NCBI GenBank assembly: GCA_903840355.1 | Contig: CAIMFJ010000004.1 | Span: 62,001 to 126,000, forward strand | Reading direction: 5' to 3' | From: an uncultured Opitutia bacterium | GTDB lineage: Bacteria; Verrucomicrobiota; Verrucomicrobiia; Opitutales; UBA953 | Length of the DNA stretch: 64,000 bases | In this document: positions 1-64,000 of the stretch, piece by piece | How positions within the stretch are numbered: the first letter of the stretch is position 1 | How the letters are laid out: the number at the start of each line of letters is the position of its first letter | Program-made: the position numbers and the translations under genes | Notes under the pieces: generated by a model | What the model was told of the DNA's origin: nothing | Seen by the model: only the letters and a program-made list of their open reading frames with translations | The model's database searches: none

Positions 1-33
1 CTTTGATTGGGAGAAATTCTGGCTCGATTTAAC

Positions 34-1239
34 ATGAAGGCCCGCGCGATTTTTTGGGCGGACTACCAAAGTCACCTCACCGCTACACTGCAAAGTCTAG
101 ACGCAGAGACGCCGACTTTTTTAGGTAACCCTCAATGGTCTCCAGCAGCACTAAACGCGGCGGCAGCCTTGATTCCCGCCGATACCGAAGTTTGCGGTAG
201 TACTTGGCAACCCAGCGGCAAGGCCCCAGCGAATTGGCCCGAAAGTGCTCGCGGACATCTTTTCATCCCCACGGGGGGAACGGGCGGGTCGGTTAAATTT
301 GTCGCCCACCACGAAGCGTCCCTGCGGGCCGCGGTGCGGACGTTTCAAAACTATTTTAGTGCCCGCGGTTTCCACGGCCCGCTGCACAACGTCAGTTTAA
401 CACCGCCTTGGCACGTAAGTGGTCTCATGCCCGCCTTGCGAGCACGCTACACTGATGGACAACATCAAATCATCCAAACCCGGTTCACTGCGGAGAGTGT
501 CTTGCCTGAAATTAAATTACCCACCTCTGGCACTCGCTTGGTTTCGCTCGTCCCCGCCCAACTGCAATCGTTGCTCACCAACCCGCACGGCCTGACTTGG
601 CTACAAAACTTTTCGGTGATGCTTCTCGGAGGCTCAGCAGTGTCCGAAGCCCTATTAACTTTAATCAGAAAACATCAGCTGCCGATTTATTTAACTTACG
701 GCATGACCGAAACCGCCGCCGCATGTGCCGTTTGTCCGCCCGAAAAAATCTGGCAAGGTGGTGCACTCACTGGCGAACCATTTCCTGAAGTATCATGGTC
801 GCTCGAAGGCGAGCGCATCTGTCTTACCACTCCCGCGCTCGGAGCGTATTTCTGGCCAAACACACCGTTGAACTCCCCTTACCTCACAGGTGATCGCGGC
901 AAAATTCATCCCGATGGGGGTTTGGAAATTTTAGGTCGCGCCGACCGCATCATTATTAGCGGAGGAGAAAAAGTTAATCCAGCGCTGGTGGAGGAAGCCC
1001 TCCGGGCGACAGGTTTAGTCCAAGAAGCTCATGTCTGGGGCGTTGCCCACCCACGCTGGGGAGCTCAAGTCACGGCCTTTATTGTGGGAGCTGCGAGTCA
1101 CGAACCCGCCTTACGACAAGCCTTGGAAAAACTTTCTCCCGCCCAACGCCCCAAGGAATATTGGTTCGGAACGGAACTCCCGCTCGATGCCCGCGGGAAA
1201 TTCGACGAAGTTAAAGCCCGCGCCTCTCAGTCGCTTTAA
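34..1239 (+). CDS. menE: o-Succinylbenzoate-CoA ligase-like (MenE), AMP-forming
   Basis: This is an acyl-adenylate-forming enzyme, most likely the menaquinone-pathway ligase that activates o-succinylbenzoate with ATP and CoA in the cytoplasm. The family signatures are visible: a Gly/Thr-rich ATP loop IPTGGTGG (about residues 78-85), YLTGDRG (about 283), [16 protein letters not shown] (about 301-316), and the C-terminal [11 protein letters not shown] carrying the likely catalytic Lys. At about 401 residues it is short for the superfamily but fits MenE. I chose ATG 34; an in-frame TTG at 7 directly follows a stop codon and would add nine residues. It converges on kdsA with a 4-base overlap. No other men gene lies in the window, so a different acyl-CoA ligase specificity cannot be excluded. 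Confidence 0.75.
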
Positions 1240-2030
1240 GCGCGAACGGCACGCCAAACCTTTAAGCAGGCTTCCACTAACGCAGGGAAATCAGCTAAGG
1301 GTACTTGGCTTGGACCATCGGAAATCGCTTTCGAGGGATCGGGGTGGGTTTCCATGAACAAACCATCAGCCCCCGCCGCTAAAGCCGCCTTAGCTAAAAC
1401 CGGAACATACTCGCGTTGCCCACCCGAAGAACCACCCGCAGCACCGGGTAATTGAACCGCGTGTGTGGCATCCATAATCGTGGGATGTCCAAAGCCAGCC
1501 ATGATGGGGAACGAGCGCATATCCACTACGAGGTTTTGATAACCAAACGTCGTCCCACGATCGGTCTGCCAAATTTCTGAAGCCTGTGCACCCGATAATT
1601 TATCAACCACGAAACGCATTTCGAACGGCGACAAGAATTGCCCCTTCTTCACATTCACAACCTTACCCGTCTTCGCGGCGGCGACGAGTAGATCAGTCTG
1701 ACGGCACATGAACGCGGGGATTTGTAAAACATCAACCACCTTGCCGACGGTTTCACATTGGTCGGGGCCGTGCACATCGGTGAGGACCGGAAAACCATAG
1801 TCTTGCTTCACCATCGCTAATAATTCTAAGCCCGCCTGCATCCCAGGACCGCGATCGCCACTGAGCGAGGTACGATTGGCCTTATCATAAGAACCTTTGA
1901 AAATAATATTCAATTCTGGGTGGCGTGCGGCCAACGCCTTTAAAGCCTGAGCCACCGTACGGCAATTAGACTCGGACTCGAGCGAACAAGGCCCGGCAAT
2001 CAGCAACAAGCGACGCTTATCGTGTAACAT
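1236..2030 (-). CDS. kdsA: 3-deoxy-8-phosphooctulonate synthase (Kdo-8-P synthase)
   Basis: This enzyme condenses phosphoenolpyruvate with arabinose 5-phosphate to give Kdo-8-phosphate, the precursor of the lipopolysaccharide inner-core sugar Kdo. The 264-residue TIM-barrel protein has the family's N-terminal IAGPCSLES and the [11 protein letters not shown] substrate loop, plus the C-terminal ETHPDP segment. Its length is normal. It is the last gene of a minus-strand group running from coaC and queG through the membrane protein, gmk and polX, 38 bases after polX. Its presence is direct support for an outer membrane with Kdo-type lipopolysaccharide. Confidence 0.95.
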
Positions 2031-2068
2031 GACTCACGACTAAGGAAGTCTCCGCCCGAGGGCGAGCC

Positions 2069-3796
2069 TTAAGCCCGACCCAACCAGCGAAGGACTTCGG
2101 CCAAGGAACGCGTGTTAAAAACTTGGTCCTTCGTGAGCCAACCCTTCCGCGCCATGCGTACCCCATGTTGCACAAAATCTAAATGGTCTTGGTGGTGGGC
2201 ATCGGGATTAATCGAACACAGCACCCCCTTTTCGGCCGCGCGACGCCACCAACGCCAATCCATGTCCAAACGCCAAGGGTTCGAATTTAATTCGATGATG
2301 GTTTCATTCGCCGCCGCCGCGTCGATGATTTTGGTTAAGTCGACCGCGTAAGGCTCGCGACGATTTAATAGCCGCCCGGTCACGTGACCCACCATGTCCA
2401 CGTGTTCACTCTCAATCGCCCGAATGATACGGGCGGTTTGTGCCTCGCTGTCTAAATTGAAAAGCGTATGCACGGAAGCGACGACGAAATCCAAGCGACC
2501 GAGTAAATCATCGGCGTAATCCAACGTACCATCGCGAAGAATATCGACTTCGGAACCAGTCAGAATGCGGACCTTGAATTTCTTAGAGGCATTTAATTTT
2601 GCGATCGCTTCCATTTGCTGAAGCAAACGACCCTCATCCAGACCGTGAGCTTGGAAACTGGACTTGGAGTGATCCGAGATACCCAAGTATTCCCAACCTA
2701 CTTTGTCCGCCGCAGCGGCCATTTCCTCGAGGGTATGTTCGCCATCCGACGCCGTAGTGTGGTTGTGAAACGCCCCCTTCAAATCACTTAACTCTAAAAG
2801 TTTGGGCAAGGCTTGGGCTTCCGACGCTTCGATTTCTCCCAAACCTTCGCGTAACTCGGGAGGAATCCACGGTAAACCCAACGCGGCAAAGACGGCCGCT
2901 TCATCCTTCGCCCCTGGCGCCGTCTGATTTTCATCCACCGCTTTAAAACCCCACTCACTCATACTGAGACCACGTGCTAAGGCACGGTGGCGCATGGCGA
3001 CGTTATGTTCCTTGGAGCCGGTGAAATGGTGTAAGGCAAAAAAGAATTGTTCTTCGGGGACGACGCGTAAGTCCGCCTGCAAACCATTTTCAAACCGCAC
3101 GCTCGATTTCGTTTCGCCGTGGGCGGTGACCTCTTTGACCCCTGGATAGGCAACAAACCACGCCATGATTGGAGCAGGTTCAGACGAAGCGACGATGAAG
3201 TCTAAGTCGCCAACCGTTTCGCGCGACCGGCGCATCGAACCAGCGGACTCGGCATGCTTCACCTGAGGCAAGGCACGCAAGCCTGCTAAAATCGGTTCGG
3301 CAATCTTGGCCGCATCGACCCATCGGTGGCGCTTGGCATAAGCCACGCGATTCTTGATGCCTTCTAGAATTTTGGTCTGTGTTTTTTCGCCAAAGCCTTT
3401 CAGTTCAGCAACGGCACCGCTTTCGCAAACTTCTTTGAGTTTAGTTAAATCCTCGACGCCGAGTTGCTTCCAAAGGGCGCGCACTTTCTTGGGACCAAGG
3501 CCTTGAATCTGCATCACTTCAAAAAGCCCCGCAGGAATCGTCGCACGAAGTTTTTGGTGAAAAGGTAAAGTACCCGTTTGACGGAGCGTGGTAATCTTAT
3601 CGACCAAGGCTTCGCCCATTCCGGGAATTTCACTGAGTCGTCCCGTACGAATTAACTCATCAAGGTCTTCGGTGAGGTTTTCTAAAATACGGGCTCCCGA
3701 CGAGTAAGCCCGGATTTTGAAAGGGTTCTCGTCGTTCAATTCTAGAAGCAGCGCAATCTCATCGAGGACCGCCGCGATTTGAGCTTTCTCCATCAT
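2069..3796 (-). CDS. polX: DNA polymerase X family protein with PHP domain
   Basis: This is a bacterial-type PolX, a gap-filling repair polymerase fused to a PHP phosphoesterase/exonuclease domain. Helix-hairpin-helix segments fill the N-terminal third (IPGMGEAL, IQGLGPKKV, LKGFGEKT). The polymerase metal-binding motif GDLDFIV lies near residues 196-202. The PHP domain begins around residue 342 with HNHTTASDG and continues through DHSKSS, GSEVDIL and a C-terminal NPDAHH metal site. The 575-residue length is typical of the family. The ATG overlaps the gmk stop by four bases (ATGA), which suggests translational coupling. Confidence 0.95.
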   Translation of the reverse strand: MMEKAQIAAVLDEIALLLELNDENPFKIRAYSSGARILENLTEDLDELIRTGRLSEIPGMGEALVDKITTLRQTGTLPFHQKLRATIPAGLFEVMQIQGLGPKKVRALWKQLGVEDLTKLKEVCESGAVAELKGFGEKTQTKILEGIKNRVAYAKRHRWVDAAKIAEPILAGLRALPQVKHAESAGSMRRSRETVGDLDFIVASSEPAPIMAWFVAYPGVKEVTAHGETKSSVRFENGLQADLRVVPEEQFFFALHHFTGSKEHNVAMRHRALARGLSMSEWGFKAVDENQTAPGAKDEAAVFAALGLPWIPPELREGLGEIEASEAQALPKLLELSDLKGAFHNHTTASDGEHTLEEMAAAADKVGWEYLGISDHSKSSFQAHGLDEGRLLQQMEAIAKLNASKKFKVRILTGSEVDILRDGTLDYADDLLGRLDFVVASVHTLFNLDSEAQTARIIRAIESEHVDMVGHVTGRLLNRREPYAVDLTKIIDAAAANETIIELNSNPWRLDMDWRWWRRAAEKGVLCSINPDAHHQDHLDFVQHGVRMARKGWLTKDQVFNTRSLAEVLRWLGRA

Positions 3797-4380
3797 CGGC
3801 GTTTCTCCTGCTGATAAATCTCCCAGAGCGTGGCGAAGTCCGCCTCGCGCGAGCCGCTTTCAATCACGTATTGATATTCTCCAGCGTGGGCTAACTCTTC
3901 TTGAGCCGCGGCGAGGCGACGTTCGATTTCTTCGGGAGCATCGGTTCCACGTCCCGTTAAACGCTTACGCAATTCCGTCACGTCGCTCACGCGGACAAAG
4001 ACGGAAACCAGCGAGGATGCTAGGCGCGCGTCGGCCAAGCCCTTGGCCCGAATCGTGGCGGCACCCTGCACGTCTACATTCAGTAACGCATCATAACCCG
4101 CCTTCAGATGATCAGCCACCTCAGCTAAACGTGAGCCGTATAAATTGCCGTGGACGGTGGCATGTTCCAGAAACAGCCCCTGAGCTACCTGCGCTTCAAA
4201 ATCTGGGCGCGACAAAAAATGGTAATCAATCCCATCGACTTCACCACCACGCGGAGCACGGGTCGTACAAGTGATTACGCGGCGAATAGTTTGGGGCGAC
4301 GCCGTAATCAACCGGGCACACAACGTCGTCTTCCCGCTCCCCGCAGGCCCTGAAACCACCATGAGGAGCGGACGTCTCAC
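3793..4380 (-). CDS. gmk: Guanylate kinase
   Basis: It phosphorylates GMP/dGMP to GDP/dGDP with ATP. The P-loop GPAGSGKT sits at residues 11-18, followed by the GMP-binding segment CTTRAPRGGEVDGIDYHF and the lid region RLTGRGTDAPEEIERRL. I chose GTG 4380 as the start. It overlaps the upstream gene's stop as GTGA and gives 195 residues, close to the usual 200-207. A longer ATG reading would run 90 bases into the upstream gene and add residues unlike Gmk. It is coupled downstream to polX by another 4-base overlap. Confidence 0.93.
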   Translation of the reverse strand: MRRPLLMVVSGPAGSGKTTLCARLITASPQTIRRVITCTTRAPRGGEVDGIDYHFLSRPDFEAQVAQGLFLEHATVHGNLYGSRLAEVADHLKAGYDALLNVDVQGAATIRAKGLADARLASSLVSVFVRVSDVTELRKRLTGRGTDAPEEIERRLAAAQEELAHAGEYQYVIESGSREADFATLWEIYQQEKRR

Positions 4381-4904
4381 AGTTTCACGCCCTGCCAAAC
4401 ACAGGCCAAGCTGCTCAAGAATAACGCCACAGCCATCACGCGATAGCGGGTGGAAGCAACCAAGAGCCAATCACACCATTGCACAAAAGCCGGAGGCGAG
4501 GCCGCCCACCAAAGCCCAGGAATGACCAGGAATACGTAGGTAAATAAAGCGGATAAGAAACTATAGGGCAATTGACCAAAACCACCATCGAGCGACAAGC
4601 GCCCGAGGAACATCATCAACACGCCCAAACCCCGAATGGATAAAAAGTCGGGCATGAATTTAAACGTCGCCACACTCGCTCCGAGAAAAACTACCAAGAC
4701 GGGCCAGCGAGGAAGACCCACTAAATCTGGCTCAGGGAGATTCCATAACCACCAGCCAAACCAGACCGTGGCACCCCCCGCCAAAATTAAATTGGCCGTC
4801 GAAGAGCGACGAAAACTCCGCAAGATGGGGGACGCGGTGAAAAGTAACCACCCCGCCACGGCAAAGACAGCAGCCAAGATATAATAAATGGAGGCGAGTT
4901 TCAC
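4377..4904 (-). CDS. Unknown integral membrane protein
   Basis: I do not recognise the family. The 175-residue protein has about five hydrophobic segments: residues about 5-25, 40-57, 65-85, 95-130 and 150-172. Basic loops such as RSFRRSS occur between them, and there is no signal peptide and no evident catalytic motif. It is co-directional with gmk, whose GTG start overlaps its stop codon, so the two are probably co-transcribed. Membrane location is visible from composition; function is unknown. Confidence 0.75.
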   Translation of the reverse strand: MKLASIYYILAAVFAVAGWLLFTASPILRSFRRSSTANLILAGGATVWFGWWLWNLPEPDLVGLPRWPVLVVFLGASVATFKFMPDFLSIRGLGVLMMFLGRLSLDGGFGQLPYSFLSALFTYVFLVIPGLWWAASPPAFVQWCDWLLVASTRYRVMAVALFLSSLACVWQGVKL

Positions 4905-4951
4905 AGAGGATAACTTAGGACAAGGGCTCGCCCCGTTGCAATAAGGGAGGT

Positions 4952-5959
4952 TTACCGAGTCGTAATTCGTTCGACCGCCCAGCGTGCGTGTTCCGCAACC
5001 ATCGGGTTGGGGTGGTTCACGAGTGCCTGTGCGGCGGGTAAGTCCTCAGAAGTTCCCCGATTCCCTAAAACCGTCAGGGCATTGCGCCACCAACGCCACA
5101 ACCCCAAGCGCTCCACCGGTGTCCCCTCAAAATGCGCTTTAAAATCCGCCTCATTCCAAGTGAGCGTAACGCGTAACGGCGGGTGCGGGCGGGGCTGAAA
5201 ATGCATTTCTTGAGTCTGCTTAGCCCAACGATTCCAGGGGCAAACATCCAAACAATCATCACACCCGAAAACGCGATCCCCCATGGCCTCACGATACTCC
5301 AAGGGAATGGGGCCTTGGTGTTCGATGGTTAAATAGGCGAGGCACTTCCGCGCATCGAGTTGATAAGGCGCGATAATGGCCTGCGTCGGGCACGCGGTCA
5401 TGCAACGCACGCACGAGCCGCAGCGGTTGGGCTCTTGCTCCGTGGAGGGAGCGACCTCGAGCGTCGTTAAAATCACGCCCAAGAAAAGCCACGTGCCCGC
5501 TTCCCGATGAATCAGAATCGTACTCTTCCCCTGCCAACCGAGTCCTGCCGCCGCGGCGACAGGTTTTTCTAAAACGGGTCCGGTATCGACATAGGGCTTC
5601 TGCAAACCACCCAGCTCCGTCATCTTCTGGGTCAGCAACTGCAATCGTTCTAGAATAAGGTCATGGTAATCCCGACCTAAGGCATATTTAGCGATACGAT
5701 AAGGGGCGGCGGGGTGCGGCTGGTAGTAATTCAGGCCCACCACGATTAAACTCCGGGCTTCGGGCAAAACTTTCGTGGCCTGTGTGCGCCGGTCGGGATT
5801 GCGAGCCAACCAGGCCATGTCGCCGTGCATGCCCGAAGCGATCCAGCGTTTAAAATAGTCCGCCCTTACATCGACCTCCACGGGGGCGACGCCAAAGGCA
5901 TCAAAGCCCAAGGCTTTAGCTTCGGCGGCGAGTTGCGTCCTCAGGGCCACCGGATCCAT
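4952..5959 (-). CDS. queG: Epoxyqueuosine reductase
   Basis: QueG performs the last step of queuosine tRNA modification, reducing epoxyqueuosine to queuosine at the wobble position using cobalamin and two [4Fe-4S] clusters. Both ferredoxin-like cysteine sets are present: CGSCVRCMTACP (about residues 177-188) and CDDCLDVCPWN (about 228-240). A QueG-type N-terminal domain contains DTGPVLEKP. A HEAT-repeat-like tail (RNALTVLGN, VAEHARWAVE) completes the 335-residue protein, a normal length. It lies 7 bases downstream of coaC. The MnmE/MnmG genes at 18-21 kb modify the same wobble position of other tRNAs. Confidence 0.95.
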   Translation of the reverse strand: MDPVALRTQLAAEAKALGFDAFGVAPVEVDVRADYFKRWIASGMHGDMAWLARNPDRRTQATKVLPEARSLIVVGLNYYQPHPAAPYRIAKYALGRDYHDLILERLQLLTQKMTELGGLQKPYVDTGPVLEKPVAAAAGLGWQGKSTILIHREAGTWLFLGVILTTLEVAPSTEQEPNRCGSCVRCMTACPTQAIIAPYQLDARKCLAYLTIEHQGPIPLEYREAMGDRVFGCDDCLDVCPWNRWAKQTQEMHFQPRPHPPLRVTLTWNEADFKAHFEGTPVERLGLWRWWRNALTVLGNRGTSEDLPAAQALVNHPNPMVAEHARWAVERITTR

Positions 5960-5966
5960 ACGTCGC

Positions 5967-6515
5967 TTAACCTAAAATAGCCAAGGTCCGGCTCACGATT
6001 TCTTCGACGGGGGCTAATTTGCCAACCCCTTCATAACCACAGGCTAACATCCCTTCGGCTGGGTCAACAATCGCATGACCGCGCCCGCGGAGGGTTTTCA
6101 AATTCGCCTGCGTGGCGGGGTGATGGTACATTTTGCCATTCATAGCGGGGCAAAGGAGCACGGGCCCCTGCGTCGCTAAGTAAACACTCGTCAATAAATC
6201 CGGAGCTAAACCGTGGGCAAACTCGGCCATCACGTGGGCGGTCAAAGGGGCGACAATTAAGAGATCCGACGTGTCGGCCATCTCGATATGACTCGGGACC
6301 GAATTCTTACCTTCGTCCCAAATATCCACCCCCACCGGGCGGCGCGACAATACCTGTAAAGTTAACGGGCTGATAAACTTAGTGGCCCCATGGGTCATGA
6401 TGACCTGTACCTCGGCCCCGTATTTGATGAGTTGTGACGTCAGGTCCGCAGCCTTGTAGGCAGCGATGGAGCCAGTCACGCCTAAGGTGATTCGTTTGCC
6501 TACCAGTTGGGACAT
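5967..6515 (-). CDS. coaC: Phosphopantothenoylcysteine decarboxylase (CoaC domain only)
   Basis: This is a flavoprotein of coenzyme A synthesis that decarboxylates 4'-phosphopantothenoylcysteine. The 182-residue protein carries the HFCD-family motifs GVTGSIAAYKAADL near the N terminus, a SHIEMAD segment holding the likely catalytic His, APLTAH, and the substrate clamp CPAMNGKMY. I chose ATG 6515; an upstream extension to 6635 has no family resemblance. In most bacteria CoaC is fused to the CoaB ligase, but here the gene stops after the CoaC domain, so CoaB must be encoded elsewhere. It is divergent from gnd. Confidence 0.9.
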   Translation of the reverse strand: MSQLVGKRITLGVTGSIAAYKAADLTSQLIKYGAEVQVIMTHGATKFISPLTLQVLSRRPVGVDIWDEGKNSVPSHIEMADTSDLLIVAPLTAHVMAEFAHGLAPDLLTSVYLATQGPVLLCPAMNGKMYHHPATQANLKTLRGRGHAIVDPAEGMLACGYEGVGKLAPVEEIVSRTLAILG

Positions 6516-6646
6516 ACTGGAGAACCCTAAAAGGTTTCCGCTAGGTCTTGCGAGGGCAAAGGCAGCCCAAAACCGCCCTTTAACCCTGAAAACCCCCTTT
6601 TCTGGTTTGCCAACAACGCCTCCCGTCGTTGCCATCCTGCTCTACT

Positions 6647-8143
6647 ATGCAATCCGACATCGGTCTTATTGGTCTAGCTGTCATGGGCCAAAACCTTGCT
6701 CTCAATATCGCGGACCACGGTTTCGCGATTTCCGTCTACAACCGGACCACGGCTAAGACGGACGAGTTCATCAAGGAAAACCCCAATACCCCCGGGAAAC
6801 TCTTGGGCTGCCCGACGATGAAAGACTTCGCGGCCTCCCTCAAGAAGCCCCGCAAAGCCATCATCTTGGTTAAGGCCGGTAGCGCCACCGATGCCGTCAT
6901 CAACGAACTCGTGGCCGTGTTTGAACCTGGCGACATCATCATCGACGGTGGTAATGCCCTCTGGACCGATACGATCCGTCGCGAACGCGATTTAAAAGCT
7001 AAGGGCCTCCGCTTCATCGGCTCGGGCGTCTCGGGCGGCGAAGAAGGTGCCCGCTTTGGGCCATCCCTCATGCCCGGTGGCGATGCCTCGGCTTGGGCAG
7101 AATTAAAACCCATCTGGGAAGCTGTTGCGGCGAAAGTCGACGCAGCCACGGGTGCGGAGCTGACGGGTGCTAAGCCCGGCAAGCCCATCAAGGGTGGCGT
7201 GCCTTGCGTGGCACACATCGGCCCCGATGGTGCCGGTCACTACGTGAAGATGGTCCACAATGGTATCGAATATGGCGACATGCAGATGATCTGCGAAGCC
7301 TACGACTTGATGCGCGGTTTGCTCGGGATGACGCCCGACGAAATCGGCTCGGTTTTCGAAGAGTGGAATCAAGGCGACTTAAATTCCTTCCTGATTGAAA
7401 TCACCGCCAAGGTCTTGAAACAAAAAGATCCTGAAACCGGTGCGCCCCTCGTGGACGTCATCCTCGACACGGCAGGTCAAAAAGGTACCGGCAAGTGGAC
7501 GAGTGCCAACGCCCTCGATATGGGTGTGGCTGCTCCGACGATTGCAGAAGCGGTCTTTGCTCGCTGCCTCTCCGCGGTGAAAGAAGAACGCGTCGCCGCC
7601 GCCAAAGCCCTCCGCGGCCCGAAGCGTGCCATGACCAATCCTGACCGCGCCAAGATTATCGCCCAAATCCGCGATGCGCTCTACTGCTCCAAGATTTGCT
7701 CCTACGCTCAAGGCTTCCAACTCATGCGCGAAGCGCAAAATGAGTATAAGTGGAAACTCAACTTCGGCGAGATTGCCCAAATCTGGCGCGGTGGTTGCAT
7801 CATCCGAGCTCGCTTCCTGCAAAAGATCACCGAGGCCTTCGCAAAGAAGCCTCGTCTGGCGAACTTGCTCTTGGACTCACACTTCAAGAAGACCGTGAAA
7901 CAGGCGCAAAAGAATTGGCGCAAGGTCATCGCCCTCGCCGTGAAGCATGGTATCCCCGTGCCCACGCTCGGCTCGGCCCTTTCCTACTTCGATTCGTACC
8001 GCACGGAGCGTCTGCCTCAGAACTTACTCCAAGGTCAACGTGACTTCTTCGGGGCTCACACCTACGAACGCACGGATAAGCCTCGCGGTGAGTTCTTCCA
8101 CATCGATTGGCCCGATCCCCGTCGTCCCCAAATCAAATCCTAA
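6647..8143 (+). CDS. gnd: 6-phosphogluconate dehydrogenase (decarboxylating)
   Basis: It oxidises 6-phosphogluconate to ribulose 5-phosphate and CO2, producing NADPH in the oxidative pentose phosphate pathway. Visible motifs are the Rossmann loop [12 protein letters not shown], the substrate signature [37 protein letters not shown] with the catalytic Lys, and IRARFL with FHIDW near the C terminus. I chose ATG 6647 because the Rossmann strand follows immediately, giving 498 residues (family about 470-490). It stands alone, divergent from coaC, and is closed by a strong hairpin terminator whose arm includes part of the stop codon. Confidence 0.97.
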
Positions 8144-8178
8144 AACAAAAGGCGGCCGAGTGGCCGCCTTTTGTTTTT
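8142..8178. terminator. Bidirectional intrinsic terminator between gnd and the TolC-like gene
   Basis: A perfect 16-bp inverted repeat (8142-8157 paired with 8162-8177) surrounds a 4-base loop. The inner stem is GGCGGCC/GGCCGCC and the outer stem is AAAACAAAA/TTTTGTTTT. The A-rich left flank and T-rich right flank supply a U tract for transcripts from either side, so it can stop gnd (plus) and the convergent efflux operon (minus). It begins inside the gnd stop codon. Confidence 0.9.
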
Positions 8179-8194
8179 CAGGTGGTTTAAAACT

Positions 8195-9577
8195 TTAGGG
8201 CTTCCAACCGCCACCCGTAGCCGTGGCTAAACGCACGGCTACTTCCCGGCGTTCCCAAACGACACTCGCCAAGGTCCGCTTCGCCAACAGGGCATCGCGA
8301 TTAGCCGCAATGACTTCGGCTTCATTAGCGACGCCAGCTTTGAAGCGGGCTTCGGCATTCACGAGCCGCTCTTGCGTGGCTTGCACAACGCGTTGCGTTA
8401 AATCTTCCTGCAACGCTAATTCGCGCAAATCACCCAAGGCATCTTCCACTTCGCGGCAGGCACTGATAACCGCTTTACGCCATTCTGCAGCAGCTCCTTG
8501 CATCCGAGCACGGGAAATTTCCAAATTAGTTTCGCGACGATCGCCATCAAAGAGCGGCAAATCAATCGAGGGCCCGAGCGACCAGAATCCAGCCGAACTC
8601 CGACCCAGTCGGGAAACTGGATCAGCTTGCCAGCCCGCTTGCCCCGTCAACATCACCGAAGGGTAAAAGTCCGCCATAGCCGCGCCTTCACGAGCCACAC
8701 AGGCATCAAACTTTGTGGCCGCGACCATGAGGTCAGGACGTTGTTTTAATAAATCCGAGGCCACGCCTGGTCCGAAATTCGGCAAGGCTGCCACGGGCTC
8801 GAAGTTTTTACGAACGGGCAAAGCCGCGCCTGGTTGGGCACCGATGATGGCACGCAAAGCATTTTCCGCCGCCAACAAACGGCGACGTCCTAAACCTTCA
8901 TCTACTTTGGCTTGAGCGGCCGCTAATTGTGCCGAGGAAAGTGGATCGGTCGGCAAGAGGCCGGCTTTTACGTTTTTCTCCAAGAGCTCCATCTCGCGAT
9001 AGCGCGCCTTGAACTCTTGCTCTAAACAGGCGACCTCTTCGCGGGCTTCGCAAAGCGAGAACCATAAGCGAGCCACCTCGGCACAAAGGGCTAAGTCGGA
9101 TTGAGCTGAAGAATAAATCGACGTGCGGTAATCAGCCTCGGTGGCCGCAACATTCGCCGACTTCTTCCCCCAAAAATCTAATTCCCAAGAAGTGGCGACA
9201 CCGACGGAAGTCACATTCGTCTGGCGCGGCATGCCAGGAAACCAACGGCCGGTGTCCGTAGAAATTTGCGATGGCAAGAAACTCGCTTGGGCATCCAAGG
9301 TAGGCTGACGCGTTCCCGAAGCAGCCGTTAAAGTAGCCAAAGCTTCACGTTCGTGGGCACGAGCAATTTCTAAATCTGGATTAGCCTTACGGGCTTGAGC
9401 AATCAATTGCACTAAGTCGGCATCTTTAAATTGCTCAAACCAATGACTATCGGCGGCGTTGCCTTGCGCACTAAATTGCGCCTCGACTTTAGGAGTCGCA
9501 GGCTGTGCGGCCGGTTCGTGAGCGCAGCTCACTAAACCTAGGGCCCCGAGCAAGAATAGCTTACTTAGTCGCAGCAT
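8195..9577 (-). CDS. Outer-membrane efflux lipoprotein, TolC/NodT family
   Basis: This is an outer-membrane channel for a tripartite exporter. The 460-residue protein starts with a lipoprotein signal peptide ending LGLVSC, with the lipidated Cys at residue 18. Two long alpha-helical TolC repeats follow, rich in Ala, Gln and Glu, with typical phrases such as TSWELDFWGK, LLKQRPDLMVAATKFDA and RFKAGVANEAEV. I chose ATG 9577 because it gives the lipobox directly; its coding region overlaps the end of the membrane-fusion gene by 17 bases. It is the last gene of the operon of permease, ATPase and fusion protein, ending at the shared terminator. Confidence 0.92.
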   Translation of the reverse strand: MLRLSKLFLLGALGLVSCAHEPAAQPATPKVEAQFSAQGNAADSHWFEQFKDADLVQLIAQARKANPDLEIARAHEREALATLTAASGTRQPTLDAQASFLPSQISTDTGRWFPGMPRQTNVTSVGVATSWELDFWGKKSANVAATEADYRTSIYSSAQSDLALCAEVARLWFSLCEAREEVACLEQEFKARYREMELLEKNVKAGLLPTDPLSSAQLAAAQAKVDEGLGRRRLLAAENALRAIIGAQPGAALPVRKNFEPVAALPNFGPGVASDLLKQRPDLMVAATKFDACVAREGAAMADFYPSVMLTGQAGWQADPVSRLGRSSAGFWSLGPSIDLPLFDGDRRETNLEISRARMQGAAAEWRKAVISACREVEDALGDLRELALQEDLTQRVVQATQERLVNAEARFKAGVANEAEVIAANRDALLAKRTLASVVWERREVAVRLATATGGGWKP

Positions 9578-10484
9578 GGTCGTCCGTGTCGATGTAGACA
9601 TCCATTTGTTGACCGACGAAGATCGCACGATTGGTAGGGCGGTCGAATTGGTAGATGACTTGTAACACGCGCGTGTCGACGCGTTCGATGCTCGAACCTG
9701 TGAGCGAAACTTTAGGAATCACATACGGCTCGATGCGCACAAACTTCAGCGGAATCGCCCGCTCGGCTGAACCCGTCTGAACGCTCTCACCTTTCAGATA
9801 ACCTTTACCACTTAAGCCATTGCGCATGCGGGGTGCCAACTGCTCATCGACGTCGCAACGAATCTGCAGACGCGAAATATCGCCCAAGAGCACCGGGGCT
9901 TTGCCTCCGGCCATCACGAATTCGCCAGGACGTAAATCGACTTGCAACACCGTGGCCTCAATAGGCGCACGAACAATCAAACGATCCAACTCCACATTCA
10001 CTTGGTTGAGTTGGGCCTGAGCCAGATCACGACGTGCGACAGCCTCTTTAGCCGAAACTTGATAATTATAGAGGTCCGAAGGACTCACGGCACCGGTGTC
10101 TTTCAAAGTGGCCCAGCGGCGTGCTAAATCTTCGGCGCGCTCGGCGGTCGCTTCCGCAGCCCGCAACGTGGCTTCCAAAACCTGTTTCTGCGCTTTGAGC
10201 TCGCGGTCATCGAGGCTGAAAATCGGGTCGCCGACTTTAACCTTATCCCAAACCTTCACGTAGACTTTGGTCACGGTACCAGAAGTCAGGGAGCCTAATT
10301 GGGTGTTCTCGGCTACAGCCTCCACTAAACCTGCGGCGGCAATCTGGCCGTCCTTGTCGCGCTTAGCAGGCTCATAGGGTGGCGGCTTGATGGGAACTTC
10401 GGAGGCCGTGCCTTGAGTGAGTTGCAGGGCGGCGCCCGCACCGGCGAGCGCGAGAGCAATCAAGAGGAAGCGTTTCTTAAACAT
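9561..10484 (-). CDS. HlyD/DevB-type periplasmic membrane-fusion protein
   Basis: This adaptor links an inner-membrane ABC exporter to a TolC-like channel. The 307-residue protein has one N-terminal membrane anchor (about residues 5-22). A biotinyl-lipoyl half domain (VKVWDKVKVGDPIFSLDDRE) and a coiled-coil hairpin (about residues 115-165) come next, then the second lipoyl half (IVRAPIEATVLQVDLRPGE) and a beta-barrel domain. It lies three bases after the ABC ATPase gene and overlaps the TolC-like gene. The gene set most resembles cyanobacterial DevBCA and related MacAB-like exporters. The exported substrate cannot be read from the sequence. Confidence 0.9.
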   Translation of the reverse strand: MFKKRFLLIALALAGAGAALQLTQGTASEVPIKPPPYEPAKRDKDGQIAAAGLVEAVAENTQLGSLTSGTVTKVYVKVWDKVKVGDPIFSLDDRELKAQKQVLEATLRAAEATAERAEDLARRWATLKDTGAVSPSDLYNYQVSAKEAVARRDLAQAQLNQVNVELDRLIVRAPIEATVLQVDLRPGEFVMAGGKAPVLLGDISRLQIRCDVDEQLAPRMRNGLSGKGYLKGESVQTGSAERAIPLKFVRIEPYVIPKVSLTGSSIERVDTRVLQVIYQFDRPTNRAIFVGQQMDVYIDTDDHAATK

Positions 10485-10487
10485 AAA

Positions 10488-11216
10488 TTAGAGATGGGTA
10501 GTGTCGAGTTGGCGAGGGTCATCGACGACGCGGCGAATCCGGCCGTCTTCCATTTCGGCAATGCGATCGGCAAAGCGGAAAATCCGTTGGTCGTGGGTAA
10601 CGACGACCACGCAGCGATTGGGTGCACGCGAAAGGGTGCGAATCATTTCCATGATTTGGGCACCGGTGTCTTTATCGAGTGCCGAGGTAGGCTCGTCACA
10701 AATGAGCAATGGTGGCTCGTGCACTAGGGCGCGCGCGATGGCGACGCGTTGTTGTTGTCCGCCGGAAAGCGAATTTGGCCGAGAGTCTTCGCGCCCCTTT
10801 AAGCCGACCTTTTCGAAAACGATGCGGGCTCTTTCCTCGGCTTCGCGTTGCGACACGCCTTGAATCAATAAAGGCACCGTGACGTTCTCTAACGACGTCA
10901 ATGTAGGAATGAGGTTAAAGGATTGGAAAACGAAACCTAAGTTTTTGCGACGGAAGGTCGTGAGGTCTTCTTGACCGAGACCATCGAGGCGTTGGCCAAA
11001 TACTTCTACCGTTCCCGCTTGCGGCGTTAACGTTCCCGCAATGACGGAGAGCAAGGTCGTCTTCCCGCAACCCGAGGGACCTACGAGCATGATGAGCTCG
11101 CCGCGACGGGCGTCGAAGTCGGCTTGCTTCAACGCGGTGACGCGCGACTCACCTTCACCAAAGAACATATTCACCCCCTGGGTGCGAACGGCGGTTTCAA
11201 AGGTAGGTTGACTCAT
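10488..11216 (-). CDS. ABC transporter ATPase (LolD/MacB/DevA type)
   Basis: This is the cytoplasmic ATPase of the exporter. The 242-residue protein contains Walker [10 protein letters not shown] (about residues 43-51), a Q loop in [17 protein letters not shown], the signature [15 protein letters not shown], Walker [13 protein letters not shown] and the switch His in [10 protein letters not shown]. Its start overlaps the permease stop by four bases (ATGA), so the two are probably translated together. Family knowledge says such ATPases pair with FtsX/MacB-fold permeases, which is what lies next to it. Confidence 0.95.
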
Positions 11217-12403
11217 CCGCGGAAAACAGAAGCGGCATCGACGCGCGACACCTTGATGATACCGATGATGGCAGAGACTAAGCTAATCCCTAAAACCAGC
11301 ACCAGCGTGGCCCAGAAAATTTGGGGGAACATCACAAACGGCGGCATGCCCTTTTCGATCATCACGCGCCCAATCGCTTGGGCCATCCCGGCTCCTAATC
11401 CAAAGCCGATTAAACCCGCCGTGAGTGCTTGCACTAGCAGCATGCGCGCAATCGTCGCCATCCCCGCGCCCATCGCCTTAATGGCGGCGAAGTATTTTAG
11501 ATTCTCCAACACGAAGGAGTAGAAAGTTTGGCCGGAAATCGCGATCCCGACGAAGAGCCCCAGCGCCACGGCCGTCCCGAACGAGAAAGGAATCCCCGTG
11601 TTTTTCCAAAACCACCAGAAGGTGTTTTTCGCTAAACTCCGATCCGACCAATCCCAAATCACGGTATCCGTCGTCCAGGCCTTGAGTGCGGTTTCGCGCT
11701 CAATCCGATCACATAATTGTGAAGCCGAGACTCCATCGCGCGGTTCCACTAACATAAAGCTCAGTGTCCGACGCGCTTCTAAATTGTAAGCTTTGGCACG
11801 GTCATACGTCGTGTAGACAAACGGCCCCCCCGTGAAGGCGCGACGCACTTTACAGATGCCAACAATCCGGGCTTCGATATCATTAATCTCAAACGTATCA
11901 CCTGGCTTAAGGGGCACCGTCTTCGTTTTACCATCTGGGCCCACGACCGTACGTCCCATCAACTGAGCACCCCATTCATCAATAATAACGGTATTCGGCA
12001 GACGTAATTCTTCGATGCGACCTTGTGAAAGTTGGGCGGGGGCCCCGGCAAACGTATCGGCATCAATCCCTACCATCGTGATTAACTTAAAATTACCATC
12101 GGTCATGCGGGCTTGCAGGATCGACATGTGCAACGGGGCAGCCCACGAGACGCCATCCACCGAGCGGACTTTCCCTAGCTCGGTATCCCGCATGGGTTTG
12201 GCATCATTCGCTTGTTCTACCATGGGATCGCTGACCCAGATAGTGGAGCGAATGTTGTAAATCGGCGTGTAGGTCCAACTCATGATGCCGAAGAAGACCG
12301 AAGTCTGCTGCGCCATCAGCAAAGCGGAGAAAGCCAAACCACAAAGGAGCATCGCCAACTTAGCACGATCCCCAAACAGCATGTTGAGTGCTAAGCGGTA
12401 CAT
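11213..12403 (-). CDS. ABC transporter permease, FtsX/DevC type
   Basis: This is the inner-membrane permease of the exporter. The 396-residue protein has an N-terminal transmembrane segment (about residues 15-35) and a large periplasmic MacB-like domain (about 40-265). Three C-terminal transmembrane helices of the FtsX fold follow (about 275-300, 320-345 and 360-385), ending with the typical [13 protein letters not shown]. Four core helices with this layout match the DevC/MacB class. It directly precedes the ATPase gene with a 4-base overlap and follows a small membrane protein by 12 bases. Substrate unknown. Confidence 0.92.
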   Translation of the reverse strand: MYRLALNMLFGDRAKLAMLLCGLAFSALLMAQQTSVFFGIMSWTYTPIYNIRSTIWVSDPMVEQANDAKPMRDTELGKVRSVDGVSWAAPLHMSILQARMTDGNFKLITMVGIDADTFAGAPAQLSQGRIEELRLPNTVIIDEWGAQLMGRTVVGPDGKTKTVPLKPGDTFEINDIEARIVGICKVRRAFTGGPFVYTTYDRAKAYNLEARRTLSFMLVEPRDGVSASQLCDRIERETALKAWTTDTVIWDWSDRSLAKNTFWWFWKNTGIPFSFGTAVALGLFVGIAISGQTFYSFVLENLKYFAAIKAMGAGMATIARMLLVQALTAGLIGFGLGAGMAQAIGRVMIEKGMPPFVMFPQIFWATLVLVLGISLVSAIIGIIKVSRVDAASVFRG

Positions 12404-12415
12404 ACTGATTGCAAA

Positions 12416-12805
12416 TTAGGCCTTCGCGGCGGAAGGGAGAAAGACCGCATGAGTCTTAAACCATTCGGGACCCCAGCTCGCATTCACCGACCAAGCCAAA
12501 ATCAGGCAAACCAGGGCGGCACTAAAGCAAATGACCACTTTCTTTCGCTGGTCGCTCTTCGAGCTCGCGTGCAAGAGGCCTACCGCCGCGAGCACAAAGA
12601 GTGGGTGGAAGTAGGAGATTGGACGCACCGTGGTGAAGAAGGCCACGAGCCCGACGGCTAAATTAATATCTACTAAAACTGCGACCACGCGCTGAAAGCG
12701 CACCTTTGGCCCAACGAAGAGAGCGAGCACAATCGCCACCAACACTAAAAGCAAAAGGAGCGACCCGTAGTGTTTGTGAATTTTGCCGAGGAGAAGTGGG
12801 TCCAT
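12416..12805 (-). CDS. Small unknown membrane protein heading the exporter operon
   Basis: I do not recognise the family. The 129-residue protein has four hydrophobic segments: about residues 14-32, 40-58, 64-80 and 88-108. A short basic loop KSDQRKK lies between the third and fourth. No catalytic motif is evident. It lies 12 bases upstream of the permease gene on the same strand, so it is likely the first gene of the exporter operon and could be an accessory component. That role is inferred from position only. Confidence 0.65.
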   Translation of the reverse strand: MDPLLLGKIHKHYGSLLLLLVLVAIVLALFVGPKVRFQRVVAVLVDINLAVGLVAFFTTVRPISYFHPLFVLAAVGLLHASSKSDQRKKVVICFSAALVCLILAWSVNASWGPEWFKTHAVFLPSAAKA

Positions 12806-12861
12806 GCCCCGAAATTGAGAGGAATGGATGATTATTCAAGCCACACCTCCAATTTTTCAAT

Positions 12862-13560
12862 TTATACTTCCTCGGGGAACATCCGACGGAAAAGCCAGCC
12901 CGCCGCCACGGCACCTGCCAATTGGGTGGCGATGTCGAAAATCACCCGTGGCGTTAATTTCGCCACCAAAGTGATTTCTTGGATAAAGGTCATCAGTTTA
13001 TCCCCTTCGGTAAACAAACTCCCAAAAGTCCCCCGGAAAAGTTCGGCCAATGAAACAGCGGGGTTTAATCCAGGATTCAATTCGGCAAACGACCCCGCCA
13101 AACCCAAGGCGGCCGCCGCAATCGCCAAACCGTAATAACTGTTACCTGCCGTTAGCCGGGAGGTCGTGACCATCAAAACCACCATGGATAAAAGGAAGGT
13201 ACCGAGAAATTCGACCGCCGCCGAAGATGCCCAACCTTCAAAGGGACTCTCCCCTACCGCGGCTAAGGCATCTTTCATCTGATCCGCATCGCGCACGGCC
13301 ACCAGCGAAACCAGGCAAGAAGCTAAGAGCGCAGCCCCGACTTGGACTCCGATGAAAATCAAAACGTTCGTCCAACTCAAACGCCGGCGAACGCCCAAGG
13401 CCACAGCGACGGCTGGATTATAGTAACCCGCATGCAACGGACCGCTCATGTAAAGCAACGCCGCCATCAAAACCGCCACACTTAAGGGAGCCGAAGCTAA
13501 CAGGGCCGCCGCGCAGAGGGTGAAAGTGGCGATGCCTTCGAGGATGAGCTTATTGCGCAT
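12862..13560 (-). CDS. Aquaporin / MIP-family channel protein
   Basis: This is a water or small-solute channel of the major intrinsic protein family. The 232-residue protein has six hydrophobic segments and the two half-helix signatures expected for the fold: NPAVAV after HAGYY in the first half and LNPAVSL in the second. The arginine that usually follows the second NPA is not obvious (NPAVSL), so the selectivity filter is atypical and the transported solute is uncertain. It is co-directional with the exporter operon but 56 bases upstream of it, so it may be a separate unit. Confidence 0.82.
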   Translation of the reverse strand: MRNKLILEGIATFTLCAAALLASAPLSVAVLMAALLYMSGPLHAGYYNPAVAVALGVRRRLSWTNVLIFIGVQVGAALLASCLVSLVAVRDADQMKDALAAVGESPFEGWASSAAVEFLGTFLLSMVVLMVTTSRLTAGNSYYGLAIAAAALGLAGSFAELNPGLNPAVSLAELFRGTFGSLFTEGDKLMTFIQEITLVAKLTPRVIFDIATQLAGAVAAGWLFRRMFPEEV

Positions 13561-13605
13561 CCTTCGAATCTCGCCACTTATTAGACGACCTCAAGCATCG
13601 AGTGC

Positions 13606-14760
13606 TTAATGTCCGCGCTGGTTTAACCAATTTTCGCTAAAGACCGCCATCTCGTCAAAGAAGGGCAGCCGGCGATTGCGCTGCCGCAACTCCTTTGCCG
13701 TGTCCTCCTGCTGCACGAAGAGTTCATGCAAGGTGTCATACAGCGGGGTCTTCTTGTTCTTATCGTCGATTAACCAAAAACCCACCTGCTTCCCATCAAC
13801 GACCTCGTTATTGTAGAATTGCCAGTAGAGTACGAGCGGAGGGCGCCAGGATAAAAATTTAGTAAAGATTTCGCGGTTCTTCATCTCGTGGACCTTCGGA
13901 TCATTGCCACAGGCTTGGGCGGAAAGGCCGCATTCGCCGATGAACACGCGACGGGAAGGTAAGTTCGGCCGGGCGGGTAATTGTTGATTGATATAATCCA
14001 AAGTCGCCCGGACTTCTTCGGCGGGAAGGGTTTGCACATCGTAGGCGGAGTAGGAAACGAAATCGACATTCACCTTGGGCAGAACGGCATTCACCATGCG
14101 TTGCTTGCCACCCTTCATCGCATCACGCACTAAGTTCACTTCGGCGTAAGTATAAACGCGGCAACGCGTGTAGGGTACTTCGCGCCGGGCATCATCCACG
14201 GCTTCTTGGCGCACATTCAACCAATCAATCATCGCAGCCATCGTCGCGGGGCTAGCTTCCCCCTTGGGGTTCTTATCAGGCAATAAATACCAATCCCCTT
14301 CCCAGTGACCGATGAAAAAAGTTTTGCCAGTGGTGTCGCGACGGGTGAGCAAATCTTTCGTAAAAGCGTACACCGCATTATACTCCCGACGCCGGGTTTC
14401 CGCATTCCATTCTTTCGCCCAATTTCCGTTCGACCGGTACCACACTAAATAGTGAGTGAAGGGCATCGCCACCAATTGCGTAAAAACCTGCGGCGAAGGC
14501 ATATCCACTTTAAGGATACGCGAACCTAATTTGCTGATTTCCTTCGCCCCTTCGAGGACGCCGTCTTCTTTGGTGAACTTGTAGGCCGGATTAATAATCT
14601 GGGTCCCAAGCACCTGCGGAAACGCATCCGGCATATCAGGAACGGGGGGCAATTCGGGGGCCTCTAAAATAATTTTTCCTTTTTTCTTCTGGGCCCAAGC
14701 CTCGCCCGAGCAGAGACCTAAAAACAAGATACCTATTAAGAGACGAGTTAGAATTCTCAT
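13606..14760 (-). CDS. Secreted glycoside-hydrolase-like TIM-barrel protein
   Basis: I infer an exported sugar-active enzyme; the exact family is unclear. I chose ATG 14760 because it opens a Sec signal peptide ending GEAWAQ, giving about 384 residues. The body has features of clan-A-type glycosidase barrels: FIGHWEGDW with a possible acid/base Glu near the middle, NVDFVSYSAYD, and RVFIGECGLSAQ with a likely nucleophile Glu on a late strand. These are followed by PLVLYWQFYNNE and a terminal GFWLID. The catalytic roles are inferred by analogy with GH5-like enzymes, not proven. It is divergent from the small secreted protein at 14834. Confidence 0.6.
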   Translation of the reverse strand: MRILTRLLIGILFLGLCSGEAWAQKKKGKIILEAPELPPVPDMPDAFPQVLGTQIINPAYKFTKEDGVLEGAKEISKLGSRILKVDMPSPQVFTQLVAMPFTHYLVWYRSNGNWAKEWNAETRRREYNAVYAFTKDLLTRRDTTGKTFFIGHWEGDWYLLPDKNPKGEASPATMAAMIDWLNVRQEAVDDARREVPYTRCRVYTYAEVNLVRDAMKGGKQRMVNAVLPKVNVDFVSYSAYDVQTLPAEEVRATLDYINQQLPARPNLPSRRVFIGECGLSAQACGNDPKVHEMKNREIFTKFLSWRPPLVLYWQFYNNEVVDGKQVGFWLIDDKNKKTPLYDTLHELFVQQEDTAKELRQRNRRLPFFDEMAVFSENWLNQRGH

Positions 14761-14833
14761 GGGGTGAACCCTAAGCAGGGGAAGTTGAATTGTCCCGAAC
14801 GGTCTCCTTTCTTCAAGCCCGTTCCCGCTTCTT

Positions 14834-15304
14834 ATGTATAAACTCACTACCCTCCTCACTACCTGTCTCTACCTCACCCCACTCCCACTTGCGTTGCACG
14901 GGCAAGAAACCCTGCCACCGCCAGAGCATCCGAAAGTCGTCGACCCCGAGCATACTCGTTTGGTCGCCGCCCGCAAAGCCGCCCACGAACTACCCGAAGT
15001 GATGGCCGCACAACAACAGGCCAAGGCGGACCGGGCGCTAGCCCACAAAGCCCTAGCCGAAGCTAAAGCCGCTAATAAAAAGGCGATGGATTCGGAAGCA
15101 CTCTATCGAAAATGCCTGGAAGAGGGTCTCAATAAAATGGATCCGAGTGCCCACGACCAAGTCGTAAAAGAGAAAACGCAGTTTAAGGAAAAGATGGCAA
15201 AGGCCCGTCAGGACAAGAAAGGCGGTAAAGCCAAACCGACCCAGAGCCCGATGCCTGAAGAAGAAAAACCGGAGACGCCCGCCAGCCCAGAAGAAGGGCT
15301 TTAA
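14834..15304 (+). CDS. Small secreted Ala/Lys/Glu-rich protein
   Basis: Unknown function. The 156-residue protein begins with a Sec signal peptide (cleavage probably after LALHGQ). A helical, likely coiled-coil stretch with many Ala, Lys and Glu residues follows (about residues 45-125). It ends in a low-complexity Pro/Glu/Lys tail. There is a single Cys in the mature part, in LYRKCLEEG. It overlaps the end of the convergent PLP-enzyme gene by four bases. The composition argues for an extended periplasmic protein rather than an enzyme. Confidence 0.6.
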   Translation: MYKLTTLLTTCLYLTPLPLALHGQETLPPPEHPKVVDPEHTRLVAARKAAHELPEVMAAQQQAKADRALAHKALAEAKAANKKAMDSEALYRKCLEEGLNKMDPSAHDQVVKEKTQFKEKMAKARQDKKGGKAKPTQSPMPEEEKPETPASPEEGL

Positions 15305-16752
15305 CTCAAAGCGTGATTCAGGGCCGCCCAAATTTCTTCGACCGGTTCAGTTCCTACCGACAAGCGGATCAAGTCCGGGTCTAAGCCAAAACTTTTTAGT
15401 TTGGCTCGACCCTCGGGCGTGGTGACTTCGGAGAAATGCGCCAACCACAAGAAAGGCGCGGCGAGCGAAAAAACTAAACCGAAACTAGGCCCTTTAACCA
15501 TCTGCAACTTATCGTACACCAGCCCAAAAGGCACTCGAAGTTCCATCGTGATAATAGAACCAGCTCCCGCACCCGGACGTTGCAAGGCGCGATAAGACGC
15601 CGCCGTCGGGCCTTGATCTGCCACTCGAATCCGAGCCACGCTCGGATGTTGTGCTAGGCGACGGGCAATCTCGGCCGCATTCTTAGAAAGTTGGAGCGAG
15701 ATTGCTCCCATGTTATCGATTTGCCCGGCTAAAGCCGTGAGGTCTAACGGGTGCAAGGGCGAGGCGTAGGCTTTAATACTTTTTAATAACGCAGCGGCGG
15801 CACGCTTCTGCGGATTCGCAGTAACGACGCCAGCCATGATATCACCAGCTGCGCCAGCGTACTTCGTTAAACTCGCCACTACTAAGTCGGCCCAAGGTAA
15901 GACATCCACATTGGCTAAACCCACCGCACTCGGATCTAAAATTAATAAAGCGCCATGCTGATCGCATAATTTACGCAACACCGCCACATCCGCCGTTTCC
16001 AATTGTGGGTTCGTAGGAATTTCGGTGATGACCCCCGCAATCGTTCCTGTCGCCAACAGTTTTTCGACGGAGGCTAAATCTTGTACATTCGGAATGAGAT
16101 GGTGCGGGGCATCCAAGGCCTTCTCCATCAAGCGAGTGGTATCGACGTAAAGCCAGCCGAGTTGAATCCAGGCTTTTTTCCCCAAGGGTCGCTGCACTTC
16201 ATTCACCGCCTGCATAGCGGCAAAAATCGCATTCATGCCCGAGGTCGTGACAACGAGGTCGGCCGCCGCGCTCGGAGCGAGGTAAGGTTGTAAAGTTTTC
16301 TGAATTTTACCTAAAGCCTCAGGATTGACGGCACCTACTGGCGTTAAAAAGTTTTCCGCCTGCCGCGACGAAATGAGTGCCCCAGTGTGCTGCACTAATT
16401 TTGCAAAAATTTCGGCCTGCGGACCCGTAGGCAAAGTAACCAACACCCAATCGGCGACTGCAGCTAAGTGATACTGTTGAATCGCTGCCCAAGTTAAAAG
16501 ACGGCGAGCCAGCACTTCTGAAACGAGCGGGAAATGTTCTCCCGCCTGATTTAAAGCCGCGGCCGCTTTTTGCACCGCCTCCTTAATTAAATGATGGCGT
16601 ACAAAACGCGGGTAGCCGGCTTGGATTTTCGCTAACGTTGCAGGCTCTTTTAATTCATAAGCTTCGACGTCTTTCAACGTCGGCAAACAAACGACCGTGC
16701 CGTGTACGGAGGGAGGCATCAAAACTCCCAATGCTGGTGACCCTAAACTCAC
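15301..16752 (-). CDS. Cys/Met-metabolism PLP-dependent enzyme (cystathionine gamma-synthase-like)
   Basis: This is a pyridoxal-phosphate enzyme of the trans-sulfuration fold (cystathionine synthase/lyase, homocysteine synthase). The C-terminal two thirds are clear. There is a PLP-binding strand ILDPSA, the internal aldimine Lys in [18 protein letters not shown], and the family ending [22 protein letters not shown]. The N-terminal third is divergent. I prefer GTG 16752, which overlaps the lysA stop as GTGA and gives 483 residues; ATG 16719 is an alternative. Downstream coupling to lysA suggests a place in aspartate-family amino acid metabolism. Which reaction it performs cannot be decided from sequence alone. 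Confidence 0.75.
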
Positions 16753-18002
16753 AGCGAGATTTCGTTTTGCCAGATTTGTGCTAATGTCTGCCGGCGTCGA
16801 ATTAAAGCGGCGTGACCATTCGACTGTAACAGAACTTCGGGTGCTTCGGGGAAAGAATTGTAATTTTTCGCACTCATCCCAGCACAGTAAGCCCCGGCGC
16901 CACCAATCACACAAAGATCACCCGTCTGAGCCGTGGGGAGATCGCGCGCGGCCAATGTCTCTGGAGCACCTGGAGCGCAGCTCACCAAATCACCCGACTC
17001 ACAACAATGACCCACAATGATGTAAGGCCGATTTCCGGCGAACGACGTTTGCGGATAAAGGTAAACGGGATGTTGTGCCCCGTAGAGAGATGGACGGAGT
17101 AACTCTGTCATCCCTGAATCTAATTTTAAAAATTCGCGGGTGCTCGTGCGCACGACATCTTGCACGCGACATAGAATCGCCCCGGCATTCGCGACAAGAA
17201 AAGTTCCGGGTTCGATTTCGAGGTGCAGTTTACGACCCTCGGTTTGGGCAAATTGTTCAAACGCCGCTTTCACCGGCGCACCGATGACTTGCGGATCCGT
17301 TCCCTTCTCCGTGGCTAAACGTGCCACTTTATAACCACCGCCCAAATTTAAAACTTTCACCGATGGGAAAAGTCGCACGAGGGCTAAACTGGCCGCCGAC
17401 ACTTCTTGCCACACCACGGGATCACTCCCTGACCCAATGTGGGTGTGGATGCGAATCACCTCTAAACGATACTTTGCAACGAGCGCTTGCACTTGATCGA
17501 CCCATTCATGCCAAATACCGAACGAAGAATCGGGACCGCCCACGTTGGTCTTACCAGTGCCACCCGACCCGCGACCGGGATTAAAACGAACGCCGATGCG
17601 ATGACCGGGCAACGCTTGGCCAATCCGTTCAAGTTGTTGCAACGAGCAAGCATTCACCTCGACCCCTTGGCGGAGCAAATCCGCAAAGTCGGCAGGCAAC
17701 TCTTGGGCCGATAAAGAAATCCGCGCCGCGGGGATACCAGCGGCCAAGGCACGCCGTACTTCAAAACCCGAACTAGCATCAAAATGCAGACCTAACTGAG
17801 CAAAGAGCTTCAGGATAGCGGCATTAGGACACGCCTTCATGGCAAAGCGCACCGTCAACCCATACGCATTCGGGAAAGCCAACATGGCCTTACCTTGAGC
17901 CTCGAGGGTAGCCTGACTATAGACGTAACAGGGAGTACCCTGTTCTGCGGCCACTTTCTGGGCGATGGCAGGGGGCAAAAATGGATGAATATCGGCACTC
18001 AT
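16749..18002 (-). CDS. lysA: Diaminopimelate decarboxylase
   Basis: It converts meso-diaminopimelate to lysine with PLP. Family motifs are visible: the PLP Lys in [22 protein letters not shown], a Gly-rich phosphate loop [20 protein letters not shown] and the active-site CCESGD, with [11 protein letters not shown] near the end. Length is 417 residues, typical. I chose ATG 18002; an upstream in-frame start would add 17 residues without family similarity. Its stop overlaps the GTG start of the PLP enzyme downstream. The related decarboxylases for arginine or carboxynorspermidine are less likely given CESGD and the context. Confidence 0.85.
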
Positions 18003-18112
18003 TAAGCCCTGAACTTTGGCACGGACGCCCGACCCTTCCAGCCTTTTTGTCAAAGTATGACACGGCTTGCCTACCCTGCCCGAGGACTGTGGGATAAAAC
18101 CTGACGTCTCCT

Positions 18113-19471
18113 ATGCCTGAATTAGATACCATCGTTGCCGCCGCGACCCCTTCCGGTCGCTCAGCCCTCGCCGTGGTGCGCATCGATGGCCCCTTAGTCC
18201 CAACGTTATGCCAACAGGTCTTCCGCCGGAAAACTTTATTGGCACCACGGGAAGCTCGTCCGGCTATTTGGTATGATCTGGAAAATCAACCCGTAGACCA
18301 AGTCGTGGCGGTGCGCTGGGTCCAAGGTGTTTCTTTTACGGGAAATGATTCTTTAGAAATCACGTGTCACGGCAACCCACTCATCGTTCGAAAAATTTTG
18401 ACCGATGCCTTGGCTCGCGGAGTCCGACTCGCTGCTCCTGGCGAGTTCACGCGCCGCGCTTTTCTTTCGGGCAAAATCGACCTGACCCAAGCTGAGGCGA
18501 TTGCCGATTTAATTCACGCGAGCTCCGCCCGAGCCCTCGCTTCGGCGCAACGTCTTTTAGCAGGCGAACTGGGCCGTCACGTCGCCCGCTGGACGGATCA
18601 GCTCTTACAAGTCCTCGCCGAGCTCGAAGCCCATATTGATTTTCCCGAAGAAGACTTACCACCCGAAGATGCCACCGGACCCTTGGCCCGCTTGCATAAA
18701 ATTGCGTCAGAACTTTCTGGATACGCTCGGACCGCCCGCCACGACCAAGCCTTACGCGAAGGTATTCGCCTCGCCGTCGTGGGAGCACCTAACGCCGGTA
18801 AATCCAGTTTACTCAATGCGCTCACGGGACAAGAACGCGCCTTGGTGAGTGCCGAAGCCGGCACGACCCGCGACTACTTAGAAGCCGCCGTTCCTCATTT
18901 ACCTTTCAACCTCACCGCCGTCGACACAGCGGGGTTACGCACGAGTTCTTCCGCACTCGAACTCGCGGGCATGAAACGAAGTTTGGAACAAGCGCAGGCC
19001 GCGCATTTTCTTTTACTCGTCGTCGATTACTCGCTCGCGCCACCTGATTTGCCTGCAGAACTTTTAGCGTTACTCACTCCGGAGCGCACGTTGCTCATCG
19101 CCAATAAATCGGATCTCCCTGCTCACCCGGCACAAAAAGATTTTCTACCGCAACTCACTCGCCTCCACACCTGTTTGTTAGACGGTCGCGACGCGGAAAA
19201 ATTGCGCCGCTCGCTCGGGGAAATTTTAGTCGCCCGCGACCTCGCTCCTGGAGCGGAAGACCTCGTCGTCGGGGTCCGCCATGCCGAGGCCATGCTGCAA
19301 GCCGCCAAGGCTTTAGAAGCCGCCGCGGGGCACCTCGCCGCCCCGATCCAAACGGAACTCGCGGCCGCCCAGTGCCGGGAAGGCCTAGATCACCTGGGGG
19401 AGATTATTGGTCGCATTGATAATGAGCGTATGCTCGACAAGCTCTTTGCTTCCTTCTGCATAGGTAAGTGA
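18113..19471 (+). CDS. mnmE: tRNA modification GTPase MnmE
   Basis: MnmE works with MnmG to install 5-carboxymethylaminomethyl groups on U34 of certain tRNAs. The 452-residue protein has the N-terminal folate-binding domain (DTIVAAATPSGRSALAVVRI), a helical domain, and the inserted G domain. The G domain shows G1 GAPNAGKSS (about 223-231), G2 GTTRDY, G3 DTAGL and G4 NKSD. The C-terminal CIGK motif with its catalytic Cys is intact. It is divergent from lysA and 24 bases upstream of mnmG, the usual partner order. Confidence 0.97.
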   Translation: MPELDTIVAAATPSGRSALAVVRIDGPLVPTLCQQVFRRKTLLAPREARPAIWYDLENQPVDQVVAVRWVQGVSFTGNDSLEITCHGNPLIVRKILTDALARGVRLAAPGEFTRRAFLSGKIDLTQAEAIADLIHASSARALASAQRLLAGELGRHVARWTDQLLQVLAELEAHIDFPEEDLPPEDATGPLARLHKIASELSGYARTARHDQALREGIRLAVVGAPNAGKSSLLNALTGQERALVSAEAGTTRDYLEAAVPHLPFNLTAVDTAGLRTSSSALELAGMKRSLEQAQAAHFLLLVVDYSLAPPDLPAELLALLTPERTLLIANKSDLPAHPAQKDFLPQLTRLHTCLLDGRDAEKLRRSLGEILVARDLAPGAEDLVVGVRHAEAMLQAAKALEAAAGHLAAPIQTELAAAQCREGLDHLGEIIGRIDNERMLDKLFASFCIGK

Positions 19472-19495
19472 TATCCCTTCGGGGGTCACTGTACC

Positions 19496-21385
19496 ATGCG
19501 TCCGAATAAAGAAATCCGCCTTGGGCCTGCAGGCCCCTACGACGTTATTGTCTGCGGTGCTGGCCATGCTGGGGTTGAAGCTGCCTTGGCCGCCGCCCGG
19601 ATGGGCGTCGATGTCTTACTCCTCACTGGCAACGTCGACACCATCGCCCAAATGAGTTGCAACCCTGCTATCGGGGGCCAGGCCAAAGGGCATATCGTGC
19701 GCGAGATCGATGCCCTCGGGGGCGAAATGGGCTTAACCGCCGATACCACCGGCATTCAGTTCCGTTTACTCAATTCTTCTAAAGGTCCTGCAGTACAAGC
19801 CCCTCGGGCTCAATGTGATAAGAAAGCCTATCAGTTCCGCATGAAGCATTTGTGCGAGTTGCAGGCCGGTCTGACCATTTTCCAAGCCCAAGTGACTGGG
19901 CTGATCTTTGAAACCGGCAAAGTCATCGGGGTACAAACCAACCTCGACCTTGACTTTTATGGCCGCACCACCGTCGTCACCACAGGTACATTTTTGCGCG
20001 GGTTGATGCACATCGGCGCCAACAAAACCGAAGGCGGTCGTCTGGGAGATTTTAGTGCTAAGTCATTGTCTAGCAGTTTCTTACAAGCAGGCATCGAACT
20101 CCAGCGCCTCAAGACCGGGACCCCGCCCCGCATCCTTGGAGCCTCGATTGATTTCTCTAAATGCGAGGAGCAACCCGGCGACTCCTCCCCTACCCTTTTT
20201 GCCTTCCACGACACCCGCCAACAAGCCGACTTGTTCCACGTGGAACATTCAGGTCAACGGCTCCCTGGCTGGCAGCCTGGCTCTAATCAAGTCTCTTGCT
20301 GGATGACTCAGGCTACGGGCGAGACGGGGAAGATCGTTCAAGAGAACCTCCACCGCTCTCCTCTCTATGGAGGTGAGATCACCGGAGTCGGTCCACGCTA
20401 CTGCCCTTCCATTGAGGACAAGTTCGTAAAGTTCTCCGACAAGGAAAGTCACAAGCTCTACCTGGAGCCTGAGGGTCGCAATACCGACGAGTGGTATATT
20501 AATGGCCTTTCAACCTCCCTACCCTTTGAAGTTCAGTTAAAGATGCTACATTCCATCGCGGGCCTCGAAAACGCCGTGATGATGCGCCCGGCCTATGCCG
20601 TAGAGTACGATTTTGCCCCTCCTACCCAGCTTTACCCGACATTGGAGTCCAAAAAAGTCGAAAGTCTCTTCTTCGCGGGTCAAATCAATGGTACATCAGG
20701 CTATGAAGAAGCTGGCGCCCAAGGCCTCGTTGCCGGGGTTAATGCAGCCAATAAGGTCTTGGGTCAAACCCCCATGGTCATTGGCCGCGATGAAGCCTAT
20801 ATTGGGGTTCTTATCGACGACCTCGTCTCTAAAGGCACTCAAGAGCCTTATCGAATGTTTACCAGTCGGGCCGAATACCGCTTACTTTTTAATCATGGCA
20901 GCGCCGAAATCCGTCTCCGTGATAAAGCCGCCAACTTCGGGCTAGTCCCCAAAGATCGCTTAGCTCGCATTGACCATAAGGTCGCCAAAGTGGCTCATTG
21001 GGTCGAATACCTGGAAAAAATCGTTATCACTGGGGGTCTAGCCGGTGATGTTATCCGGAAACAATGGGAAACCACGCCCAAAGACCTGCCACCTAATTTC
21101 TTGGCCGAAACCCCTGAAGTGCAGGCTGAGGTGATATATCGAGTAAAGTACCGGGGTTACTTGGAGCGCGAAATCCGCTCGGTACGTAAACTCCGCGACC
21201 TGGAGTCGTTTAAAGTGCCAGCTCAGTTTAACTTCCTAGAAGCTTATGGCCTGAGCAACGAGGCCCGGCAAAAGCTCAACAAGATCCAGCCCCAGACCCT
21301 CGGTCAGGCCAGCCGTATCAGTGGGGTTAACCCCGCGGATATCTCGCTGCTCATGGTACTGTTCCGCGCCAAGAAGTCTGACTAA
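19496..21385 (+). CDS. mnmG: tRNA uridine 5-carboxymethylaminomethyl modification enzyme MnmG (GidA)
   Basis: This FAD-binding partner of MnmE contains the dinucleotide motif GAGHAG (21-26), the GidA signatures [13 protein letters not shown] and [15 protein letters not shown]-region equivalents, and [17 protein letters not shown]. The 629-residue length is normal. Codons 246-251 (LFHVEH) coincide with a perfect parS-type site, so the coding sequence doubles as a partition site. No rsmG, parA or parB follows; a second parS-type site lies just after the stop, then the PhoB-like leader. Confidence 0.97.
20232..20247. other. parS-type centromere site inside mnmG
   Basis: The 16-mer TGTTCCACGTGGAACA is a perfect palindrome and fits the bacterial ParB-binding consensus TGTTNCACGTGNAACA at every defined base. 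It is read in frame as FHVEH within MnmG. A second identical 16-mer occurs 1,184 bases downstream. Pairs of such sites are typical of origin-proximal chromosome regions. Confidence 0.85.
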
Positions 21386-21412
21386 AAAGGGGAGGGGAGT
21401 ACCAAGCTTTAA

Positions 21413-21434
21413 CAATGTTCCACGTGGAACATTG
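21413..21434. other. parS-type centromere site after mnmG (22-bp palindrome)
   Basis: The core 16-mer at 21416-21431 is identical to the site inside mnmG. Here the palindrome extends to 22 bp (21413-21434, CAATG...CATTG). It lies 27 bases after the mnmG stop, with no U tract following, so a terminator role is less likely than ParB binding. I saw no third perfect copy in the window. Confidence 0.88.
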
Positions 21435-21457
21435 CTTGGGTTAATTTTTGAGCGGAA

Positions 21458-21592
21458 TTAGGTGACAGTCAGGTTTCACACTTTTGTAAGTCTTTTATTT
21501 GCAACTACTTATCTTACATATCTTGAGATTTAACCTGTCTGTCTTAATTGTCACCTAACTCTGGCGTCCCTCCAGAAAGGAGGATTATGTAG
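21458..21592 (+). promoter_or_regulatory. Structured leader upstream of the PhoB-like gene
   Basis: A 10-bp inverted repeat (21458-21467 TTAGGTGACA with 21549-21558) extends inward as an imperfect continuation (CAGGTT at 21470-21475 with AACCTG at 21532-21537). Inside it is a smaller repeat, TGTAAG (21485-21490) with CTTACA (21513-21518). Downstream, CCTCC (21569-21573) can pair with GGAGG (21579-21583), hiding a full AAAGGAGG ribosome-binding sequence. That sequence is correctly spaced for ATG at 21587, which is followed at once by TAG. The phoB ATG at 21606 is 22 bases from this ribosome site, out of frame with the start-stop pair. Direct TGTC repeats near 21535-21553 could alternatively be a Pho-box-like operator. 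Function is inferred. Confidence 0.45.
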
Positions 21593-21605
21593 GTATACAC
21601 ACGCC

Positions 21606-22301
21606 ATGGACGCCGAGCACTTAAAGCGCATTCTTATTGTGGATGATGAATCCGACGTAACGGAGCTTCTCGACTACAAATTCCGCCAAGCGGGCTATGC
21701 AGTTCGTACGCTGAATGACCCGCTGCGCGCCTTAGGCCTCGGGCGCGACTTCCGTCCTGATTTATTCATCCTCGATGTGATGATGCCCGAACTCACGGGG
21801 ATTCAATTACTGCGCATGATCCGTGCCGATGCCTTATTACAAGATACGCCCGTAATCTTCTTAACTGCGAAAGGGGAGGTGACGGACAAAGTGAAAGGTC
21901 TCGAGTCGGGAGCCGATGATTACGTGACCAAGCCCTTCGATGTGCGTGAACTAATGTTGCGTGCGCAAGCGCTCTTGCGCCGGGCCAAATCCGCCGCGGC
22001 GAAACCTTCGACGCGTCTCGCCGCTGGTGACTTATTATTAGACATCGAACGTCACGAAGTAAGTGCCCAAGGCCAGGCGGTAGAACTCACGGCAACGGAA
22101 TTTAAATTACTGCGGCTACTCATCGAACGCAAAGGTCGCGTCCAATCTCGCGAAGAATTATTGGCAGATGTTTGGAATTACTCGCCCGATTTAGAAACGC
22201 GTACGGTCGACACGCACGTCCGCCGCCTCCGCGAAAAACTCGGCACGGCCAGCGACGTGATTGAAACGGTGCGTGGCGTCGGCTACCGCGTTACGGGTTA
22301 A
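21606..22301 (+). CDS. phoB: Two-component response regulator, OmpR/PhoB family
   Basis: The 231-residue protein has an N-terminal receiver domain: acidic pocket VDDESD, phosphorylation Asp in LFILDVMMPE near residue 58, Thr in FLTAKG, Lys in YVTKPFD. It ends in a winged-helix DNA-binding domain (ELTATEFKLLRLLIERKGRVQ, RTVDTHVRRLREKLG). Its partner kinase follows 27 bases later. Together with a PstS-like gene 1.4 kb away this suggests phosphate sensing, but the symbol is by similarity only. The leader before this gene is unusually structured. Confidence 0.85.
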   Translation: MDAEHLKRILIVDDESDVTELLDYKFRQAGYAVRTLNDPLRALGLGRDFRPDLFILDVMMPELTGIQLLRMIRADALLQDTPVIFLTAKGEVTDKVKGLESGADDYVTKPFDVRELMLRAQALLRRAKSAAAKPSTRLAAGDLLLDIERHEVSAQGQAVELTATEFKLLRLLIERKGRVQSREELLADVWNYSPDLETRTVDTHVRRLREKLGTASDVIETVRGVGYRVTG

Positions 22302-22328
22302 CGGATTCGGCTCGCTACTCAAAGGGTC

Positions 22329-23603
22329 TTGGCCAAACATTTCGCCATGGGCTGGCTTCCTTGGATTTTACTCTTCGCCTTAGCTCTAAGTTTTTTTTGG
22401 TGCTTAGCAGAAATCACCCGTTGCCTACGGTGGGCCCGCCAAGCGTTGTTACGCACGGACTCCTCGGCACGTCCCCAGAGTTGGCTCATTCGCCAATTAA
22501 AAATTGATGACTTATTCTCCGTCATCGAGAACCGGGCTTTAACCGAAGAACAAATCAAAGCCGCCGCCGAACGTCGTATCGGTGCGCTATTATCGCCCTT
22601 AACCGAAGCGGTGCTAGTCATCGATGCACAAGATCGCCTTCGCCTCGCCAATCCCGCAGGAGCAACGTTGTTCAGCCTCGATGCCAAAGATTTAGGTAAC
22701 TCGATTGTGCCACTGGTGCGCAGTGCGGACTTCATCGATTTAATTCGCCGCGTGCGCCAAGAGGGAAGTGCGAGTGCGACGCTTTTATTAAACCGGGCAC
22801 CACTCTCCGACGTCTGGTTAAAAGCAACTGGCGCGCGGACCGACCCCGATGCCTTCGGCGAAGGCGCGGCGATTTTCGTCCTCACCGACGTGACCGCTTT
22901 AAAACGTCTTCAATCGATGGAGCGTGATTTTGTCACGAACGTCTCCCACGACCTGCGAACGCCCGTGACCATTCTACGCGGTTATGCCGAAACGCTGGCG
23001 GATGATCATAATACGATGGCGCCCAGCGATCGGGAGCGCTTCATTCAAAAAATTGTTAACTCCGTCAGTCGACTCCAAGGCCTAGTCGAAGGGTTGCTCG
23101 CCTTGGCGAGTTTAGAAACATCGCGTGATGTCACGGTCGAAGCCGGGGCCTTACATAAAGCGATTCGCGAAGTGTCCGAAGAATTTGCGGCGCGGAGCAA
23201 AGCAGCCGGGATGCAAATTCGCTTAGAGCTTAATGCCCACGACGCCACCGACGCGGCCGATCCAGTACAAGCCCGCCGGCTCATCCAAAATTTAATTGAG
23301 AACGCTTTAGCGCACGCGACGGATGCGACCCAAATTTTGATTCGCACCGTCAACATCCCAGACGGCGTCACCCTGAGCGTGGAAGACAATGGCCCAGGCG
23401 TGGCCCCCGCCGACTTGCCGCGGCTCTTCGACCGTTTTTATCGAACGGATAAATCACGCCGAGCCGGCGGCAGTGGGCTAGGTCTAAGCATCGTTCGGCA
23501 AGTGGCCGAACTCCATGGCGGCTCCGCGGGAGCAGAATCCGTCAAACCCCACGGTCTGCGGGTCTTCGTTACTTTGCCTAAGCCCAAAAACCAAAACCCG
23601 TGA
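22329..23603 (+). CDS. phoR: PhoR-like sensor histidine kinase
   Basis: This is the membrane sensor kinase for the adjacent regulator. One N-terminal hydrophobic segment (about residues 7-27) is followed by a PAS domain (about 80-190: VLVIDAQDRLRLANPAG). The H box DFVTNVSHDLRTPVTILRGY has the phosphoaccepting His near residue 208. The N box (LIQNLIENALAHA) and G boxes (VEDNGPGV, GGSGLGLSIV) complete the kinase. The start is uncertain: TTG 22329 has AAGGG just upstream, while ATG 22347 would remove six residues. Its 3' end overlaps the hairpin that probably terminates the convergent tRNA gene. Confidence 0.85.
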   Translation: MAKHFAMGWLPWILLFALALSFFWCLAEITRCLRWARQALLRTDSSARPQSWLIRQLKIDDLFSVIENRALTEEQIKAAAERRIGALLSPLTEAVLVIDAQDRLRLANPAGATLFSLDAKDLGNSIVPLVRSADFIDLIRRVRQEGSASATLLLNRAPLSDVWLKATGARTDPDAFGEGAAIFVLTDVTALKRLQSMERDFVTNVSHDLRTPVTILRGYAETLADDHNTMAPSDRERFIQKIVNSVSRLQGLVEGLLALASLETSRDVTVEAGALHKAIREVSEEFAARSKAAGMQIRLELNAHDATDAADPVQARRLIQNLIENALAHATDATQILIRTVNIPDGVTLSVEDNGPGVAPADLPRLFDRFYRTDKSRRAGGSGLGLSIVRQVAELHGGSAGAESVKPHGLRVFVTLPKPKNQNP

Positions 23604-23614
23604 ACCCACGGGTT
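23595..23614 (-). terminator. Terminator of the tRNA-Gly transcript
   Basis: An 8-bp perfect stem (23595-23602 AACCCGTG with 23607-23614 CACGGGTT) and a 4-base loop overlap the phoR stop codon. Read on the minus strand it is followed by a T-rich run (TTTGGTTTTTGG), as expected of an intrinsic terminator downstream of the tRNA. On the plus strand it is followed by AAAGC and would terminate poorly. Confidence 0.65.
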
Positions 23615-23631
23615 AAAGCTCCATCAGAAAG

Positions 23632-23706
23632 TGGAGCGCGCGACTGGACTTGAACCAGCAACAGCCACCTTGGCAAGGTGGTACTCTACCATTGAGCTAC
23701 GCGCGC
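23632..23706 (-). tRNA. tRNA-Gly (anticodon GCC)
   Basis: The minus strand folds as a complete cloverleaf. The acceptor stem is GCGCGCG/CGCGCGC, T8-A9 are present, and the D arm is GCTC..GAGT. The anticodon arm is CCACC-TTGCCAA-GGTGG with GCC as anticodon, and the T arm is GCTGG-TTCAAGT-CCAGT. The discriminator base is U, followed by an encoded CCA. Length with CCA is 75. It lies between phoR and the PstS-like gene. Confidence 0.95.
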
Positions 23707-23732
23707 GCTGGAAGGGGAGCAGACCAAACCCC

Positions 23733-24587
23733 TTAGCGACTGTCAAGCCTTTGGGCAAAACGATCACGGATAACCTTCGGGGCAGGGTGGAGCCCTTGAG
23801 CCTGCAAAAGTCCTGCAGCTTCATCCGAAAATAACCATAAAAGGGCAGGGCGAAGGGCGGGAAGCTGGTCCGTACGATAATAAATATAGAGCGGGAGGCG
23901 AAGCGGGTAGTCGCCGTTATAAATATTCATCTCGTCCGGCGAATACGGCGTGGTCGACTTACCAGGTCGGCCATCCGACACATTAAGAGCCTTACCGACG
24001 GTGGGATCAAGCACGGCAGGGGCTAAGACCAAACATCCTGCCCGGGCTGCCAAGGTCTCCTTCACGGTCGATGCATTCAAGGTCCATCGGGATTCATTCT
24101 GAAAGGGCTGTCCTTCTAAGACCAAGCCTTGGAATAATTCCCGGACGTAAGAACCCTCGGGGGAATACAACCCTGGTAAAATTAATTCCGAACGCGTGAC
24201 GTCAGGTAAGTCATTCCAATTCACCACCCGCAGGCGGGCCTCTCTGCCAAAAACTCCCGCCAATGAAGCAAAGTTCATTTGGTACACGGCGGTATTTGAG
24301 CGATGCACCATGACCACGATAGCCGCATGAGCATAGAGGACCGATTGCAATTTCTCCCCTTGGGGCGGCTTCTCGTCCTCGCGGACAAACATCAAGGCCA
24401 GACTCGCCTCGTTAGTCTGCAACTGCCGGCGAGCGGGCAAGGAGCCTGCTAAATCGATTTTCAAACTCGGCACACTTTTCGCCAACCCTGCCGCTAAGGG
24501 TTTATTTAATAAATCTGAACCAACGATATCCGCAGCCAATAACGGCCACACCGCACCCAACCACAGCGTGGTCAAAAAAAACTTCAT
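23733..24587 (-). CDS. PstS-like phosphate-binding (PBP) domain protein
   Basis: This is an exported periplasmic binding-protein-like protein resembling PstS. I chose ATG 24587: it opens a Sec signal peptide (MKFFLTTLWLGAVWPLLA), and its ATGA overlaps the stop of the NtrC-type gene. The 284 residues contain PstS-like features: an early GSD substrate loop, AIVVMVHRSNT, the MNFASLAGVFGR region, YSPEGSYVRELFQ, and YPLRLPLYIYYRT near the end. No pstC, pstA or pstB gene is in the window, so it may be a lone sensor or scavenging protein. It is co-directional with the hemX-hemA-ntrC group. Confidence 0.75.
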   Translation of the reverse strand: MKFFLTTLWLGAVWPLLAADIVGSDLLNKPLAAGLAKSVPSLKIDLAGSLPARRQLQTNEASLALMFVREDEKPPQGEKLQSVLYAHAAIVVMVHRSNTAVYQMNFASLAGVFGREARLRVVNWNDLPDVTRSELILPGLYSPEGSYVRELFQGLVLEGQPFQNESRWTLNASTVKETLAARAGCLVLAPAVLDPTVGKALNVSDGRPGKSTTPYSPDEMNIYNGDYPLRLPLYIYYRTDQLPALRPALLWLFSDEAAGLLQAQGLHPAPKVIRDRFAQRLDSR

Positions 24588-25972
24588 GAAGCCGTCACGC
24601 TTTCCGAGCCTCGATCCAGTTCGGGCCACTGTAAAAGTTTACGGTGCAACGTGCGCCGAGAAATGCCCATGAGTTCGGCGGCCTTCGTACGATTACCGCC
24701 GGCAGAAGCCAGGGCCTGGCGGAGTAATTGTTTTTCGTTCTGGGCTTTATCTAACATCGGTAAACCGGTGGCGTCCTTGGCCGAAGTAGCCACAAAAGAA
24801 GCCTGTTGCGTAAAACGCGAATCGAGGTCGGCGAGTTCGACCACTTTACCACCACGCATCACCGCTAAGTTTTCGCAGGTGTTCCGCAGTTCGCGAATAT
24901 TCCCAGGCCAGTTATATTTCACCAACGCCGCTTCCGCAGCCGGAGCTAATTTAACCGGAGCCACGCCATTCTCTTGGGCAAACTTTTGTAAATAGTGTGC
25001 TAGCAATAAAGGAATGTCCTCCGTGCGCTGCCGCAACGGGGGTAGTTGCAAAGGCACGACCGACAAACGATAATAAAGGTCTTCGCGGAACTTCCCTTCT
25101 TTCACCATCTGCAACAAATCCCGATTCGTGGCACAAACTAAACGCAGGTCTAACGCCACTGGACGATGAGACCCCAGACGTTCGACGGAGCGCGTTTCTA
25201 AAAAACGCAACAGCTTCACCTGAGTCGTGGCATCAATCTCGCCAATTTCATCCAAGAACAAAGTGCCGCCATCCGCCGACTCAAACCGGCCGATACGACG
25301 TTCGTTGGCCCCGGTAAAAGCACCCTTCTCGTGACCGAATAATTCCGACTCTAATAAATTTGCCGGAATCGCCGCACAATGCACCGCCATGAAAGGCCCC
25401 TTCGCCCGCGGACTCGCTTGGTGAATCATCTGGGCAAATAATTCTTTGCCCGTCCCGGTTTCACCTAACAACAAAACCGTGGCATTCGAGGAAGCGACCG
25501 AGCGCACCTGTTCAATGGAACGCTGCAACGTGGCCGACGAGCCAATGACTTCGGTCAGCGAGAATTTGCGATCGAGGCGGGTTTTTAAATTTACCACTTC
25601 CTTCTCCGTAGAACGCGCCTTCAACCCACGCGCGAGCAAGATTTCTACCTGACGTAAATCCACTGGTTTTTGTAAAAACCAATACGCCCCGCGACTCATC
25701 GCATTCACCGCGGTTTCCACGTCACCATACGCAGTCATCATGATGCACACCGGTTGTTGCGGTAACTTCAATGCTCGATCAATGACCGACATCCCATCTT
25801 CTCCCGCCATCCGGAGATCCGTCAAAATCGCATCGGGCGGCACATCTTGCATGATGCGTGCGGCCTCTTGGGCATCCTTAGCAACAAAGGTTTCATATTT
25901 ATCTTCTAAAGCTGTCCGCAAGCCTTCGCGGGAATGCTTTTCATCATCGACGATTAAAACCGTGGGTTTCAT
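24584..25972 (-). CDS. Sigma-54-dependent response regulator, NtrC family
   Basis: This is a transcription activator for sigma-54 promoters. The receiver domain (VLIVDDEKHSREG, with the likely Asp in AILTDLRMAGEDG) is followed by an AAA+ domain. That domain has Walker A GETGTGKE, the sigma-54 contact loop GAFTGA and Walker B GGTLFLDEIGEID. The protein ends in a Fis-type helix-turn-helix (GGNRTKAAELMGISRRTLHR). ATG 25972 gives 462 residues and overlaps the hemA stop. No cognate kinase is adjacent. It shows that sigma-54 regulation operates in this organism; whether it acts on the urea module's -24/-12 promoters is unknown. Confidence 0.9.
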   Translation of the reverse strand: MKPTVLIVDDEKHSREGLRTALEDKYETFVAKDAQEAARIMQDVPPDAILTDLRMAGEDGMSVIDRALKLPQQPVCIMMTAYGDVETAVNAMSRGAYWFLQKPVDLRQVEILLARGLKARSTEKEVVNLKTRLDRKFSLTEVIGSSATLQRSIEQVRSVASSNATVLLLGETGTGKELFAQMIHQASPRAKGPFMAVHCAAIPANLLESELFGHEKGAFTGANERRIGRFESADGGTLFLDEIGEIDATTQVKLLRFLETRSVERLGSHRPVALDLRLVCATNRDLLQMVKEGKFREDLYYRLSVVPLQLPPLRQRTEDIPLLLAHYLQKFAQENGVAPVKLAPAAEAALVKYNWPGNIRELRNTCENLAVMRGGKVVELADLDSRFTQQASFVATSAKDATGLPMLDKAQNEKQLLRQALASAGGNRTKAAELMGISRRTLHRKLLQWPELDRGSESVTAS

Positions 25973-27012
25973 GGGGTACCAAAAGGAGAACGGTGATTGG
26001 CAGCGCCCCAAGTGCGGGCCGCTTTTTCCGCCAAGGCGACGCGGGCGCGTTCCACTTCTGCTAAGCGCGCTTTTAAGTTAGCATTAGCCACCTGGGCTAA
26101 ATCATCGAGGTCGCAAAGGTAGAGGCCATTCATTTGGCGACCTTGGGCCTCAAAGTTTCGCGGCACACCTAAATCAATCAAGAGTACGGGCTGACCCCGG
26201 CGGCGAGCGACGAGTTCTTGTAACGAGGCGTGATCAATCAACGCCCGATCCACGGTGGCACATCCGATAATTACATCATGCGTGTGGGCTTGGCGCAACG
26301 CATCGACGAGGCTCAAAGAAGAGCCAGCAAATTCTTCTGCTAACTTGCGGGCGTTTTCAAACGTACGCGAGGCTACGGAAACTTGATTGGCACCGCGCGA
26401 GACTAACGCCTGCAGCACTCGATGACCGACTTCGCCGGTACCTAAAACTAACACGCGCGTCTCTTGGAGGGCTCCGAAAACACGTTCCGCTAATTCCACC
26501 GCCACGTTGCCAATGCTCACCTGTCCATGAGAGATCCCCGTGTTCGTCCGCGCCCAAGCTCCTGCTTGGAAGGCACGTTGGAAAACCCGATTTAAAATCG
26601 AGCCCGTCATCCCGCGAGCTAAAGCCTCGGCATAAGCGTCTTTAACTTGGCCTGCGATTTCAACTTCGCCGACCATCTGCGAATCCAAACCCGCCACCAC
26701 CGAAAACAAATGTTCCACGGCTTGGAGTCCGGGAATCGGTTTTAAATGCTGATCGAGCACTTCGGCTTCCACTCCCGTCGCCCGCATCAAAGCCGTGCGT
26801 GCGTGCAAGGCGGCGGCTTCATCGCCGACGACATAAGCTTCGAGGCGATTACACGTGGCGAGTAACACCACTTCTGAAAGCCCACTCTCGCGCGCTACCG
26901 TATAAAAAGATTCTACGCCCGCGGGACTAACACTCAACGTCGCGCGATCATCCAAGCCCGCCGTGCGGTGGGTGGCACTCAAAGCAATTAAGGTGCTCCC
27001 AGGAGTACTCAT
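25969..27012 (-). CDS. hemA: Glutamyl-tRNA reductase
   Basis: HemA reduces Glu-tRNA(Glu) to glutamate-1-semialdehyde, the first committed step of C5-pathway tetrapyrrole synthesis. The catalytic Cys is Cys54 in ATCNRLEAYV. GLDSQMVGEVEI and the NADPH-binding GTGEVGHRVLQAL follow. The C-terminal dimerisation helix is short, so at 347 residues the protein is smaller than the usual 410-430. Its start overlaps the hemX/ccsA-like stop by four bases, the common hemX-hemA pairing. QueG at 5 kb needs cobalamin, a tetrapyrrole that this pathway can feed. Confidence 0.93.
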   Translation of the reverse strand: MSTPGSTLIALSATHRTAGLDDRATLSVSPAGVESFYTVARESGLSEVVLLATCNRLEAYVVGDEAAALHARTALMRATGVEAEVLDQHLKPIPGLQAVEHLFSVVAGLDSQMVGEVEIAGQVKDAYAEALARGMTGSILNRVFQRAFQAGAWARTNTGISHGQVSIGNVAVELAERVFGALQETRVLVLGTGEVGHRVLQALVSRGANQVSVASRTFENARKLAEEFAGSSLSLVDALRQAHTHDVIIGCATVDRALIDHASLQELVARRRGQPVLLIDLGVPRNFEAQGRQMNGLYLCDLDDLAQVANANLKARLAEVERARVALAEKAARTWGAANHRSPFGTP

Positions 27013-27836
27013 GAACGGTTAGAAGGTAAAGATAGCCACAGCGCCGTAAGCGCCGGGACGAAGAGGATTAAACTGCCCCAAGCGAATTGCACGCCACTCC
27101 AACGTTCGCGGCGGCGGTTGATTAATAATACAAAACAACCCAACCAAGTCAGCAACGCGGCAGCCAGTTTAGGCAAAGCGACTAAAGCCATCTCCCGTTG
27201 CGTCCAATCCGTTAGGCCAATCAAAAGCGACAAGCCGAGCATCCAAACCGCGGCACCGAGCAATTGACGGCCAATGCGATCCATCGGTACAAGGGCTGGT
27301 AAGAAAGCGTAGATGCCGGTGAATTGACGGCGGGCGAAGGCACGCTCTTGGAGAAGGTAAGCAATCGCGTTCACCGCCTGAGCTCCTAAAATACAATAAG
27401 CCAAAACCGCCGCGCCCACGTGCATGAGGATTAGCGGCTTCCCGGTTGTGTCTAAGGACTGCGGGTTAACCCCCATCAACGTGACCACGAAAAGACAAAG
27501 GGCGACAGAGCCCCCAATCACCCAACTCGGCAAACGGTGGGCAAAGGTGAGGTCTAAAAAGAGGGCCAAACCTGCAATACCCCAAGCCACCGAAAGTAGA
27601 AATTCGGCGAACGATCCCAAGGGGAGGGCATGCAGCTGCAGACCTTGATAAGCCAACATCGTGCTCAAGAGCACCCAGCCCCCGCGCACGCACCAAATGG
27701 CAGCGGTCTTTAAAACCGGGGTACCCCTCATCGCCAACCAGTCAAACAAGGCGGCCACCGCAAAAATTACCCCGCACCCGACCCACGATTCCGTAGGAAT
27801 CGGTGCGATAGCAAGGGGCAGGGCAAACCACGCCAT
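27009..27836 (-). CDS. HemX/CcsA-like cytochrome c assembly membrane protein
   Basis: The integral membrane protein (275 residues from ATG 27836) has about eight hydrophobic helices. It carries the family's LMHVGAAVLAYCILGAQAV stretch with a conserved His, and a YLLQER loop. In many bacteria the gene before hemA is hemX, a CcsA-related protein affecting HemA level or heme delivery; the position here matches. Longer upstream starts add non-hydrophobic residues and are unlikely. Heme handling versus cytochrome c maturation cannot be separated from sequence alone. Confidence 0.8.
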   Translation of the reverse strand: MAWFALPLAIAPIPTESWVGCGVIFAVAALFDWLAMRGTPVLKTAAIWCVRGGWVLLSTMLAYQGLQLHALPLGSFAEFLLSVAWGIAGLALFLDLTFAHRLPSWVIGGSVALCLFVVTLMGVNPQSLDTTGKPLILMHVGAAVLAYCILGAQAVNAIAYLLQERAFARRQFTGIYAFLPALVPMDRIGRQLLGAAVWMLGLSLLIGLTDWTQREMALVALPKLAAALLTWLGCFVLLINRRRERWSGVQFAWGSLILFVPALTALWLSLPSNRS

Positions 27837-27928
27837 AAGGTTGAAGATAAGCAGGGTGTGACATTTTGGCAAGCCCCCAAAGGGGGTCAATCTACCTGTT
27901 TACTTGCAAAAATTACCTAGTTTCCTAA

Positions 27929-28399
27929 ATGACAGTCACTCCTATGGCTTACGACCCTTACGATCTCACCCAACACCCACCTCGCAGCCCTCGTTGCAAA
28001 CTCGGTGGACTCGTCATCCTCCCTCGCATGCTCGACAAGTGCCGCGCCACCTTGGACGGTAAAAATGGCGAATACACCTATAACTGCTCCTTGGATCGCA
28101 ATGTCTTAGATTTCTTAGGCATTGATGCTGAAGCACTTAAGTCCCAAGTCGCCAAAGGTCTCGGCGATGGCGAGATTTTAGCCTGGATGAACAGCCAAGC
28201 CAAGCACCCCCGTGCCGGCTATGAAATCGCCGCTTTCAGTGCTTTTCATGAACAGCGTGCCCCCTCGGCCACGGGCGGCCGGGCTCGCTTAAGCGAATAC
28301 CAATCGGCGACCCCTGCAGGGGCTAAGCGCGAAGACATCGTCACCTGGTTCGACGTGCTCGACCTCGACGACCACCAAAGCTTCGGCGGGAAAGTTTAA
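27929..28399 (+). CDS. DUF5069 family protein
   Basis: A 156-residue soluble protein that I recognise as DUF5069-like, a family frequent in Verrucomicrobiota and of unknown function. Visible features are an N-terminal YDLTQHPPRSPRCKLGG, a central YNCSLDRNVLDFLGID, ILAWMNSQA, and a C-terminal DIVTWFDVLDLDD. There is no signal peptide or membrane segment. A second in-frame ATG at 27944 could be the true start. It is divergent from the hemX-like gene. The phosphatase gene begins directly after its stop. Confidence 0.75.
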   Translation: MTVTPMAYDPYDLTQHPPRSPRCKLGGLVILPRMLDKCRATLDGKNGEYTYNCSLDRNVLDFLGIDAEALKSQVAKGLGDGEILAWMNSQAKHPRAGYEIAAFSAFHEQRAPSATGGRARLSEYQSATPAGAKREDIVTWFDVLDLDDHQSFGGKV

Positions 28400-28879
28400 T
28401 TGGGCTCTGTAAAACCCCTTCCCAGCCGACCGCAGAAAATCCTGCTGGTTTGCCTCGGAAATATCTGCCGCTCGCCGACGGCAGAAGGGGTTTTGCGTCA
28501 CAAAGCAAAGCAGGCGGGCTTAAGCCTGCACTTTGATTCGGCGGGAACCGCCAATTACCACAGCGGCGAACCACCCGATCCGCGGACGATTCACCATGCA
28601 CGCCGACGCGGGTATGACCTCAGTTCGTTACGTGCCCGCCAAATTCGTGCCGAAGATTTTGTAGAGTTCGATTTAATCTTAGTAGCGGATGAAGCCAACC
28701 TCGCTGAATTAAAGAGCCGGTGTCCGGCCGCCCTGCATGCAAAACTTCACTTGTTCCTAAAAACCCGCGCGTTACCAGATCCCTACTATGGCGGCGCGGA
28801 GGATTTTGAGAAAGTCTTGGATTTAGTCGAAAAACAGGCGGAAACATGGCTCCAGGCCTGGTCTAACGGAAGTCCGTGA
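28400..28879 (+). CDS. Low-molecular-weight protein tyrosine phosphatase
   Basis: The cytoplasmic enzyme hydrolyses phosphotyrosine or similar phosphoesters. The P-loop CLGNICRS (C18-X5-R24) sits at the N terminus and the general acid Asp is in LPDPYYGG. The protein is 159 residues, normal for the family. The start is inferred as TTG 28400, directly after the DUF5069 stop; no ATG or GTG is available before the catalytic loop. Homologues often act in exopolysaccharide control, and polysaccharide genes lie at 37 kb. A link is speculative. Confidence 0.88.
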   Translation: MGSVKPLPSRPQKILLVCLGNICRSPTAEGVLRHKAKQAGLSLHFDSAGTANYHSGEPPDPRTIHHARRRGYDLSSLRARQIRAEDFVEFDLILVADEANLAELKSRCPAALHAKLHLFLKTRALPDPYYGGAEDFEKVLDLVEKQAETWLQAWSNGSP

Positions 28880-28919
28880 TTGCTCCAACGGAGCGGGTGT
28901 GGTTGCTTTCATACAAGCA

Positions 28920-29273
28920 ATGTATCAGGTAAATTTTAGCGACCAAGCGATTCGAGTGCTCTCGAAATTACCCACGCTTGAACAAATGGATGTCGTGTCG
29001 GCGTTCTCGTCGTTAACCCCCGAAGATTTATTAAAAGGTCGCTCTGATTTGGGGACGGTGCGTCGCGGCGGACATACCTACCATCGCTTACGCGTCGGCG
29101 AATTTCGGATCTACTTCGAAACCACCGAACAGACCTTACATGCACATTACGTTCTCCACCGGCACACATTCGAAGACTTCGCTTTTCGCGCCCACCTGCC
29201 CTTCACGGAAGACGAAACCAAGATTGAACAAGAAGGTGGATTTTGGAAATACCTCGACGACCATAAATCCTAA
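28920..29273 (+). CDS. RelE/ParE-fold protein without antitoxin partner
   Basis: The small protein (117 residues from ATG 28920; a GTG at 28899 is an alternative) resembles the RelE/ParE superfamily. It has an N-terminal YQVNFSDQAIRVLSKLP helix pair, GTVRRGGHTYHRLRVGEFRIYFE as the central beta sheet with a basic surface, and HYVLHRHTFEDF. No antitoxin-like gene is adjacent: the neighbours are a phosphatase and pssA, both housekeeping genes in the same orientation. It may be a domesticated RNA-binding or ribosome-associated protein. Function is not established. Confidence 0.65.
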   Translation: MYQVNFSDQAIRVLSKLPTLEQMDVVSAFSSLTPEDLLKGRSDLGTVRRGGHTYHRLRVGEFRIYFETTEQTLHAHYVLHRHTFEDFAFRAHLPFTEDETKIEQEGGFWKYLDDHKS

Positions 29274-29275
29274 TC

Positions 29276-30145
29276 GTGAGCCAAACACCGCACGATAAAC
29301 CTCCCTACGCTTCTCCCGAAGAAGCCGCCCGGATTTACTTACTGCCGAATCTCTTTACGGCGGGAAATATGCTCTGTGGCTTCTTAGCGATTAAAAATTG
29401 CATCGAAGCTAAATTTGTCGCGACCATTGGCTCCGAACGGGCAGATTACTACATCACGGCGGTATGGTTCATCATTTTCGCTTGTGTTTGCGACCTCTTT
29501 GATGGGCGAGTCGCCCGAGCCACCCGCCGGGAATCCTTATTTGGTGCCGAGTTTGATTCCATCGCCGATACCGTATCATTCGGCGTCGCCCCCGCGTTAA
29601 TGGCCTGTTTTTTAGTCATTAATCCCCAGGTAAATTCGGATATTCAATTAATCACCTGGTTACTCGCATTCATCTATTTGTTGTGCGTCGGCGTACGCTT
29701 AGCACGTTTTAACGTGCTCACCAACCCGCTAGTACCAGGCAATGAGAAACGAGCTGCTGGGGGGGATTTTGTAGGCCTACCTTCACCTGCTGCCGCGGGA
29801 ATGATGGCTTCTTTAGTCTTAGTTTTAGCTCGGGTTTTGCGCCGGGAGTCTACGGACTTAACGCAACTTCCGTGGTCGTGGTCACTCCTCCCGTTGATGT
29901 TGATTATTTCCTTTTTGATGGTGAGCAACGTACGCTTTCCGAGTTTTAAAAAAATCGATTGGACCGCCCAAGCCCGGACCCGAGGTTTTATTTTTATTAT
30001 CTTAGTCGCGTCGCTGTTTGCTCGCTGGCCAGAATACAGCTTCCCGCTCATCTTTCTTATTTACATTATTTGGGGGGTCATTCGGCACTTCTTTATTCTC
30101 AAGAAAAGTGAAATCGATCCAGCTCCCGAAGATGACGAAGAATAA
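29276..30145 (+). CDS. pssA: CDP-diacylglycerol-serine O-phosphatidyltransferase
   Basis: This membrane enzyme makes phosphatidylserine from CDP-diacylglycerol and serine, the precursor of phosphatidylethanolamine. The CDP-alcohol phosphotransferase motif DG-x2-AR-x8-G-x3-D-x3-D is seen in DLFDGRVARATRRES and FGAEFDSIADTVSFG. Six or more transmembrane helices and an Asp/Glu-rich tail complete the 289-residue protein. The start is GTG 29276, two bases after the RelE-fold stop. It is followed by the region with DnaA-box-like sites and dnaN. Confidence 0.92.
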   Translation: MSQTPHDKPPYASPEEAARIYLLPNLFTAGNMLCGFLAIKNCIEAKFVATIGSERADYYITAVWFIIFACVCDLFDGRVARATRRESLFGAEFDSIADTVSFGVAPALMACFLVINPQVNSDIQLITWLLAFIYLLCVGVRLARFNVLTNPLVPGNEKRAAGGDFVGLPSPAAAGMMASLVLVLARVLRRESTDLTQLPWSWSLLPLMLIISFLMVSNVRFPSFKKIDWTAQARTRGFIFIILVASLFARWPEYSFPLIFLIYIIWGVIRHFFILKKSEIDPAPEDDEE

Positions 30146-30407
30146 GTGCTTAATCTGTGAATAGCCTGTGGACAGTTCGTGCCTACCGGACGTTGTTAAT
30201 AAAAGCCGCTTCATTCACAGGTTATCCTTAACCTTCGTGAATCCAGATATAACTGTAACGGCAAAGAGTTATGACTCTATCCACAGATTTCCGCCCCCTA
30301 CTGTGACTACGGTAATTTATTTAAAAGAGAGTTTAAAAGACCGTAAGAGAGGAACTAACAAAGCATAGTTGCCACTGCCAACAAATTGGTTCAATTCTTA
30401 CCCCATC
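30146..30407. other. Candidate replication origin region upstream of dnaN
   Basis: This 262-base non-coding stretch has a cluster of sequences near the DnaA box TTATCCACA. CTATCCACA at 30277-30285 has one mismatch. TGTGAATAG at 30156-30164 and TGTGGACAG at 30167-30175 are two mismatches from the reverse form. TTATCCTTA at 30222-30230 is also two mismatches away. An AT-rich stretch (about 30313-30340) could unwind. It precedes dnaN. The plus-strand G/C balance changes sign around this part of the window and two parS-type sites lie 9-10 kb away. dnaA itself is not in the window. It may also simply hold the dnaN promoter. Confidence 0.45.
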
Positions 30408-31535
30408 ATGAAGTTTAAGGTTAACCGAAACCATTTCTTTAACGGCCTCTCGAGCGTCACCAATGTAGTTGGTAATCGTACCACGATGCCGATTCTCCAA
30501 AACGTTCTTATCGAGGCCGAAGGAGATACGGTGACTTTGACGACTACCAATTTAGATCTAGGAATTTGCTGTCGCATCAAAGCTACGGTTTCTTCGCCTG
30601 GACGGATCACCTTACCAATTAAGAAATTAGTCCCGATTGTGCGTTCGCTTTCTCAAGCCGAAACGTCGGTTGAACTTACGGGTAAGGATCGCGTTAAAAT
30701 TACTTCCGGAAGTTCGGTTTTTCAAATTGCGGGTTTACCTGCGGAGCAATTCCCCCCGATTTCAAATTTTGCCGGACAGCCAACCATTTCACTGCAACAA
30801 GATGATTTAGGCGACATGCTGCGCAAAGTAAGTTACGCCCAGTCTTCGGATGAAAATCGTTATATTTTAAACGGAGTCTTCTTTGAATTCGCATCGGGTA
30901 AACTTACGGTGGTCGCTACCGATGGTCGTCGTTTAGCTAAATGTGAACGCAAAATTGCCGGCGCCGAAAAGAGCTTAGCATTAATTTTACCGGCCCGCAC
31001 CATTTTAGAATTAATGCGTTTGCTCAAAGCCGGGGGCGAAGCACACATCGCACACAACGAGCGCCAAGTGGGCTTTACCATTGATATTCCGAAGAATGAA
31101 GAGGGTCTGGTGGATCGCATCCAATTAGTTTCCAAAGTTGTAGAAGGTAATTATCCTAATTATCGCCAAGTGATTCCAAAAGAAGTCGGCGCGAAAGTTC
31201 GCTTAGAGCGCGAAAAATTTTTAGAAAGCGTGAGTCGTGCTTATTTAATGACCGATGAACGGAATAACACCATTCGCTTAAGCATCTCCAAAAAGACCCA
31301 AAATCTCGAAATTTCGGCTAAGTCGGATTCAGGTGAAGCCCACGAACCCATCACGGTTAAGTACGATGGCCCTGACGTCACGATTGCCTTCAACCCGCAA
31401 TACGTGATTGATCCACTCAAGGCCCTGACGGATGACGAAATTGATTTCGAATTTAAGGACGAGATGTCCCCGGGTGTGCTCCGTGGTTTGAAAGACGACT
31501 TCCTGTGCGTCGTCATGCCTCAACGCATTTCTTAA
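30408..31535 (+). CDS. dnaN: DNA polymerase III beta subunit (sliding clamp)
   Basis: DnaN forms the ring that tethers the replicative polymerase to DNA. The 375-residue protein shows the three-domain clamp pattern: an N-terminal NHFFNGLSSVTNVVGNRTTMPILQ, NRYILNGVFFEF, VVATDGRRLAKCE, NYPNYRQVIP, and the C-terminal LKDDFLCVVMPQRIS (clamp C terminus, cf. MPMR in E. coli). ATG 30408 is the start; an upstream reading would add 13 non-family residues. It stands after the candidate origin region. Being next to pssA rather than dnaA is unlike the classic dnaA-dnaN order. Confidence 0.97.
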   Translation: MKFKVNRNHFFNGLSSVTNVVGNRTTMPILQNVLIEAEGDTVTLTTTNLDLGICCRIKATVSSPGRITLPIKKLVPIVRSLSQAETSVELTGKDRVKITSGSSVFQIAGLPAEQFPPISNFAGQPTISLQQDDLGDMLRKVSYAQSSDENRYILNGVFFEFASGKLTVVATDGRRLAKCERKIAGAEKSLALILPARTILELMRLLKAGGEAHIAHNERQVGFTIDIPKNEEGLVDRIQLVSKVVEGNYPNYRQVIPKEVGAKVRLEREKFLESVSRAYLMTDERNNTIRLSISKKTQNLEISAKSDSGEAHEPITVKYDGPDVTIAFNPQYVIDPLKALTDDEIDFEFKDEMSPGVLRGLKDDFLCVVMPQRIS

Positions 31536-32176
31536 AGCCCGGGCTCGTTAGCGTCAGTTAACGTTTTAATCCGTTCGAGAATTCGTCGCGAAGCTTCTAA
31601 CATCCGTTCAGGGTGTTGTGCTCCGGGATCGTATTCTTGTGCCGTCATCGCCTGGCCAAAGTGGACCCGAATCCGGGCACTCCCCACTGGAAAAAGAGCT
31701 CCACGAGGCAACACGTCCCGGGGACCGCGCACGCGGATAGGCACGACGGGCAGACCTGATTTACAGGCCAAGAGCCCCGCCCCTGCTTTGGCATCCGCAA
31801 TCTCGCCGGTTTGGCTGCGGGTGCCTTCGGGAAAGATTAAGAGGCCGTGACCACTGGCCAGCGCTGCTAAGGCCGCCCGGATGGCACCAACGTCGGCCTG
31901 GCCCCGGTCTAGAGGAATCGCATGACAGGCTTGGATGACGAAACCAAAAATCGGATTGTCGAACAAGGTGCGCCGGGCGACGAAAGAAATCTCTCGTGGG
32001 AGGCATGATCCAATTAAGGGTGGATCCAGCATGCTCTGGTGATTGGAAGCAAAGAGGCAGGCTCCTTGGGGGATATTTTCCCAACCTTCGACTTCGAGCG
32101 TGGAGAAGACTTCGACCAACGACCGCGTGCCGTGATACACGGCTTTATAAATAATATTTTGAGATTCTAAAATCAT
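31532..32176 (-). CDS. plsC: 1-acyl-sn-glycerol-3-phosphate acyltransferase
   Basis: This membrane-associated acyltransferase makes phosphatidic acid. The acyltransferase motifs are NHQSMLDP (HX4D, about residues 46-53), SFVARRTLF, LIFPEGTRSQTG and a C-terminal VPIRVRGP. The protein is 214 residues, in the usual range. It follows the aroA-cmk fusion with a 4-base overlap (ATGA), an arrangement resembling the cmk-plsC neighbourhood of many bacteria. It is convergent with dnaN, overlapping by four bases. Confidence 0.93.
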   Translation of the reverse strand: MILESQNIIYKAVYHGTRSLVEVFSTLEVEGWENIPQGACLFASNHQSMLDPPLIGSCLPREISFVARRTLFDNPIFGFVIQACHAIPLDRGQADVGAIRAALAALASGHGLLIFPEGTRSQTGEIADAKAGAGLLACKSGLPVVPIRVRGPRDVLPRGALFPVGSARIRVHFGQAMTAQEYDPGAQHPERMLEASRRILERIKTLTDANEPGL

Positions 32177-34191
32177 CGCGCGGCCGTGTGCACGAGGGCG
32201 GAGATTTGTTGGACCACCTCGTTTAGAGACAAGGTAGTGTTGTCAATGCGCGTGGCTCCGGGGGGACAAATCAGCGGAGCCATTTTTCGGGTAGAATCTA
32301 AGTGATCGCGTTGCGCCACAGCGTCGGCCTGACCTTCGGCGGCGCGACGTTGGGTGCGGGCTTCGGGACTAGCTTCGAGGAAGATCCGAACTTCCGCTTG
32401 AGGTAAGACGACCGAACCAATATCGCGACCTTCCATCACAATTCCGGCAAACCCAGCGTTCTGGGCTAATGCGACTTGGCTCCGTTGATAATGCAGCAGG
32501 CAATTACGGACCGCGGGTAGGGCTGCAAATTGTGACACTGCGGCATTAACTTCGGGGGTGCGCAAGGCTGCCTCATCGGGAATTTTTCCTCCTAAGGTCA
32601 GGCGAGAAGATTGACCGATGATTTGAGACCCCAGCGAAATTTTTTGCAGTAAGCTTTCAACTAAGCTCACTTGATCCACGCGAGCCCCAGCTTGCAAAAG
32701 GGCGTGGGTTAATGAGCGGTAGTGCAAACCTGTATCGACGTGCAGTAAGCCCTGGCGCTCCGCTAAAAGGCGACTCGTGCTCGATTTCCCCGAGGCTGCG
32801 CCCCCATCAATGGTGATGGTCACGAATTTACTTTTTTGCGCTGCTAAGGCGGTGAAGAAAGTCGGGAACGTTTTACTCGTGCAACCGGGGTCTTCGATGG
32901 AAATCCATGGGCGACCATCTCCGAATAAATCATAAGATCCTAAGATTCCGAAACTCATCGCCATGCGATGATCTTCGTAGGTGTGAATCGAAACGGGACC
33001 GTGGGCTGCTTTTTGTCGCAGGGCTTCCCGGTCCGGATAAATTTTTAAAGAAGACAAGGAGTCATCGGCTTGCAACTGCGCCACGGTCGGTTCAACCCGG
33101 ATGCCTAAGCGCGTTAATTCCGTGGCCATCGCTAACACGCGATCGGTCTCTTGTTTGCGCGTGTGGCCAATTCCGCAAATTTTTACTGGGCTATCCGCCA
33201 AACCGGCTAAGGTTGCCAAGGTTAAAAACGTGTCCGAGAAAGCATTGAAGTCGAAGTCACCCCCGCCAATTTTCCGCCACGATTTTACTAATAAAGCGTC
33301 CGGAGCGCTTTCTAAAACTGCCCCACATTGAGCGGCCACGGGAGCGAAGGCGGTGTCGCCTTGCAGGCCTTCTGCAGAATAATGTCTTAGCCGAATGCGC
33401 GAATCAGCACCAGCGACCGCACCGAGGGCGATAAAGTAACTCGCGGCTGTGGCATCGGGTTCGATCACATAAGTACTCGTCGCCTTATAAGCTCCAGGTT
33501 GAGAGCAACGCCAAGCCCCCTCGGCATTCTTGCTTAAGGGTCGGCCAAATTGCGCGCACATTTTAACCGTCATGTCGACGAACGGTTCTGATACCGTTGC
33601 GCCATCGAGTTTAACGGAGGCCCCGTTGCTTAAGGGCAGTACCATTAAAAGGGCCGAAAGTAATTGCGACGAAGCGGAGGCATCGACTTTTAAAGCTCCG
33701 AGCTTGCCCGTCGTGTGTAGCGTAAATGGAAAATGCGTCGCGGGACTACCGTCTGGTTTTAACGCTTGGCAACCTGCGTCGCGGAGGGCCGTGAGTAAGC
33801 CAGCCATCGGACGTGCGCGCATGGCTTCATCGCCATCGAGTTCATAACGTCCCTGCGGAGCTAAGGCTAAAAATGCCGTTAAGAACCGCGCCGCGGTACC
33901 TGCGTTACCTACATGAATTTTGGCAGAAGCCTGGGGAATTTTTCCGCCGAGGCCATGGACTTTAATCGTGTGGGCACTTTCATCCGCCAAGACCGTGAAG
34001 CCCAAGGCTTGGAGGGCCGCAATCAAGATACGAGTATCACGACTAAAGAGTGCGCCCGTAAGTAGGGTTTCGCCGTCGGCGAGGGCCGCTAAAATGAGCG
34101 CCCGATTAGTGATGCTCTTAGAGCCTGGAACCTGAGCCAGCCCCCTTGCCGCGGAGCGGAAAGGTTGAATCACGAGAGAATTACTTTTCAT
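32173..34191 (-). CDS. aroA-cmk: Fusion protein: EPSP synthase (AroA) - cytidylate kinase (Cmk)
   Basis: This single 672-residue reading frame joins two enzymes. Residues about 1-450 are 3-phosphoshikimate 1-carboxyvinyltransferase of the shikimate pathway: PGSKSITNRALILAALADG, GNAGTAARFL, DEAMRARPM, and a C-terminal EDHRMAMSFGI. Residues about 457-672 are cytidylate kinase: the P-loop DGGAASGKSS, VDTGLHYRSLTHALL, GRDIGSVVLP, and RTQRRAAEGQ. No stop or frameshift separates them. It starts within the end of tyrA, which also makes aromatic amino acids, and is followed by plsC. AroA-Cmk fusions are known in other bacteria. Confidence 0.95.
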   Translation of the reverse strand: MKSNSLVIQPFRSAARGLAQVPGSKSITNRALILAALADGETLLTGALFSRDTRILIAALQALGFTVLADESAHTIKVHGLGGKIPQASAKIHVGNAGTAARFLTAFLALAPQGRYELDGDEAMRARPMAGLLTALRDAGCQALKPDGSPATHFPFTLHTTGKLGALKVDASASSQLLSALLMVLPLSNGASVKLDGATVSEPFVDMTVKMCAQFGRPLSKNAEGAWRCSQPGAYKATSTYVIEPDATAASYFIALGAVAGADSRIRLRHYSAEGLQGDTAFAPVAAQCGAVLESAPDALLVKSWRKIGGGDFDFNAFSDTFLTLATLAGLADSPVKICGIGHTRKQETDRVLAMATELTRLGIRVEPTVAQLQADDSLSSLKIYPDREALRQKAAHGPVSIHTYEDHRMAMSFGILGSYDLFGDGRPWISIEDPGCTSKTFPTFFTALAAQKSKFVTITIDGGAASGKSSTSRLLAERQGLLHVDTGLHYRSLTHALLQAGARVDQVSLVESLLQKISLGSQIIGQSSRLTLGGKIPDEAALRTPEVNAAVSQFAALPAVRNCLLHYQRSQVALAQNAGFAGIVMEGRDIGSVVLPQAEVRIFLEASPEARTQRRAAEGQADAVAQRDHLDSTRKMAPLICPPGATRIDNTTLSLNEVVQQISALVHTAAR

Positions 34192-35041
34192 GGGACCGGT
34201 CGAGGGATTGGCGGGCTAAGCGGGCTTGGGCTAAAATTTCACAAACTTTATCGGCCTGCCCTTGTTCTAGAGCTTGGCGAAGTGCGGAGGTTTGGCGTTC
34301 GACTTCTTTTAGACCTTGAATGACGTGAGCAGCATTAGCCAGCAGGATGCCCGTCCATAAGTGTTCTTCGCCTGCGGCGATGCGGGTCGCATCGCGGAGG
34401 CCTTGGCCGGCTGCTTGAACTTGAAAACCGGGGGCAGCTTGGACGGCAAGCATCAGGGCCGAGGCCGCGGCGTGGGGGAGGTGGCTAATCGCCGCGACAA
34501 TCTGATCATGCTTCGCCGCATCGATGGTGCTAATCGTCGAACCCAAAGCTTCCCAAAAGAGAGTGATCTTTTTGACGGCCGCGGGATCTTCTTGGCCCGT
34601 AGGGGTGATGAAACAGAGGCGATTTTGGAAAAGATTAGCCGCGGCGTGGGCCGCTCCGGCCTTTTCAGAGCCAGCCATCGGATGAGCCCCGACAAAGTGA
34701 ACCCCGCGGGGAAGGACTTTGGCATCGCTTAATACTAAGGCTTTTACACTACCTGCATCGGTGACTAAAGCCCCCGGTGATAAGAACGGTCCGATGGCTG
34801 CAAAGACTTCGCGCATCCGATCCACCGGTGTGGCCACGATGATTAAATCCGCCCCACGCACACAATCGGTCAGTTGTTCGAAGATTTCGGCGACTTGATA
34901 ATTTTTTAAGGTTTCGCGGGCTTTCTCAGAACGCGACCAACCTGCATAAGATTTCGCTAAGCCACGTTGCGCCGCTGCCAAGAGGATGGAACCTCCAATG
35001 AGGCCAGCCCCGACGACAGCGATGCGGTTAAAAGTAGGCAT
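34181..35041 (-). CDS. tyrA: Prephenate dehydrogenase family protein
   Basis: This enzyme of tyrosine synthesis oxidatively decarboxylates prephenate (or arogenate) with NAD(P). The 286-residue protein has the Rossmann motif VVGAGLIGGS, ADLIIVATPVD, a VTDAGSVK segment, FVGAHPMAGSEKAGA holding the substrate His, and ISHLPH. It is the first gene of the aromatic/lipid group tyrA, aroA-cmk, plsC; its end overlaps the fusion gene by 11 bases. It is divergent from the SUMF1-like gene. Prephenate versus arogenate preference cannot be told from the motifs. Confidence 0.93.
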   Translation of the reverse strand: MPTFNRIAVVGAGLIGGSILLAAAQRGLAKSYAGWSRSEKARETLKNYQVAEIFEQLTDCVRGADLIIVATPVDRMREVFAAIGPFLSPGALVTDAGSVKALVLSDAKVLPRGVHFVGAHPMAGSEKAGAAHAAANLFQNRLCFITPTGQEDPAAVKKITLFWEALGSTISTIDAAKHDQIVAAISHLPHAAASALMLAVQAAPGFQVQAAGQGLRDATRIAAGEEHLWTGILLANAAHVIQGLKEVERQTSALRQALEQGQADKVCEILAQARLARQSLDRSHEK

Positions 35042-35130
35042 TTACGAGATTGAAGGTTAAATAGTGATGAACCAGTCTTTTGAATTATTAAAGACTACAA
35101 ACAGCGAATCGCCAAGTTGTCAGTTTATTG

Positions 35131-36933
35131 ATGTCTTCAACCCCTCCCCAGCCCCCTCCCAAGTTCATTCCAGTGCGTCGTCCCACACAACGTCGCACCT
35201 GGTACCATGGAGTGGCCTCGTGGTTGCGCCGAGTTTGGCCCAAAATTCAGGTCCCCGTCATTGCCCTCAGTATTTCGGGCTTAATCATTGGCGGAGTTTG
35301 GATGGCGACCGCTAATCAGCGAGAGACTCGGGCGGTAATCATTGCGACCCCGGTCGATCAACTGGAGGCTTTGCGCGTTAAGTCTTTGGAATTGGAAGCT
35401 GAATTTGAGCGACTGCGCCAGAGGCAGACTAAGTTGACCGACCAAGACATGCTTTATTTCTCGCGGGCGGTTGAAGCCCAAGAGGAGTATGTGAATGCCA
35501 AAGGGCTCGTAGGTTCGGATAATAAACGGCTCATCGATTTACGTCGGCGACTTCACGTGATAGAGTCCGAGCGGTTACGTGAGCAGGCGGTAGCAGAGGA
35601 AGAGCTGGCATTGAAAGTGGTGAAGACCGACCCGGCTAAGGCAATGGCGTTGTTACGCCAAGCGATGGAGCAAGAAAAGACTATCGAGCAAAAATGGGTT
35701 TTCTCAGGTATGGCCGACCCCGGCAAAATGGCCCAACTCGATACTCGTTTACGGCGTTTAGAGTCCGAGCCGCTATGGCAACAAGGGCGTCGCATCGAAG
35801 CCGAGGCTGGTAAAGTTGCCCAAGCGGGTGATTACAAAAAAGCCGCGGAGATGCTGAATGAAGCGATTAAATTAGAGAATGAGTTTTTGATTCGTTTCCG
35901 CGATGTGCGCGAAACAGAATTCGGACGTCCGGATCTTTTAGCAAAAAAACAAGCCACCTGGCTTTCGACGCCGCTTAAACAAGCAGCTCAACAAAGTGCT
36001 GCAGCGGCCCAAAAGGCAGAACAGGCCAATAATTGGTCCGGAGCAGTCGTGGCATGGGAAAAGGCTTTAGGTACTTTAGATCAGCTCTTAAACGAATTCC
36101 CGCAGAGTGATTATGCGGATCGTGTGTTAGTGGCCACTTGGCTAAGGCAGAAAAATTTAGCCCAGAGTCATCCGGAGATTTTAAGTATCACACAAACCTG
36201 CACGCAAATGCACACGGCGTTGCAAGCCCGACAGTTAGATCAAGGCTTAGAATTTGCTCGTCAGGCCCAACGTCAAGTCGATGCGATTTTAGCGAAGTAT
36301 CCCGAACTGTTTCCGCCGCAAGAGCCCTTACGCTTGGAATTAGATTTCGTATTGCAACACGAAGCCACGCTCAAGGTTTGGAGTCCGCTTTTAGAAAAGA
36401 ACCTTTTACCGGTACCGACGTTAGCCGGCTTGCGACTCTATCGCAGCGAAGTATCGCAAGCCCTCTATGCTGCCGTGATGGGGAATAATCCGAGTGCACA
36501 GGTCCGTGAAAGTAACCCGGTCGACTCCGTGGCCTACGAGGATGCGGCCAAGTTCTGTACCCAATTAGGATGGTTGTTAGGTCAAAAAGTTCGGTTACCG
36601 ACTGCCCAAGAATTTCAAACTGCCTGTGGGACTTGGGACCCCCAAAAGCTTTCTACCCAAGCGTGGATTTTTGAAAACACGGACGGGCTGACGCCTCGTC
36701 CGACAGGCCAAGCTCAACCCAATGCCGCCGGTTTTCAGGATTTATTAGGTAATGTAGAAGAATGGAGTTGGGCCCCGGAAGGGGAAAGCGCCTGGGCGGT
36801 CGGGGGTAGTGTAGCTTGGACGCCAGTAGCGGCTTTTCCGCAGCGGAAACTTTTAAAACGGGAGAAAAGTCGACTCCTGGGGTTTCGCTTCCTTATAGAT
36901 GAGACCCCAGCCGGGCTTACCCCCTCCCGATGA
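35131..36933 (+). CDS. Membrane-anchored coiled-coil protein with C-terminal SUMF1/FGE-like domain
   Basis: Unknown function. The 600-residue protein has a Pro-rich cytoplasmic N terminus and one transmembrane helix (about residues 40-60). A long Glu/Gln/Ala-rich coiled-coil or helical-repeat region (about 65-420) follows. The C-terminal domain resembles the formylglycine-generating-enzyme/SUMF1 family (SNPVDSVAYEDAAKFC, VRLPTAQEF, FQDLLGNVEEWSW, LLGFRFL). The usual C-terminal FGE catalytic Cys pair is not seen, so this is likely a non-enzymatic fold. ATG 35131 follows a TTG; either is possible. Its stop overlaps the CapD-like start by four bases. Confidence 0.7.
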   Translation: MSSTPPQPPPKFIPVRRPTQRRTWYHGVASWLRRVWPKIQVPVIALSISGLIIGGVWMATANQRETRAVIIATPVDQLEALRVKSLELEAEFERLRQRQTKLTDQDMLYFSRAVEAQEEYVNAKGLVGSDNKRLIDLRRRLHVIESERLREQAVAEEELALKVVKTDPAKAMALLRQAMEQEKTIEQKWVFSGMADPGKMAQLDTRLRRLESEPLWQQGRRIEAEAGKVAQAGDYKKAAEMLNEAIKLENEFLIRFRDVRETEFGRPDLLAKKQATWLSTPLKQAAQQSAAAAQKAEQANNWSGAVVAWEKALGTLDQLLNEFPQSDYADRVLVATWLRQKNLAQSHPEILSITQTCTQMHTALQARQLDQGLEFARQAQRQVDAILAKYPELFPPQEPLRLELDFVLQHEATLKVWSPLLEKNLLPVPTLAGLRLYRSEVSQALYAAVMGNNPSAQVRESNPVDSVAYEDAAKFCTQLGWLLGQKVRLPTAQEFQTACGTWDPQKLSTQAWIFENTDGLTPRPTGQAQPNAAGFQDLLGNVEEWSWAPEGESAWAVGGSVAWTPVAAFPQRKLLKREKSRLLGFRFLIDETPAGLTPSR

Positions 36934-38846
36934 GCACCCTCTCTCCCCGCCAACCACCCAGCTTCTGGGGACGTCTTGGTTTTTTTAGTTTCGTTTATGG
37001 AGCTCTCGCGGCGTTGGCCCTTTGGTTCTCGTATGAAATTCGTTTCGGGGGTAGCCACTTGCTCATTGGTTCGGACTTAAAACTACAAGATGGGTTTCTC
37101 GATCAGCAGCGGTGGAGTGCGTTGCTTTGGGTGGTTCCGTTAAAAATCATCCTTTTAGGTTTTTGGGGTCAGTTCCGTGGGGTGTTTTATTATTTCCGCC
37201 TGCATGAAGCCCTGCGCATGGCCGCGGCTTTAGTGTTCGCGGCTTTAGTGATGATGCTCCTCCCCAACTTCACGGGCGGGATTCATTACACGAACCCTTG
37301 GGGCGTGCCGCGGAGTTTGGTCCTGATGGATTTTAATTTATCCTTATTACTTTTTGTCGGCTTCCGGGTGGTGATTCGGGCGTTACGTGAACGCTTTTCC
37401 GAACGGGCTAAATCGGGGGCGACGGTTTTAGAACGTCTCGCCATTGTCGGGGCGGGCCAAGCGGGCGAACAACTGGCCACGGATTTGTTTACGCGCCGGG
37501 GCCACGGTTTAGAACCCGTTTGCTTTTTGGATGATGATGTGGCGAAACATGGTTTAGAGATTCACGGTTTACCGGTGATTGGGTCGCCAGATTTAATTCC
37601 GCAATTAGCGGAAAAATATAATATTACCGAAGTCATTTTGGCCTTACCGGTAACGAGTGCGAAGCGTGTGCAGGAATTAACGAAGCTTGCGACCACTCAC
37701 GGTTTGCGGGTGCTGGCGGTGCCTTCAATGACGGATTTAGCGAAAGGGAAAATTCGCGCCACGGATTTACGCCCAGTTTCCGTGGAGGATTTATTAGGTC
37801 GCCCGCCCGCTAAGCTGGATGATGCGGCGATTGATCAGATGCTGCGGGGGCGAACGGTTTTAGTCACGGGTGCTGGAGGTAGTATTGGCCAAGAGTTGTG
37901 TCGCCAAGTCGCCGCCCGTTTGCCCAGCCGCCTTATTCTCGTAGATCAGTGCGAAGTTTTGCTCTATCAAACCGAGCAAGAATTAATCCAAGCTGGCGCC
38001 GGGGCTTTGATCACCCCGTTGATTGCAGATATTACCGACGAAAAACGGATGCGTCAGGTGTTCACGTGGTTTAAGCCTTCGATTATTTTGCACGCCGCGG
38101 CGCATAAGCACGTCCCCTTGATGGAAGCCCAGCCTGGTGAGGCTCTGAAAAATAATACGCTAGGCACGGCATTACTAGCGGAACTAGCCAGCGAAGTGCA
38201 GGCGGAGAAATTTATTTTAGTTTCTTCGGACAAAGCGATTAACCCCACCAATGTTATGGGTGCATCCAAGCGCTTGGCGGAGCTAGTGATTCAAGGCATG
38301 CAATCGCGTCCTGATAATGTGACGCAATTTTTAGCCGTGCGCTTTGGTAATGTCCTCGGCTCTTCGGGTTCGGTCATCCCGATTTTCCGCAAGCAGATTG
38401 CCGCCGGGGGACCGGTCACGGTTACCCACCCCGAGGTGAAGCGTTACTTCATGACGATTCCCGAAGCAGTGGGGCTCGTCTTGCAGAGTGCGACCCAGGG
38501 GCAGGGGGGAGATATTTTAGTTTTAGAAATGGGTCAGCCCCTGCGGATCCTCGATGTCGCCCGCCAACTCATTGAACTCAGTGGGTTCCGTCCCGACGTG
38601 GATATTGAAATTAAAATTGTCGGTTTGCGGCCCGGTGAGAAGTTGGTCGAGGAATTGCAGCATGTCGGGGAGCAATACCATACCACGGCACATCCACGAA
38701 TTTTCCGTTTTTTAGGCAAAGCCCCCGTTTATACCCAACTCCAGCCGATGTTGTCGCGGGTGGAGGCTTTGGTGGCCCTAGAGCGGAATCAGTGTAAGCA
38801 GGGAATTAAGGAGTTAGTTCCCGAGTACTTACCTTTCTTGGATTAG
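36930..38846 (+). CDS. CapD/FlaA1-type nucleotide-sugar epimerase/dehydratase, membrane protein
   Basis: A polysaccharide-biosynthesis protein of the WbpM/CapD group. Four N-terminal transmembrane helices (about residues 15-150) precede a Rossmann domain with IVGAGQAGEQ (about 173) and the extended SDR domain with VTGAGGSIGQELCRQ (about 311), HAAAHKHVPLME and SSDKAINPTNVMGASKR. The usual YxxxK pair is replaced by MxxxK, as in WbpM-type dehydratases. Length 638 is typical. Known members convert UDP-GlcNAc to 4-keto-6-deoxy sugars. It is translationally coupled to the SUMF1-like gene. Confidence 0.9.
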   Translation: MSTLSPRQPPSFWGRLGFFSFVYGALAALALWFSYEIRFGGSHLLIGSDLKLQDGFLDQQRWSALLWVVPLKIILLGFWGQFRGVFYYFRLHEALRMAAALVFAALVMMLLPNFTGGIHYTNPWGVPRSLVLMDFNLSLLLFVGFRVVIRALRERFSERAKSGATVLERLAIVGAGQAGEQLATDLFTRRGHGLEPVCFLDDDVAKHGLEIHGLPVIGSPDLIPQLAEKYNITEVILALPVTSAKRVQELTKLATTHGLRVLAVPSMTDLAKGKIRATDLRPVSVEDLLGRPPAKLDDAAIDQMLRGRTVLVTGAGGSIGQELCRQVAARLPSRLILVDQCEVLLYQTEQELIQAGAGALITPLIADITDEKRMRQVFTWFKPSIILHAAAHKHVPLMEAQPGEALKNNTLGTALLAELASEVQAEKFILVSSDKAINPTNVMGASKRLAELVIQGMQSRPDNVTQFLAVRFGNVLGSSGSVIPIFRKQIAAGGPVTVTHPEVKRYFMTIPEAVGLVLQSATQGQGGDILVLEMGQPLRILDVARQLIELSGFRPDVDIEIKIVGLRPGEKLVEELQHVGEQYHTTAHPRIFRFLGKAPVYTQLQPMLSRVEALVALERNQCKQGIKELVPEYLPFLD

Positions 38847-38895
38847 TTTGACGCTTCGGGCTTCACAGTGAGGCCGAGAATTGCACTGTCTAAGC

Positions 38896-39414
38896 ATGGC
38901 TTCCTCTTCTGCCACGCCTCTCGTCGGAATTATCATGGGCTCCCAATCGGATTGGGAGACGATGGTGCACACCGCGGATACGTTAAAACTTTTAAAAGTA
39001 CCGTTTGAAGCGGAAGTGGTCAGTGCCCACCGCACGCCGTTAAAATTAAAAGACTACGCCCTTGGGGCACGTCGCAAGGGTTTGAAGGTTATCATCGCTG
39101 GTGCCGGTGGAGCTGCTCACTTGCCTGGTATGGCCGCCGCGATGACGTCGCTGCCTGTCATGGGTGTTCCGGTGACATCGAAAGCTTTAGACGGCATCGA
39201 TTCTTTACTCTCCATTGTGCAAATGCCGGCCGGGATTCCCGTGCATACTTTTGCCATTGGCCGGGCTGGTGCCATCAACGCCGCTTTGGGCGCGGTCGCG
39301 ATTTTGGCCTTAAGCGATAAGGCCTTGGCCCTCCGCTTGGATGAGTTTCGGGCTGAACAAACCAAGAAGGTTTTAGATCATCCGATTCCCGGTAAAAAAG
39401 GTAAAAAGCGCTAA
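38896..39414 (+). CDS. purE: N5-carboxyaminoimidazole ribonucleotide mutase
   Basis: PurE class I rearranges N5-CAIR to CAIR in purine synthesis. The 172-residue protein has [13 protein letters not shown] (substrate loop), VSAHRTP with the catalytic His, [13 protein letters not shown] and [16 protein letters not shown] 38896 is preferred over a TTG at 38881. The partner purK follows after three bases. Further purine genes, purN and purF, lie nearby at 42 and 44-46 kb on the other strand. Confidence 0.96.
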
Positions 39415-39417
39415 GTC

Positions 39418-40566
39418 ATGGAATCGCCCCTATTACCTGGAGGTACGATTGGCATTCTTGGTGGCGGCCAGTTGGGTCGGATGTCTGCAATCGCCGCTCG
39501 TCGGATGGGTTATAAAGTTAAAACCTTTGATCCCTCGTCCACGGCTTGTGCCGCTGCCGTAGCGGATGACCATACCACAGCGGAGTGGCAAGATCGAGCG
39601 GCCTTGACGCGCTTTGCTCAAGATTGTGGACGGATTACTTTAGAGTTTGAAAATATTCCGCCGGCGACGGTGGAGTGGGTGGCCCAAAGCGTCCCGGCTC
39701 ACCCTTCGGCGAAGGTATTAGCGACTTGTCAGAATCGCCGTCGGGAAAAGGAATTTTTAAAAGCTGCTGGCATTCCTTGTGCACCGTTTGCCGTGGTAAC
39801 TTCGTTGGCAGAATTAAAGCAAGCGACGCAAAGCATTGGCTTCCCCTGCGTCCTTAAGACTGCGGATTTCGGTTATGATGGGAAGGGACAAGTTAAGTTG
39901 CCCGATGCTTCGGCTGATTTAGCCGCGGCTTGGGAAAAAATGGGAGGCGCCGTGGGGGTATTGGAAGGCTGGATTCCTTTTCAGATGGAAATTTCGGTGA
40001 TTGTGGCTCGCACGGTCGATGGTCGGACGGCGGTTTATGACCCTGCCGAAAATATTCATCGTCACCATATTTTGCATTTTTCGATTTCTCCCGCTCGCAT
40101 CCCGGCACCTCTACTACAGACGGCGAAAAACTTGGCTCTAGAAATTGCGCAGAAGATTGAATTGGTAGGCCTACTCGCGGTGGAAATGTTTGTTTGTGAT
40201 GGCAAAATCTTGGTCAATGAGTTGGCCCCGCGGCCCCACAACAGTGGTCACCAAACGTTTGATGCCCACCAGACTTCGCAATTTGAACAGCACATTCGCG
40301 CGGTTTGCGGTCTGCCTTTAGGTGGTACCGAACCCTTAGTCCCTTCGGTCATGGTTAACCTCTTGGGCGATTTATGGCACGGCGGCCAAGCACCCGATTG
40401 GACTAAAGTTTTAAACGATCCTTCGGCCAAGTTACACCTTTACGATAAAGGTAAAGCTGCCCCTGGTCGTAAGATGGGTCACTTCACCGTTACGGCTCCC
40501 ACCTTGGCAGAAGCCTTGCAACGTGCGGAAAAGATTTTTGCCGCGCTCGAGCGTTCAGGAAAGTAA
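39418..40566 (+). CDS. purK: N5-carboxyaminoimidazole ribonucleotide synthase
   Basis: PurK, an ATP-grasp enzyme, carboxylates aminoimidazole ribonucleotide with ATP and bicarbonate. The 382-residue protein shows GILGGGQLGRM, EFENIPP, a grasp-domain PCVLKTADFGYDGKGQ, EMSVIVAR-like EISVIVART, and the C-terminal NELAPRPHNSGHQT. It directly follows purE, three bases after its stop. Its last 12 bases overlap the convergent membrane-protein gene. Confidence 0.96.
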   Translation: MESPLLPGGTIGILGGGQLGRMSAIAARRMGYKVKTFDPSSTACAAAVADDHTTAEWQDRAALTRFAQDCGRITLEFENIPPATVEWVAQSVPAHPSAKVLATCQNRRREKEFLKAAGIPCAPFAVVTSLAELKQATQSIGFPCVLKTADFGYDGKGQVKLPDASADLAAAWEKMGGAVGVLEGWIPFQMEISVIVARTVDGRTAVYDPAENIHRHHILHFSISPARIPAPLLQTAKNLALEIAQKIELVGLLAVEMFVCDGKILVNELAPRPHNSGHQTFDAHQTSQFEQHIRAVCGLPLGGTEPLVPSVMVNLLGDLWHGGQAPDWTKVLNDPSAKLHLYDKGKAAPGRKMGHFTVTAPTLAEALQRAEKIFAALERSGK

Positions 40567-41007
40567 TTCCGGCTTGCGACGAAAGAGCGCGAGCGGGATT
40601 TGACCTAACGAGAAGAAAAGCAGAATGGCTTGGAAGACTGGGATGCGGGCTTTTTGACCCATGCCTTGCGCGATATAATTTTTGGCCATCACTTCGGAAA
40701 TCATCGCAAACGCAAAGAGGATGGAAAAGAGGCAGACCAGCGCGAACCAGCGATACCAGTTTTTATCTTCTGAGGTTTTTTGCCAAGGCAGGCAGAGTAA
40801 AACGGCATAACCTAGGAAGAAATAATTTTCGGCGGCAAGGGCCCCGGGAAAGGTCACCCGGCTTGGCTCCCAACGAGGCGAGAGGTGTAAGAAACCGAAT
40901 TGGAAACCGCCGGAGAATTCCAGCATGGCTAAATAAAAGCACAGGGCGGCAAAGGCGTACGTCGCAACTTGGCTGTATTGGAGACTGCGAACGGTTTTGG
41001 GATTCAT
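40555..41007 (-). CDS. Unknown four-helix membrane protein
   Basis: I do not recognise the family. The 150-residue protein has four hydrophobic segments (about residues 14-32, 58-75, 86-106, 122-142) and a cytoplasmic-looking basic C terminus (FRRKPELLS). Between helices 1 and 2 there is a periplasmic-looking segment rich in aromatic residues. It lies four bases downstream of prmA and is probably the last gene of the purN-prmA operon. Function unknown. Confidence 0.65.
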   Translation of the reverse strand: MNPKTVRSLQYSQVATYAFAALCFYLAMLEFSGGFQFGFLHLSPRWEPSRVTFPGALAAENYFFLGYAVLLCLPWQKTSEDKNWYRWFALVCLFSILFAFAMISEVMAKNYIAQGMGQKARIPVFQAILLFFSLGQIPLALFRRKPELLS

Positions 41008-41011
41008 GGTT

Positions 41012-41905
41012 TTAAACTTTTAAAGGGCGGAAGAGGGCGACATCGCACCATTCACCCATGATGCGGCTATCGACCGTGGTGGTGGGGCCCCAAGCTTCTT
41101 GGGCCTTGGCGAAGAAATGCTGCCGCACGCTCTCTTGTTCTTTAGCTAAAATACCACTCAACGCTAACACCCCGCCAGGTTGTACCGCGGCTAAAAGGTT
41201 GTCGGTGTAAATGCAGAGCACATCGCTGATGATATTGGCCAATACGACGTCCGTTGGGCCAGTGATTTGAAACCCTTCTTCCAGCCCCGCATGATGGAAA
41301 CTCAAGGGTGCATCGGTTAATTGGTTTTCAGCTTGGTTTGCGATACTCACGCGCACGGCCTCAGGATCGCGGTCAAATCCGACGGTTTTTTTGCAACGCA
41401 ACTGCGCCGCCGACAGTGCTAAAATCCCAGAGCCACAACCAGCGTCGGTGACGGTGACGTGCTTCGCCGCATGGGTTGCTAAATAATCTAAGAGACGAAT
41501 GGCACAAAGTCGCGTGGTGGGGTGATCCCCGGTGCCAAAGGCTAAACCTGCATCAAACCAAATCACCGCCGCTCCGGCAGGGACTTGGTAGGTTTGGCGC
41601 ATCCATGCAGGGACCCAATGAAGGTTTTGATACTCCCAAGGCTTGAGGTGCTCTTTATAGGCTTCTTTCCAGTCTTTATCTTCGAGAACGGTGGACTCGA
41701 AAGTCTCGGGAAGTTTTTTGAAAGCTTTCCGCAGTTCACCCCAAGTGCTTTCGGCTTCGGCTTGGTTTTCAAAGTAACCCATGACGAAGTGCGGCTTCCC
41801 CGGGCCTTCGTGGAAGAGCATCCACGAAGAACGGGTTAGTTCACAGAAGTGATCTTCTAAGGGCTGGACGAAGTCTTCGTGAATGGGGCAACGGATTTCA
41901 ATCAT
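41012..41905 (-). CDS. prmA: Ribosomal protein L11 methyltransferase
   Basis: PrmA trimethylates lysines of ribosomal protein L11 with S-adenosylmethionine. The family features are visible: an N-terminal domain, the linker DAGLAFGTGDHPTTRLC, the SAM-binding DAGCGSGILALSAAQL (about residues 155-170), and the post-motif VLANIISDVL. The 297 residues match the usual length. Its ATG overlaps the purN stop by four bases. Confidence 0.92.
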   Translation of the reverse strand: MIEIRCPIHEDFVQPLEDHFCELTRSSWMLFHEGPGKPHFVMGYFENQAEAESTWGELRKAFKKLPETFESTVLEDKDWKEAYKEHLKPWEYQNLHWVPAWMRQTYQVPAGAAVIWFDAGLAFGTGDHPTTRLCAIRLLDYLATHAAKHVTVTDAGCGSGILALSAAQLRCKKTVGFDRDPEAVRVSIANQAENQLTDAPLSFHHAGLEEGFQITGPTDVVLANIISDVLCIYTDNLLAAVQPGGVLALSGILAKEQESVRQHFFAKAQEAWGPTTTVDSRIMGEWCDVALFRPLKV

Positions 41906-42486
41906 CGGGAAGGGAGTTCTAAACTGAGCCGAGCAATGATTTCAGGGAGCAGGGCATGCTCCGCTGCATGGATTTTGTCGGCAAAGGATTCTAAAGTATC
42001 GTCGGGGGTGCGGACCACACGGCGTTGGCCGAGATGACCCCCAGCATCGATTTGGGCATTCACCCAATGCACGGTGCAGCCGCTTTCGGGTACGCCGGCT
42101 CGCCAAGCCTGACCAATCCCGTCTAATCCTGGAAAAGCGGGTAAGAGGCTCGGGTGCAGGTTGATGATACGACCCTGGAAAGCGTTGAGAAGCGGAGCTT
42201 TGATGACCCGCATCAAACCCGCCAAGACGACTAGGTCCACTTGGGCAGCTTGTAAGGTATCGGCCCAGACCTGTTCGCGCTCGGGACTAAATTTGGTTTT
42301 AAAGGGACCGGGATCGAGGAAAAGCGCAGGCACTTGATACTTCGGACCCAGTTCTAGCATCTTCGCGTGGGGCAAATCACAAAAAATTCCCACCACTTCA
42401 GCTTTTCCGAGCTGGCCATTTTTTTGGGCACGTAAGATCGCATCGGCATTAGAACCACGACCCGAACCAAGGAGGGCGACGCGCAT
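41902..42486 (-). CDS. purN: Phosphoribosylglycinamide formyltransferase
   Basis: PurN transfers a formyl group from 10-formyl-THF to GAR in purine synthesis. The 194-residue protein shows VALLGSGRGSNADAIL, VLAGLMRVI, INLHPSLLPAFPG (catalytic Asn and His), and GCTVHWVNAQIDAGG with VVRTPDDT. ATG 42486 is chosen; an upstream ATG would add eight residues. It is the first gene of the purN-prmA-membrane protein group and is divergent from namZ. Confidence 0.94.
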   Translation of the reverse strand: MRVALLGSGRGSNADAILRAQKNGQLGKAEVVGIFCDLPHAKMLELGPKYQVPALFLDPGPFKTKFSPEREQVWADTLQAAQVDLVVLAGLMRVIKAPLLNAFQGRIINLHPSLLPAFPGLDGIGQAWRAGVPESGCTVHWVNAQIDAGGHLGQRRVVRTPDDTLESFADKIHAAEHALLPEIIARLSLELPSR

Positions 42487-42591
42487 GCACCGTACGCTGT
42501 GAAACACCATCAGTCCTGCAATGCAATTTAGTACCGGGTAAATTTTTGGAGAAAGTTAAAATCTACCTTTGAACCAAAGTCCAAATCCCGA

Positions 42592-43938
42592 ATGATGGCA
42601 GCGTTCACCATGATTCATCGTCGGGATTTTTTACGACTTACCACCTTAGGCACTTTGGGAGTCACGGCTTTTCCAGGATGTGCGGCCACCCCGACGAAAA
42701 CGACTACACCGCTGACCACGGCCGCTGTCACCGCTCCACCGGTGGCTCCTGTCGCGTCAACAGGTCGCGTGGCCTTGGGGATTGATGTTTTAGAGTCCCA
42801 GGCGTTTGCGTCGTTACGTGGCGTGCGCTGTGGCTTAGTCACTCACCGGGCGGGCGTGAATGGTGCCGGTTTGCGCACGGTGGATGTGTTAGCCCGGGCT
42901 CCTGGCGTGCGCTTAGCCAAACTTTTTGGTCCCGAGCACGGTATCGATGGCAATGCTCCCGCCGAAGCCGTAATCAAGAACGCCAAGGATGCACGTACCG
43001 GTTTGCCGATTTATTCTTTGTATGGAGCCACGCGTCGTCCCACCGCCGAGATGTTGGATGGGCTCGATGCCATCGTGATTGATTTTCAAGACATCGGTTC
43101 ACGTTCTTATACTTATATTAGTTGTATGCGTTATGTCATCGAGGCGTGCTTTGCCCTCGAGCGTCCGATTCGCGTGATTGTGTTAGATCGTCCTAATCCT
43201 ATCGGCGGGGAAAAAGTAGATGGTTCGATGTTGGATTATAAATGGCGCAGTTATGTCGGGGCTTATGTGATGCCTTACGTTCATGGGCTCACCATTGGCG
43301 AAATCGCACGCTGGGCGGTGGCCACGCCCGGAGTATTGGAGTTAGACGAGGTGAAACGGCGACGCGGCGTTTTAGAAGTCATCCCCATGCACGGCTGGAA
43401 TCGTTCGATGACCTGGGATAAAACGGGATTAAATTGGGTGCCAACCTCACCGCGGATTCCAACCCCTCAGGCGGCTTTGGGTTATGCGATGGTTGGCCTA
43501 GGCTGTATGGTCGGAGAATTTAGCCATAGTTTCGGTGAACAATTCCCGTTCCGTTTCGTGAAATACAGCCGTCGGAAATCGGCCGACGTGGTGGCCGCTT
43601 TGGGGAATGCGGTACCGGGATTATTATTAGAGCCGCGGACGATGCCCGACGGCACCCAAGGCGTTTATGTGGCGGTGAACGATTGGGCCAAACTCCATCC
43701 AACGGCGTTGTCTTATCATATGATGCGCCAAGCGTGTCTTTGGGAGACGCCCAACCCTTTCACGCAACTCTCCAAGAACGATCACGACTTATTTATTAAA
43801 CATGCCGGCAGCGAAGCCTTCTTTGAAGACTTACGTACCCGCGGGGGTAATATCGACCTCTCGCGCTGGTTGGCCCAATGGCAAAATGACGCCGAGAACT
43901 TCCGAGCTCGCACGGCGCCTTACCGACTCTACGCTTAG
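42592..43938 (+). CDS. namZ: Exported NamZ/DUF1343-type exo-beta-N-acetylmuramidase
   Basis: This DUF1343 protein belongs to a family whose studied member NamZ removes N-acetylmuramic acid from peptidoglycan fragments. The 448-residue protein has GLVTHRAGVNGAG, LFGPEHGIDG, DAIVIDFQDIGSRSYTYI, VLDRPNPIGG and the C-terminal FRARTAPYRLY. An RRDFLRL twin-arginine-like signal is followed by a possible lipobox Cys (PGCAA). Two adjacent ATG codons and one at 42610 leave the start slightly uncertain. Muramidase activity is from the family, not shown here. Confidence 0.85.
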   Translation: MMAAFTMIHRRDFLRLTTLGTLGVTAFPGCAATPTKTTTPLTTAAVTAPPVAPVASTGRVALGIDVLESQAFASLRGVRCGLVTHRAGVNGAGLRTVDVLARAPGVRLAKLFGPEHGIDGNAPAEAVIKNAKDARTGLPIYSLYGATRRPTAEMLDGLDAIVIDFQDIGSRSYTYISCMRYVIEACFALERPIRVIVLDRPNPIGGEKVDGSMLDYKWRSYVGAYVMPYVHGLTIGEIARWAVATPGVLELDEVKRRRGVLEVIPMHGWNRSMTWDKTGLNWVPTSPRIPTPQAALGYAMVGLGCMVGEFSHSFGEQFPFRFVKYSRRKSADVVAALGNAVPGLLLEPRTMPDGTQGVYVAVNDWAKLHPTALSYHMMRQACLWETPNPFTQLSKNDHDLFIKHAGSEAFFEDLRTRGGNIDLSRWLAQWQNDAENFRARTAPYRLYA

Positions 43939-45852
43939 TTAGTAAGCGCGACCTTCGCGTTTCTCCCAGTAATTAATAAAGGCGCGATTTAAAACGCCGA
44001 GGCCGCCAGGGGTCGGGTAGTTGCCCGTGAAATACCAGTCGCCCAAATTATGGGGGCATGCTTGGTGGAGGGAGCTGATCTTTTGGAAGACTAAAACTAA
44101 TTCACCCTTCCAGCCAGATTTGACCGGGTAGACGAGCTCCGCGGCCTTCGCCGCAATCTCTTGTTCGGTGAAGGCATCGTAAAGACGCTTTACATGATTT
44201 TGCATTTCGCCGGCTGGCTTTTTGGCTTGGGCTAAACAGTCTTCGTAAATTTCCCGCAAAAGATCTTGCATGCCCCGATCCTTGCAAAGGGCCACGGTGG
44301 CTTGGAAGGCGAGGAACTTACCCATCTCCGACATATCAATTCCGTAGCAATCGGGGTAACGAATTTGTGGAGCGGTGGAAGCGATGACGATGCGCTTGGG
44401 ATTGGGGCGGGCGAGGATGCGCAGGATGGATTGGCGTAAGGTCGTGCCGCGCACGATGGAGTCGTCGACGCAGACTAAAGTATCTTCCGGTCGCACGGCG
44501 CCGTAAGTGATGTCATAAACGTGCGAAGCCATCTGCACGCGGTTTTTCTCTTGGGAAATGAAGGTGCGCAGTTTGACGTCTTTATGCGCAATCTTTTCGC
44601 CGCGGGGCCAACCGCCGAGCACCAAGCGATCGATCATGGCGGCATCGAGCGTGCCTTGACGTTGGGCTTGTAAAAGCGATTCGCGGACTTGCGAACGGCG
44701 ACGCAGCCGCAGTTCTTCCATTAAACCATACCACGCAATTTCAGCCGTATTAGGAATGTAAGAGAAAATGGCGTGATCGTGGTCTCCTTGAATTTGAGCC
44801 AACACATCATCGGCCAACGCTGCCCCGAGGGCTTTGCGCTCGGCGTAAATTTCGGGGTCATTACCGCGCGAGAAATAGATGCGCTCAAAGGAGCAAGCCC
44901 GGCGAGTGCTGGGGGTGTGAATCGCTTCGATGGAGTGGCGGCCATCCGCCTTCATAATTAAAGCGTGACCTGGCTTCAGCTCTTGGACGTCGTTTTGGTT
45001 AACACCGATAATGGTCATCAGCGCCACGCGTTCAGAGGCGACTGCAAATAAGTCTTCGGTTTGCACGAACCAACAGGGACGAATCCCGCTAGGGTCGCGG
45101 AGCACAAAGGAGTCGCCGTTACCAATTAACCCAGCGATAGCATAGCCCCCATCCCAGTTCTTGGCGGCTTTACGGAGAACGTTACCGACATCGAGGTGTT
45201 TGGAGATTTCCGCTTGGACCACGGTGCCATCCAGTCCCTGGTCTTTAAAGGCGCGGAAAAGCCGATCGTGTTCTTCGTCTAACCAGAAACCAATCTCTTC
45301 GAGAATCGATTGGGTATCGGTGGAATAAATCACGTGTGCCCCGCGCTCGGTGAGCGAGGCGTTTAATTCGGACGTGTTGGTCAGGTTGAAATTACCTGCC
45401 ACCAGCAAATTGCGGGTCGGCCAAATAGATTTCCGGGCGTAGGGGTGACAAGAGACCGAATCAAAGTTGCCCGAAGTGCCGTAGCGAAGGTGGCCGAGGA
45501 GCAGTTCCCCCCCGAAGTCGAAGTGCCGCTTTACGGTTTCGGGGAACTCCGGGACAATGACCGCCTCGCGCATCTTATCCGAGTAGTTCTTAATTTGGCG
45601 GGTGAAGATTTGCGTCAATCCCTGGGCGCCGATTTCGCGGTCGCGGAAGAGGAAGGCTTCACCGTTCTCCGCCCCAATTTTAACACAACCGATACCGGCT
45701 CCGTCTTGGCCTCGGTTATGTTGCTTTTCCATCAGTAGGAAAAGTTGGTTAAACCCGTGAAGCGGCGTGCCGTATTTTTCCTGATACCATTTCAGGTCCT
45801 TGGTCAGTCTTACAAGGGCAATGCCACATTCGTGCCTTAAAGAGTCGCTCAT
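43939..45852 (-). CDS. purF: Amidophosphoribosyltransferase (long Bacteroidetes-type PurF)
   Basis: PurF converts PRPP and glutamine to phosphoribosylamine, the first step of purine synthesis. The catalytic N-terminal Cys (C9 in RHECGIALVRL) would be exposed by removing a short propeptide. The glutaminase domain shows NRGQDGAGIG and LLGHLRYGTSG. The phosphoribosyltransferase domain has a PRPP loop LVCVDDSIVRGTTLR and YGIDMS. At 637 residues it is about 130 longer than E. coli PurF, like the Bacteroidetes form. It converges on namZ with the two stop codons abutting. Confidence 0.92.
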   Translation of the reverse strand: MSDSLRHECGIALVRLTKDLKWYQEKYGTPLHGFNQLFLLMEKQHNRGQDGAGIGCVKIGAENGEAFLFRDREIGAQGLTQIFTRQIKNYSDKMREAVIVPEFPETVKRHFDFGGELLLGHLRYGTSGNFDSVSCHPYARKSIWPTRNLLVAGNFNLTNTSELNASLTERGAHVIYSTDTQSILEEIGFWLDEEHDRLFRAFKDQGLDGTVVQAEISKHLDVGNVLRKAAKNWDGGYAIAGLIGNGDSFVLRDPSGIRPCWFVQTEDLFAVASERVALMTIIGVNQNDVQELKPGHALIMKADGRHSIEAIHTPSTRRACSFERIYFSRGNDPEIYAERKALGAALADDVLAQIQGDHDHAIFSYIPNTAEIAWYGLMEELRLRRRSQVRESLLQAQRQGTLDAAMIDRLVLGGWPRGEKIAHKDVKLRTFISQEKNRVQMASHVYDITYGAVRPEDTLVCVDDSIVRGTTLRQSILRILARPNPKRIVIASTAPQIRYPDCYGIDMSEMGKFLAFQATVALCKDRGMQDLLREIYEDCLAQAKKPAGEMQNHVKRLYDAFTEQEIAAKAAELVYPVKSGWKGELVLVFQKISSLHQACPHNLGDWYFTGNYPTPGGLGVLNRAFINYWEKREGRAY

Positions 45853-45911
45853 CGCAGGCTTAAATCTTGTCGGCTCAGCGCGCGTCCTGTCCAGCGCTTA
45901 CTATTAAGATA

Positions 45912-46964
45912 TTAAGAACGTAAAACGCGGTCCAACCGTGCCAAACTTTCGCCAATTAGCCCGGCCATGTCAGTTTGTTGCCGAAAAGCGGGGTCGCGGT
46001 GATATTCCGCCAAACCATCGGCCAATTCCCGAGCCTTTTCGGGGGTCGTGAGCGGATTAGCTCGCATGGCCGAAAGCAGGTCTTTGACGCGATCGGGGGC
46101 GGCGAGGAGGCGGCGGTGAATCAGGGATTGTTCTTCGCGACGGTATTGGGCGGCCGAGGCCGCGTTAATGTGCTTGGCACATAATTGGGCAAAGGGGCGA
46201 TTTTCTTTAAAAGAGCCAGGAAGGTAAAAGCGCAACCGCCCGTCATAAGATTGTTGGTCAAAGTCCATCGCCCGGACGCGGATAGCCGTGGCATCGAAAT
46301 CGGGCGTGACGGCGATGACGAAGTTATAGGCCCGCATGTCACCGAGGAGGCGGACGAGGCAGCGTTCTTCGAATTTGATGAGTTCTTTGGCTAAACGAAC
46401 CGGGTGGTGGCTATCCGCGGCGAGCCAATGGGAAGCAAAGATATCGCCGGGGATCCCCGTGACATGTTCTTCCACCAACGTGTCGCCCCACGTCAAATAA
46501 AGCATTCGGTTGGGAGACAGTAGGTGTTCGAGTTCTAACCCGCAGACCCGTGAGGCGTCAGCAATCTTAACGTAGAAGTAATCGTGGTTCTCGTTGTAGG
46601 CGTTGACGATACGGATGCGGAAGGGTTGGGAATTGCCGAAGGAGCAGAAATCCACGCGATCAACGTAGACGTGACTAAAAACTTTCATCCCGCCCTCACC
46701 GCGGAGGAGGGCGTAGGTTTCTAGAAGCCCTTGGGAGAGCCGATCCATTTCTTCGCGAGGGTAGGCGACCGTTTCCCAAAGCGTGTCCTTACCTCGTTCT
46801 AAGAGAGGCATCGCTGCGGTGAAGTGCCGGAGTTGGGCGTAGGTGATGGGCAGGGCGACTTCGCGACCTTCGCGTGCTAAGTAGGCCCGTAGCTCTTCGC
46901 CAATGGGGTACGCGGGCTTACGATTCGTACGTTTAAATTCCGCTTCCGTGCCCCCCGTATCCAT
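45912..46964 (-). CDS. Unknown conserved-looking soluble protein, 350 residues
   Basis: I do not recognise the family. The protein has no signal peptide or membrane helix. Features are a central DRVDFCSFGNSQPFRIRIVNAYNENH, a DYFYVKIADASRVCGLELEHLLSPN segment, GDTLVEEHVTGIPGD, and VRAMDFDQQSYDGR followed by a Lys/Arg-rich tail. The pairing of an EHVTGI segment with a later MDFDQ could be a remote kinase-like layout, but this is weak. It is followed by purF and preceded five bases upstream by a Nudix gene, so it may be co-transcribed with that gene. Function unknown. Confidence 0.7.
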   Translation of the reverse strand: MDTGGTEAEFKRTNRKPAYPIGEELRAYLAREGREVALPITYAQLRHFTAAMPLLERGKDTLWETVAYPREEMDRLSQGLLETYALLRGEGGMKVFSHVYVDRVDFCSFGNSQPFRIRIVNAYNENHDYFYVKIADASRVCGLELEHLLSPNRMLYLTWGDTLVEEHVTGIPGDIFASHWLAADSHHPVRLAKELIKFEERCLVRLLGDMRAYNFVIAVTPDFDATAIRVRAMDFDQQSYDGRLRFYLPGSFKENRPFAQLCAKHINAASAAQYRREEQSLIHRRLLAAPDRVKDLLSAMRANPLTTPEKARELADGLAEYHRDPAFRQQTDMAGLIGESLARLDRVLRS

Positions 46965-46969
46965 GGTGT

Positions 46970-47491
46970 TTAATCCAGGTTGGGTTTAAATTGCGTCTCT
47001 TCGATAATCATTTGCATCGGACTATCGGGATGGCATTCGGCGCGGTAAGCGATGAAACCTCGGCGGTGTTGGTCCCAAATCGGCCACAGCAGTTGGCGGT
47101 CGGTGGGCGGGATCGCCAAGGTATCGATTTCCTCTCTCTTATAGAAGGCGAAGTGGCCTTCATCAATCGTTGAAGGCAAGCCGGCGAGAGGCTGGCGGCA
47201 ATCGAAGAGGAACATCAACCAATGCGCTTGGCCTTCGTAGCCCTTTTCCGAAATCATTCCAAACAGGTGCAAATCACGGGTCGTAATCTTCAGCGCGGTT
47301 TCTTCAAACACTTCGCGCACGGCGCATTCAAAGGGCGATTCGCCAGTAGCCATTTCCAATTTTCCGCCGGGAGGGCTCCAGCAGCCTTGATTAGGAGCCT
47401 TGGTACGTTGAATGAGGAGCAGGCGCCCTTGCACATCCTTGAGGAACACCAGGACACTGATTTTAAAGGGTAGCGAGACGCCAGAGGCCAT
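46970..47491 (-). CDS. Nudix hydrolase
   Basis: The enzyme hydrolyses a nucleoside diphosphate linked to another moiety. The Nudix box is visible as GGKLEMATGESPFECAVREV followed by FEETAL, matching GX5EX7REUXEEXGU. The 173-residue protein also has an N-terminal KISVLVFLKD strand and KAPNQGCWSPPGG. Substrate cannot be read from the motif. It ends five bases before the unknown 350-residue gene, suggesting a shared transcript. Confidence 0.9.
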   Translation of the reverse strand: MASGVSLPFKISVLVFLKDVQGRLLLIQRTKAPNQGCWSPPGGKLEMATGESPFECAVREVFEETALKITTRDLHLFGMISEKGYEGQAHWLMFLFDCRQPLAGLPSTIDEGHFAFYKREEIDTLAIPPTDRQLLWPIWDQHRRGFIAYRAECHPDSPMQMIIEETQFKPNLD

Positions 47492-47538
47492 GAGATGACG
47501 GTGGCAGAGCCTGAGCTGAGCTCAACCTTCGATTATTT

Positions 47539-48528
47539 TTAGGCTAAGATGGTATCGATGGCTTGAAGTTCCGTGGCCGTAAAGGGAGCCGAGAAAGCGG
47601 CGGCAACGCACTGTTCGAGTTGGCTGACCTTGCTGGCACCAATAATTGCCGAAGTCACCCGGGGATCTCGCAGCACCCAAGCAATGGCCATGGAAGCTAA
47701 GGGCTCGCCGCGTTGTTCGGCGATTTTCCCCAGCGCGCGGACTTTGGTTAATTTATCTTCACTCACTTGTTCGGGGCGAAGGAAACCGTGTACTTTGCCC
47801 GCTCGGGCATCTGCTGGAATACCTTGGAGGTAACGATTGGTTAGGAGACCTTGCGCTAAAGGCGAGAAGACTGCACAGCCGAGGCCTTCTTTTTGTACCG
47901 TGTCTAATAATCCAGCTTCGGGAGTCCGCTCAAACATACTGTACTTAGGTTGATGGACGACGCAGGGAGTTCCTAGGTCGCGTAAAAGCGCACAAGCTCG
48001 GGCGGTGTCGGCTGCATTATAATTAGAAATCGCCGCATAAAGCGCCTTGCCGCTTTTGACCGCGTGGGCGAGGGCGCCCATGGTTTCTTCCATCGGCGTG
48101 TTGGGGTCGCGGCGGTGGCTGTAGAAAATATCTACATAGGGCAAGCCAAGGCGACGGAGCGATTGATCGAGCGAGGCGAGTAAGTATTTGCGCGAACCGA
48201 AATCACCATGTGGTCCAGGCCACATCGTGTAGCCAGCCTTGGTGGAAATAATCAGTTCATCGCGATAGGCTTTCAGGTCTTCACGCAGGAAGCGGCCCAT
48301 GGTTTCTTCCGCACTCCCCGGCACTGGACCGTAATTATTGGCTAAGTCGAAGTGTGTAACACCTAAGTCAAAAGCACGTAACGCGATGGCGCGGGCATTT
48401 TGATAATCATCGACGCTTCCGAAATTATGCCAGAGCCCTAAGGCGATTTTAGGGAGGTGCAGTCCTGATTTACCGCACCGCACTTGGAAGTTGGCTGGGG
48501 TGTAACGGTTAGGATTGGCGGTATACAT
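47539..48528 (-). CDS. Aldo/keto reductase (YghZ-like)
   Basis: A 329-residue NADPH-dependent oxidoreductase with the TIM-barrel aldo/keto reductase fold. The catalytic tetrad is visible: Asp and Tyr in HFDLANNYGP, Lys in IISTKAGYTM, and His in FYSHRRDP. The cofactor segment is AIIGASKVSQLEQCV. Sequence style resembles E. coli YghZ, a reductase of small aldehydes such as glyceraldehyde 3-phosphate. ATG 48528 is chosen; an upstream start would add 19 residues. It is divergent from the urea module. Confidence 0.9.
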   Translation of the reverse strand: MYTANPNRYTPANFQVRCGKSGLHLPKIALGLWHNFGSVDDYQNARAIALRAFDLGVTHFDLANNYGPVPGSAEETMGRFLREDLKAYRDELIISTKAGYTMWPGPHGDFGSRKYLLASLDQSLRRLGLPYVDIFYSHRRDPNTPMEETMGALAHAVKSGKALYAAISNYNAADTARACALLRDLGTPCVVHQPKYSMFERTPEAGLLDTVQKEGLGCAVFSPLAQGLLTNRYLQGIPADARAGKVHGFLRPEQVSEDKLTKVRALGKIAEQRGEPLASMAIAWVLRDPRVTSAIIGASKVSQLEQCVAAAFSAPFTATELQAIDTILA

Positions 48529-48548
48529 GACGATAATCAAGCGGGGGT

Positions 48549-48565
48549 GCTGGAAATTGACCAGC
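48549..48565. promoter_or_regulatory. Inverted repeat between the divergent reductase and urea genes
   Basis: GCTGG-7 bases-CCAGC forms a short dyad at 48549-48565, 21 bases from the aldo/keto reductase start and 151 bases upstream of the sigma-54 promoter. Such a position could serve an activator of the urea promoter or a repressor of the reductase. It does not match a standard NtrC site. Confidence 0.3.
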
Positions 48566-48715
48566 GACAAATGAAATCCCCGCACCGTCTTTCAGGGCTA
48601 GGGGTGATGATTATTTTACACGATGTCTAGAAATCACCGCCTCTGCCAGGGGGTGTTACCTTTTTTTGTCCAAAACTTAACAGATTACCGATTGGCCCAT
48701 GCCACCGGCGATGAT

Positions 48716-48730
48716 TGGCACGGCCGATGC
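48716..48730 (+). promoter_or_regulatory. Sigma-54 (-24/-12) promoter of the porin-urtA unit
   Basis: TGGCACG-GCCG-ATGC matches the consensus TGGCACG-N4-TTGC at all but one defined base, with GG and GC at the exact -24/-12 spacing. It points toward the porin gene, whose ATG is at 48760, giving a predicted start of transcription near 48742 and an 18-base leader. Sigma-54 control fits nitrogen-limitation regulation of urea use; an NtrC-family activator exists at 24.6-26 kb. Confidence 0.75.
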
Positions 48731-48759
48731 TCCAGTGGAGATGCTAAACGCACACACAT

Positions 48760-49725
48760 ATGAATACACGCAACCAACTCACGGCTACCTTCTTGGTCGC
48801 CGCTTCCACCCTGACGGCGCTCGCGGATGCTCCCGCTGCTGCAACGCCTGCATTGACCTTTGATGGTTATGCAGTCGCCACGGCAACGAGTTCCACCACG
48901 TCCAGCGTCTCGACGACCACCATGGATCTGAATGCGGCTAAGTTTGGGGTGCACTACACCTCCGGCAACATTTCGGCTTATGGCAGCGTCTTCTATGATG
49001 GTACGACCACCAACGTGCTCGATGCTTACGCCACGATCACCGAAGGTTCGACGGCCATCACTGTCGGTAAGTTCCTCAGCTACCTGGGTTACGAAGCCTT
49101 TGATATTCCTAATATGAACCAAATTACCTATGGTAATGGTGGTTTAATTGGTGGTCCGATCCCTGCTTATCACTCGGGCGTGAAGGTAGATTATACCGGT
49201 TCGACTTTTGGTGCTGGCGCGGCGGTGGTGGACTCGATTTACGGCGACACTCTCTTTAAGGGTGATGGCGACCTAAAGAAGCCTGGTTTAGAAGCTTACG
49301 TCACCTACAAGGGCATCAAGGATACGCAAATCTGGTTCGGTATCGCCGATGAAGTTGCGACTTCCACGCAAGTTTACGACCTGTGGGTCCAGTATAACAT
49401 CAATAAGACCGACACCATCGCCGTTGAAGCACTCTACAAGAACACTGCCGGCTATGATTGGTTGGTTGAATACGTAAAGACGCTTTCGCCGAAGTGGTCT
49501 TTGACTGCCCGGGTTGCTGGTGATGGTGCGTCGCATTACTACTCGGCCTTAGAAGGTTACAATAACACCGGTGCCAAAACCACGGATCTTAAACTCACCT
49601 TAGCTCCTAGCTACTCGTTCAACGATCACTTCCTGATCCGCGCCGAGGTTTCCTACATCAACTACACCAACTACACTGCCAGCTCGACGACCTTCTTCGG
49701 CGCCCAAAGCATCCTGAAGTTCTAA
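48760..49725 (+). CDS. Outer-membrane beta-barrel porin leading the urea operon
   Basis: The exported 321-residue protein has a Sec signal peptide (MNTRNQLTATFLVAASTLTALA). The body alternates hydrophobic and polar residues with frequent Tyr/Thr and short turns, ending in ILKF with the terminal Phe usual for outer-membrane barrels. It resembles the Verrucomicrobia/Bacteroidetes porin-like (BBP2-type) proteins; the exact family is uncertain. It lies directly behind a sigma-54 promoter and 27 bases before urtA. It is therefore probably the outer-membrane route for urea or another small nitrogen compound. That specificity is inferred. Confidence 0.75.
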   Translation: MNTRNQLTATFLVAASTLTALADAPAAATPALTFDGYAVATATSSTTSSVSTTTMDLNAAKFGVHYTSGNISAYGSVFYDGTTTNVLDAYATITEGSTAITVGKFLSYLGYEAFDIPNMNQITYGNGGLIGGPIPAYHSGVKVDYTGSTFGAGAAVVDSIYGDTLFKGDGDLKKPGLEAYVTYKGIKDTQIWFGIADEVATSTQVYDLWVQYNINKTDTIAVEALYKNTAGYDWLVEYVKTLSPKWSLTARVAGDGASHYYSALEGYNNTGAKTTDLKLTLAPSYSFNDHFLIRAEVSYINYTNYTASSTTFFGAQSILKF

Positions 49726-49752
49726 GAGCGGCGAAACACCAAGCTTCCCGCC

Positions 49753-51012
49753 ATGAATATACCACGTCTTAGCAGTATTCTCACCGTCGGGGCTTTGGCC
49801 CTGGCTACCCTCGTTTCGCCTGTGAAGGCGGAAGAAACCGTTAAAGTCGGTGTCCTGCACTCGCTCTCTGGCACGATGGCGATCAGCGAAACGTCGCTCC
49901 GCGACGTCTTACTGTTCACCTTCGACGAAATCAATGCCAAGGGCGGTGTCTTAGGTCGCAAGATTGAGCCCGTCGTGGTCGACGGTGCTTCGAACTGGCC
50001 GCTCTTCGCCGAAAAAGCGAAGCAGTTGCTCGAGCAAGATCACGTTGCCGTAACCTTCGGTTGCTGGACGTCGGTCTCGCGCAAGTCCGTCTTGCCGGTC
50101 TACGAAAAGAACAATGGTCTGTTGTTCTACCCAGTGCAGTACGAAGGTGAAGAGGAGTCGAAGAACGTGGCCTACACGGCGGAAGCGGTTAACCAACAAG
50201 CCACCCCAGCGGTAGACTACTTACTCGCGCAAGGCGTGAAGAAGTTCTACCTCTTGGGCTCGGACTACGTCTACCCTCAAACCACCAACTTGGTGTTACT
50301 CGAGTACCTCTTGAGCAAAGGTGTACCTATCGAGAACATCGGTGGCGGTTTCCGGAAAGACGCTTCGGGTAAAATCATCTCGGCTGGTAAGTACACTCCC
50401 TTCGGTCATACCGACTACCAACAAATCGTTGCGGAAATTAAGCAATTCGCAGCGGGTGGTGGCGCGGCCGTGGTGAGCACGCTGAATGGTGATACGAACG
50501 TGCCCTTCTTCAAAGAGTATGCGGCTTCGGGTTTAACGGCTGAAACTTGCCCAGTGGTTTCCTTCTCGATCTCGGAAGACGAGTTCCGTGGGTTACCTGC
50601 TGACAAGCTGGTCGGTCAACTCGGTTGCTGGACCTACTTCCAATCCATCAAGTCGCCTGCGAACAAGAAGTTCGTGGCTGATTTCCAAGCATGGTTGGCA
50701 AAGAGCACGGTTCCAGGTATCGTTAAAGAAGGTCGCGTGACCTGCTCCCCGATGGTCCTCTCCTACGACGGTGTCTACCTCTGGAAGGCTTGCGTAGAAA
50801 AAGCGGGTTCCTTCGATGTGGATAAAGTCCGCGAAGTTTGGAAGTCTGGCGTCAGCTTCAATGGTCCAGGCGGTAAGGTTACCACTCAGCCCAACATGCA
50901 CCTCACCAAGAATGTGTTCATCGGTGAGACGAAGGCCGACGGTCAGTTCAAGATTCTGAAGTCCTTCGATAACGTGTACGGCGAGCCCTGGTTAAAAGGT
51001 AAGTTTAAATAA
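49753..51012 (+). CDS. urtA: Urea ABC transporter, substrate-binding protein
   Basis: UrtA is the periplasmic binding protein of the high-affinity urea transporter. The 419-residue protein has a Sec signal peptide ending VKAEE, followed by [52 protein letters not shown] and [18 protein letters not shown]. These are characteristic of UrtA rather than of amino-acid binding proteins (LIVAT family). It follows the porin gene closely and is followed by an intrinsic terminator, then urtB. Confidence 0.95.
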
Positions 51013-51046
51013 ACCAAAGAATTGTCGGTTGTCGGTGCTTCATAGC

Positions 51047-51080
51047 GAGGGCGGGTCTGCGAGGACCCGCCCTCTTCCTT
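51047..51080 (+). terminator. Intrinsic terminator/attenuator between urtA and urtB
   Basis: An 11-bp perfect GC-rich stem (51047-51057 GAGGGCGGGTC with 51064-51074) has a 6-base loop and is followed by TTCCTTTT. It would stop most transcripts from the first promoter after porin and urtA, so these products would exceed the permease and urease proteins. Read-through or the second sigma-54 promoter at 51090 would supply the rest. Confidence 0.85.
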
Positions 51081-51089
51081 TTTCAAGTT

Positions 51090-51104
51090 TGGCACATTAG
51101 TTGC
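51090..51104 (+). promoter_or_regulatory. Second sigma-54 (-24/-12) promoter, before urtB
   Basis: TGGCACA-TTAG-TTGC matches the sigma-54 consensus with the right GG/GC spacing; the only deviation is A for G at the seventh base. It lies between the urtA terminator and the urtB ATG at 51117. The predicted transcription start (near 51116) would leave almost no leader before urtB, so urtB may be translated from a leaderless or nearly leaderless message. Confidence 0.75.
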
Positions 51105-51116
51105 TGATAAGTAATC

Positions 51117-52883
51117 ATGGTCCGACTGTTTTTAATTCAAACGTTCCTCTGGTTGGCTTGCGGCATGGTAGCCGAAGCCCAAGACGCGCGTCATGAGATC
51201 GCCGCGGCGACGCTCCTGAAGGGGGAGGCAGCCCAAATTAAGGCCCTCAATGGCTTAATGGGCCAAGCGGACGACGCGATTTTCCCGCTTTTAGAGGCCT
51301 GGCGAAAGGATCGTTTGTTCTTATATGAAGCGAACGGTAAAACGGTGCCGGTTTTGTTAGTGGGTGCTAAAGATAAAGAGGGAATGCAAGCGGCGGAGCG
51401 CATTGATACGGGCAAGCCCTTGGTGGATGAAAAAGGGGCTGCGATTCGCTTAAATGCTGAGGATTTGAATGCGGTAGCCCACTCCGCCAACTTGCGGCGC
51501 GTGATGAAGGCGGTCTTAGATTTAACGGATTTAGCGTCCTCAGAGCCCGCTAAGCGTCGCAGTGCCTTAGCTGCTATCGGCCAAGCTCAACAATTAGAGA
51601 AATTACCCGCGTTAGAGAAACGTTTAGCGGTAGAAAAGGACGCGGATGTTCTTGCGGCTCTACATGAAGCCATCGCTTTGGTGCGTTTAAAGTCACCTGA
51701 TCGTGCCGTCAAAGTCGCCGCCCTGAAGGAGCTTGAACAAATTCAGTCACTCGCGAGTACGGATTTCATAGCGACTGTTGAAAAAGAAGCAAAATTAGCC
51801 AAAGATGAAAATTTAGCAGTACATGCCCATACGACTTTACTGGCGATTAATCGGCATCGCTCGGTGGTCGACTTCGGCGGCACGCTTTTCCGCAGTTTAA
51901 GCTTAGGGAGTATTCTGCTCATCGTGGCGCTAGGTTTAGCGATCACCTTTGGTTTAATGGGGGTGATTAATATGGCCCACGGCGAGATGATCGCCATCGG
52001 CGCCTACACGACTTATGTCGTCCAAAACGTTTTTGCGGCGGGCCTAGCACTGTCACCTTTTGGTTTCTCGGTGATGATTCCCGGCCTCCACGCCACAGGT
52101 TGGTTTAAAGAATCTTATTTCCTCTTTGCCCTGCCTTTAAGTTTCCTCACCGCCGCGGTCGCCGGGATTCTTTTAGAGCGTGGCGTCATTCGTTTCCTCT
52201 ACCGCCGTCCTTTAGAAAGTTTATTAGCCACGTGGGGCGTATCGCTCTTACTGCAACAACTCCTGCGTTTAACGTTCGGAGCTAACAATGTCCAAGTCGG
52301 CAGTCCCTCTTACTTGAGTGGCAATTGGGTCGTGGCCGATATCTTGTTGGGTTGGAATCGCATCTTCGTCATCGCATTTGCTGCCCTGATTGTGTTCGGC
52401 GTGTGGCTATTATTAACGAAAACGCCCGTGGGATTATTGATTCGGGCGGTGACGCAAAACCGGGCCATGGCCTCTTGCATGGGGGTGCGCACGGAGCGAG
52501 TGAACACGCTGACTTTTGCACTCGGGAGCGGTTTAGCAGGTTTGGCCGGTGCCTTCCTCAGCCAAATTGGCAACGTCGGTCCGTCGCTCGGTCAGTCTTA
52601 TATCGTCGACAGCTTCATGGTCGTCGTGGTCGGCGGCGTGGGCAATTTAGTCGGGACCATCATCAGTGGTCTGGGCATCGGGTCGTTCGATCAATTCGTC
52701 CAGCAGTATTCTCCAAGTGTCGCCGGGGCTTTGACTGAAGTGCCTTGGGTCGGCGGCTTTCTTCAAAACCTCGCACAAGATTCGGCGGTGTTCGGCAAAA
52801 TCTTAGTGCTCTGTGCCATCATCCTCTTCCTGCAATGGCGCCCCTCGGGGCTCTTTGCCGTGCGCTCCCGTAACCTCGACTAA
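51117..52883 (+). CDS. urtB: Urea ABC transporter, permease UrtB
   Basis: UrtB is one of the two inner-membrane permeases. The 588-residue protein has a signal-peptide-like N terminus, then a large periplasmic alpha-helical domain (about residues 25-250) typical of long UrtB forms. The LIV-type permease core follows (ILLIVALGLAITFGLMGVINMAHGE; DSFMVVVVGGVGNLVGT) with about eight transmembrane helices. It starts 13 bases after a sigma-54 promoter and continues into urtC after eight bases. Confidence 0.95.
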   Translation: MVRLFLIQTFLWLACGMVAEAQDARHEIAAATLLKGEAAQIKALNGLMGQADDAIFPLLEAWRKDRLFLYEANGKTVPVLLVGAKDKEGMQAAERIDTGKPLVDEKGAAIRLNAEDLNAVAHSANLRRVMKAVLDLTDLASSEPAKRRSALAAIGQAQQLEKLPALEKRLAVEKDADVLAALHEAIALVRLKSPDRAVKVAALKELEQIQSLASTDFIATVEKEAKLAKDENLAVHAHTTLLAINRHRSVVDFGGTLFRSLSLGSILLIVALGLAITFGLMGVINMAHGEMIAIGAYTTYVVQNVFAAGLALSPFGFSVMIPGLHATGWFKESYFLFALPLSFLTAAVAGILLERGVIRFLYRRPLESLLATWGVSLLLQQLLRLTFGANNVQVGSPSYLSGNWVVADILLGWNRIFVIAFAALIVFGVWLLLTKTPVGLLIRAVTQNRAMASCMGVRTERVNTLTFALGSGLAGLAGAFLSQIGNVGPSLGQSYIVDSFMVVVVGGVGNLVGTIISGLGIGSFDQFVQQYSPSVAGALTEVPWVGGFLQNLAQDSAVFGKILVLCAIILFLQWRPSGLFAVRSRNLD

Positions 52884-52891
52884 TTTCCTTT

Positions 52892-54004
52892 ATGTCTGAA
52901 GCACCTGAAAATCCTTTAAGTCCCCCGCCGTTGAGTAATTCCACGGCCGGCATCTTGGCGTTTGCCGCCGGTGCGATGTTGATTCTTCCAGCGTTGGATG
53001 CTGGTGGGGTGATTGACCACTTCACGCTCAATTTGTGGGGCAAATATTTTTGTTATGCCTTGTTGGCGTTGTCGGTCGATTTGCTCTGGGGCTGGACGGG
53101 TTTACTTTCGCTCGGTCAGGCGCTGTTCTTCGCGCTCGGGGGTTACATGCACGGGATGTATTTGATGCGCATGATTGGGACGCAAGGCCAATACCATAAG
53201 CCCATTCCCGACTTCTTGGTTTTCTTAGGTTGGACGGATCTGCCGGCGTTTTGGAAACCGTTCGATCAGTTCACGTTTGCTATGGCGATGGTCTTTTTCC
53301 TGCCCGGGATTTTGGCTTTCCTCTTTGGCTGGTTGGCGTTCCGCTCGCGCATCAAAGGGGTTTACTTCTCGATTCTCACTCAGGCCCTGACTTACGCGGG
53401 GGCGCTGATTTTCTTCCGCAACAACACCTTGATGGGGGGTAATAATGGTTTTACCGACTTTAAAGAGGAATTGGGTTTTGCCTTACGTGAACCATCGACC
53501 CAGCGAGGTTTATTTGTCGCGACGGCGGCGGCTTTAGTGGGCGTGGTCATCTTCCTCCGCTGGTTAAGTGGCACGAAGTTCGGATTGGTGCAGCGCGCGA
53601 TTCGTGACGGCGAAAATCGCACCTTGTTTAGTGGCTACGCCACGCCGGCCTTTAAATTGTTTATCTTTGTCATCGCAGGGATGATTGCCGCCATTGGCGG
53701 CGCACTGTATGTCCCGCAAGTGGGGATTATTAATCCGAGCGATATGACGCCGGATAAATCTTTAGAAGCCATTGTCTGGGTCGCGGTGGGGGGACGTGGA
53801 ACTTTAGTGGGACCTATCTTAGGAGCCGTGGCTGTGAATATGCTTAAGAGCTACGCCACGCGGGCGATGCCCGATCTTTGGCTGATTCTCCTCGGGGGTC
53901 TCTTCTTGCTGGTGGTGCTCTTCCTCCCTGGCGGCTTAGTTAGCTTACCGGAAAAAATCCGTGGCCTTTGGAAAAAATCTATCCCCGCCACGCTCCCCGC
54001 ATAA
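52892..54004 (+). CDS. urtC: Urea ABC transporter, permease UrtC
   Basis: UrtC is the second permease. The 370-residue protein has about ten hydrophobic segments and UrtC phrases: LLWGWTGLLSLGQALFFALGGYMHGMYLMR, FRSRIKGVYFSILTQALTYA, NNTLMGGNNGFTDF and AVGGRGTLVGPILGAVAVN. It lies eight bases after urtB; the gap to urtD is five bases. Confidence 0.95.
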   Translation: MSEAPENPLSPPPLSNSTAGILAFAAGAMLILPALDAGGVIDHFTLNLWGKYFCYALLALSVDLLWGWTGLLSLGQALFFALGGYMHGMYLMRMIGTQGQYHKPIPDFLVFLGWTDLPAFWKPFDQFTFAMAMVFFLPGILAFLFGWLAFRSRIKGVYFSILTQALTYAGALIFFRNNTLMGGNNGFTDFKEELGFALREPSTQRGLFVATAAALVGVVIFLRWLSGTKFGLVQRAIRDGENRTLFSGYATPAFKLFIFVIAGMIAAIGGALYVPQVGIINPSDMTPDKSLEAIVWVAVGGRGTLVGPILGAVAVNMLKSYATRAMPDLWLILLGGLFLLVVLFLPGGLVSLPEKIRGLWKKSIPATLPA

Positions 54005-54009
54005 TTCTC

Positions 54010-54786
54010 ATGGCTCACCCATTATTAACCGTAGAAGACATTTCCAAAACGTACGATGGCTTTAAGGCGATCACGAAACTTAACTTCTACCTTTTCGAAG
54101 GCGAGTTGCGCACGGTGATTGGTCCGAATGGCGCTGGTAAATCGACCTTTTTTGATTTACTCACCGGCCGGACGCGGCCCGATGAAGGTAAAATCGAGTT
54201 CGGGACGGAAGCGAATAATTCGCATGACTTGACCCGACTGAACGAGGTGGAAATTAACCGCTTGGGCATCGCCCGAAAGTTTCAAACGCCCAGCGTTTAT
54301 ACCGAGCACAGCGTGCGCGAAAATTTGGTACTTTCTTTAAAAGGTCCCCGCGGCGTTTTTAGTTCCTTGTTCCAACGGCTCTCTTCCACGGAGAACGACC
54401 GCATCGATGAACTGCTCAAGCTCATTCGCCTCGAGGCTAAAGGATCTTGGAAAGCGGGTTTACTGGCACACGGCGAAAAGCAATGGCTCGAAATTGGCAT
54501 GCTTTTAGCCGCGGAACCGCGCGTTCTCTTGGTGGATGAACCTGCTGCTGGTATGACCGATGAAGAAACTTATCGTACCGGCGAACTGCTGCTCTCGCTC
54601 GCGGGTAAGCACAGTTTAATTGTGGTCGAACACGACATGTCCTTCGTCCGCCAAATCGCTCGCGATGGACGTGTGACGGTGTTGCACCAAGGGACGTTGC
54701 TGTGCGAAGGCAAATTTGATGAAGTCCAAGCTGACCCACGCGTGCGCGAAGTATACCTCGGCCGCGGCAAACATGGCACCCGATGA
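54010..54786 (+). CDS. urtD: Urea ABC transporter, ATPase UrtD
   Basis: UrtD is one of two ATP-binding subunits. Visible motifs are Walker A GPNGAGKST, Q loop RKFQTPSVY, the signature-like LAHGEKQWLEIGMLL, Walker B VLLVDEPAAGM and the switch VEHDMSFV. ATG 54010 gives 258 residues, matching the usual ~250; an upstream ATG would add 14 non-family residues. Its end overlaps urtE by four bases. Confidence 0.95.
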   Translation: MAHPLLTVEDISKTYDGFKAITKLNFYLFEGELRTVIGPNGAGKSTFFDLLTGRTRPDEGKIEFGTEANNSHDLTRLNEVEINRLGIARKFQTPSVYTEHSVRENLVLSLKGPRGVFSSLFQRLSSTENDRIDELLKLIRLEAKGSWKAGLLAHGEKQWLEIGMLLAAEPRVLLVDEPAAGMTDEETYRTGELLLSLAGKHSLIVVEHDMSFVRQIARDGRVTVLHQGTLLCEGKFDEVQADPRVREVYLGRGKHGTR

Positions 54787-55511
54787 ATCACTTATTACAA
54801 TTATCACAGGTGGAAGCCGACATTGGCGGCTCCCGGATTCTCCGCGGCGTTAATTTAGAAATTAAGCCGGGCGAAGTCGTGGCCCTCATGGGCCGGAATG
54901 GCGTGGGGAAGACGACGACGCTGAAAGTCATTACGGGACTCCTGCCGGTGCGCGCGGGGGCGATTGATTTTAACGGCCAATCTTTGGTCGGTAAATCCGT
55001 CGACGCCCGTGGCCGAGCTGGGTTAGGTTACGTGCCGCAAGGTCGTGATATCTTCCCTCACTTAACGGTGGAGGAGAATTTACAAATCGGCCTCGTGGTT
55101 CATGGCCGGAAAGGTGCCGATGCCCAAAAGGCTTTGGACCAAGTTTTTGGTTTATTCCCAGTTTTAAAACAAATGCTGTCGCGTAAGGGTGGGGTGCTTT
55201 CAGGTGGCCAACAGCAACAGTTAGCGATTGGGCGGGCGCTTTTAACCGATCCGCGTCTTTTAATTTTAGATGAACCCACCGAGGGGATTCAGCCTTCAAT
55301 CATCGAGCAAATCGGCGATACCTTGAAGTTACTCAAGCAGGCTCGCCGGGTCGATGGGTCGCCGCTGTCGATTTTATTAGTCGAACAATACGTCGATTTC
55401 TGTCGTGACGTTGCCGATCGGTTCTACGCTATGGATCGGGGCGCCGTGGTCGTGTCCGGCACGATTGCTGAACTTACCGACGACGTTGTCCGCACCCACC
55501 TTCAAGTTTAA
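54783..55511 (+). CDS. urtE: Urea ABC transporter, ATPase UrtE
   Basis: UrtE is the second ATP-binding subunit. The 242-residue protein has Walker A GRNGVGKTTTLK, GLGYVPQGRDIFPHLTVEEN, the signature LSGGQQQQLAIGRALL, Walker B LLILDEPTEGIQPS and VEQYVDF. It follows urtD with an ATGA overlap and is six bases before ureA, so transport and urease genes appear to form one transcript. Confidence 0.95.
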   Translation: MNHLLQLSQVEADIGGSRILRGVNLEIKPGEVVALMGRNGVGKTTTLKVITGLLPVRAGAIDFNGQSLVGKSVDARGRAGLGYVPQGRDIFPHLTVEENLQIGLVVHGRKGADAQKALDQVFGLFPVLKQMLSRKGGVLSGGQQQQLAIGRALLTDPRLLILDEPTEGIQPSIIEQIGDTLKLLKQARRVDGSPLSILLVEQYVDFCRDVADRFYAMDRGAVVVSGTIAELTDDVVRTHLQV

Positions 55512-55517
55512 CCCTCC

Positions 55518-55823
55518 ATGCACCTTACTCCTCGCGAGCGCGAAAAATTGTTAGTCGTGGTGGCCGCTGACCTCGCCCGTCGCCGCCAAGCCCGTGGTTT
55601 AAAATTAAACTACCCCGAAGCTATCGCCATCATCACCTATGAAGTGATGGAAGGCGCCCGCGACGGGAAAACCGTAGCGGAACTGATGTCCTATGGTTCA
55701 ACGATTTTACGCGAAGCCGATGTCATGGAAGGCGTAGCGAGTATGATTCACGACGTACAAGTCGAAGCCACTTTTCCTGATGGCACTAAATTAGTAACCG
55801 TACACCAACCCATCCGCTCATGA
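55518..55823 (+). CDS. ureA: Urease gamma subunit
   Basis: UreA is the small gamma subunit of nickel urease. The 101-residue protein is full length and shows [41 protein letters not shown] and [14 protein letters not shown]. It overlaps ureB by four bases and starts a compact ureABCEFGD series. Confidence 0.97.
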
Positions 55824-56128
55824 AACCTGGCGAAATCATTCCAGCTAAGGCTGAAGACTTCTTGGTGAATCAAACTTTAGCGACGCTTGAGTTAACGGTC
55901 GCCAATACGGGTGATCGTCCGATTCAGGTTGGCTCGCACTTCCATTTTGCAGAAGTTAATGAAGCGTTAAAATTCGACCGCGCGGCGGCCCGAGGCTTTC
56001 GTTTAGATATCGCCGCGGGCACGGCGGTACGCTTTGAAGCCGGTGATACCCGCACGGTGCACTTAGTCGCCCTGGCAGGGCAACGCGAAGTTTGGGGCTT
56101 CAATGGCCACATCAACGGCAAACTTTAA
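55820..56128 (+). CDS. ureB: Urease beta subunit
   Basis: UreB is the beta subunit. The 102-residue protein shows [52 protein letters not shown] and a [10 protein letters not shown] end. Length is normal. It is translationally coupled to ureA by an ATGA overlap; ureC begins five bases downstream. Confidence 0.97.
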
Positions 56129-56133
56129 TTACC

Positions 56134-57903
56134 ATGAGTCATCGTTTATCCCGACGTCAGTATGCCGAAATGTATGGCCCCACGGTCGGAGATCGTGTGC
56201 GCCTTGGTGACACGAATCTTTTGGTCGAAGTCGAACGGGACTTGATCGTTGAAAAGGGCGGCTATGGAAACGAAGTAAAGTTTGGGGGCGGTAAAGTCAT
56301 TCGCGATGGCATGGGACAGTCATCTACGGCGTCAGATGCCGAGTCGTTAGATTTAGTCGTTACGAATGCGTTAATTCTCGATCCCATTTTAGGGGTTATC
56401 AAAGCCGACATTGGTATCAAAGCGGGTCGTATTGTTGGCATTGGTCACGCAGGCAACCCAGGGATTCAATCGGGCTTAGGCTCCGCTTTTCCTGATCCGA
56501 AAACCGGCCAATTTAATCCGATGATTATCGGTGCCTGCACCGAAGTCCTCGCCGCGGAAGGGTGTATCGTTACCGCGGGTGGCATCGATACACATATTCA
56601 CTTTATTTGTCCGCAACAAGTAGACGAAGCGGTGAGCTCTGGTATCACGACCTTGATTGGCGGCGGTACTGGTCCAGCGCACGGAACGTTAGCAACCACA
56701 TGTACTCCTGGTAAGTGGAATTTACAGCGGATGTTGGAGTCGGCTGAATCTTACCCAGTGCACTTCGGTTTCTTGGGTAAGGGTAACTGTTCGACGCCTG
56801 GGCCTTTACGTGAACAGGTGCTAGCTGGTGCAATCGGACTGAAGTTACACGAAGATTGGGGGACGACTCCTGCAGCCATCGATACCTGTTTAGGAGTAGC
56901 GGATGAATTGGATGTGCAAGTGGCCATCCATACTGATACTTTAAACGAAGCTGGTTTTGTCGAAACGACCTTGAAGGCTTTCCGTGGTCGTACGATTCAC
57001 ACTTATCACTCTGAGGGGGCCGGGGGTGGACACGCTCCCGACATCATCCGGGTTTGTGGTGAAGCGAATGTGTTACCTTCTTCGACCAATCCCACTCGTC
57101 CTTTCACGGTCAACACCATCGATGAGCACCTCGACATGTTGATGGTCTGTCACCATTTGGATGCACGTATTCCCGAAGATGTCTCTTTTGCCGAATCTCG
57201 CATTCGGCCTGAGACGATTGCGGCCGAAGATCGCCTGCACGATTTAGGGGCAATTTCGATGATGTCGTCGGATTCGCAGGCGATGGGACGCATCGGCGAA
57301 GTCATTTGTCGTACTTGGCAAACTGCACACAAAATGAAGGAGCAGTTTGGCGTCTTAGCTGGAGGTCAGCATCCCGCTGCCGATAATTTCCGCGTCTTAC
57401 GTTACTTGGCTAAGTATACCATTAACCCAGCGCTGACGCATGGCATTGCACACGTTGTAGGTTCTTTAGAAGTTGGTAAGGCCGCCGACTTCGTCGTGTT
57501 TAAACCGGCACTTTTTGGCGTGAAACCCGAGATGGTAGTTCGCGGCGGCTTTATCGCGTGGGCGAATATGGGAGATCCGAACGCTTCGATTCCGACGCCC
57601 CAACCCACATTCTATCGTCCGCAATGGGGAGGCACGGGTAAAGCGATGTCGCGCACGAGCTTCACGTTTGTCAGCGAAGCCTCCTTGGCGGACCCTCAAG
57701 GCGTGCGAAGTCTCGGGCTAACGCGTCAACTCGAAGCGGTGCGACGTTGTCGGCAGGTTTCTAAACATGACATGGTGTTGAACAACAGTTTGCCCCATAT
57801 CGTCGTCGACCCTGAAACCTATCGTGTCACCGCTGACGGGGTTCACTTAACTTGCGAGCCGGCTCGAGTCTTGCCGTTAGCGCAGCGATATTTTCTCTTC
57901 TAA
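56134..57903 (+). CDS. ureC: Urease alpha (catalytic) subunit
   Basis: UreC carries the nickel site. Visible catalytic and nickel residues are [14 protein letters not shown], the carbamylated Lys region [52 protein letters not shown] (flap His) and [13 protein letters not shown] (Asp). At 589 residues it is about 20 longer than usual. The extra stretch lies around residues 105-130 ([15 protein letters not shown]), before the first nickel motif. ATG 56134 is chosen; upstream reading overlaps ureB and lacks family residues. Confidence 0.97.
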
Positions 57904-57905
57904 GT

Positions 57906-58379
57906 ATGGCTCTCATCGTCATCCCAGCGCCTTTGAGTGAACCTCAGGCAACTTTACCAGTGGTGGCGATTAAGGCGGATCGACATGACCTCGCGCGTCG
58001 TCGGTGGCGGGCGGTGGCGGAGGACGGTCAGGAATTTGGGTTTGATTTAACCAAACCGGTACGTCACGGCCAAACCGTTTATGCCACGCCGACGCAGCGA
58101 TATGTAATCCAACAACATCCTGAGCCGACATTGGTCGTGGCGTTACAGTTAGCCCCTGCCACCGCCGTGGGTTTAGGTTGGGCGTTTGGAAATTTACATT
58201 TAGAGGCTTCGTCAGAGCCGAGTTGTATGGTCGTGCCCGACACGACGGCGGCGCGACAATTGCTCGCTCGTTTGGAAATTAGTTTCACCGAAGAAGTCAG
58301 AGTATTTCGCCCCGGGCATTTTGCACGGGTGCAACAACCTCCTCATGAACTCGGACCCAGCCATCAACACGCAGGTTAA
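57906..58379 (+). CDS. ureE: Urease accessory protein UreE (nickel chaperone)
   Basis: UreE carries nickel to the urease assembly complex. The 157-residue protein has the N-terminal peptide-binding domain (ADRHDLARRRWRAVAEDGQEF) and a metal-binding domain with LGWAFGNLHLEA, and a C-terminal HQHAG His pair. Many UreE proteins have longer His tails; this one is short. ATG 57906 begins two bases after the ureC stop. Its coding region overlaps ureF by 35 bases. Confidence 0.87.
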   Translation: MALIVIPAPLSEPQATLPVVAIKADRHDLARRRWRAVAEDGQEFGFDLTKPVRHGQTVYATPTQRYVIQQHPEPTLVVALQLAPATAVGLGWAFGNLHLEASSEPSCMVVPDTTAARQLLARLEISFTEEVRVFRPGHFARVQQPPHELGPSHQHAG

Positions 58380-59058
58380 TTGGCTCCTGGGTCTTATTCA
58401 GGCAGCAGATAATTTTTATCCCACGGGTGCTTATGCACATTCCTATGGCCTAGAAGGACTCGTGGAAGCGGGCGTGGTGCACGATCGCGCCACCTTACGT
58501 CGGTTTCTTTTGAACATGGTGCTTCCGCAATTGCACCAGATTGAAATCCCTTTGGCGACCCACGCCTGGGAAGCGTTGGGCACGGAGGACTGGAGTACGC
58601 TCCGGGAAATTTGCATACTTTCAGCTGCGCTACGGGCCCCGCGGGAACTCCGGGAGGCTGCCGAGGCGATGGGGCGGCAACGAGCTCACTTAGCCCAACA
58701 GTTACATCCTTCGCCTCTGGCGGACACGTTTTGGGAAAAATCGCAGGAAGAAAAGTGGCCGCATTGTTTGGCGGTCGCCACCGCCTTAGAGGCTCGCCTG
58801 ACGCAGGCTCCAGTCACCGCTGTTTACGCGGCGGTGATTTATGCGGCTGTGGCGGGGGTGATTGCCGCAGCGATGAAATTATTACGTTTGGGGCAGAATG
58901 GAGCGCAAACCCTCCTCACCGAAGTTTTAGCCACTGGTTCACACCTCACTCCGGCGACCACGCACCGCCCGCTCCAAGCCATCGGTTGGTTTAATCCTTG
59001 GATGGATATCGCTTCCGCTCGGCATGAAACCGCCGCGGCCCGACTTTTTATTTCTTAA
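58345..59058 (+). CDS. ureF: Urease accessory protein UreF
   Basis: UreF acts with UreD and UreG in loading nickel into urease. The 237-residue protein is helical and shows the UreF opening [24 protein letters not shown] and a late [27 protein letters not shown], with TAAARLFIS at the end. It starts inside the end of ureE. Its stop is one base before the ureG ATG. Confidence 0.92.
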
Positions 59059-59059
59059 T

Positions 59060-59689
59060 ATGGAAACCACCACTTCACGTCGTCGGGCGCCTCGAATCGG
59101 CATCGGGGGCCCCGTTGGTTCGGGCAAAACGATGCTCTGCCTGCGACTCTGCCAAGCGTTGCGTGAGCGTTATTCTATGGGGGTCGTGACTAATGACATT
59201 TATTGTTCCGAGGATGCCGAATACTTGATTCGGCAGGCGGCTTTACCAACGGGTCGCATTCGCGGCGTGGAAACCGGTGGCTGCCCCCATACGGCCATTC
59301 GCGATGACACCACGATGAATGAGCAAGCTTGCGTGGCCTTGGAGGCTGCGACGCCGGGCTTACAATTGATGTTAGTGGAAAGCGGCGGGGATAACCTTAC
59401 CGCCACGTTCTCGCCCGAATTAGTCGATGCCTTTATTTACGTGATTGATGTGGCAGAGGGCGAAAAAATTCCGCGCAAGGGCGGCCCCGCGATTCGCCAC
59501 AGCGATTTACTGATTATTAATAAAATTGATTTAGCGCCTTATGTCGGTGCCGACTTAAGTGTCATGGAACGAGATGCCAAAGTCCAACGCGGGACCCGAC
59601 CTTTTGTTTTTTGTGATTTAAAGCGGCAGCATAACCTCGACCAAGTGATTCAATGGATTGAGCGCGAAGTTTTATTTGTGACGGCTTAA
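59060..59689 (+). CDS. ureG: Urease accessory GTPase UreG
   Basis: UreG is the SIMIBI GTPase that powers nickel insertion. The 209-residue protein has the P-loop [38 protein letters not shown] (nickel-binding CPH), [15 protein letters not shown] and [13 protein letters not shown]. Length is normal. It begins one base after ureF and ends two bases before ureD. Confidence 0.97.
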
Positions 59690-59691
59690 GC

Positions 59692-60528
59692 ATGAAAGCA
59701 CTCACGGGCCATCTACACCTCCGCGCCGGCCTGACTTCGTCCGGTGATACGGCGATTGTGGCCCAATCGTTTTGTGCCCCTTTTCATTTAAGTAAGCCGC
59801 ATTGGGATCCCGACACGCAGGTATTACACGCTCAAGTGGTTAATCCCACCGCCGGGATTTTGGCTGGCGATGCGTTAGACTTAGCTATCGAAGTGGAATC
59901 CGGGGCGGCTTTATTGCTGACGACGCCAAGTGCCTCACGGGTTTTTAAAATGGAAGGCGCCGAGCAGGCGACTGGCCGGCAACATTTCCGGGTGGCTGCG
60001 GGAGCTTGGTTAGAAGTTTTTCCAGAGCCCTTGGTGCCGCATGCGGGTTCGGCTTACACGCAAGAAACGTTGCTTGAAGTCGCCGCCGGTGGTGGCTTGT
60101 TCTTCGTCGATCAATTGATGCCGGGTCGCCTCGCCCATGGTGAAGCTTGGAAGTGGCGTCAATTAGTCCTCGGTTTACGCGTCGAGGTAGCTGGCACGCT
60201 CCTCTTGCGCGAACGCTGGGAACAGTCTGGCGAATCTTTAGCCGCGTTGGCTTCTTTTACGGACACGGGTCCAACGACGTGCTTTGCCAATGGGGTTTTA
60301 ATTCTGCCTGCGGCTGCCGAAAATGCCGAAGTGCCGACTTGGGTGACGGTGATACGTCAACTCCACCAAAATGGAATTTGGGTGGGAATGAGTCAGTTAC
60401 GCCAAGCGGGTTGGAGTCTGCGGGTGATTGCCCCTGACCCGTTAGCGATGCGGACGACTTTAGAAGACGTGCGTAAAATTCTTAAGACAACTTTTCCGCG
60501 CTTAGGCTGTGGGTTGCGTCGGCCTTAG
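59692..60528 (+). CDS. ureD: Urease accessory protein UreD (UreH)
   Basis: UreD is the scaffold that brings UreF/UreG to urease. The 278-residue protein shows VVNPTAGILAGDALDLAIEVESGAALLLTTPSASRVF, LEVFPEPLVPHAGSAY and FVDQLMPGRLAHGE, typical of the family. It is placed last in the cluster instead of the more frequent first position. Its final 47 bases are overlapped on the opposite strand by a His-rich small protein gene. Confidence 0.92.
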   Translation: MKALTGHLHLRAGLTSSGDTAIVAQSFCAPFHLSKPHWDPDTQVLHAQVVNPTAGILAGDALDLAIEVESGAALLLTTPSASRVFKMEGAEQATGRQHFRVAAGAWLEVFPEPLVPHAGSAYTQETLLEVAAGGGLFFVDQLMPGRLAHGEAWKWRQLVLGLRVEVAGTLLLRERWEQSGESLAALASFTDTGPTTCFANGVLILPAAAENAEVPTWVTVIRQLHQNGIWVGMSQLRQAGWSLRVIAPDPLAMRTTLEDVRKILKTTFPRLGCGLRRP

Positions 60529-60763
60529 ATTGTGAACGAACGGTCAGCAACGAGACTAAGCCCCAAACTAAGCCACCCATTAAAGCAAAGCACAAGAAGG
60601 TCGCCCCGGGATGCTGGCTTAAGTGATCAGCGGTCCAGACGAACTCGCCGCCGTCTTCATGCCCTTCGTGTCCAGGGTGAGCCCACGTGGAAGCGGTCAG
60701 GGCGACCCAAGTCATGGCGGTGAGGAGGGCGAGTTTGGTGCGAGTGCGGAAAGCGAGTTGCAT
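60482..60763 (-). CDS. Small exported His-rich single-helix membrane protein
   Basis: Unknown family. The 93-residue protein has a signal peptide likely cut after TASTWA, leaving a mature N terminus HPGHEGHEDGGEF with five His residues in the first 28 positions. One transmembrane helix (FLCFALMGGLVWGLVSLLTV) and a short cytoplasmic tail follow. The pattern of clustered His beside an acidic stretch suggests metal binding, similar in style to the HPGHG start of HupE/UreJ nickel permeases. Position next to the urease genes makes nickel plausible, but this is inference. It follows the GH81 gene on the same strand after 94 bases and overlaps the end of ureD. Confidence 0.55.
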   Translation of the reverse strand: MQLAFRTRTKLALLTAMTWVALTASTWAHPGHEGHEDGGEFVWTADHLSQHPGATFLCFALMGGLVWGLVSLLTVRSQSKADATHSLSAEKLS

Positions 60764-60857
60764 GTAGAGGATTAAGCAAGGACTGTGCCGAAACTCAGCA
60801 AGCCCTAGTCGGTGTTTAATTTTAAACAGCAGGGCAATGGTTCACGCGTCGTACCGA

Positions 60858-63140
60858 TTATTTTTTAGCGGGCGTGGTCACTTGGTTGATTGTGCCAGGG
60901 TTACAGCTAACGACGGTGCCGTCCGAGAATTTTACTTCCAAAGGCTGGGCGGTGAGATTCCACGCAATGTGGGTCACTTGGTTGTTTTTGGCAAAAACCG
61001 CCGTCCAAGGGTAATCGGCGGTCACGCTGCGTTGAATCGGACCGTATTCATTAAACAGGTTTAGCCAGGCTTGGGTTTGGGCTAAGGAATTACCCGCTTC
61101 GGGTTTAAATTCCACGGGGCGGGCTTCCCAATTTTTGAGGGCGGCCGGAGCATCAAAGGTCGCTTGTTGCATCCAGAGCACGTCGGCCCAAACCGTGAAT
61201 CCAGGTGCCGGCGGTGGTACTACGGGTTTCTTTTGATGCGTGGGGTGGAAGTTCGTGAGCTCCTTAACAAGAGCGTCATGGTTTTGTTTGGCGTATTCTG
61301 GCCAGCGCCCGAGGTAGAAAGAGCCGGCGGTGACGGGGAGGAAATTGATTCCGTGGGTCATTTGTGGGTCAGCCGAAAACCACGTCGCGTTGGCTCCCTT
61401 GCCTCCCCAAATCATGGTGACGACACTGGCGGGGTAAGTTTTGGGGAATAAATCTCCGTGCACGTTGAACCAATAATCTTCAATCGCACTGACTTCCGTG
61501 CCGAGCATCCAAGCGGCTTGATCGCGCAGGGCGAGGTCGCCCGTCGTTTCACCGAGCAGCATTAGGCCATACCAAGCGTTGATGGATTCGCTCGAGGACT
61601 CCTGATTGTTGCCGTCCCCGAATTTCGCATGACCGCTGGCCCAAGAGTGGCCGGCATAAACATCAAAGCAGCGCAGGTAAGGGAAGAGTTTATCTTGGCG
61701 ATCGGCACTCGCGATATCGCGAGCGAGCAACCGCACCATCGGGCCCCACGATTTAATCCAAGTCGGATCGCGACGGGCTAACTCACCTGCTGCCCGTAAG
61801 AAATAACCGTAATGGAAATGGTGGTCATTCAATTGATCATCACTGCCGAAACTTGCTGGGTAGCCGATGAGTGTGCCCCAGCGTGGGTCGTAAGCAACAA
61901 AACCTTCGCCGAGCTTTTTCGTTTCTCCGTTGCGCGTTGCGGAGAGGAAATTTTCGAGACTCTCTTTGAGCCGTTGCGCGCACGCTTGTTGGGCGGCATC
62001 ATCTTTCAGTGCATCGGCAAGCGGCAAGAGGTTGGACCATTTGCCGAGCTGTTTGCCGAGCCAGTAAGTGTCGCCGTGGGTAGTCGCTTTACCGAGTAAG
62101 TCTTGAGTTAAAAGTTGCGTGAGTTTGCCGCGGTCGGTTTGGGGAGTGAGAGGCAAGCCTGGAAGCAACGCTGGCAATGTTGCGGCCGAAGTGAAGGTGT
62201 TGCCTTGGCTGAGTTTCATGGGCCCGCGGACGCTGGCGTAACTATGACCTGTGAAATTAGCTTGGGCCATGCGCCATTGGTGCGGATACAGTGCCAAGAG
62301 TGTTTCACTTTCCGTGCCTTCTTTAACTTCCGTCTTGGCCGTAAAAGTCGTACTGACGAGGCCATGGGTGCGATCGTATTTCCCTTCGGCCCTTACTTCA
62401 GTTACGTGTGCGTAAGCGTGCGCCTGAAACAGTTTTAAGGTCGCTGGTTGATGATCGGGTAAGACCGCTACACTAAAATAATTTTTTCCATTTGTTTGTG
62501 CAATCAGTTTGGCTGTTCCTAAGCCCAACCAATTCGTACCTTGCGGTGCGTAGAGACCGTAAACGCGGTCACCGACTTCGACGACCAAGGCGGGAGTGTT
62601 GCCGCTGCCTTCTAAGATGTGCGGTGCGGATTTGAAAAACACGACGGGTTCGCCCCCTTCGTAGGTAGCAAAAGCATAAGGCAAGCCGTGACCGAAGGTT
62701 AAGTGGATGGCTTGTCCCGGTTCGCCCAGTCGTGCGGTGACGGTGCTATCACTCCAACGGGAAACCAGAGCTTGGCGAAACGTGTTCACCGCTGAATTAC
62801 CCAACGTTAAATCGTTACCACCCATGCCCATGATGGCATCTTTGTTCGCGGCCAGATGGGCCCCAGGGTAATTTAACTGCCACCCAGTATTCGTGGCTTT
62901 GACCGAGAACGGATGCGGGAACATCGTGTCCGAGAGCGGCTCCCAAGCGAGTGAGCTCCACCAAGTGTTGGTAGGCACGGGGCCATGAACGTCTTCGGTG
63001 ACGAAGGGGGCGACGGGTGGACCTTTGGCTCCTTCGGGTAAGCCATTTAAATAAGATCCAGCGCCGACCGGGACAACTTCGACGGCAACGAGTGGGAGAC
63101 CGAACGTGAGAACGAACCACGCATAAAGGGGTTTGCACAT
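60858..63140 (-). CDS. Secreted GH81 endo-1,3-beta-glucanase
   Basis: A laminarin-type glucanase of glycoside hydrolase family 81. The 760-residue protein starts with a Sec signal peptide and shows GH81 signatures: VPTNTWWSSLAW, NDHHFHYGYFLRAAGELA with the likely acid Asp, CFDVYAGHSWASGHAKFGDG and NNQESSSESINAWYG with the catalytic Glu pair, followed by SAIEDYWFN. Length is normal for the family. Substrate would be beta-1,3-glucan such as algal storage polysaccharide or fungal wall. It is divergent from mutM. Confidence 0.93.
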   Translation of the reverse strand: MCKPLYAWFVLTFGLPLVAVEVVPVGAGSYLNGLPEGAKGPPVAPFVTEDVHGPVPTNTWWSSLAWEPLSDTMFPHPFSVKATNTGWQLNYPGAHLAANKDAIMGMGGNDLTLGNSAVNTFRQALVSRWSDSTVTARLGEPGQAIHLTFGHGLPYAFATYEGGEPVVFFKSAPHILEGSGNTPALVVEVGDRVYGLYAPQGTNWLGLGTAKLIAQTNGKNYFSVAVLPDHQPATLKLFQAHAYAHVTEVRAEGKYDRTHGLVSTTFTAKTEVKEGTESETLLALYPHQWRMAQANFTGHSYASVRGPMKLSQGNTFTSAATLPALLPGLPLTPQTDRGKLTQLLTQDLLGKATTHGDTYWLGKQLGKWSNLLPLADALKDDAAQQACAQRLKESLENFLSATRNGETKKLGEGFVAYDPRWGTLIGYPASFGSDDQLNDHHFHYGYFLRAAGELARRDPTWIKSWGPMVRLLARDIASADRQDKLFPYLRCFDVYAGHSWASGHAKFGDGNNQESSSESINAWYGLMLLGETTGDLALRDQAAWMLGTEVSAIEDYWFNVHGDLFPKTYPASVVTMIWGGKGANATWFSADPQMTHGINFLPVTAGSFYLGRWPEYAKQNHDALVKELTNFHPTHQKKPVVPPPAPGFTVWADVLWMQQATFDAPAALKNWEARPVEFKPEAGNSLAQTQAWLNLFNEYGPIQRSVTADYPWTAVFAKNNQVTHIAWNLTAQPLEVKFSDGTVVSCNPGTINQVTTPAKK

Positions 63141-63184
63141 AGGAGCGGTAGGTCGATAGATTGTCCAAGTATTTTGAAAAATCG

Positions 63185-64000
63185 ATGCCTGAACTTGCCG
63201 AAGTCGCTTATTTTTGTGGTCGATGGAATCCTGGCATCGGTCAGCGGGTAAAGGCGGTTTATTTAAATCCTAAAGCTCGGGTCGGCCGCGGGCTAAACCC
63301 GCGGCACTTGGCGGAATCATTAGTCGGCCAGACCTTGAAAGCTTCGCGGACGTCAGGGAAACAAATGGCGTTTATTTTTAGCGGCGGCACTTGGTTGGGG
63401 ATTCATCTAGGCATGACCGGCCGTTTGGAGGCTGGGGATGCGGAGCGCGAGCCCACGCCCTACGATCACTTCAAATTAACCATGGCGAATGGGCGGGAGC
63501 TAATCTTTGTAGACCCGCGGCAGTTTGGTCGCGTGCAAAGTTGGACCGGTGAAGGAGAGCCTTCTTGGTGGGCCAAAATTCCGCCCGCGATTTTGTCGGC
63601 TGCCTTTACCGTAAAAAAATTAACGGATTATTTAAAGCGTCGCCAACGCGCTCCCATTAAAGCGGTCTTATTACAACAAGAAGCCTTTCCTGGAATTGGG
63701 AATTGGATGGCGGACGAAGTTTTATGGCGGGCGGGTTTTCACCCCGCTGCTCTCGCTGGAAATTTTGGACCGCAAGCCATCAAGAAATTACATCGCACCT
63801 TGAAACAAGTTTGTCGCGATGCCATGCGCGTCATCGGGAAAGATTGGTCCGACCCACCCAATCAATGGCTCTTTAACCATCGCTGGAAAGATGGCGGCAT
63901 TTGTCCGCGCACCAAGAAGCCTTTACACCGTGAAGACTTACGCGGCCGCACCACGTGTTGGTCGCCGGCTTGGCAGAAGTTAGGTGCGGAACGCCGTTGA
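63185..64000 (+). CDS. mutM: Formamidopyrimidine-DNA glycosylase family protein with degenerate zinc finger
   Basis: This is a base-excision-repair glycosylase of the Fpg/Nei family. The catalytic N terminus MPELAEV (Pro2, Glu3) fixes the start at ATG 63185; no longer start would work chemically. A conserved Lys lies in RTSGKQMAFIF, MTGRLE and DPRQFGR follow, then LLQQEAFPGIGNWMADE in the helix-two-turn-helix. The C-terminal finger (ICPRTKKPLHREDLRGRTTCWSPAWQ) keeps the GRTT Arg but retains only one of the usual four Cys at aligned positions. A zincless finger like eukaryotic NEIL1 is inferred. The 271-residue length is normal. Last gene in the window. Confidence 0.85.
   Translation: MPELAEVAYFCGRWNPGIGQRVKAVYLNPKARVGRGLNPRHLAESLVGQTLKASRTSGKQMAFIFSGGTWLGIHLGMTGRLEAGDAEREPTPYDHFKLTMANGRELIFVDPRQFGRVQSWTGEGEPSWWAKIPPAILSAAFTVKKLTDYLKRRQRAPIKAVLLQQEAFPGIGNWMADEVLWRAGFHPAALAGNFGPQAIKKLHRTLKQVCRDAMRVIGKDWSDPPNQWLFNHRWKDGGICPRTKKPLHREDLRGRTTCWSPAWQKLGAERR

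Follow-up and report, generated by a model that had tools for sequence, protein, structure and literature searches.

A porin-linked urt-ure gene cluster with two sigma-54-type promoter sites in an uncultured Opitutia bacterium

We describe a gene cluster of an uncultured Opitutia bacterium, a probable lake bacterium, that encodes an outer-membrane porin, a UrtABCDE transporter and a urease with its accessory proteins. Judging from its sequence, the cluster seems to be divided by a terminator-like hairpin into two units of sigma-54 type, and we consider it probable that it is a nitrogen-scavenging urea module whose porin admits urea. The window is the whole stretch of DNA that was analysed (64,000 nucleotides; contig CAIMFJ010000004.1 of assembly GCA_903840355.1, positions 62,001 to 126,000). 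Its relevant features are listed below by coordinates in the window and by strand.

24584-26011, minus: strong sigma-54 activator match, one of two in the genome, candidate regulator
48716-48731, plus: P1, near-consensus -24/-12 (sigma-54-type) site TGGCACGGCCGATGCT, 28 nt before the porin ATG
48760-49725, plus: BBP2 porin, 321 aa (PF07642, 37.5 bits, cut-off 26.2)
49078-49167, plus: porin codons 107-136, long and strongly conserved loop that follows predicted strand 5, a candidate constriction loop
49753-51012, plus: urtA, urea-binding protein (TIGR03407, 496.3 bits, cut-off 492.75, a narrow pass)
51047-51074, plus: terminator-like hairpin 3' of urtA, 12 pairs by scan, then a T-rich tract
51090-51105, plus: P2, second -24/-12 site TGGCACATTAGTTGCT, 11 nt before urtB
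51117-52883, plus: urtB, permease (TIGR03409, 368.1 bits, cut-off 250.3)
52892-54004, plus: urtC, permease (TIGR03408, 413 bits, cut-off 296.2)
54010-54786, plus: urtD, ATPase (TIGR03411, 339.4 bits, cut-off 304.1)
54783-55511, plus: urtE, ATPase (TIGR03410, 298.3 bits, cut-off 285.8)
55518-55823, plus: ureA, above family cut-offs
55820-56128, plus: ureB, above family cut-offs
56134-57903, plus: ureC, above cut-offs, metal-site and active-site motifs located
57906-58379, plus: ureE, C-terminal domain only (UreE_C, PF05194, 33.1 bits, cut-off 23)
58345-59058, plus: ureF (PF01730, 108.4 bits, cut-off 23.3)
59060-59689, plus: ureG (TIGR00101, 296.3 bits, cut-off 204.2; Pfam CobW/UreG also passed)
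59692-60528, plus: ureD (PF01774, 140 bits, cut-off 27)

All genes named in the preliminary description (porin, UrtABCDE, UreABC and UreEFGD) are present, open and co-directional between 48760 and 60528, and the tight spacing it had described apart from the urtA-urtB junction was confirmed, with gaps of -35 to +27 bases across the cluster against 104 bases at that junction. All five Urt subunits exceed curated NCBIfam cut-offs for the urea ABC transporter UrtABCDE, which is putatively of high affinity. The nickel urease is represented by UreA, UreB and UreC, by the accessory proteins E, F, G and D, and by UreC motifs that we take to be those of the metal site and the active site.

The first gene belongs to the BBP2 porin family (PF07642), which was matched at E ≤ 0.1 by 44 of 44 members of the alignment; no count given here rests on the BBP2 family search of the window's own genome, which at first missed this porin. 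The protein has a signal-peptide-like N-terminus followed by a predicted 16-stranded barrel and ends in F. Its structure model is confident (pLDDT 84.4, pTM 0.79) and, as a predicted model, has the 16 strands and the long loop after strand 5 of the 16-stranded porins. That loop, residues 107-136, is conserved above every other loop and probably lines the pore. The matches listed from a fold search with this model are porins, among which OprP/OprO, PorB and OmpT, 16-stranded porins of known structure with the same fold as that predicted here, were tied (VIA matches, Z 24.5-25.4, rmsd 2.5-2.8, 260-291 residues aligned); the fold points to no particular substrate. These porins differ from the window porin in sequence (11-17% identity), and it is the latter that matches Pfam BBP2.

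Linkage of the porin to urtA, named beforehand as the decisive test of the proposal, held in all 48 sources that contain both genes, and the adjacency is kept even where urtBCDE sits upstream. Among the 57 loci, four carry a porin homologue without an adjoining urtA (L121, L135, L141 and L153), and in a further one (L132) no urtA is visible but the contig ends 265 bases past the porin. A barrel was found at only 1 of 7 urtA loci outside the class, so Urt systems can manage without one, and in four plasmid loci from Proteobacteria other than Burkholderia cenocepacia no barrel was seen immediately before urtA.

The slot before urtA was surveyed in 90 genomes of the class with a strong UrtA match (E < 1e-150, hand-counted, of 106; 16 weaker ones were left out). 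An uninterrupted barrel-like ORF lies upstream of urtA in 78 of the 90, five of these ORFs passing beyond the 5' end of the examined sequence (L079, L083, L094, L201 and L206), and all 78 end in F, W or Y. They fall into three sequence groups (A, B and C). Comparison of the groups gave 95.5% for A-C (E 1.4e-8), 37.8% for A-B (E 3.4e-4) and 0.4% for B-C, which is consistent with two lineages, one of A and C together and the other of B, or with a single lineage should the A-B match prove genuine. The alignments scanned against Pfam took in 34 of 35 group B and 25 of 26 group C members; group B met only scattered weak matches in NCBIfam, one member each, and the profiles of groups A and B had no sequence-related solved structure up to E 1. 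On a quick UrtA tree the barrel type changes at least 11 times, a count that falls if the starred branches alone are used (30 of 87 inner branches were starred and 28 drawn open). The slot persists through exchanges of its barrel, and retention of a pore-like gene there despite differing family suggests that passage of urea across the outer membrane is important to these bacteria. Sites of the -24/-12 type precede the barrel in 10 of 16 group A, 19 of 35 group B and 5 of 22 group C genomes; C is the second largest group, yet has the sites in only those five. In the two group A genomes with about 700 nt between barrel and urtA, urtA has its own -24/-12 site.

The -24/-12 pattern by itself is weak evidence, since its strict form has 12 matches in the 2.27 Mb genome and the reversed control has 5. 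Six of the 12 lie 11-52 nt before start codons, namely those of the porin, urtB, P-II, amt, glutamine synthetase III (GSIII) and a DUF748-like gene; given the sites before P-II, amt and glutamine synthetase III, these together with P1 and P2 look like one nitrogen regulon. Conservation before the porin in relatives, at the same position in L015, L016 and L018, raises P1 above chance, and P2 is conserved in L015, L016, L017 and L019. Both sites score 14.0 of 14.5. For counting in relatives the threshold was 13 of 14.5, lower-scoring sites being left uncounted; the weights of this uncalibrated score were built on the general -24/-12 consensus, and the score was fixed before the relatives were counted, though the sites in the window's own genome and genus had by then been viewed. 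Of 49 sources, 34 had a site before the porin, and of 42, 26 had one before urtB, where 0.23 and 0.12 were expected from shuffling; the counts before urtA, urtC and ureA were 0/50, 1/40 and 0/34. The scan carries some noise, since on the reverse strand, used as a control, 5 of 49 porin rows passed the threshold (L106, L113, L117, L118 and L130). Among the probably marine loci within L144-L155, no porin row (0/5) and no urtB row (0/7) reached the threshold; rpoN is present in 8 of 11 tested genomes of these loci. Co-occurrence of rpoN with promoter sites was dropped as a test, being uninformative because 36 of the 40 genomes checked (for 40 of the 57 loci) carry the gene.

The window's genome has a single rpoN and five matches to the sigma-54 activator domain, two of them strong. 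These two scored 483.8 and 424.6 bits against the ntrC equivalog TIGR01818, short of its cut-off of 558.6, and are therefore called NtrC-like only. The near-consensus promoter that had been reported before the first gene was recovered at 48716-48731 and is conserved, and the proposed sigma-54 control agrees, at the level of sequence, with the -24/-12 consensus, the rpoN gene and an activator with a sigma-54 interaction domain, from which we infer RpoN-dependent transcription from P1 and P2. The preliminary description had placed one co-directional series behind one promoter. The co-direction stands; the single operon was set aside because the 104-base gap before urtB contains both the terminator-like hairpin and P2. 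Among members of the genus, two pairs of the hairpin stem have changed in a compensatory way, and 33 of 36 urtA-urtB intergenic regions hold a strong stem, against an expectation of 0.23. A 24-base pattern conserved at the hairpin (GTCGGTGCTTCATAGCGAGGGCGG) was considered as a dispersed repeat and rejected: 5 of 19 genomes have it, each only once, and there is no further copy at ≤ 3 mismatches. In relatives, 29 of 42 porin-urtA gaps longer than 30 nt also hold a strong stem, which makes it less certain there than in the window that the two genes are co-transcribed; the window's own gap of 27 nt is below the length scanned.

Under nitrogen limitation, an NtrC-like activator and RpoN would open P1 (porin-urtA), and the same pair would open P2 (urtBCDE-ureABCEFGD). 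The hairpin 3' of urtA would stop most P1 transcripts, and porin and UrtA could therefore exceed the membrane transporter and urease, as we propose. The porin, putatively urea-selective, would admit urea to the periplasm, and likely further small amides too; UrtA would bind the urea there, UrtBCDE would then carry it inward and urease would free ammonium.

The fmdCABDEF cluster was reportedly described by Mills et al. in 1997. With FmdC from this cluster of Methylophilus methylotrophus as a precedent, in the text available of PMC10781810 and PMC5877670, the earlier statement that a dedicated outer-membrane channel is non-standard in described urea systems was too strong. FmdC clusters with formamidase and the window porin with urease; the window porin is at most a candidate member of the FmdC-type amide/urea porins, whose marks would be sequence homology to FmdC and induction by urea or amides. 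Comammox Nitrospira, as far as the available text goes, resemble the window in having a predicted amide/urea porin, UrtABCDE and urease in one genome (PMC11064514, which names the porin fmdC; PMC6311188 and PMC7078480, which leave it unnamed); that system is predicted only, and the same text describes neither a porin heading the urt cluster nor twin -24/-12 sites. In the Burkholderia cenocepacia NtrC regulon, urt and ure genes are under NtrC/sigma-54 and several porins are included (PMC5491218), much as is proposed for the window from its sequence; the accessible part of that account places no porin beside urt. No porin-urt-ure arrangement of this kind was met in the accessible part of the literature searched.

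The alternatives to a two-unit module with a urea-admitting porin overlap with that reading, and their odds do not add up to one with it. The porin may instead be a nitrogen-starvation-induced general channel for many small nitrogen solutes, placed by urtA through co-induction only, a plausible alternative that we nevertheless rate below even. Urea, a small neutral molecule, passes through general porins, porin homologues without urtA exist, the tied fold matches include OprP/OprO, PorB and OmpT, and the swapping of barrel groups may indicate that no particular pore is needed; the B. cenocepacia regulon likewise joins urt/ure genes to several porins. Against such a channel are the linkage to urtA specifically, which holds in all 48 sources with both genes and persists through urtBCDE rearrangement, and the candidate constriction loop as the most conserved loop. 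A further reading of the slot, in which a urea-admitting channel is a standing Urt part in this class and the groups, of which A and C are distantly related, have repeatedly replaced one another behind one kind of sigma-54 promoter and each gained a urea preference convergently, appears doubtful to us.

One long operon from P1, with P2 minor and the hairpin merely stabilising the message, would fit the short gaps elsewhere (-35 to +27 bases), and intrinsic terminators are commonly read through; we nevertheless hold it to be unlikely, as P2 scores as P1 does and is nearly as widespread (26/42 vs 34/49), and 33 of 36 regions carry the strong stem. A different function for the barrel, for instance in attachment of the envelope or in adhesion, with incidental linkage to urtA, is very improbable: the attachment porin OmpM1 is among the fold matches, but the 321 residues are taken up by a signal-like start and the barrel, which leaves no room for an attachment domain, and the class-wide urtA linkage and the nitrogen regulon also speak against it.

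Outer-membrane entry is usually omitted from accounts of bacterial urea uptake. An occupied slot before urtA with a changing barrel group points to selection for the outer-membrane step at low urea, the three candidate barrel groups can be compared directly for urea permeation, and the sites provide a promoter signature for the nitrogen regulon of this little-cultured group.

The window spans bases 62001-126000 of contig C4 in a 2.27 Mb genome with a completeness of 99%. The nearest named loci (L099-L105) are Opitutae and Verrucomicrobia MAGs. Several of them bear lake-like names, which makes a freshwater member of the Verrucomicrobiota like those MAGs the most likely host. The following features were used:

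24584-26011, minus strand: one of two strong sigma-54 activator matches
47539-48585, minus strand: aldo/keto reductase gene, divergent from the porin
48716-48731: -24/-12 site before the porin (P1)
48760-60528, plus strand: porin, urtA, urtB, urtC, urtD, urtE, ureA, ureB, ureC, ureE, ureF, ureG and ureD, all open ORFs with family matches
51022-51046: nearly invariant stretch ahead of the urtA-urtB hairpin
51047-51074: GC-rich hairpin and T-rich tract ahead of P2
51090-51105: -24/-12 site before urtB (P2), score 14.0 of 14.5, equal to the porin site
60482-60763, minus strand: 93-aa ORF, convergent with ureD and overlapping its end

Intergenic gaps in the porin-ureD cluster were -35 to +27 bases, with the exception of urtA-urtB (104 bases). 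UreC kept the motif SSDSQAMGR along with further motifs totalling 36 residues, which we take to be metal ligands, the carbamylated lysine and the active-site loop. The aldo/keto reductase gene occupied the same place in L015, L016 and L018. The His-containing, membrane-like 93-aa ORF, for which no Pfam family was found, was conserved in L016, L017 and L019, where part of it aligned at 46-60% identity, and perhaps serves metal handling.

urtA was found in 5 of 13 surveyed genomes of the genus and was absent from G011 (94% complete), G264 (99%) and G366 (97%), so the urea module is patchy within the genus. In the three genus genomes with upstream sequence, a porin 53-54% identical to that of the window lay directly upstream of a urtA 94-95% identical. 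A profile built from five porins retrieved 57 loci in named genomes, all Verrucomicrobiota judging by titles, and gene presence in these and the window (58 sources) was determined by tblastn. The preliminary description had proposed porin-urtA linkage in related genomes as its test, and wherever both genes were found (48 of 58 sources) they were adjacent and co-directional (48/48; median gap 172, range 27-343). In L154 and L155 the porin was too divergent for tblastn and was matched by profile, with urtA lying downstream of it, and in L138, L143 and L146 the sequence stopped at or near the porin end. No urtA lay beside the porin in L121, L135, L141 and L153, or in L132, whose contig stops 265 bases past the porin. 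The pair is kept together despite rearrangement, since six loci (four titled Akkermansiaceae, one Verrucomicrobiaceae) place urtBCDE upstream and retain porin-urtA: the order was urtBCDE-porin-urtA-ureABC in L119, L124, L126, L128 and L137, and identical in L125 up to urtA, where the sequence stops.

The gene position directly upstream of urtA (the slot) was then surveyed by searching 384 genomes of the class for UrtA. Matches came from 106 genomes, 90 of them strong, and the upstream DNA of these 90 was examined by script. An uninterrupted same-strand ORF ending in F, W or Y preceded urtA in 78 of them, with a median gap of 100 over 77 measured (two outliers, 701 and 724); five of the 78 extended past the 5' end of the stretch examined. 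The remaining 12 genomes differed. In G097 the frame of a group-C-like barrel is broken, in G385 a small ORF separates barrel and urtA at a contig edge, and G365 has a barrel-like ORF that is divergent; G254 and G289 carry the barrel at the urtE end, and contig ends cut the upstream region of G250 and G159. No barrel was found upstream of urtA in G154, G193, G374, G359 and G399. The small ORF of G385 (L218:505-1026) encodes 174 aa with a signal-like start. By phmmer, the 78 ORFs fell into three groups: A with 17 members, to which the window's porin belongs, B with 35 and C with 26. Pfam BBP2 matched 44/44 members of a broader A alignment and all 25 of the C members scanned (best 5.5e-50). Among 34 scanned B members no more than 4 had any Pfam match (best E 0.0041), and B is assigned as putative barrels from its signal-like start, its aromatic last residue and its place ahead of urtA. 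When profiles were compared, A and C were homologous, A and B gave an ambiguous match (37.8%, E 3.4e-4), and homology of B with C was not found. A quick UrtA tree with 90 rows requires at least 11 changes of barrel type across the 80 rows that carry an A, B or C label (G097 was entered as C and G385 as A), and one genus, g115, was itself mixed (G165, G383 in A; G218, G320 in B). Gene anatomy and conservation are directly observed. Outside the class, a BBP2 barrel preceded urtA in one of seven loci of the phylum (L244), and in the four proteobacterial plasmid loci examined, out of 688 matching plasmid records, none was annotated or seen directly upstream of urtA (the unannotated Vibrio stretch was judged from ORFs).

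The -24/-12 site claimed before the first gene is present as P1. A genome-wide search with TGGCACRNNNNNTGCW gave 12 matches (reversed control pattern: 5), of which six sit 11-52 nt ahead of the start codons of P-II, an ammonium transporter, glutamine synthetase III, a DUF748-like gene (under the Pfam cut-off), the porin and urtB, and six fall within long ORFs on either strand. The near-perfect site of the DUF748/AsmA-like gene (L026:702-1481, minus strand; under Pfam cut-offs) lies 19 nt before its start, and this gene adjoins ORFs that by eye resemble grpE and dnaJ. The genome contains one rpoN match and five sigma-54 activator domain matches, the two strong ones both in response regulators that are NtrC-like, yet under the NtrC equivalog cut-off. 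These sequence features suggest sigma-54-type regulation of the cluster. The cluster had been described as one series behind one promoter; its genes are indeed co-directional, but a hairpin and P2 lie between urtA and urtB. This intergenic region folded at -37.8 kcal/mol (z -3.2; 0/200 shuffles as low), and in four congeners the stem carried two compensatory pair changes and the tract led directly into the -24 element. Because of the hairpin, P2 and the compensatory changes, we infer two putative transcription units, porin-urtA from P1 and urtB-ureD from P2. The ~25 bases at 51022-51046 hardly varied between the window and four congeners, and a 24-base pattern spanning the end of the hairpin was single-copy in each of these genomes; the stretch may act as an activator site or as an element of the 3' UTR.

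Sites were scored over 16 positions (threshold 13 of 14.5, ≤250 nt upstream). They preceded the porin in 34/49 (reverse strand 5; shuffled expectation 0.23) and urtB in 26/42 (0; 0.12), and urtA, urtC and ureA in 0/50, 1/40 and 0/34, respectively. Across the slot survey, sites preceded the barrel in 10/16 of group A (shuffled expectation 0.05; reverse strand 1), 19/35 of B (0.18; 0) and 5/22 of C (0.03; 1), and urtA itself in 2/17, 0/35 and 0/26; the two exceptions, G341 and G206, are the genomes with ~700 nt between barrel and urtA (L219, L220). No site reached the threshold in L144-L155 (porin 0/5 rows, urtB 0/7 rows), which are probably marine from their titles and of whose genomes 8/11 have rpoN; regulation there may differ. 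These loci mostly retain porin-urtA linkage. A strong stem occurred in 33/36 urtA-urtB regions (0.23 expected), and also in 29/42 porin-urtA gaps >30 nt, which counts against a simple picture; the window's own gap (27 nt) falls outside this stem test.

The AlphaFold2 model of the window's porin (44 rows) was a 16-strand barrel (mean pLDDT 84.4, pTM 0.79), with OmpT of V. cholerae as best Foldseek match (4.8e-13). Because OprP, OprO, PorB and OmpT tied by VIA-align (Z 24.5-25.4), general porins close behind, the predicted fold indicates a porin and no particular substrate. The loop after strand 5 (residues 107-136, 30 residues) had a mean information of 3.21 bits (other loops 0.49-2.87), and the most conserved ten-residue blocks were 101-110 (3.94) and 111-120 (3.59). 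This loop is presumably L3 of known 16-stranded porins, which folds into the pore, and by that analogy would be a conserved selectivity region. The genome also encodes a second porin (Porin_O_P, 105 bits), whose gene lies immediately ahead of one for an NMT1-type ABC substrate-binding protein; the two (L003:895-2277 and 1-855, C1 near 91594) form a further porin and binding-protein pair.

The preliminary description had presented a dedicated outer-membrane channel at the head of a urt-ure operon as no standard part of described urea systems, a claim of novelty that was too broad because FmdC, the amide/urea porin of Methylophilus methylotrophus from the fmdCABDEF cluster (in excerpts of a review) and the closest precedent, and a porin credited to comammox Nitrospira (excerpts of PMC11064514, PMC7078480, PMC6311188) are already described. 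Our literature search found no description of the class-wide slot, barrel-group exchange or twin -24/-12 units with a hairpin between, nor do excerpts of PMC5615132, PMC13274419 and PMC11851481 describe the slot, exchange or twin units. The porin may alternatively be a general channel induced by nitrogen starvation, as other porins belong to nitrogen regulons (excerpts of PMC5491218). The exchange of barrels may likewise reflect weak demands on the pore. Since, in addition, urea crosses ordinary porins, we keep this general channel beside a dedicated one when we infer the regulation, permeation and selectivity of the system.
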